Virus record (IMG/VR): IMGVR_UViG_3300050821_002367
Span: 1 to 22,728 of that record
Strand: one strand, 5' to 3'
Origin: a virus
Length of the DNA stretch: 22,728 bases
This document shows, in pieces, positions 1-22,728 of the stretch (its first letter is position 1; every line of letters begins with the position of its first letter). A model generated the notes under the pieces. The model ran no database searches and had not been told where the DNA came from. It saw nothing but the letters and a program-made list of their open reading frames with translations. The position numbers and the translations under genes were made by a program.

Positions 1-1
1 T

Positions 2-379
2 CTCCTGATCTTCCCGAGCTTTGCCGGCGGCCCGAGCTACACGTGGCTCGTCAGGGCGATCGCCGAGCGCTGGGATGTCGGGCAGAACGCGCTCGTTACC
101 TTCCAAGGTGCGGGCACGCTGGTCATCAACACCCAAGCGCTCGTCGTGACGGCCGTCGACTTCGGGCAGCTACACGTGGGTGATGTGATCGCAGACTCGG
201 CCCTCGCGCTCGCGCCGAACAGTCAGATTGTCTCTGGCCCTGGCGGCGTCGGTACCTACGCGCTCAACTATCCCGCGCTCGCGTCGGCCACGGGCGACAC
301 GCTCATCGTGACCGACACGAAGAGCGAAACCGGCTGGACGAAGCTCTTCGTCGTGCAGCAATTGGACACGCCGGTATGA
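2..379 (+). CDS. Phage neck/tail structural protein, 5' partial
   Basis: The frame is open from the left edge of the window, so the N-terminus lies outside; the visible part is 125 residues. It begins with a segment containing YTWLVRAIAERWDVGQ and then GTLVIN. A beta-rich module follows (positions 143-316) with the pattern GQLHVGDV, NSQIV, PGGVGTYAL and LIVTD. The C-terminus is about 20 residues. The same module type occurs in the sheath and the baseplate J-like protein. The stop overlaps the start of the neck terminator gene by 4 nt (ATGA), so the two are probably translationally coupled. In comparable myovirus clusters the gene before the terminator encodes a neck or head-tail joining component; that role is inferred from position only. 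I do not recognise a named family. Confidence 0.75.
   Translation, partial: LLIFPSFAGGPSYTWLVRAIAERWDVGQNALVTFQGAGTLVINTQALVVTAVDFGQLHVGDVIADSALALAPNSQIVSGPGGVGTYALNYPALASATGDTLIVTDTKSETGWTKLFVVQQLDTPV
143..316 (+). repeat. Beta-rich module, copy 1 (in neck protein)
   Basis: This segment encodes about 58 residues with the pattern V-T-A-V, G-Q-L-H-V-G-D-V, N-S-Q-I-V, P-G-G-V-G-T-Y and ends in I-V-T-D. Related segments occur in the sheath (1441-1626) and the baseplate J-like protein (9406-9594). This is protein-level similarity; the DNA has diverged. Confidence 0.6.
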
Positions 380-927
380 GCTTCGCGATCTCACCAAACC
401 TGCAGCAGGCCTACGCCGCGCTCAGCGGGTTCATCATCACCGTGCTCGGCGTGTCAGACCTCAATGCCGTGCAGGGACTCGGCAACCGGGTCTCGATGCC
501 AGGCGAAGGGTTCATTCTCATTCAGGCGGTGAAGCGTCACCGCCTCGCGACCAACCTCCACACCTACGATGAAACGGACCCGTCACCCACGACGGCGGCG
601 ATCACGGAAAGCATCGAGATTACGATGCAGATCGACTGCTATGGCGCGCAGAGCTCGGCGGAAGTCATTGGTGCGGAAGACTGGGCCAACATCCTCTCGG
701 CGACGCTGCGCGATGAGTACGGATGCACCGCGCTCGCGCCGACGCTGTCGCCGCTCTACGCCGACGATGCGACAATGATTCCGCTCACCAACGCGGAAGA
801 ACAGTATGAAGAGCGCTGGATGGTCGAGGCGCACTTCGAGTTTGATCCGACCACCACGATCCCGCAGCAGTACGCGAACACGCTCAAGCTGCGAATGTGG
901 GACGTCCCCCTTCAGGCTCCCTACTAG
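376..927 (+). CDS. Phage neck/tail terminator protein (LIC_12616-like)
   Basis: A 183-residue protein resembling the LIC_12616 / phage neck terminator family, which caps the tail tube and joins it to the head in contractile-tailed phages. Visible family features are the long N-terminal helix with the YAALSGF segment, the central LIIQAV-like strand region, the acidic helix EVIGAEDWANIL, and a C-terminal half with YEERWMVEAHFEF followed by a PQQYAN segment. Length is typical. Its place directly before the sheath gene is the usual one. The start overlaps the stop of the preceding gene by 4 nt. The assignment rests on recalled family pattern plus synteny; the biochemical role is inferred from the family. 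Confidence 0.8.
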   Translation: MSFAISPNLQQAYAALSGFIITVLGVSDLNAVQGLGNRVSMPGEGFILIQAVKRHRLATNLHTYDETDPSPTTAAITESIEITMQIDCYGAQSSAEVIGAEDWANILSATLRDEYGCTALAPTLSPLYADDATMIPLTNAEEQYEERWMVEAHFEFDPTTTIPQQYANTLKLRMWDVPLQAPY

Positions 928-936
928 GTGACGCTC

Positions 937-2697
937 ATGCAGCCTTCAATCCCCGCAGCAATGTTTGCCGATGTCATCCCGAGCGTGCTCGCGGCCGGTG
1001 CCGCAGACCTTGCGATGAACGCGGTCTTTGTCGACAACACGGGCGACACGTCGATCCCGATCGGGACCGTCATGCAGTTCCCCTCCGACACCGCGGTCGA
1101 CAACTGGTACGGCCCGAACTCGGTGCAGGCGGCACTCGCGGCGATCTACTTCGCCGGCTACAACGGAGCCACCGCGCTCCCGCCCTCGCTCTTCTTCGTG
1201 CAGTACAACACCGCAGCCGTTCCGGCGTATCTGCGCGGCGCATCGCTCGCAGGGCTGACGCTCGCCCAACTGCAGGCCTTCTCGGGCGTGATCACGATCG
1301 CCATCAATGGCGAGACCGTCATCAGCGCCAACATCAACCTCGCGGGCGCGACGAGCTTCTCCAACGCCGCGGCGCTCATTCAGGCGGGGCTCGATGTGAC
1401 GGGCGGCACCTTTACCGGAACCGGCTCGCAGGCGCTGGGCGTGCTCACGATCGCCTCGACCGTCTCGGGCCAGCTCCACGTCGGCGACGTCGTGACGGGA
1501 GCGGGCGTCTCCGGAGGCACCGCGACGATCCTCTCCTTCGGCACCTACACCGCGATCTCGGGCGTGGGCACGGTGAACGTCAGCACGAGCGGCAGCACAT
1601 CCGTTGCCGCGGTCGATGTGTCGAGCACCGCGAGCTGCACCTACGATGCGCTCCGGCAGGCCTTCGTCATCACATCGCCCACCACGGGCGCGGGCAGTAC
1701 GATCGCCTTCCCGACCACGGACGCCTTCGTGACCAATCTGCTGCTGACGTCGGCGAAGGGCGCGGTGCTCTCGCAGGGTGCTGCGGCTGCAACGCCCGCC
1801 GGGACGATGACTCAGGTGACGACGCAGACGATGGACTGGGCGACCTTCATGACGCTCGTCGATCCGGACGCCGGCGCAGTCGGTGGCCCGATCAAGGTCG
1901 CCTTTGCAACATGGAACGCCGCGCAGAATGCGGCCTTCATGTATGTCGCCTACGACTCGGACCCGAACCCGAGCACATCCGCGAACGATGCGGCCTGCTT
2001 CGCCGCGCTCGTCGCCTCACTCGTGGGCGTCTTCCCGATGTGGTCGGCTCTGCAGGGCCCGCAGAACGCCGCCTTCGTGTGCGGCCTCACCGCCGCGATC
2101 AACTTCAATCAGCCTGGCGGGCGCACCACTTACGCCTTCCGCTCAAGCCCGGTCGTTGCCCCCGATGTCACGAGCCAGCAGATCGCCGCCACGCTGGGCG
2201 GCGCGACGCCAAGTCAGCTCGGCAACGGGTACAACTATTACGGCGGATTCGCCACGCGCACGACGGCCTTCAACTGGCTACAGCGCGGACGCGTCACGGG
2301 GGGCTGGAATTGGGCCGACTCCTACGTCAATCAGATCTACTGGAATGCGAAGTTCCAGAACGATCTCGCGGAGCTTGAGACCCAGCTCCCGGCGATCCCC
2401 TACACGCAGATCGGCTACAACGACATCCATCAGGCGCTCGCGGCCGATATCGCGGCCATGGGGGCTTTCGGTGCGTGGGTCGCCGGCGTCGCGCTCTCCG
2501 GTACTCAGGCGCTCGCGGTGAACACCGCCGCCGGGCTCAACATCGCCCCCGTCCTGCAGTCTCAGGGCTGGTACCTGCAGGTCGAAGATCCCGGGTCGAC
2601 CGTGCGCGGGGAGCGCGGGTCGCCGATCATCACCTTCTGGTACTCGGACGGTGGCTCAATCCAGCAGCTCAATCTGTCGTCCGTCGACGTGGAGTAA
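937..2697 (+). CDS. Tail sheath-like protein (DUF3383 family)
   Basis: A 586-residue protein with the DUF3383 signature of contractile tail sheaths: an N-terminal segment with IPIGTVMQFPS, then AALAAIYFAGYNG and LFFVQY, and the distal region with NYYGGFATRTTAFNW and GWNWADSYVNQIYWN. The sheath contracts around the tube to drive it through the cell envelope. ATG 937 is preferred because AGGTG (926-930) lies 6 nt upstream. An in-frame GTG at 928 would add three residues but sits inside that ribosome-binding site and has no site of its own. Around residues 169-228 an extra beta-rich module (VLTIAS, GQLHVGDVV) interrupts the usual DUF3383 region before CTYDALRQAFVITS. It probably decorates the sheath surface. 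Confidence 0.9.
   Translation: MQPSIPAAMFADVIPSVLAAGAADLAMNAVFVDNTGDTSIPIGTVMQFPSDTAVDNWYGPNSVQAALAAIYFAGYNGATALPPSLFFVQYNTAAVPAYLRGASLAGLTLAQLQAFSGVITIAINGETVISANINLAGATSFSNAAALIQAGLDVTGGTFTGTGSQALGVLTIASTVSGQLHVGDVVTGAGVSGGTATILSFGTYTAISGVGTVNVSTSGSTSVAAVDVSSTASCTYDALRQAFVITSPTTGAGSTIAFPTTDAFVTNLLLTSAKGAVLSQGAAAATPAGTMTQVTTQTMDWATFMTLVDPDAGAVGGPIKVAFATWNAAQNAAFMYVAYDSDPNPSTSANDAACFAALVASLVGVFPMWSALQGPQNAAFVCGLTAAINFNQPGGRTTYAFRSSPVVAPDVTSQQIAATLGGATPSQLGNGYNYYGGFATRTTAFNWLQRGRVTGGWNWADSYVNQIYWNAKFQNDLAELETQLPAIPYTQIGYNDIHQALAADIAAMGAFGAWVAGVALSGTQALAVNTAAGLNIAPVLQSQGWYLQVEDPGSTVRGERGSPIITFWYSDGGSIQQLNLSSVDVE
1441..1626 (+). repeat. Beta-rich module, copy 2 (inserted in sheath)
   Basis: About 60 residues (169-228 of the sheath) with the pattern VLTIAS, SGQLHVGDVVTGAGV and GTYTAISGVGT. 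It sits between DUF3383 core segments. The octapeptide GQLHVGDV is identical to copy 1, although the underlying codons differ at several third positions. Confidence 0.6.
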
Positions 2698-2703
2698 GCA
2701 ACC

Positions 2704-3138
2704 GTGCCGCGTTCAATCACCAGTGCAAACGCTACCCTGACGCTCTCCTGCCCGCAGGTCTTTTCGACCCCGCAGGTGATCGAGCAGTTCGCAACCGACG
2801 ACGCCTTCGACACCGAGAACATCTCACCGAGCGAGGCGCAGATGGGAGTCGACGGCGTGGCCTCCTTCGGCTTCACGCCGTATCTCGTGAAGCAGAAAGT
2901 CGTGTTGCAGGCTAACTCGCCATCGAACGACGTCTTCGATCAGATCCGCCAGGCGATGCGTGCGGTGAACGAGACCTTCGAGATCGGGATGACGCTCACG
3001 ATCCCCTCGATCGGGAAGATCCACAACTTCATCAACGGGAGCTTGACCGGCGACATGCCAGTCGCATCCGGCAAGAAGGTTCTCGGCCCGCAAACGTACG
3101 AGCTGACCTTCGAGGATGTGACCACTGCTCCGATCTGA
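2704..3138 (+). CDS. Tail tube protein (DUF3277-type)
   Basis: A 144-residue beta-rich protein with the size, composition and position of a myoviral tail tube subunit: directly after the sheath and before the assembly chaperone. Visible segments are the N-terminal ITSANATLTLSCPQ, the DDAFDTENI/GVDGVASFGFTP region, the amphipathic NDVFDQIRQAMRAVNETFE helix, and a C-terminal YELTFEDV strand. Tube subunits stack as hexamers inside the sheath. The start is GTG 2704, with GGAG at the end of the sheath gene about 9 nt upstream. The next gene follows after 43 nt, a gap that holds a small hairpin. Family assignment is from pattern and gene order. Confidence 0.8.
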   Translation: MPRSITSANATLTLSCPQVFSTPQVIEQFATDDAFDTENISPSEAQMGVDGVASFGFTPYLVKQKVVLQANSPSNDVFDQIRQAMRAVNETFEIGMTLTIPSIGKIHNFINGSLTGDMPVASGKKVLGPQTYELTFEDVTTAPI

Positions 3139-3140
3139 GG

Positions 3141-3169
3141 GTGTAAGCTACACGCCAGAAGAAGCAACC
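3141..3169 (+). promoter_or_regulatory. Small hairpin followed by an AGAAGCAAC-type motif
   Basis: A perfect 5-bp stem GTGTA/TACAC (3141-3145 and 3149-3153) with a 3-nt loop is followed by AGAAGAAGCAACC, just before the chaperone start. A similar arrangement occurs at 15491-15515. It could be an mRNA processing or translation-control element. The stem is short, so chance is possible. Confidence 0.3.
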
Positions 3170-3181
3170 ACGGCCTCATGA

Positions 3182-3700
3182 ATGGCACGGCGATCAACAA
3201 CCGTCACGATCGATGGAATCCGGAGCGACGAGCCCGGGCACCGCGACTGCGGGAAGACGTTCATCATCACGGAGCTGTCGGCGCTCGAGGGCGAGCACTG
3301 GTCATCGCGCCTGCTCACGCTCGTGATCGAGAGCGGTGTCGAGCTGCCGGAGGGGATCGACGAGAATTCGGGAGCTTCGGGCGTCGCGCAATTGACCGCA
3401 CAGCAGATCATCGGCATCGCGCCGCTGATTGCGCTCCTGCAAGATCCCGAGCTGGACGCCGCCACGTGGAAGGCGATCAAGTATCTGCACGCGCCCGGGC
3501 ATCCGCCGCAGCCAATCGCGCAGGGCGATCAGTGTCAGATCGAAGAGATCGGGACGATCACTCGGCTGCGCGTCGAGATGCTCAAGATGCATACGGCTTT
3601 TTTTTCAGCCGGAAAAGCATCGACTTCGGCACCTACTTCGTCGGCAACCCCCACGGGCTTGCGTCCTACGAGAATCTCCCGTCCGCGATCGGTGCGGTAG
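3182..3700 (+). CDS. Tail assembly chaperone, short form (gpG-like)
   Basis: The zero-frame product is 172 residues. It lies between the tail tube and tape measure genes, the canonical position of the tail assembly chaperone that coats the tape measure during tube assembly. The protein is mostly polar with a helical centre (AQLTAQQIIGIAPLIALLQDPEL). Up to residue 141 it is chaperone-like; after the slippery T-run the zero frame continues as a low-complexity tail rich in Ser, Thr, Pro and Arg, which then stops. The start is ATG 3182; an ATG at 3178 belongs to another frame. Ribosomes that shift at the T-run make the longer form. Confidence 0.8.
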   Translation: MARRSTTVTIDGIRSDEPGHRDCGKTFIITELSALEGEHWSSRLLTLVIESGVELPEGIDENSGASGVAQLTAQQIIGIAPLIALLQDPELDAATWKAIKYLHAPGHPPQPIAQGDQCQIEEIGTITRLRVEMLKMHTAFFSAGKASTSAPTSSATPTGLRPTRISRPRSVR

Positions 3701-3837
3701 TCTCGGCCGGTAAGGCCACACTCGGCGAACTCGACACGACGCTCGGCGTCCGCGATCTCTACGACATGGTCGAGATCGTGATGGTCGACGCCTACAACCG
3801 CCACATCCTCGAAGAGAAGGCGCGCAATGGCCGGTAG
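3182..3837 (+). CDS. Tail assembly chaperone, -1 frameshift form (gpGT-like)
   Basis: The predicted fusion joins 141 zero-frame residues (3182-3604) to 77 residues in the -1 frame (3604-3837), about 218 in all. The downstream frame encodes a well-formed protein (DFGTYFVGNPHGL, then SAIGAVVSAGKATLGELD, ending in an Arg/Lys-rich helix) but has no convincing start of its own. The switch point is a T TTT TTT heptamer at 3598-3604. Known biology: most long-tailed phages make chaperone pairs like lambda G/GT by -1 slippage at just this locus, and the C-terminal extension recruits tube subunits to the tape measure. The stop overlaps the tape measure start by 11 nt. A sequencing error in the T-run is the alternative. 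Confidence 0.8.
3598..3630 (+). promoter_or_regulatory. Programmed -1 ribosomal frameshift site with possible downstream stem
   Basis: Eight consecutive T residues (3598-3605) contain the X XXY YYZ heptamer T TTT TTT in the correct register (codons 3599-3601 and 3602-3604). Three nucleotides later GCCGGAA (3608-3614) can pair with TTCGGC (3625-3630), leaving one bulged G and a 10-nt loop. This could act as a stimulatory stem-loop. The heptamer and its register are directly visible; the stimulatory role is inference. Confidence 0.75.
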
Positions 3838-5179
3838 CGTCATCGACAGCCTTGTCATCACGCTCGGGCTCGACTCGAAGGAATTCGCGCGCGGCGTCAA
3901 GGGCTCGACCGAGGAGCTGGCTACCTTCACGAAGCGCCTGGCCGGCATGTTCCTCGCCGTGCGCGGCCTCGAAGACGTCGTCGGGTACTTCAAGGATCTG
4001 CACGCGCAGCTCGCGGAGATCGGCTTCACGTCGCGTAATTTGGGCGTCGCAGGCACCGAGATCAAGAAGCTCGGCGAGGTGTCGGAGTTGTTCGGCGGTC
4101 AGGTGAACGATGCGGCCGACTCCATCCAGAACCTGCAGAACTCGGTCTTCAACCTCCGCTACAAGGGACAGCTCTCCGAGAATCTGCTGATGTTGCAACG
4201 CTTCGGCGTGGCGTACCTAACAGCGTCCGGTCATGCGCGATCCTTCAAGGACGTCGCGCTCGATGCGGCCCGCGCCATCGAACGACAGGCGAAAGCCGCC
4301 GGCATGGACAAGGGTGAGCGCTATCAGATGGCGCTCTCCTTCGGGTTCACCGGGGGCGTTGCGTCCGCAGTCGCGCAGGGCGGCAAGGGGCTCGAGGCGG
4401 CGCTCGGCAAGGCGCAGATCGATCAGCGAGCGCTGAGCGAGAAGACCATACAGGGGCAGGTCAAGCTCGATCAGGACATCACCCGGCTGCAAGAAGCAAC
4501 CGCCGCTCAGTCCTCCGCGATCCTCTCCAAGCTCACCCCAGTCGCCGAAGACGTGGTAAAGGGGCTGCGACATCTCGCCGATGAAGTGCTGCCGAAGCTG
4601 GTCGACGCGCTGAATGCGCTGATCAACTTCTTCAAGAACCCGCCCCCGTGGGCTGCGGGGATTATCGACGGGATCAAGACGCTCGCCAATGCGCTCGGCC
4701 CTGGCGGCACGCTGATCGCCGCGATCGGCGCGCTCACGCTCGCAATCGGAGCAGGAGGGGCGCTGATGGGAGTCATGGGCACGCTCGTGAGCGCGATCGG
4801 CGGCCTCGGGCTCGTGCTCGCCGGCGGCGTCGGCCTCGGCGCGGCGATCGCCAAGGTGCCAAGCGGCGGCCTGCTCGACAAGCTGAATGAGAAATTCCTC
4901 GACTGGTTCGGCCCCGGCAGCTCGGCCGCGGATAAGGCGGCGATCGGCAGCACGCCACCACGACTGCTCGCGCGTCCCCCAGCAACGCCGGGCGCACCGC
5001 GTCCACTCGCATCCACCGCGGGTGGCTCGACGTCGACGAGCAGCAACGCGACCGCCGTGCATATCGACGAAGTGAACATCAACACGAGCTCGTCGACGAT
5101 GAGCGGCACGGGCGCAGATCTCGGGAATGCGCTCGGCCGCAAGCTCCTAGTTGCGAACGCTGATCAGGGACAGGGGTGA
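3827..5179 (+). CDS. Tail tape measure protein
   Basis: A 450-residue protein placed directly after the frameshifted chaperone and before the Dit-like gene. The N-terminal half is helical and rich in Lys/Glu (SKEFARGVKGSTEELATF, then a long amphipathic region). Residues about 277-345 form a Gly/Ala-rich hydrophobic block that could span a membrane several times, a common feature of tape measure proteins that help DNA cross the inner membrane. The C-terminal 90 residues are Pro/Ala/Ser/Thr-rich and probably disordered. At roughly 0.15 nm per residue this length predicts a short tail tube of about 65-70 nm. The start overlaps the chaperone stop by 11 nt. Identification rests on position, composition and architecture. 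Confidence 0.85.
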   Translation: MAGSVIDSLVITLGLDSKEFARGVKGSTEELATFTKRLAGMFLAVRGLEDVVGYFKDLHAQLAEIGFTSRNLGVAGTEIKKLGEVSELFGGQVNDAADSIQNLQNSVFNLRYKGQLSENLLMLQRFGVAYLTASGHARSFKDVALDAARAIERQAKAAGMDKGERYQMALSFGFTGGVASAVAQGGKGLEAALGKAQIDQRALSEKTIQGQVKLDQDITRLQEATAAQSSAILSKLTPVAEDVVKGLRHLADEVLPKLVDALNALINFFKNPPPWAAGIIDGIKTLANALGPGGTLIAAIGALTLAIGAGGALMGVMGTLVSAIGGLGLVLAGGVGLGAAIAKVPSGGLLDKLNEKFLDWFGPGSSAADKAAIGSTPPRLLARPPATPGAPRPLASTAGGSTSTSSNATAVHIDEVNINTSSSTMSGTGADLGNALGRKLLVANADQGQG

Positions 5180-5183
5180 GGCC

Positions 5184-5846
5184 GTGCCGATTCAAATCAC
5201 GGGCATCCCCTTCGTCCCGCCGCAGGTAACGGTACCGGGCATCATCGGCTTCGCGACGCAGGCGATCTCATCGGCCTTGTGGCAGGCCGCACAGCAGCCG
5301 CCGGCGTGGGGCATCTTCGATGACACGGGAGCGCTCGCGGTCGAGCCTGACTCCGTGCTCGATTTCACCAACCGGCAGGAGTACGACATTGCGCAGTTTC
5401 CTGTGCAAAAGGGGAGCTTCTCCGATTACAACAAGGTGCTGAAACCCTTCGAGGTTATTTTTCGACTGAAGAAAGCTAGCACCGTCGACGATCGCGCAAC
5501 CTTCCTTCAGGATCTCGACGATCTGTGCGCCTCGCTCGATCTCTTTCTGGTCTCGACGCCAGAGCGCGACTATCAGGATGTCAACTTCGAGCGCTACGAA
5601 GTAGTGCGCCGCGGGGCGAAGGGCGCATTTCAGCTCACCGAAGTGGATCTCTACGGACAGCGCATCATCGAAGTGCAGGCGCAATATTCGACGACGTCGG
5701 TGCAGACGCCAGATGCGCAATCTGAAGCGGCGTTGCCGACATCCAACGTGGGCAACGTGCAGCCCGGGAACCCTGATTCCCAGCTCGCGCAGGATGGGCA
5801 GCTCGCGCTCTCGACGCAGGCGCAGTTTCCGCAGGGGTACAACTGA
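5184..5846 (+). CDS. Dit-like phage tail/baseplate protein
   Basis: A 220-residue protein resembling the Dit-like N-terminal family of myoviral baseplates. Visible features are PDSVLDFTNRQEYDIAQFPVQ, then GSFSDYNKV, a TFLQDLDDL helix, and a strand-turn-strand region VSTPERDYQDVNFERYEVVRR. In related phages this protein lies where tube and hub meet. GTG 5184 is chosen because AGGGG (5172-5176) lies 7 nt upstream. A TTG at 5151 would add 11 basic residues inside the tape measure gene and lacks a ribosome-binding site. The last 40 residues are Gln/Ser/Pro-rich and probably disordered. Confidence 0.8.
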   Translation: MPIQITGIPFVPPQVTVPGIIGFATQAISSALWQAAQQPPAWGIFDDTGALAVEPDSVLDFTNRQEYDIAQFPVQKGSFSDYNKVLKPFEVIFRLKKASTVDDRATFLQDLDDLCASLDLFLVSTPERDYQDVNFERYEVVRRGAKGAFQLTEVDLYGQRIIEVQAQYSTTSVQTPDAQSEAALPTSNVGNVQPGNPDSQLAQDGQLALSTQAQFPQGYN

Positions 5847-6220
5847 TGCAGGTCGTACCCATGGCTGCGGTGCCCTCGCAGAACCTGTCGATCGTTCTCT
5901 CCGGACAGAGCGTCACGATCAACCTCTATCTGCTCGGCGCGCAGGAAGCCGAGGCGCTCTACATGGATCTCGCGGCGAATGGCGTGCCGATCTTCTACGC
6001 CCGCCAGGCGCGCGCCTACGGTGCGCTGCCGAATACCTCGCCGCGCTGGATGCTCGCCGGGCGGCACTACGAAGGATTCGAGGGCGACTTCCTCTTCATC
6101 GACACGCAGGCGAGCAACGTCGTCCCGACGCTCGATCCGCTCCCCTCGGGGCTCGGGAGCCGCTGGCAGCTCATGTACTTCTCGGTTGCGGATCTCAACG
6201 CCGCGGGGCTCGCCGCATGA
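5846..6220 (+). CDS. Phage baseplate plug protein (Pam3 gp18-like)
   Basis: A 124-residue beta-rich protein. It begins with the typical pattern VPMAAVPSQNLSIVLSGQSV, in which a short strand precedes an I-x-L-x-G-Q-x-V-T-I-N-L motif. It continues with DLAANGVPIFYARQARAYG and ends with SRWQLMYFSVADL. This matches the baseplate plug family found between the Dit-like and hub genes in simple contractile tails. The start overlaps the preceding stop (TGATG) and the end overlaps the hub start (ATGA), so expression is coupled. Assignment is from the family pattern and from order. Confidence 0.75.
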   Translation: MQVVPMAAVPSQNLSIVLSGQSVTINLYLLGAQEAEALYMDLAANGVPIFYARQARAYGALPNTSPRWMLAGRHYEGFEGDFLFIDTQASNVVPTLDPLPSGLGSRWQLMYFSVADLNAAGLAA

Positions 6221-7152
6221 GCGCCACCCCTTCGAGCTTCGTCAACCGGCTGCTGCGCGCATCGCTCGTGCTGCCGCAGGGCAACTTCCCGGGCACGAAC
6301 TCGAACACGCTCGTCCTGCCTGCGCCGGGATCTCCGGTCGGTATTCGCATGTCGGCGAAGCTCACCGGTGCTGGCAACTTCACCAACACCTGCAAGCTCG
6401 ACATCTTCGGCATGCGCCAGGTCGACATGAATGCGGTCACGGTGCTATGGGCTCCCTCGAAGAATTCCGGCGTCGTCCCGACCGGCGTCGTGGCGCGCGC
6501 GATCCTGACGCTCGAAGCGCTCGACAACGTGACCGGTAATTACCTACAGGTGTTTCAAGGGCAGTTTCAGGACGCGTTCCCCGATTACCGAGATCTCCCC
6601 GACGTGCGCCTCACGCTCTCGGCCGCGAGCGGCTATGGCCAGCAGATCCTATCTAGCGCGCCGTCGAGCTTCTCAGGCGGCGTGCAGATCGCGGATCTGT
6701 GCGCACAACTCGCCGGGAAGATGGGCTTCAGCTTCGAGAACAATGGCGTCACGGGATCTCTCAACACGCCCTATCTCTCGGGCACGCTCATGGATCAGTT
6801 TCGACAGGTGTGCGAGGCCGGCAATATCGACTACTACTTCGACAGCAAGCAGATGCTGATCATCTGCCCGAAGAATCAGCCGCGGCAGGGGAAGATCGCC
6901 GTCGTGCTCTCGCCCTCCTCGGGGCTGCGCGGGTACGTATCGCTCGCGCGCTTTGGGATCGAAGTCGACTGCCTCTGGAACGGCGCGATCGAGATGGCCT
7001 CGCCGATCATCGTGCAGGACTCTGACGTACCTGGCACGAATGGCAACTGGTACCCGTTCGCCTTCGAGCACAGCCTCGACAGCGTGAAGCCGCAGGGCTT
7101 GTGGTTCTCGCACCTGCAGTGCGCGCCGTTCCCGAGCACGGTGGGGCAATGA
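6217..7152 (+). CDS. Baseplate hub protein (gpD/Mu gp44-like)
   Basis: A 311-residue protein in the hub position between plug and spike. It contains a strand-rich N-terminus with FTNTCKLDIFGMRQVDMNAVTVL, a LDNVTGNYLQVFQGQF segment typical of hub domain I, and a central helix region VQIADLCAQLAGKMGF. A further segment has GTLMDQFRQVCEAGNIDYYFD and MLIICPK, as in hub proteins that carry a LysM-like or beta-barrel fold. The hub trimer links tube and spike. ATG 6217 is chosen because it overlaps the plug stop as ATGA; the open frame upstream is only a shadow. No catalytic lysozyme residues are apparent. Confidence 0.8.
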   Translation: MSATPSSFVNRLLRASLVLPQGNFPGTNSNTLVLPAPGSPVGIRMSAKLTGAGNFTNTCKLDIFGMRQVDMNAVTVLWAPSKNSGVVPTGVVARAILTLEALDNVTGNYLQVFQGQFQDAFPDYRDLPDVRLTLSAASGYGQQILSSAPSSFSGGVQIADLCAQLAGKMGFSFENNGVTGSLNTPYLSGTLMDQFRQVCEAGNIDYYFDSKQMLIICPKNQPRQGKIAVVLSPSSGLRGYVSLARFGIEVDCLWNGAIEMASPIIVQDSDVPGTNGNWYPFAFEHSLDSVKPQGLWFSHLQCAPFPSTVGQ

Positions 7153-7817
7153 GCACGCCTGCCTCACAGATCGCCACGCCCTTTCAGGAGCCCACCTCCG
7201 GCGCGACGGAGATTCAGGCGCTGCGGTTTCTCATCCTGCAGCGACTCCTCAAGGTGCAGACGATCACCGTAGTGCGGGTCGTTGCGGTGAACCCGGGTGC
7301 GGTCGGCCCAGTGGGCACGGTCGACGTGCTGCCGCTCGTCGGCCAGATCGACGGCGCGGGGAATGTGATCCCGCATCAGACGATCTTCACGCGCCCCTAC
7401 GTGCGGCTGCAGGGCGGCGTCAATGCGGTGATCCTCGACCCGGTCGTCGGAGATCTCGGGGTGTGCCTCTTCTGCTCGCGCGACATCTCGGCCGTCATCA
7501 CCGCGAAGGCACCGTCCCCCCCTTCCTCAAGACGGCTCTTTGACTACGCGGACGGGATCTACTTGGGCGGGGTGCTGAATGGCACGCCCTCGAACTACGT
7601 GCAATTCGCCGCCGACGGCACGATCAAGGTTGTGTCCACGGTGGCGATCGATCTGCAGGCGCCGGCGGTGAACATCACCACCACGGGAAACACCAACATC
7701 AATGGTGCGATCATCTCGCCTGCCGGCGAAGTGACTGATGCGCTCGGCAAGGTACTCGGCACGCACCTGCACTCGGGCGTTCAGAGCGGCGGCAGCAACA
7801 CGGGGCCACCGGCATGA
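7149..7817 (+). CDS. Gp138-type tail spike/puncturing protein with HxH tip
   Basis: A 222-residue protein. The N-terminal OB-fold-like part matches phage Gp138 N-terminal/gpV-type spikes (segments TITVVRVVAVNP, GTVDVLPLVGQID, DLGVCLFCSRDIS). A repetitive beta-helix-like stretch follows (FAADGTIKVVSTVAIDLQAPAVNITTTGN, in part). The end carries GTHLHSGVQSGG, with H206-L-H208. In P2 gpV and phi92 gp138 an HxH motif from three chains binds an iron ion at the spike apex, so a metal-stabilised tip is likely here too. Start and stop both overlap neighbours as ATGA. Confidence 0.85.
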   Translation: MSTPASQIATPFQEPTSGATEIQALRFLILQRLLKVQTITVVRVVAVNPGAVGPVGTVDVLPLVGQIDGAGNVIPHQTIFTRPYVRLQGGVNAVILDPVVGDLGVCLFCSRDISAVITAKAPSPPSSRRLFDYADGIYLGGVLNGTPSNYVQFAADGTIKVVSTVAIDLQAPAVNITTTGNTNINGAIISPAGEVTDALGKVLGTHLHSGVQSGGSNTGPPA

Positions 7818-8215
7818 GCGCGCCCTTCAATACGCTCTTCCTCGATGTCGCGTCGTGGGATCTCGTCGCCGATGCTTCGGGAAATATCGCGATGGCGGAG
7901 CCGAGCTACTCGATCGTGCAGGACGTGGCATCCGCCTGCCGTGTCTTCCTCGGCGAAGTCTATTACGACACGACCGTCGGTGTGCCTTACCTAGGGCAGA
8001 TCGTCAACGGTGAGCCTGCGGCGCAAAACCAACTGCAGCTCCTCGGCCGCACGCCCGCGCTCAATATCCTGCAGAGCGCGCTTGCTCGTGCAGCACTCGG
8101 TGTGCCGTGGGTCGCAGGCGCTGAAGCGATCATCTCGGCTTTCGTCAATCGCCAGGTGCAGGGTCAGGTGCAGATCACGACCGAGAGCGGCTCAACTTTC
8201 ACGGTAATAGCATGA
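7814..8215 (+). CDS. Baseplate wedge protein, gp25/W-like
   Basis: A 133-residue protein with the features of the gp25/P2 gpW/Mu gp46 wedge family: an N-terminal LFLDVASWDLVADASGNIAM strand region, the helix SIVQDVASACRVFLGE, and the YYDTTVGVPYLGQIV segment. A helix ALNILQSALARAA and a C-terminal VQITTESGS strand pair complete it. Wedge proteins of this family attach to the hub and anchor the first sheath ring. Its order after the spike and before the J-like protein is the standard one. Overlaps both neighbours by 4 nt. Confidence 0.8.
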   Translation: MSAPFNTLFLDVASWDLVADASGNIAMAEPSYSIVQDVASACRVFLGEVYYDTTVGVPYLGQIVNGEPAAQNQLQLLGRTPALNILQSALARAALGVPWVAGAEAIISAFVNRQVQGQVQITTESGSTFTVIA

Positions 8216-9672
8216 CCACCAACGTCCCGAACATTCAGTGGACCGAGCAAGGCCTCATCGTGCCGACCGAGGCCGAAGTACTGCTCGGGGTGCAGGAAGA
8301 TCTGAACGCCGCCTTCGGGGGCAATCTCAACTTCGCCAACCTCTTCACCCCGCAGGGCCAGCTCGCGAGCTCGCTCGCCGCGGTGATCTCCAACGCCTAC
8401 GCGCTCTTCACGATGCTGGTTAACGGCGTCGACCCCGATCTCAACTCCGGCTTCATGCAGGATGTCATCGGGCGGATCTACTTCCTCAATCGCGCCGCGG
8501 GTACCCCGACCGTCGTCGAGTGCACCTGCGTTGGCCTTGCGGGCACCGTGATCCCGGCCGGCAGCCGCACCGCTCCGCAGGCGCAGGACACGGCCGGCAA
8601 TCTCTACTACTGCGTAGCGGGCGGCACGATCCCCGTCGGCGGCTCGATCGTGCTCGAGTTCGCGAATGTGCTGAACGGCCCGATCGCCTGCCCGATGAGC
8701 ACGCTCACGACCATCTATCAGGCGGTGCCCGGCTGGGAGTCGATCACGAACGCTGGGGCAGGTATCCCGGGCTCTAACATTGAGAGCGCGGCAGCCTTCG
8801 AGTATCGGCGCGAGCAGTCTGTGGCGGCGAATGCGCACGGCTCGGCGGATGCGATCTATGGCGCGGTGATCGACCTGCCAGGCGTGACCGATGCCTTCGT
8901 GTACGAGAACACGACCAATGCACCGATCCTTGTGGGCTCGACCAACTACAGCCTTCTTCCGCACTCGGTTTATGTGGGCGTGATCGGCGGCGTGCCGCAG
9001 GCGATTGCTAACGCCATCTGGACGAAGAAGGATCTCGGCTGCGACATGAATGGCAACACGTCCGAGACGGTCGTGGATACCAAGTACTCCTTCCCGCAGC
9101 CTTCCTACACGATCAAATTCAACGACTGCGCCGCGAATCCGGTCGGCTTCACGCTCACCGTGAACATCGTCGCCTCGACCGCTCTGCCATCGACGATCGT
9201 CGCCGATGTGCAAAACGCCTGCTTCGCGCAGTTCAACGGGACGAATGCCAACGGGCAGCGGGTGCGCATCGGATCGCTTCTGCTCGCGGCTTCCTTCTAC
9301 GGCCCGGTCGCTACATGTGAGGGCCCGAGCGTGCCGGTGCAGGTGCTCTCGATCTACATCGGCACCGCCTTCTCGGGCCACGGCACGCTCGTCACCGGCA
9401 CGGACGTCCTCACCATCACCGCCGTCACATCCGGCACCCTGACTGCGGGCACCGAAGTGTCGGACGCCTCGAGCCAGATCCCGGCCAACACGCAGATCGT
9501 GCAGCAGCTCACCGGCTCGCCCGGCGGCATCGGCACGTATCAGATGAACAAGAACGCGCTCTCGACCGTGGGCGCGCCCGAAGTCATCACGGGCGCAGCG
9601 ACGGGCACCGCAGCGCAGATCGGTATCGATCAGGCGCCGGTGTTGAGTCTGGTCAACGTGAATCTGGTGTAG
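8212..9672 (+). CDS. Baseplate J-like wedge protein
   Basis: A 486-residue baseplate J-family protein (P2 gpJ/T4 gp6 type), the structural core of the wedge ring. Visible features are an N-terminal helical region (PTEAEVLLGVQEDLNAAFGG), the QLASSLAAVISNAYALF helix, and GTVIPAGSRT, typical of the central beta domain. Further on come ESAAAFEYRREQSVAAN and a LPGVTDAFVYENTTN segment. The C-terminal part should end in a strand region with IGIDQAPVLS. An extra beta-rich module (residues 399-461, VLTITAVTSGTLTAG, NTQIV, PGGIGTYQM) splits this region. It overlaps the preceding gene by 4 nt. Confidence 0.88.
   Translation: MTTNVPNIQWTEQGLIVPTEAEVLLGVQEDLNAAFGGNLNFANLFTPQGQLASSLAAVISNAYALFTMLVNGVDPDLNSGFMQDVIGRIYFLNRAAGTPTVVECTCVGLAGTVIPAGSRTAPQAQDTAGNLYYCVAGGTIPVGGSIVLEFANVLNGPIACPMSTLTTIYQAVPGWESITNAGAGIPGSNIESAAAFEYRREQSVAANAHGSADAIYGAVIDLPGVTDAFVYENTTNAPILVGSTNYSLLPHSVYVGVIGGVPQAIANAIWTKKDLGCDMNGNTSETVVDTKYSFPQPSYTIKFNDCAANPVGFTLTVNIVASTALPSTIVADVQNACFAQFNGTNANGQRVRIGSLLLAASFYGPVATCEGPSVPVQVLSIYIGTAFSGHGTLVTGTDVLTITAVTSGTLTAGTEVSDASSQIPANTQIVQQLTGSPGGIGTYQMNKNALSTVGAPEVITGAATGTAAQIGIDQAPVLSLVNVNLV
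9406..9594 (+). repeat. Beta-rich module, copy 3 (inserted in baseplate J-like protein)
   Basis: This codes for residues 399-461 with VLTITAVTSGTL, N-T-Q-I-V, S-P-G-G-I-G-T-Y and ends in V-I-T-G. It resembles copies 1 and 2. Copies 1 and 3 share the N-(S/T)-Q-I-V then P-G-G-(V/I)-G-T-Y core. Confidence 0.6.
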
Positions 9673-9676
9673 GTGG

Positions 9677-11725
9677 ATGAGCCGCACCTTCACATTTCGC
9701 GCCACCGTCGACACCGCTCTCTTCGGTGTGATCGGCGCGGCCACGCGCCCGAACGGCACCTCGATCGTACTGCGGCAGGATCACACCTTCGGCGACAGCG
9801 ATGTCTTTCGCAGCACCGATGGTGGCGTGACATGGACGGGCATTGTTAGCTTAGGGTGGGACGGCACCGGGTGGATGCTCTATAACAACGGGCACTGGCT
9901 CGCTGGCTCGTTCAACTCGCCCACCACGACCTACTACTCTGCCGACGACGGTCTGACGTGGAACGCCGTCACAAACGCAAGCGGGTGCGGCACACCGGGA
10001 GCCGCGGGCGACGGTGCCAACACGATCGTCATGCCCGGGAATGGCGGCGGCGGCAGCAAGACCGTCTACAGCCTGAACAACGGCACCTCGACTGCGGCCG
10101 CTGCTTCGCTGGCGCATTATTTTGTTCCTGCCGACAACGCCGTCCTATGGGACGGCACGCAGTTTGTCGGCATCGGGTTAGATTCGGGACTCAGCAACCG
10201 CTACATCTTCACCGCAGCGGACTTCTCGTCGGGAACTCCGGTGTGGGCGCAGGTCGCCGGACCTTCGACTGTGCCGGTCGCTCAAAATGGCTCGTGTTCT
10301 AAGTTCGCCCACGACCCCGCTCTCGGCTATCTCGTCTCGGGGACAACTAACATCGGTGGCGCTGCGACGTGGTACACGAGCACCGTCCTCGCGAACCTTC
10401 TCTCGAGCGCGGCCATTACTCCGATGGGAGTGACGGGCGGCAGCGCCTTAATGTCGTGCGCCTGCAACGGTGTCTTCTTCATCGGAGACAGCGCGGGGAA
10501 TCTGTGGGAATCCTCCGACGGCGTGACATGGAGTCAGGACGTCACCAACTTCGCTCACGGTGACTACGCCACGTGGGTCACTTTCGATCCCGTTCACCAC
10601 GTCTTCATCCTGTTCGGCAGCCAGGGGAGCGTCTGCAATGCCCCCGCTGGAACTAACGTTCCCAATGTTGTGGGGCTCACGCAGATTGCGGCCACGCTGG
10701 CGATTACGAGCGCAGGGTTCACCCTCGGGCCGATCACCAGCACTTATAGCGCGACCGTCGCCCCCGGGCTCGTGGCGCTTCAGCTCCCCGTCGCAGGAAC
10801 TCTTGCAGACCCCGGCACGCCGGTGGCCATCACGCTTTCGCTCGGCTCGCCCGAAGTCGTGGTGCCCGACGTGATCGGTATGACCGCGGCGCTCGCCGAA
10901 AGCACGATCGCCGGCGCGCAGCTCGTGACGGGCGCGATCAGCGGCATTCTCGATCCTGATATAGCGATCGGGAGCGTGGGCACGCAGAACCCGCTGCCGG
11001 GCACAATCGTCTTCGCGGGCACTCCCGTAGACCTCGGGATCTCCTTCATCGTCCCCGAGTTCGATGTCGACGCGACGGTGATCAGCCAGTACGCGAATTC
11101 CCAGACGATCCTCGCGATGGTTGCCAACTTCGCGGAATACTTCGACCCGGCGCAGAACCTGCAGAGCTTCTACCTCGACGTGTGGAACATCGACACGGCG
11201 ATCGGATTCGGGCTCGATATTTGGGGGCGCATTCTCGGCGTCTCGCGCGTGATCCCGATTCCCGGGACGTCCGGGGCTTTCGGCTTCGAGAACAGCGACA
11301 CGCCGCCCGACTGGGAGAACTTCGGCAATCTCAACGACGTGCTCTCTGGCGGCCCCTTCTTTAGCGGCCAGATCTCGGGCAATTCGTACAAGCTCAACGA
11401 CGGCCCCTACCGGACGCTCCTTCTCACCAAGGCGCTAGGCAACATCTGCGCGACGACGGCACCGGCGTTGAATGCGCTGATCACGAACCTCTTCCCCGGG
11501 CGCGGTCGTTGCTACACCCGGGACGGCGGCGCGATGACGATGACCTACGTGTTCGAGTTCCCGCTGACCACGATCGAATACGCAATCCTTGCGTACTCAG
11601 GTGTCCTCGCTCATCCGGCGGGCGTGGGCGTCAACATCAATGTTGCTGCTGGTGGTTTCTTAGGCTTTGCCGAAGCCTTGCCAGGCGTCGAGCCCTTCAA
11701 CTTTGGGGTATTTTTCGGAGCGTAA
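9677..11725 (+). CDS. Asp-box/PASTA/PASTA/DUF2612 fusion baseplate protein
   Basis: A 682-residue mosaic. Residues 1 to about 320 carry Asp-box-like repeats as in BNR/sialidase-type propellers: STDGGVTW (46-53), SADDGLTW (88-95) and SSDGVTW (279-285). Residues 328-390 and 396-458 are two PASTA-like domains, each beginning VPNVVG or VPDVIG with the usual spacing to a hydrophobic ending. Residues 459-682 match DUF2612, a P2 gpI/Mu gp48-like baseplate or tail protein (YFDPAQNLQSFYLDVWNIDTA in part, LDIWGRILGV, YRTLLLTKAL). DUF2612 should dock to the wedge, leaving the propeller and PASTA domains free to contact glycans or peptidoglycan. The domains are read from sequence; binding is inferred. 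A GGTGG ribosome-binding-like stretch abuts ATG 9677. Confidence 0.85.
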   Translation: MSRTFTFRATVDTALFGVIGAATRPNGTSIVLRQDHTFGDSDVFRSTDGGVTWTGIVSLGWDGTGWMLYNNGHWLAGSFNSPTTTYYSADDGLTWNAVTNASGCGTPGAAGDGANTIVMPGNGGGGSKTVYSLNNGTSTAAAASLAHYFVPADNAVLWDGTQFVGIGLDSGLSNRYIFTAADFSSGTPVWAQVAGPSTVPVAQNGSCSKFAHDPALGYLVSGTTNIGGAATWYTSTVLANLLSSAAITPMGVTGGSALMSCACNGVFFIGDSAGNLWESSDGVTWSQDVTNFAHGDYATWVTFDPVHHVFILFGSQGSVCNAPAGTNVPNVVGLTQIAATLAITSAGFTLGPITSTYSATVAPGLVALQLPVAGTLADPGTPVAITLSLGSPEVVVPDVIGMTAALAESTIAGAQLVTGAISGILDPDIAIGSVGTQNPLPGTIVFAGTPVDLGISFIVPEFDVDATVISQYANSQTILAMVANFAEYFDPAQNLQSFYLDVWNIDTAIGFGLDIWGRILGVSRVIPIPGTSGAFGFENSDTPPDWENFGNLNDVLSGGPFFSGQISGNSYKLNDGPYRTLLLTKALGNICATTAPALNALITNLFPGRGRCYTRDGGAMTMTYVFEFPLTTIEYAILAYSGVLAHPAGVGVNINVAAGGFLGFAEALPGVEPFNFGVFFGA

Positions 11726-11731
11726 ACCAAC

Positions 11732-12910
11732 ATGGGCGTCCCTAACCCGACCTTCATCCCCGAGCCATTTGCCAACACGGCACCCGGTGGCAACGTCAAC
11801 TTCCCGATACCGGATGCTCCGCCCGGCACGCCAGCGAACGCCGCGAGCTGGTCGAAGGGCTTCCCCTCGATCACGATGCAGCCGGAAGTCTCTGGCGGTT
11901 TGCCGCCGCTCGGTCAGGACTTCAACGGCATTTTGCAGACTGTTACGCAGGGGCTGTGCGCGCTTCAGGCTGGGCAGTTCTATCTCTACAACAACACGTA
12001 CGCGACTGCGATCAGCGGTTACGACTTGGGCGCGATCCTCTGGATGCTCGACGGCACGGGCTTCTGGCTCAACATCTCTGGCGGTAACACCACCAACCCC
12101 GACAACGATTCGACCGCAGCCAACTGGGTGCCCGCGATTTCGTATGGCAAGACGATCATCACAGGACTCACTGGCGGATCTCTCACGCTCGCACCCTCGC
12201 AGTGGAAGCGCGGGCTGATAGTCCTCTCGGGCGCACTGACCTCGAATCTCACGGTGAACATGCCGGCGACGATCCAGCAGTGGCTCATCTCGAACGCCTG
12301 CACGGGTGCCTTCACCGTCACCGTGAAGACCGCTGGCGGCACGGGTGTCGTGATTCCCGCGGGCGGCCCCTCCTCGCCCACCGGGGTCTATGGCGACGGC
12401 ACGAACATCTACCTCAGCACGTCCCCGCTCACCGTCCCGATCGCGGTGCCGGCGACACCGAACACGATCGTAGAGCGCGACAACCTCGGCAACGGCTTCT
12501 TCGTGCGGGTGAATCTCTCGAGCGCGGCCAATGAGAACCCGACGATCGGCTCTGTGCTAGTCCAGAGCAACGCGCTAGACGGGCTCTCGCGGTGGTCGAC
12601 GCTTGCTAATTTCCGCACGCAGATCCTCAACATCACCGGCGCGCTTACGTCCTCCGCAGGTTGGTGGCGCGGCAATCCAGACGGCTCGATCGAGCAGGGC
12701 GGATCGTTCGCCTATACCGGATCAGGTTCGACGGTTGCCTTCGGCTTCACCGTGCCCTTCCTCTCGCGCGTCCTCAATATCGTCTTCACCACCACGGTCG
12801 GCGGCTTCACGCCGGGGTGGCAATCGAACACGCTCTCCGGAGCTGTCGCCAGCATGAACGGCTTGGGCGGCACACCGCAGACGATCTACTGGCGAGCCAT
12901 CGGAGTCTAA
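11732..12910 (+). CDS. Tail fibre protein with gp53-like C-terminus
   Basis: A 392-residue fibre-like protein. The N-terminal 140 residues have a pattern common at the base of phage fibres: FANTAPGG, GFPSITMQP, PPLGQDFNGIL, then GYDLGAILWMLDG and ISGGNTTNPDN. A beta-rich shaft follows (LTLAPSQWKRGLIVLSGALT in part, then VTVKTAGGTG). The last 80 residues look like a gp53-like receptor-binding tip (GWWRGNPDGSIEQGG, TVAFGFTVPF). It probably contacts the host surface. The N-terminal part is related to that of the next gene, suggesting that both attach to the same baseplate site. ATG 11732 follows the fusion gene after 6 nt. Confidence 0.75.
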   Translation: MGVPNPTFIPEPFANTAPGGNVNFPIPDAPPGTPANAASWSKGFPSITMQPEVSGGLPPLGQDFNGILQTVTQGLCALQAGQFYLYNNTYATAISGYDLGAILWMLDGTGFWLNISGGNTTNPDNDSTAANWVPAISYGKTIITGLTGGSLTLAPSQWKRGLIVLSGALTSNLTVNMPATIQQWLISNACTGAFTVTVKTAGGTGVVIPAGGPSSPTGVYGDGTNIYLSTSPLTVPIAVPATPNTIVERDNLGNGFFVRVNLSSAANENPTIGSVLVQSNALDGLSRWSTLANFRTQILNITGALTSSAGWWRGNPDGSIEQGGSFAYTGSGSTVAFGFTVPFLSRVLNIVFTTTVGGFTPGWQSNTLSGAVASMNGLGGTPQTIYWRAIGV

Positions 12911-12912
12911 CC

Positions 12913-13674
12913 ATGCCCGGCCAACCGACCCCCCCGATTCTCGCCGAGGCCTTCGCGCTCAATGCGCCGAACTCCTCGCCCGCGTCCCCGGTACCTGGCG
13001 GGCGCACCTTCCCCTTCCCGACCGCGTCGCAGATTGGCGTCGTGAATGGCGCGGCCTCGCTCCACGACGGCTTCCCTCCGCTCACCATGCAACCGCCGCC
13101 GCCTACCGGGAGCGGCATTCCACCCTTCGGCGTGGACGCGAACGGAATCCTCTACATCCTTTCGGCGCACATCGCGGCGCTCGGCGCAGGCCAGCCCTAC
13201 ATATGGAGTTCGGTGCTCGAAGCCGATATGGGTGGCTACGCGCTCGGGGCGGTGCTACAGCAGCTCGCTGATCCGACAGCGTTCTGGATCAACATGACCT
13301 CGGGGAATGCGACGAACCCCGACACCGCCTCCCCGCTCGGCTCGACGGGCTGGATGAGCACGAAGCCGCTGCGGCAGAGCGTCACCGCCGGCGGCAACGA
13401 CATCGCGCTCCTCGGGGCGAGCGACTACCTCTACGACGTGGACGCCACGGCGGGCGCCATCAACATCACGGGCTTTGTCCCGCAGCGTGACGGGCAGCGG
13501 CTCACGATCCGCAAGATCGATGCGACGGGCAACGCCGTGACGTTTGCCTCGCTCACCGGGTCCGCAGTCGGCCACCAGCTTCAGATCGTGCCGGCCGGAC
13601 TCTCGCTTCCACTTCAGTACATGGCGCTAACGCTCCGCTTCAATTCCGTAGTCAATGCATGGGTGCAAGAATGA
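12913..13674 (+). CDS. Short tail-fibre-like protein
   Basis: A 253-residue protein whose first about 140 residues parallel those of the preceding fibre: AEAFALNAPN, then DGFPPLTMQP, IPPFGVDANGILY, GGYALGAVLQQLAD and FWINMTSGNATNPD. The C-terminus is different and short, with YDVDATAGAINITGF and LTIRKIDATGNAVTF. It lacks the gp53-like tip. It may be a capping or adaptor fibre, or a paralogue that lost its tip. ATG 12913 starts 2 nt after the preceding stop; the open frame further upstream is a shadow. The function is inferred from the shared N-terminus. Confidence 0.7.
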   Translation: MPGQPTPPILAEAFALNAPNSSPASPVPGGRTFPFPTASQIGVVNGAASLHDGFPPLTMQPPPPTGSGIPPFGVDANGILYILSAHIAALGAGQPYIWSSVLEADMGGYALGAVLQQLADPTAFWINMTSGNATNPDTASPLGSTGWMSTKPLRQSVTAGGNDIALLGASDYLYDVDATAGAINITGFVPQRDGQRLTIRKIDATGNAVTFASLTGSAVGHQLQIVPAGLSLPLQYMALTLRFNSVVNAWVQE

Positions 13675-15116
13675 AACATCCGATCCGTCTCGCTCTGCTG
13701 CTGCTCCTGACCGTTGCCACGGTCGCAAGCGCGCAGCTCTATCCGCTCTTCGGCCCGGCCACCGGAATTCTCAAGGGCACTACCTCGAGCCCACAGACAT
13801 CCGCTGCGGCGAGTTCCGACGTCGCGGCGCTGTGGAGCGGCACGTGCAATTCGAGCAGCTTCCTGCGTGGCGATGGGGTGTGCGCGACGCCTTCTGGCGG
13901 CAGTGGCACGGTCACGAGCATTACCGCAGGCACCGGGCTCACCGGAGGAACGATCACCACGTCGGGGACGATTGCCCTCTCTTCTCCGGTGTCTGCTACG
14001 AATGGCGGCACGGGCGAGGCGGGCACCGTCAGCGGCGTGATGAAAGGCAACGCCACGAGCGCGGTGTCGGCCGCGGCAAGCTCGGATGTCATCGCGCTCT
14101 GGTCGGGCACCTGTAACTCGACGACATTCCTGCGGGCTGATGGATCATGCCAACCTGCCTCGGGCGGTGGCAGCGGCACCGTGACGAGCGTCGCCCTCAC
14201 GATGCCTAGCGGCTTCAGTGTGAGCGGGAGCCCGATCACGAATTCGGGCACGCTCGCCGTCAGCACGAGTCTGAGCGGACTGCTGAAGGGCACCGGCTCG
14301 GCATTCACAACCGCCGCGGCTTCCGATGTCTCTGCGCTCTGGTCCGGCACCTGCAACTCGACCACGTTTCTGCGCGGTGATGGCACCTGTGCTGCCGCGG
14401 GCGGTGGCAGCACACCGGTCCCGGGCACGATCCCCGACCTCGTGTTCTGGATGCGCTCCGACCTCGTGCTCGGTGGCACCGGGGGCTATGGCTTGCCGCT
14501 GTTGCAGAACTCCACGCCATGGCTCACGGGGCTATCCGCCGTCGGAGCGACTACAGCCACTACGGGGGTACTCGTTAGCGGCACGCAGCTTAACTCGCTG
14601 AACGTCCTCGCGTGGCCTGGCAGCTCTGCCGGTCGGTACCAGTTCCCGGACAACGCCAACTCCACATGTTGCATGGGTGTCCTGTTCCACAAGTTCACGA
14701 TCTTCATCGTAGCTAACGCCTCGTCGTTCTCGGGCTCGCCGACATTCTTTTCGGGCCCCTCAAGTTCGCTCGCCTTCCGCCTAGAGACGAGCGGCAAGAT
14801 GGGATTGGTCAAGGACTTCGTCGCGCTCATTGGCACGTCCACAACCGCGCAGACCGTAAGCACGTGGTTCCAAGGCAACGCTACCTACGACGACAGCTCG
14901 GGCGCCTTCGCTTTCCGCAGCTCACAGGCCGCCAACGGCAGCGGCACGAACGTGGTAGGTATCACTGTAATCTCGAACTCGATCGGTTGGGACAATGGCG
15001 GCGGGGCGGGCGATTTTGCAGGCTCGATCGCTGAAATCATTATTTACAACCGCGTACTGAGCGGTGGTGAGATCACCAGCGTCGAGTCATATCTCAACAC
15101 CAAGTGGGGAGTCTGA
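13671..15116 (+). CDS. Sec-signal fibre-like protein with Cys repeats and LamG-like C-terminus
   Basis: A 481-residue protein that begins with a convincing signal peptide (K2, R6, then LALLLLL and VASA, cleavage likely after A21). Then come three 26-residue repeats with the core ALWSGTCNS followed by FLR-x-DG-x-C; each copy has two cysteines. They are separated by Gly/Ser/Thr-rich shaft sequence (GTVTSVALTMPSGFSV) typical of phage tail fibres. Residues about 250-485 resemble a LamG/concanavalin A-like domain ending GSIAEIIIYNRVLS and YLNTKWG. Export of a fibre-like phage protein is unusual. It could be a periplasm- or surface-exposed protein, or a virion protein with a signal-like N-terminus. 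ATG 13671 overlaps the preceding stop; ATG 13659 would add four residues. Confidence 0.7.
   Translation: MKHPIRLALLLLLTVATVASAQLYPLFGPATGILKGTTSSPQTSAAASSDVAALWSGTCNSSSFLRGDGVCATPSGGSGTVTSITAGTGLTGGTITTSGTIALSSPVSATNGGTGEAGTVSGVMKGNATSAVSAAASSDVIALWSGTCNSTTFLRADGSCQPASGGGSGTVTSVALTMPSGFSVSGSPITNSGTLAVSTSLSGLLKGTGSAFTTAAASDVSALWSGTCNSTTFLRGDGTCAAAGGGSTPVPGTIPDLVFWMRSDLVLGGTGGYGLPLLQNSTPWLTGLSAVGATTATTGVLVSGTQLNSLNVLAWPGSSAGRYQFPDNANSTCCMGVLFHKFTIFIVANASSFSGSPTFFSGPSSSLAFRLETSGKMGLVKDFVALIGTSTTAQTVSTWFQGNATYDDSSGAFAFRSSQAANGSGTNVVGITVISNSIGWDNGGGAGDFAGSIAEIIIYNRVLSGGEITSVESYLNTKWGV
13806..13883 (+). repeat. 78-bp fibre repeat, copy 1
   Basis: Encodes 26 residues, from AASSDV through ALWSGTCNS and FLRGDGVC. 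Two Cys residues bracket the second half. It matches copies at 14073 and 14313 in phase with the reading frame. Confidence 0.8.
14073..14150 (+). repeat. 78-bp fibre repeat, copy 2
   Basis: Encodes AASSDV, ALWSGTCNS and FLRADGSC. It starts 267 bp after copy 1. It differs from copy 3 at only a few residues. Confidence 0.8.
14313..14390 (+). repeat. 78-bp fibre repeat, copy 3
   Basis: Encodes AAASDV, ALWSGTCNS and FLRGDGTC. It starts 240 bp after copy 2 and precedes a Gly/Ser linker into the LamG-like domain. Confidence 0.8.
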
Positions 15117-15120
15117 TCCA

Positions 15121-15486
15121 ATGAAGAAGCTAGTTAGCATCTACCTGGCATCCATCTGTCTGCTGCTCGCGAGCGCGCAGTGCCTCGCCGCCAACACCTG
15201 CTTCGTTACAGAGTTCTCGGCCGCACCGCCACCGATGTACCCGGTCGCACAGCAACCGCCGCTCGCCGAGCAGACGATCGCGATCTCGAGCAGCTCCACG
15301 CAATCCTCTGCGTTTCAGCCCAACACGGTCTTCGTGCGCATCACCTGCGACGCCTCGGTGTCGATAAAATTCGGCACGAACCCGACGGCCACCGTCACTA
15401 CGGCGCTACTCCCGTCGGGGCTCATCGAGTATTACCTTGTGCCAGCCGGGCAATCGTACAAGCTGGCCGTGATCGCAAACTCCTAA
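15121..15486 (+). CDS. Small exported beta-rich phage protein
   Basis: A 121-residue protein with an N-terminal signal peptide (KK at 2-3, hydrophobic core around residues 5-19, cleavage near the LAA at 22-24). The mature part has a Pro-rich linker, then a beta-rich domain with NTVFVRITCDASVSIKFG, ATVTTALLPSG, LIEYYLVPAG and YKLAVI. That beta domain resembles small phage decoration or tail proteins normally found without a signal peptide. Mature Cys27 and Cys76 could form a disulfide after export. Lipoprotein processing is unlikely because Gln precedes the only Cys in the signal region. The start is 4 nt downstream of the fibre-like gene. Function is unknown. Confidence 0.65.
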   Translation: MKKLVSIYLASICLLLASAQCLAANTCFVTEFSAAPPPMYPVAQQPPLAEQTIAISSSSTQSSAFQPNTVFVRITCDASVSIKFGTNPTATVTTALLPSGLIEYYLVPAGQSYKLAVIANS

Positions 15487-15490
15487 ATCA

Positions 15491-15515
15491 GGGACGCCGT
15501 CCCCGGAGAAGCAAC
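15491..15515 (+). promoter_or_regulatory. Small hairpin followed by an AGAAGCAAC motif
   Basis: A perfect stem GGGAC/GTCCC (15491-15495 and 15499-15503) with a 3-nt loop is followed by GGAGAAGCAAC and then the TTG start at 15517. It parallels the arrangement at 3141-3169. GGAGAA also serves as the probable ribosome-binding site here, so part of the similarity may simply be a translation signal. Confidence 0.3.
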
Positions 15516-15516
15516 A

Positions 15517-15750
15517 TTGAAACGGGGAATGTGGGTATGGATACGTGTGCCGCTGGAAGCCGTCGAGCGCGCGATCTCGCTCCTCAAGGAGGCCGCGATG
15601 CGCGGGCATTTGGGTGCCTCAAAGACTGATAACAAGAAATTCAGCGAGCGCCTGCGTGAGAAGGCCGACGCAGACGATCAACACGCGGAGCACCTGAAGA
15701 AGGCGCTGCGCGATGGCGATGGCAAGAAGCCTCCGGAGGACACGCAGTGA
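15517..15750 (+). CDS. Small charged phage protein
   Basis: A 77-residue protein, rich in Lys, Glu, Asp and Ala, with an amphipathic N-terminal helix (VPLEAVERAISLLKEAA) and a strongly charged C-terminal half. I do not recognise the family. The TTG start at 15517 has GGAGAA 6 nt upstream. A second candidate, ATG 15598, is preceded by a perfect AAGGAGG (15586-15592) with 5-nt spacing and would give 50 residues, so two starts may be used. The stop overlaps the GTG start of the DUF5675 gene, indicating coupling. Confidence 0.6.
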   Translation: MKRGMWVWIRVPLEAVERAISLLKEAAMRGHLGASKTDNKKFSERLREKADADDQHAEHLKKALRDGDGKKPPEDTQ

Positions 15751-16205
15751 TCGATCTCAAACTGATCCGCACCGCATCGGGGCCGCTTGCGACCATGGGC
15801 TATTGCGATCTGCCCACCGGGGAGCGGCTCTACACGATCGAGCCGCCATGGAAGGACAATCATGCTGACATCTCCTGCGTCCCGCCTGGCGCCTATACGC
15901 TCATGCCCTATCACTCACCCGAGCACGGGCCGACGTGGTATCTGCAGAACGCAGACAACACCGTGGGCGGTCGCGGGGCGGCGCGCTCCTATTGCGAGCT
16001 GCACTCGGCGAACTGGGCTCGCCAGCTCGAAGGCTGCATCGCCTTCGGCCTCGATGACTTCCCGATGCTCGACCCTGTCGACAACACTGTCGAGCCAGCG
16101 GTGGAGCATTCGGTCGATGCGATCGAGGCGCTGCTGCAGTCGCTCGTGCCGATGTCGACCGGCAACACGCTCTCGATCGTATATGCGGATGGCGTCGTAG
16201 CGTGA
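15747..16205 (+). CDS. DUF5675 family protein, possible cell-wall-active enzyme
   Basis: A 152-residue protein matching DUF5675: YTIEPPWKDN with SCVPPGAY (residues 29-50), then H86-S-A-N89 and L-E-G96-C97-I-A-F-G101. DUF5675 has no proven activity that I know of. The H...N...GC arrangement recalls the His/Cys signature of L,D-transpeptidase-like enzymes, and its place at the head of a lysis cassette makes a peptidoglycan role worth testing; this is inference. The start is GTG 15747 with GGAGG (15734-15738) 8 nt upstream, overlapping the previous stop by 4 nt. Confidence 0.75.
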   Translation: MIDLKLIRTASGPLATMGYCDLPTGERLYTIEPPWKDNHADISCVPPGAYTLMPYHSPEHGPTWYLQNADNTVGGRGAARSYCELHSANWARQLEGCIAFGLDDFPMLDPVDNTVEPAVEHSVDAIEALLQSLVPMSTGNTLSIVYADGVVA

Positions 16206-16208
16206 CCC

Positions 16209-16613
16209 TTGGAGAAGGACGAGAACGCCGTCACCGCGCAGCTCAAAGCGCTGGCACCCTCGCTTGCGAAGATGCCGCGCTGGACGCGGAACATGAGCGA
16301 CGGGCAGCTCAAATGGGTGGTGAGGGTGGCGTGGATCGTGCTCGGACTTCTAGGCGCGGCGGCCTCGGGTCTCTTCTGGCGCACGATCGATCTCGGCACC
16401 GAGTACAAGCTCGTGCATCAGGACGTCGTGTCGCTCGAGGATCAATCGAAGAAGGTCGATCAACTCGTGAAGGACATGGCCGTGGTGAAGGCCAACACCG
16501 GCGAGCTTAAGAAGTGGCACGACGGCTTGATGTGCGAATACGAACGCGACTGGGCGCGCCGACACGGCAAGCACCCGGCGCCGTGTGCGCCAGAGCCGCA
16601 AGTCGAGCCATGA
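16209..16613 (+). CDS. Single-TM coiled-coil protein, possible inner-membrane spanin-like
   Basis: A 134-residue protein. A basic N-terminal segment (to residue 35) is followed by one transmembrane helix (about 36-57, WVVRVAWIVLGLLGAAASGLFW in part). A heptad-like coiled-coil stretch (about 65-103, VVSLEDQSKKVDQLVKDM) and a Pro-rich tail complete it. The predicted topology is N-in/C-out, as in inner-membrane spanins, but it lacks an overlapping lipoprotein partner. The start is TTG 16209 with a poor ribosome-binding site, so the N-terminus is uncertain. It could also be a holin accessory protein. Confidence 0.65.
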   Translation: MEKDENAVTAQLKALAPSLAKMPRWTRNMSDGQLKWVVRVAWIVLGLLGAAASGLFWRTIDLGTEYKLVHQDVVSLEDQSKKVDQLVKDMAVVKANTGELKKWHDGLMCEYERDWARRHGKHPAPCAPEPQVEP

Positions 16614-16648
16614 GTGGAGTATCCTCCGGGCACAAAAGGGGGCACCTG

Positions 16649-17143
16649 ATGATCATGATCCATATCGCTTTATTGCTGCTGCTTTGCCTGCCGGGTATCG
16701 CTCCGGCGATGGAGCCGGCCGAGCAGGACTTCCGCATAGGCGCCTCGCTCCTCCACAACAACACAGGGCTCGCGGCGCAGATGATGCTGCTGCAGCCCGT
16801 GAGCCCGGCCTACTCGATCCAGTTCGGCGGCGGCATATGGAGCCCGACGTCGAACACGAAGCTCAATTGGGACTGGTCGGGCGGGGTGCGGTCGTGCTGG
16901 GCGTTTGGCCTGTGCTTTTTCATCGGTGCCGATTACCTGCAGCGGATTGACTACATGAACGGAGCGCACACCAACTGGCTATGGAGCTTCAGTTATCAGT
17001 TCGGGAACGACGACAACAAGATGCTGAAGGGCGTCGCGCAATGGCACATCTCGAATGCCGGGACATCGGACACCAACATCGGCCGCAATGCCATCGGTCT
17101 CGAATTCCGGTGTCAGCACGAGATCATCATCTGCTTAAAGTAG
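16649..17143 (+). CDS. PagL-like lipid A deacylase homologue (acyloxyacyl hydrolase family)
   Basis: A 164-residue protein with a signal peptide (residues 1-20, LLLLLCLPGIAPA) and a beta-barrel-like mature part of alternating polar and hydrophobic strands. The diagnostic segment is QWHISNAGTSDTNIGRN: H133-I-S135-N136-A-G with N144 and G146. This matches the His/Ser motif of PagL-type outer-membrane lipid A 3-O-deacylases. From memory, PagL's third catalytic residue is a Glu that would align with N147 here, so activity may differ. It is a probable outer-membrane protein, made late. ATG 16649 is favoured by AAGGGGG (16635-16642) about 7 nt upstream; ATG 16610 would add 13 polar residues before the signal peptide. 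Confidence 0.75.
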   Translation: MIMIHIALLLLLCLPGIAPAMEPAEQDFRIGASLLHNNTGLAAQMMLLQPVSPAYSIQFGGGIWSPTSNTKLNWDWSGGVRSCWAFGLCFFIGADYLQRIDYMNGAHTNWLWSFSYQFGNDDNKMLKGVAQWHISNAGTSDTNIGRNAIGLEFRCQHEIIICLK

Positions 17144-17154
17144 GGAGACACACG

Positions 17155-17442
17155 ATGAACAGTCCCGATCCCGCTCCGACCCCCGCGCCGCCGGCGACAA
17201 TCCCGTGGTGGAAGTCGAACGTGCTGCGAGCGCTCCTCACGATCCTGCTGACGCAGGTGATTGCGCGCGTGCAGTCGCACTACAAGATCGACTTCGCTGT
17301 CTTCGGCATCACGATCACGGACGCGGTTAACTGGACGATGGATATCATCTCCGCCGCCGCTGTCGCGTGGGCGGCGCAGAGCCGCATCACCAAGCCGATG
17401 CCGGCCGTGACTTTCCGTAAACCCCCACCGGCCGATAAATAG
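17155..17442 (+). CDS. Holin candidate
   Basis: A 95-residue protein with a Pro/Ala-rich N-terminus, two hydrophobic segments (about residues 22-40 and 52-74, ALLTILLTQVIARV and AVNWTMDIISAAAVAWAAQ) and a basic Lys/Arg/Pro tail. Size, charge and position between the PagL-like and lipase genes fit a class II-type holin that makes lesions in the inner membrane at the time of lysis. No family name is certain. ATG 17155 has AGGGAGA (17142-17148) upstream. The gene follows the PagL-like stop by 11 nt. Confidence 0.6.
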   Translation: MNSPDPAPTPAPPATIPWWKSNVLRALLTILLTQVIARVQSHYKIDFAVFGITITDAVNWTMDIISAAAVAWAAQSRITKPMPAVTFRKPPPADK

Positions 17443-17452
17443 GAGTCCCAAC

Positions 17453-17743
17453 ATGTCACTTCTCACCGATCTCTTCGACGCACAGCTCGCGGTGCTCAAG
17501 TCGGATGTTTCAAAGGATCTCATCCCGCAGATTCAGACCGCGGTCAACAACATCGCGAGCAACCCGACGGCTCTCAATGTCGTGGCGCAGGCCGACGTCA
17601 TTGCAGCGGCTGCCATCGGCGCGGCGCCTGGCATCCTGCAGGATGAACTGAAGGCACTCGCCGCGTGGGTGAACGTGCAGCTCACGCGACTCGCTAACCC
17701 GCCGCCCGCTCCGGCTCCGGCACCTGCACCCGCGACGAAGTAA
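17453..17743 (+). CDS. Small Ala-rich phage protein
   Basis: A 96-residue protein with a helical, amphipathic body (DLFDAQLAVLKSDVSKDL, then ILQDELKALAAWVNVQL) and a repetitive Pro/Ala C-terminal tail. No signal peptide or clear transmembrane segment is visible. AGGAG upstream gives a good ribosome-binding site. It lies between the holin candidate and the lipase and ends immediately before the lipase ATG, so it is probably co-translated. I cannot name a family; an accessory role in lysis is possible from position only. Confidence 0.7.
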   Translation: MSLLTDLFDAQLAVLKSDVSKDLIPQIQTAVNNIASNPTALNVVAQADVIAAAAIGAAPGILQDELKALAAWVNVQLTRLANPPPAPAPAPAPATK

Positions 17744-18538
17744 ATGACACGAGCGGCAGATGCGCGGCTCGCGATGCTCGCGTGTGCGGCGGAGGAGATG
17801 TTCGATGCCGCCTATCCCGCGAAGTGTCCGATCGCGCATCCGCTGCTCGGCGAGCTGGGATGGACGCTCAAGGGCCATCTGACCGCCGTCGACGCCCTCA
17901 CCGGCATCGGCGTGCGGGCTTACTACGGCTTCCTCGCCACGTGCGGCGCGAGCACCTACGCGATCGTGGTGCGCGGCACGCAGAGCGTGCTCGAGTGGCT
18001 GAAGGATGCGGAGTTCGCGCTCACGCCGCATCCGGTCGCGGGGTGCGTCGAGACCGGCTTCTGGTCGATCTACGAGACGATGCGCTACCGCACGCTCTCG
18101 GGCTTCGTGCGTCCGCTCCTGCCCGGGCTTCTCGCCGAGATCGGAGCCGGCCAGGTGACGGTGATCGGTCACAGCCTCGGCGCGCCGATCGCGACTTACC
18201 TGCAGCTCGATCTCAACTCGATCCCGAGCACCGGGATCTCGACGAGCGGCAGGTTCTTCGCATCCCCCCGCCCCGGGGATGTGGCCTTCGCGACGATCGC
18301 CTCGGCCGCGCTCACTGACTATTGCGTATATGCCTACGAAGAAGATCTCGTGCCGAAGGTGCCGATCGGCTTCGGCTACCGCGAGCTCGCGAATCTCGTG
18401 ACGCTGCCGCCGAGCGGCGACATCGCACGCACCAACCCGGCGGCGTGGCATCACTCGACGACCTACGGGTATCTGCTCGACCCGTCCGTGCTCTCGCTCA
18501 TCCCGACGCCGTACCGCGGGGCGATCTTGAAGCCATGA
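17744..18538 (+). CDS. Class 3 lipase (alpha/beta hydrolase)
   Basis: A 264-residue lipase_3-type protein. The oxyanion-region motif R78-G79-T80 is followed by a W-L-K-D segment, then the nucleophile elbow G142-H-S144-L-G146 inside VTVIGHSLGAPIATYL. Next come SPRPGD and the acid candidate D201 in YEEDLVPKVP. H236/H237 in AWHHSTTYG supply the catalytic His. The order Ser, Asp, His is correct for the family. There is no signal peptide, so it would need holin lesions to reach the envelope, like an endolysin. It follows the preceding stop directly (TAAATG) without an obvious ribosome-binding site. The substrate is unknown; envelope phospholipids are the likely target in this context. Confidence 0.85.
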   Translation: MTRAADARLAMLACAAEEMFDAAYPAKCPIAHPLLGELGWTLKGHLTAVDALTGIGVRAYYGFLATCGASTYAIVVRGTQSVLEWLKDAEFALTPHPVAGCVETGFWSIYETMRYRTLSGFVRPLLPGLLAEIGAGQVTVIGHSLGAPIATYLQLDLNSIPSTGISTSGRFFASPRPGDVAFATIASAALTDYCVYAYEEDLVPKVPIGFGYRELANLVTLPPSGDIARTNPAAWHHSTTYGYLLDPSVLSLIPTPYRGAILKP

Positions 18539-18660
18539 AGCCGATCCCGCTCCACCCTGAGCACAAGCAGATCGCCAGGCGCGCGGCGCTGATGGTGATC
18601 GTGCTCGTGGCCTGCGCCTTCGTCTTCGGGCTCATGCTGGGTCTGATGCACCGTGGCTGA
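18535..18660 (+). CDS. Small single-TM protein
   Basis: A 41-residue protein: basic N-terminus (KPIPLHPEHKQIARR) followed by one hydrophobic helix (about 18-36, MVIVLVACAFVFGLMLGL in part). The start overlaps the lipase stop as ATGA. L24-V-A-C27 formally fits a lipobox but the remaining 15 residues are hydrophobic, so an outer-membrane lipoprotein is unlikely. It could be an antiholin- or pinholin-like membrane protein. The end overlaps the following GTG start. Confidence 0.5.
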   Translation: MKPIPLHPEHKQIARRAALMVIVLVACAFVFGLMLGLMHRG

Positions 18661-18850
18661 CTATTTCTCGTATCAGGCCGAGCGCCAGCAGCAGCGCAAA
18701 GATGCGCCCAAGCCGACGGCCGCGCCCGCGCCAGCGCCGCAACCGCCAGCAGCCCCAGCGTCGATCGAGGTTCAAGAGTTCGATCCGGCGAGCACGACGA
18801 TCGTGCAGCGCTTCCGCCACGCTCTAGCCAAGAAGTTCAGGGACGAGTAG
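18653..18850 (+). CDS. Small Pro/Ala-rich hydrophilic protein
   Basis: A 65-residue protein starting at GTG 18653, overlapping the previous stop by 8 nt. It begins MADYFSYQAERQQQR, has a Pro/Ala-rich middle, and ends with a basic helix (IVQRFRHALAKKFRDE). No transmembrane segment, signal peptide or recognised domain. It is the last gene of the tight plus-strand cluster before the hairpin. The function is unknown. Confidence 0.55.
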   Translation: MADYFSYQAERQQQRKDAPKPTAAPAPAPQPPAAPASIEVQEFDPASTTIVQRFRHALAKKFRDE

Positions 18851-18887
18851 CCTTTCCGACTCATACAACGCAGCAGAAGCAGTCCGC

Positions 18888-18914
18888 CCCCCGGTAGGGT
18901 GTTCCCTCCGGGGG
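18888..18914 (+). terminator. GC-rich hairpin at the end of the plus-strand block
   Basis: CCCCCGGTAGGG (18888-18899) pairs with CCCTCCGGGGG (18904-18914) across a TGTT loop: 11 base pairs with one bulged T. The stem is very stable and lies 37 nt after the last tight-cluster stop. No T-tract follows, so it is not a typical intrinsic terminator. It may be a transcript-protecting or attenuating structure. Apart from this hairpin nothing else is seen between 18851 and 18977. Confidence 0.5.
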
Positions 18915-18977
18915 AGCGGGCCCGTAGGTGGGCTACCGCACAACCGTAACTGGGCGCTCCGCGTTATGCTGCGGCCC

Positions 18978-19145
18978 ATGAACATCCTGCCCTTCCTCCT
19001 TCAGGTCCTCGCGCTCGTCTGCCTGCTCTTTGCGACGTTCGGGATGTTCCCGACTTCCAAAGTGTCGTGGCTCCCCGCGGGCATGTTCCTGTGGCTGCTC
19101 TCGCTCATGGTGAGCGGAATCGTCCTGCACCCGATCAGCCACTAG
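18978..19145 (+). CDS. Small two-TM membrane protein
   Basis: A 55-residue hydrophobic protein: helix 1 MNILPFLLQVLALVCLLFA in part, a turn FGMFPTSKVSW, then helix 2 AGMFLWLLSLMVSGIVL, and a short polar end. The pattern (a first helix, FG-x-x-P-x-x-x-V, a second helix) resembles small membrane proteins often seen in phages and bacteria. No good ribosome-binding site is visible, which lowers confidence in the start. It is the last plus-strand gene before the convergent minus-strand operon. Confidence 0.6.
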   Translation: MNILPFLLQVLALVCLLFATFGMFPTSKVSWLPAGMFLWLLSLMVSGIVLHPISH

Positions 19146-19202
19146 GCTGCCTGTAGAGGCGCAGGCGCGGCGATCCGCCAGGCCGCACCCGGTAGCCCCG
19201 CC

Positions 19203-19328
19203 CTACGGTTTCTGCCGACGCCTCTTGCGTGGTTTGGCGGGGGCCGCCTTCTGCATGAGTTTCTTGAGCGCCGCGGCTGCGGCGGCGGTGTCCTCAGCGT
19301 TCCACACACCGCGCTTGCCAGCGCGCAT
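19203..19328 (-). CDS. Small basic hypothetical protein
   Basis: A 41-residue candidate: starts MRAGKRGVWNAED, continues with an Ala-rich helix and LKKLMQKAA, and ends in a Lys/Arg cluster (KPRKRRRQKP). The frame extends upstream with FEVGDAS, so a longer start is possible. It lies 50 nt after the ATPase stop on the same strand. No clear ribosome-binding site serves this start. The composition looks protein-like and possibly nucleic-acid-binding. I cannot assign a function. Confidence 0.4.
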   Translation of the reverse strand: MRAGKRGVWNAEDTAAAAAALKKLMQKAAPAKPRKRRRQKP

Positions 19329-19378
19329 GGACGCATCGCCGACCTCGAAGGGGTTCGGTGGGGGCCGGCGCGGCCGGC

Positions 19379-21127
19379 TCAGAAGAGATCCTCGCTCGCC
19401 CTGATCTCGCCGCGGCTGCTCACGACGAGCCCCTTGGCCGCCAGCCGGGGCACATAGGTCTCGATCGACCGCGGCGCGTAACCGGTGGCCACCTGTAGCT
19501 GATCCCGGGTCATGGTGCCGCCTCGGCCGTCGATGAGGACGTCGAGGATCTTCCGCTCGCCTTCGGGCAGGATCGAGCGCCAGTGCTCCTGCAGAGCTTC
19601 CCCTTGCGGTAGCGGCGCGGCGTCCGGCATGGCGGCGTGCCCGACATTCGTGGCCTTGAGCAGGCCGCCTACGCTCTCGACGTAGAGCTTCGCCATGAGG
19701 CGCGGCAGGTAGGTCTCAAGCGATCGCGCGGCGTAGCCGGTCAAGACCCCGAGCTGCGATCGCGTGCGCCCGCTCGGGAACTGGATGAGCGCCGCGAGGA
19801 TCTTCGCCTCGCCCTTCGGGAGATCTCCCGATTCTTTGGTAACAACCACACGAGCCCCACGCGGCAGGCCCGCTCCTACGATCTCCATTCCTTCCTTGAG
19901 TGCGCCAGATGTGACCGATACCTGTAATCGAGCATCGGGGATTAGGCTCGGCTCGAACTGCTGCGGCGCGTGCTCATTCAGAGCCGAGTCGACGGCCCGA
20001 TGAATCGCCTGCCGCAGATCCTTGTGGTCTCGCAGGCGATCGGCGAGCCGGTAGCGCTCACCAGCCGTATAGCCGCGCTGATAGCCGCGCTCATCCGCCG
20101 CGCGCTCGAGCGCCTTGACGTCGACCTTCGCCGCCGCCGCCGGTTTGACGCGCGGGTCGGCGAGCTTGCGCTGTAGCACGGCGATATCGCGATCGCGCGC
20201 GGCCAGCTCGGCGCGCAGTTTCTTGGGGTCGTTGGCCTCAGCTTCTACGACCGCATCCCCGATGATGCCGCGGAGCTTGTCGACGTCGACGGCCGCGGTA
20301 CGCACCTGGCGCTCGCCGTCCTTCTGGTCGGGCGTCTTCGTATTGTCGTAGGTCTTCGGCCGCGGGAACTGCACGCACTCAAGGAAGCGTGCCACGCCCG
20401 AGACGACCCACGCCTCGCCGTCCGCGAGCCCCGAGAGACTGCTCTCGATCGAGTCGCGCTTGTCCTTGTCCTTGACGTTGCCCTTGAGCCACCCGAGCAC
20501 CGGCTGCTGATCCGCCGGCGCGATGAAGCGGTGCACGACCATCGTCTCGCAGCTACCGAGGATCGCGTTGTGCAAGGCCTGCGTGCGCTGGGTCATGACG
20601 AGCAGCCTGATCCCCTTCGTGCGCCCAGCGACGGCGATCTTCTTCGCGTAGTGGATCGCGAGATTTTCCTTGCCGATGCCGGCCCGCTCCTTGGGCGCGA
20701 ACTCGTGCGCTTCCTCGATCGCCAGATACAACACGCCCTTCATGCGCTTCATGAGCGTGGCGGCGAAGTCGACGAAGAAGGCCTGCAGGCCGCCCGCCTC
20801 GAAGTCGGCCATGTCGATGATCGAGAGCGGAAGCGAGCCGCGCGCCACGAGCTCGCCGATCGCCTTGCCAGCGCCTGAGTGCAGCGGCACGTGCCCATGC
20901 GGGCCGCCGAGGATCTGGAACGGGAGCCCGGCGCGCTTGCCGTCAGCGCTCGACGTCAACCCCCACCAGTCGGACTTGAGCGGATCGAGGATGCACACGC
21001 GCGCACCCTCGGCCACCACGTGCTCGACGATGAGCTTCGCGGTCGTCGTCTTACCGCTACCGGTCATCCCGAGGATGCCGGTGTGCGACTTCAGCGCCTG
21101 TTCGGGGATCGGCAGTTTCTTCACCAC
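19379..21127 (-). CDS. HerA/DUF87-type ATPase with tandem winged-helix-like domains
   Basis: A 582-residue protein. Residues 1 to about 255 form a HerA/FtsK-type P-loop ATPase: Walker A G20-M-T-G-S-G-K26-T27, Walker B LYLAIEEAHEF (133-143, E138/E139) and a sensor-like LLVMTQR (175-181). A charged coiled-coil-like region spans about 280-385. Residues about 436-488 and 520-573 are two related winged-helix-like domains (LP-K/E-GE-x-KIL, then TGYA-x-RS-x-ETY-x-PRL-x-AK). Known HerA ATPases are hexameric DNA translocases; a role in moving or remodelling phage or host DNA is inferred. GTG 21127 has GGGTGAG 6 nt upstream and overlaps the preceding small DNA-binding gene by 7 nt. Confidence 0.85.
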   Translation of the reverse strand: MVKKLPIPEQALKSHTGILGMTGSGKTTTAKLIVEHVVAEGARVCILDPLKSDWWGLTSSADGKRAGLPFQILGGPHGHVPLHSGAGKAIGELVARGSLPLSIIDMADFEAGGLQAFFVDFAATLMKRMKGVLYLAIEEAHEFAPKERAGIGKENLAIHYAKKIAVAGRTKGIRLLVMTQRTQALHNAILGSCETMVVHRFIAPADQQPVLGWLKGNVKDKDKRDSIESSLSGLADGEAWVVSGVARFLECVQFPRPKTYDNTKTPDQKDGERQVRTAAVDVDKLRGIIGDAVVEAEANDPKKLRAELAARDRDIAVLQRKLADPRVKPAAAAKVDVKALERAADERGYQRGYTAGERYRLADRLRDHKDLRQAIHRAVDSALNEHAPQQFEPSLIPDARLQVSVTSGALKEGMEIVGAGLPRGARVVVTKESGDLPKGEAKILAALIQFPSGRTRSQLGVLTGYAARSLETYLPRLMAKLYVESVGGLLKATNVGHAAMPDAAPLPQGEALQEHWRSILPEGERKILDVLIDGRGGTMTRDQLQVATGYAPRSIETYVPRLAAKGLVVSSRGEIRASEDLF

Positions 21128-21294
21128 CGGAAGCTCACCCCGATCCGCATCGCCTTCTGCTGCGTTGCGGCCGGGGTGCGGCCTAGCCGCCTGGCGACGG
21201 AGGCGATCGCTTCACGCCGGCGAGCTGCGCCGCGCAGGTGCTGCTCTTCCTTCTTCGTCCACGTCTTCTTGTTGCGGGGTGTCTTCGTGCTCAT
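21121..21294 (-). CDS. Small SANT/Myb-like helix-turn-helix protein
   Basis: A 57-residue basic protein. After a Lys/Arg-rich N-terminus it shows TWTKKEEQHLRGAARR, then IASVARRLGRTPAATQQKAMRIG, the pattern of SANT/Myb-like helix-turn-helix domains of small phage regulators (W-T-x-x-E/D, LGR-T/S-x-x-A, K-A-x-R-x-G). It probably binds DNA. ATG 21294 is favoured: GGAG lies 9 nt upstream, whereas the in-frame ATG 21303 has GGAG directly adjacent. Its end overlaps the ATPase start by 7 nt, so the two are coupled and may act together. Confidence 0.75.
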   Translation of the reverse strand: MSTKTPRNKKTWTKKEEQHLRGAARRREAIASVARRLGRTPAATQQKAMRIGVSFRW

Positions 21295-21319
21295 GTTGGT
21301 CATCTCCGGTTGTTAGTTA

Positions 21320-21529
21320 TTACGGCAATCGTCTGTCTTCTCTCATCAAACCCTCAAGCGCATCGACACGCCGTCGAAGCTGCGCGACGAGTATCAGGAG
21401 CAGCATCACCAGCTCGCCAGCGTTGTCGTAGATATCCTCGCCGAACGCCTCGCCGAGCATCTTCTCAATCTCATCTGCCTGCTGGGTGTCCTCCGGCAGC
21501 AGCCCCAACTTCTGCGCTGGCGTCATCAT
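21320..21529 (-). CDS. Small acidic phage protein with C-terminal helix
   Basis: A 69-residue protein with an acidic first half (LPEDTQQADEIEKMLGEAFGEDIYD) and a hydrophobic/coiled-coil second half (LVMLLLILVAQLRRRVDALEGLM in part). The hydrophobic run is short and probably helical packing rather than a transmembrane span. The start overlaps the stop of the upstream zinc-binding candidate (ATGATGA). No family recognised. It lies 25 nt before the helix-turn-helix gene in the same operon. Confidence 0.65.
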   Translation of the reverse strand: MMTPAQKLGLLPEDTQQADEIEKMLGEAFGEDIYDNAGELVMLLLILVAQLRRRVDALEGLMREDRRLP

Positions 21530-21756
21530 GGCTTCGCCTTCCTGCGGAACTTGTCGGGATCGGTGCAGGTGCCCCAGTGATTGACATGCTTGCCCTGTTC
21601 GTAGACTTCATCCTCTTCGTCGACCGTGTCGGCATCGACCGGCATCTTCTTGCCGCTCGACGTGAGCAGGAAAATGATGCGCGCCTGGCACGCCGTGCAC
21701 CGCACGATCCGCTTCTCGTGCCCCTCGCTGTAGTCGTTGAGATCTTCGAAGCTCAT
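21526..21756 (-). CDS. Small Cys/His phage protein, probable zinc-binding
   Basis: A 76-residue protein with a CTAC pair (CxxC) near residue 20, then a GKKMPVDADT segment, and H-x-x-H/W-G-T-C later (VNHWGTCTDPDKFRR). The order CxxC, GK-x-MPVD, H...C is common in small phage proteins with a zinc-ribbon-like fold. The start overlaps the preceding stop by 4 nt and a GGA-type site lies about 8 nt upstream. The function is unknown. Confidence 0.7.
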   Translation of the reverse strand: MSFEDLNDYSEGHEKRIVRCTACQARIIFLLTSSGKKMPVDADTVDEEDEVYEQGKHVNHWGTCTDPDKFRRKAKP

Positions 21757-21962
21757 GGCTGTATCCCGTATTTCTTGCGCAAGTACGCACGGATCTCATC
21801 AACCTGTCTCTCTGGTAATGGCAACCGACACTCGACCTGCTGCTCATGCACGCCCACGGCTTCCGCCAGCCAGCGGCCTTGTCCGGTGCGGTCATAGATC
21901 GCGAGGAGTTCCCTCGCGCGCGCGCAGCGACAGGAGTAGTGCTCGCATCGTTCTAAGCTCAT
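21753..21962 (-). CDS. Small Cys-rich phage hypothetical protein
   Basis: A 69-residue protein starting MSLERCEHYSCRCARARELL, then IYDRTGQGRWLAEAVGVHEQQVECRLP, and a charged C-terminal helix. Phages carry many small proteins with this Cys/His-rich start and a helix-rich body; I cannot name its function. A GAAGG ribosome-binding site lies about 8 nt before the ATG. It overlaps both neighbours by 4 nt, as usual in this operon. Confidence 0.65.
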   Translation of the reverse strand: MSLERCEHYSCRCARARELLAIYDRTGQGRWLAEAVGVHEQQVECRLPLPERQVDEIRAYLRKKYGIQP

Positions 21963-22219
21963 GGTTCAACCTTCACGTCAGTGCAATTAATTAAACCCCC
22001 CACATTGGTAACGAACTTGCTCACGCGACTATTCCACATGTCCTGAGTCCACGACGTGTTAGGGCACCATGCCGCGCGACTGATGATCTGCTCGGCCTCT
22101 CGCAACTGCTCCAAGAGATTAGGGCGCTGGTTATTCCCAGTAAGTTGTTCTATCAATCGGCCACAGTCATCGCAGCGTAAAGCCCACAATCCAGTCTGGC
22201 GGTTATGCTTACAGGTCAT
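21959..22219 (-). CDS. Small zinc-finger-like phage protein
   Basis: An 86-residue protein: MTCKHNRQTG, then LRCDDCGRLIEQL, giving a C-x-H/CxxC-like set of metal ligands (C3, H5, C17, C20). A helical stretch NLLEQLREAEQIISRAA and a C-terminal region with Trp follow. ATG 22219 is preferred over TTG 22237 because GGAG lies 8 nt upstream. The base composition of this gene is visibly less GC-rich than its neighbours. It overlaps the previous gene by 11 nt. The function is unknown. Confidence 0.65.
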   Translation of the reverse strand: MTCKHNRQTGLWALRCDDCGRLIEQLTGNNQRPNLLEQLREAEQIISRAAWCPNTSWTQDMWNSRVSKFVTNVGGLINCTDVKVEP

Positions 22220-22532
22220 CGCGATCACTCCGTTCAATCTCTGCGATAAGTAGCGCTGCCGCGCGCACTAGATCGCGGCGATAATCCTTCGGCTTCCACC
22301 ATTTCGGGTCCCACGGCCAAGCAGTCGGTACATCACCCGCGTATTCCTCTGAAGAGAAGCCGCTGGTTGCCCCCAAGATGTAGCACGCCGCTGCGGTCGC
22401 CAGTTCCGCATGGCAGTGCTCGGCATCGTGCTCTGGCGTCCAGCCTTCTACCTCGATCTGCCGCCGCCGCTCTGCAAGCACGTCTAGCGCGGCTTGAGAG
22501 AGTTGCTGATTTGAGGATTTCTGCTCTTTCAT
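22209..22532 (-). CDS. Conserved phage early protein (DVLAERRRQ family)
   Basis: A 107-residue protein of a type common in phages and prophages: ALDVLAERRRQIEVEGW, then PEHDAEHCHAELATAAACYI, TAWPWDPKWWKPKDYRRDLVRAAALLIAEIER. The helix-rich pattern with E-x-x-H-D-x-x-H and W-P-W-D-x-x-W-W-K-P is characteristic. I know no proven function. GAGG lies 7 nt before the ATG. The start overlaps the preceding stop by 4 nt. Confidence 0.75.
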   Translation of the reverse strand: MKEQKSSNQQLSQAALDVLAERRRQIEVEGWTPEHDAEHCHAELATAAACYILGATSGFSSEEYAGDVPTAWPWDPKWWKPKDYRRDLVRAAALLIAEIERSDRDDL

Positions 22533-22728
22533 GGGTCGACCTCGATGTACACGCGCAGATCCTGATAACTGACTTCCTTCCCTTCGACTAACACCATGCC
22601 GGCCGCGATCACTTCGCAGGCCGTCGCCCGGAAACTTCCGCCATTTGCAGCCTTGTGCTGCAGGATCGGCAGCAGGTCGGCGCTCATCTTCACCGCGCCC
22701 TTGCGGTAGGTCTCGCGATAGATCGTGC
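22529..22728 (-). CDS. Hypothetical protein, 5' partial at the right edge
   Basis: An open minus-strand frame runs in from the right edge and stops at 22529. The visible 65 residues include YRETYRKGAVKMSADLLPIL, then GSFRATACEVIAAGMVLVEG and YQDLRVYIEVD. The stop overlaps the next start as ATGA, which supports real coding. The N-terminus lies outside the window. No family recognised. Confidence 0.65.
   Translation of the reverse strand, partial: TIYRETYRKGAVKMSADLLPILQHKAANGGSFRATACEVIAAGMVLVEGKEVSYQDLRVYIEVDP

Follow-up and report, generated by a model that had tools for sequence, protein, structure and literature searches.

The question raised by this locus is what a phage baseplate protein does with a head carrying Asp boxes and two PASTA domains placed in front of it. 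The window, that is, the whole stretch of DNA analyzed here, is a virus record of 22,728 bases, in which a single open reading frame on the plus strand encodes a protein of 682 amino acids consisting of a head, two PASTA repeats, and a DUF2612 domain. The three-part protein claimed at this place by the sequence-only reading was confirmed by the open reading frame itself, Pfam, and AlphaFold2. Its features are as follows.

9677..11725 (+): whole fusion gene (open reading frame translation, Pfam)
9677..10651 (+): head, residues 1-325, predicted seven-bladed beta-propeller (AlphaFold2, VIA-align, Foldseek)
9812..9835 (+): Asp box 1, residues 46-53, STDGGVTW
9938..9961 (+): Asp box 2, residues 88-95, SADDGLTW
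10511..10531 (+): Asp box 3, residues 279-285, SSDGVTW
10655..10855 (+): PASTA repeat 1, residues 327-393 (Pfam PF03793, own profile, pLDDT about 95)
10859..11059 (+): PASTA repeat 2, residues 395-461 (Pfam PF03793, own profile, pLDDT about 95)
11063..11719 (+): DUF2612, residues 463-681, gp7-type baseplate wedge domain by sequence (Pfam, profile match to XM1 gp17)
11267..11356 (+): loop, residues 531-560, aligned with the spike-holding stretch 80-106 of XM1 gp17 (putative role)
11651..11722 (+): C-terminal tail, residues 659-682, resembling stretch 201-242 of XM1 gp17 (weak likeness, putative role)

The Fusion Gene and Its Tail Operon

The fusion gene lies within a contractile-tail operon, after the gp25-like and J-type genes (Pfam, PHROG).

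376-927: tail terminator
928-2697: sheath
2704-3138: E217 gp32-type protein
3827-5179: tape measure
5846-6220: Pam3 gp18-type plug
6217-7152: hub
ending at 7817: spike-like protein with an apex motif
7814..8215 (+): gp25-like sheath initiator / wedge subunit (PHROG 120)
8212..9672 (+): baseplate J, gp6-type wedge (Pfam PF04865, 2.7e-8; PHROG wedge subunit)
11732..12910 (+): tail fiber gene, directly 3' of the fusion gene (PHROG tail fiber, 1.3e-56)

The baseplate J protein is presumably the partner of the fusion protein in the core bundle.

Several other genes of the window were noted. A fiber-like protein is encoded at 13659-15116 (+); its annotated start gives a signal-peptide-like N-terminus, and its C-terminus is weakly LamG-like. 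The gene at 16649-17140 (+) encodes a PagL-like (lipid A 3-O-deacylase) protein with a Pfam E-value of 0.0026, which is below the cut-off, and an HxSNAG-like motif close to the C-terminus; it would point to a Gram-negative host and perhaps to LPS modification by the phage. A Class 3 lipase (PF01764, 2.4e-16) is encoded at 17744-18538 (+), close to likely lysis genes, and a HerA/DUF87-type ATPase (4.5e-10) at 19379-21127 (-), in the opposite orientation to the tail operon.

Domains of the Fusion Protein

All three Asp boxes were found exactly at the residues where they had been reported. Shuffled heads contained 0.07 such motifs on average versus the three observed, and three were reached in 0.3% of shuffles; the Pfam BNR/Asp-box model gave an E-value of 0.019 on the window protein, below its cut-off. 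When modeled alone by AlphaFold2, the head formed an all-beta chain (pLDDT 76, pTM 0.83), for which the best VIA-align match had a Z-score of 25.4 (284 residues, 2.9 A); the matches listed include seven-bladed folds. The match spans residues 1-325 of the predicted model, so that what had been described as a propeller-like head is predicted to be a complete seven-bladed propeller, and as a prediction this fold is secure. The same does not hold for its function, for which the glycan binding supposed by the sequence-only reading is one possibility, because many unrelated propellers of differing functions match the head about equally well. The top Foldseek match was YCF48 (E-value 6e-12), an Asp-box seven-bladed propeller as well, with an identity of only about 15%. 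YCF48 acts in the assembly of the photosystem and binds a peptide. No match to the head was found in 50,697 GenBank phage records. An Asp-box region resembling the window head forms the C-terminal part of a 1142-aa protein of another kind (L015, 3523-6951, on a 112 kb contig).

The two PASTA-like domains that had been claimed are supported by Pfam (1.7e-16, two repeats) and by a confidently predicted PASTA fold. The AlphaFold2 model of the protein, computed from 49 aligned sequences of the window and the loci, has a mean pLDDT of 77.5, and these repeats reach about 95.

The assignment of the C-terminus to the DUF2612 type is likewise borne out, by Pfam (2.7e-47, residues 466-653, profile positions 3-180 of 181) and by profile matches to the solved wedge protein XM1 gp17 (2.8e-15), gp89 (4.3e-11), and Pam3 gp23 (3.7e-6), and these sequence matches identify it as a gp7-type baseplate wedge domain. 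The likeness of the C-terminal tail to XM1 gp17 comes from a weak second profile match at 188-236 of the latter. Since residues 531-560 align with the first spike-holding stretch of gp17 and the tail weakly resembles the second, the window protein probably holds fibers as usual in addition to carrying an arm of its own.

Relatives in Other Phages

IMG/VR was scanned with the full protein, the head, the DUF2612 domain, the segment comprising PASTA and DUF2612, and the protein of L014. In the retrieved IMG/VR loci, a profile search found at least 24 distinct sequences in which PASTA is fused to DUF2612. The number of PASTA repeats per fusion ranges from one to five (58 repeats across the 24 fusions found), and the head, in all fusions found that have one, is at the N-terminus. 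Thus the architecture is not the single oddity it had been taken for, but is recurrent and swappable. For instance, L003 has the same domain order as the window protein and is 48% identical to it over the alignment. Contig 3300021088_000048, identical to the window (100%) over 8,866 nt, was left out as an independent case.

The heads are of several kinds. Asp-box heads occur in the window, L003, L014, L021, L024, L027/L029, L124, and L146, those besides the window's with three to seven pattern matches each, some of them overlapping. LamG lectin-like heads were assigned by Pfam in L014, L018, L047, and L083, and by eye in L071 and L144. Heads of other beta folds are found in L069, L077, L088, L093, L136, and L176, that of L136 resembling the N-terminal part of the L018 head. 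L022, L074, L126, and L157 have PASTA repeats with little or no head, and in L004, L005, and similar phages, the corresponding position is taken by a bare DUF2612 gene.

Phages with the fusion probably make no wedge protein of this kind other than the armed one, because the 18 whole fusion records contain one DUF2612 gene apiece and no second one by Pfam (in L146 and L157 this single gene appears as a split match), every PASTA match in them lies in the same frame, and no conserved start codon, which would yield an arm-less wedge, was found at the DUF2612 boundary. No open frame in the retrieved IMG/VR loci had PASTA repeats and lacked DUF2612. In 84,980 bacterial and archaeal genomes, a search with a two-sequence alignment gave 591 pattern matches, none of them a relative, and a search with a broader alignment recovered 73 loci with DUF2612, from all of which PASTA was absent. 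The PASTA matches in GenBank phages were few, mostly weak, and located in unannotated records.

Some loci show other variations. In two Achromobacter prophages (L186 and L188) and also in L048, L059, and L067, the N-terminus of DUF2612 is extended by another sequence, which starts with NIVNVFEPAQFGVGDGATTQFQIGGP and lacks PASTA. Judged by sequence, the Achromobacter prophage extensions indicate that prophages of cultured hosts also make use of the N-terminal slot. The DUF2612-type proteins of L099, L108, L109, and L111 have N-terminal long runs of short SGQITTTTSAR-like repeats. In L037, a PASTA repeat is split across two overlapping frames (2510-4885 and 4740-5645), which could be either a sequencing error or a real frameshift.

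Exchange of Heads

Comparison of related loci indicates that heads are exchanged between close relatives. The DUF2612 domains of L077 and L083 are 91% identical and their heads have no detectable similarity, the L083 head being of the LamG type in common with L047. The DNA of L142 and L140 is 81% identical up to nt 4093, five bases past the start of the fusion gene (4089), and the similarity resumes at 4944, inside the PASTA block that starts at 4809. In five further pairs (L142/L071, L140/L071, L142/L145, L142/L137, and L137/L140), the two sequences cease to be similar no more than about 75 nt from the gene start and match again in the PASTA block, whereas the DNA of L145 and L176, which have related heads, aligns through the head. 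Between the armed L029 and the bare L033, the similarity breaks off just before the armed gene and is found again within DUF2612, as if the arm had been inserted in frame at a single site. A quick tree of 80 DUF2612 rows, in which L014 sits on a very long branch, implied at least three changes of PASTA presence on well-supported branches (about nine by parsimony) and about ten changes of head type. Upstream of the fusion gene, this baseplate operon contains another stretch in which L142 (about 1538-2458) and L140 (1587-2398) have no DNA similarity.

A Probable Receptor-Binding Arm on the Wedge

We suggest that the protein is probably a gp7-type wedge subunit of a contractile-tail phage onto the N-terminus of which a receptor-binding arm has been grafted. 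The arm is probably exchangeable and would serve for gripping host cells, because related phages swap the head for quite different ones. In phage XM1, one gp17 molecule is present per wedge, its N-terminal helix-turn-helix is bundled with two gp16 molecules, and the tail spikes are held by two flexible stretches, 80-106 and 201-242; the authors of that study proposed that a pull on the spikes travels through the wedge and reaches the sheath initiator (PMC10457771). Binding to core oligosaccharide and a wider host range have been described for variants of the DUF2612 wedge protein of phage K8 (PMC9887876). By analogy with the XM1 wedge and the K8 variants, there would be one copy of the fusion protein per wedge and thus six host-gripping arms per virion. 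The PASTA repeats could form a stalk with a length set by their number, and the head would bind a molecule on the host surface, alongside the usual fibers docked on the wedge loops. A pull on the arm would be passed directly to the wedge, which controls sheath contraction, and a crossover in the region from the start codon to the PASTA block could change recognition and keep the baseplate constant. Against this model, the N-terminus of XM1 gp17, from which an arm would have to emerge, lies within the core bundle with two gp16 (PMC10457771), the fold points to no particular ligand, and the nearly head-less relatives L022, L074, L126, and L157 do not fit a pure adhesin well.

PASTA domains are best known as the cell-wall sensors of kinases. 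The sequence-only reading saw in the repeats a peptidoglycan-sensing arm, and this part of it is not supported. Kinase PASTA domains do bind muropeptides in some bacteria (PMC6428115), and Foldseek matches the predicted PASTA fold to the Staphylococcus aureus PrkC structures. However, Lys and Arg together make up 0.5% of the 58 phage PASTA repeats versus 2.3% of the heads and 3.8% of DUF2612, and are absent from 40 of the 58 repeats; the Ser-Lys and Asn-Gln pairs of the PknB PASTA3-4 linker, proposed to bind muropeptide (PMC6428115), were not seen by eye in the PASTA1-2 linker of the window protein; and close DUF2612 prophages reside almost all in Gram-negative genomes (Achromobacter, Bordetella, Burkholderia, Pseudomonas, Xenorhabdus, and others), the exceptions including one MAG labeled Patescibacteria. 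A peptidoglycan role is therefore unlikely as far as the sequences tell, and a stalk is favored by the paucity of Lys and Arg, the variable repeat number, and the position between head and wedge. The propeller could also be an enzyme cutting a surface polysaccharide, since a virginiamycin B lyase and GH74 glycosidases are among the top structural neighbors of the head, and Asp-box propellers are common among glycosidases (PMC2716378). We consider a lyase or glycosidase improbable, given that neighbors of many functions score alike, that inspection of the 325-aa head by eye revealed no RIP motif of sialidases (GH33-like), and that the same slot carries LamG-like or unrelated heads in relatives.

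A somewhat better candidate, though still rather unlikely, is a role within the virion, where the head would dock or shield fibers or brace the baseplate against the sheath. It agrees with the docking of spikes at the XM1 wedge (PMC10457771), the fiber gene directly 3' of the fusion gene, and the relatives without a head, but comparison of heads with wedges shows unrelated head folds in the same position on near-identical wedges, a turnover expected for changing receptors and not for a fixed partner. The host-recognition arm, which the sequence-only reading had envisaged as a propeller and PASTA domains fused to a wedge protein, is the most likely explanation. Finally, a join of two genes by assembly error is ruled out, its probability being negligible, because the same domain order, in one stop-free open frame, recurs on many contigs of clearly divergent sequence.

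The host-recognition arm may exemplify a more general arrangement, which we put forward as a tentative possibility: the N-terminus of the gp7-type wedge would be a plug-in slot that accepts different heads, each borne on a PASTA stalk whose length varies, with host contact wired directly into the contraction trigger and not relayed by separate fibers. Phage host range is usually inferred from fiber and spike genes. If the wedge does carry a swappable head, fiber-based predictions miss a part of it. PASTA domains would serve here as ready-made stalks, the varied repeat numbers and head types would provide a natural experiment in which both arm length and specificity differ, and the arm is relevant to the question of how binding to a receptor sets off contraction of the sheath.

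Comparison with Known Systems

Papers on PASTA in connection with a baseplate, tail fiber, or tail protein were sought, and none of relevance appeared in the literature searched. As far as searched, both the head-PASTA-DUF2612 arm and the exchange of its cassettes are undescribed, in agreement with the novelty claimed for the architecture and with the lack of GenBank phage matches to the head. The structure library does include an entry from an uncultured phage that is named "PASTA_pknB domain containing protein" and may or may not have DUF2612. Adhesin domains on the baseplate as such are already known, because T4-like and other wedge-annotated proteins (PHROG 1469 and 13163; the "baseplate wedge initiator" of S-SSM7) have LamG-like or propeller-like parts; compared from annotation, they show no PASTA or DUF2612. 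The window protein shares the PASTA fold and its tandem arrangement with the kinases PknB and PrkC, but it has no kinase or membrane segment, its repeats are poor in Lys and Arg, and it is fused to a virion protein.

The DUF2612 wedge protein GP075 of Pseudomonas phage K8 binds a host receptor in mutant form (PMC9887876), but does so with 243 amino acids and point mutations or a 7-aa duplication, without added domains. The most similar system is gp17 of Vibrio phage XM1 (PDB 7kh1), an ortholog of T4 gp7 with a homologous wedge domain and, as in the window, genomic neighbors of the gp25 and gp6/J type. Gp17 has 242 amino acids without an N-terminal head or PASTA, and XM1 recognizes its host via separate spikes, whereas the window protein probably carries a recognition arm of its own on the wedge.
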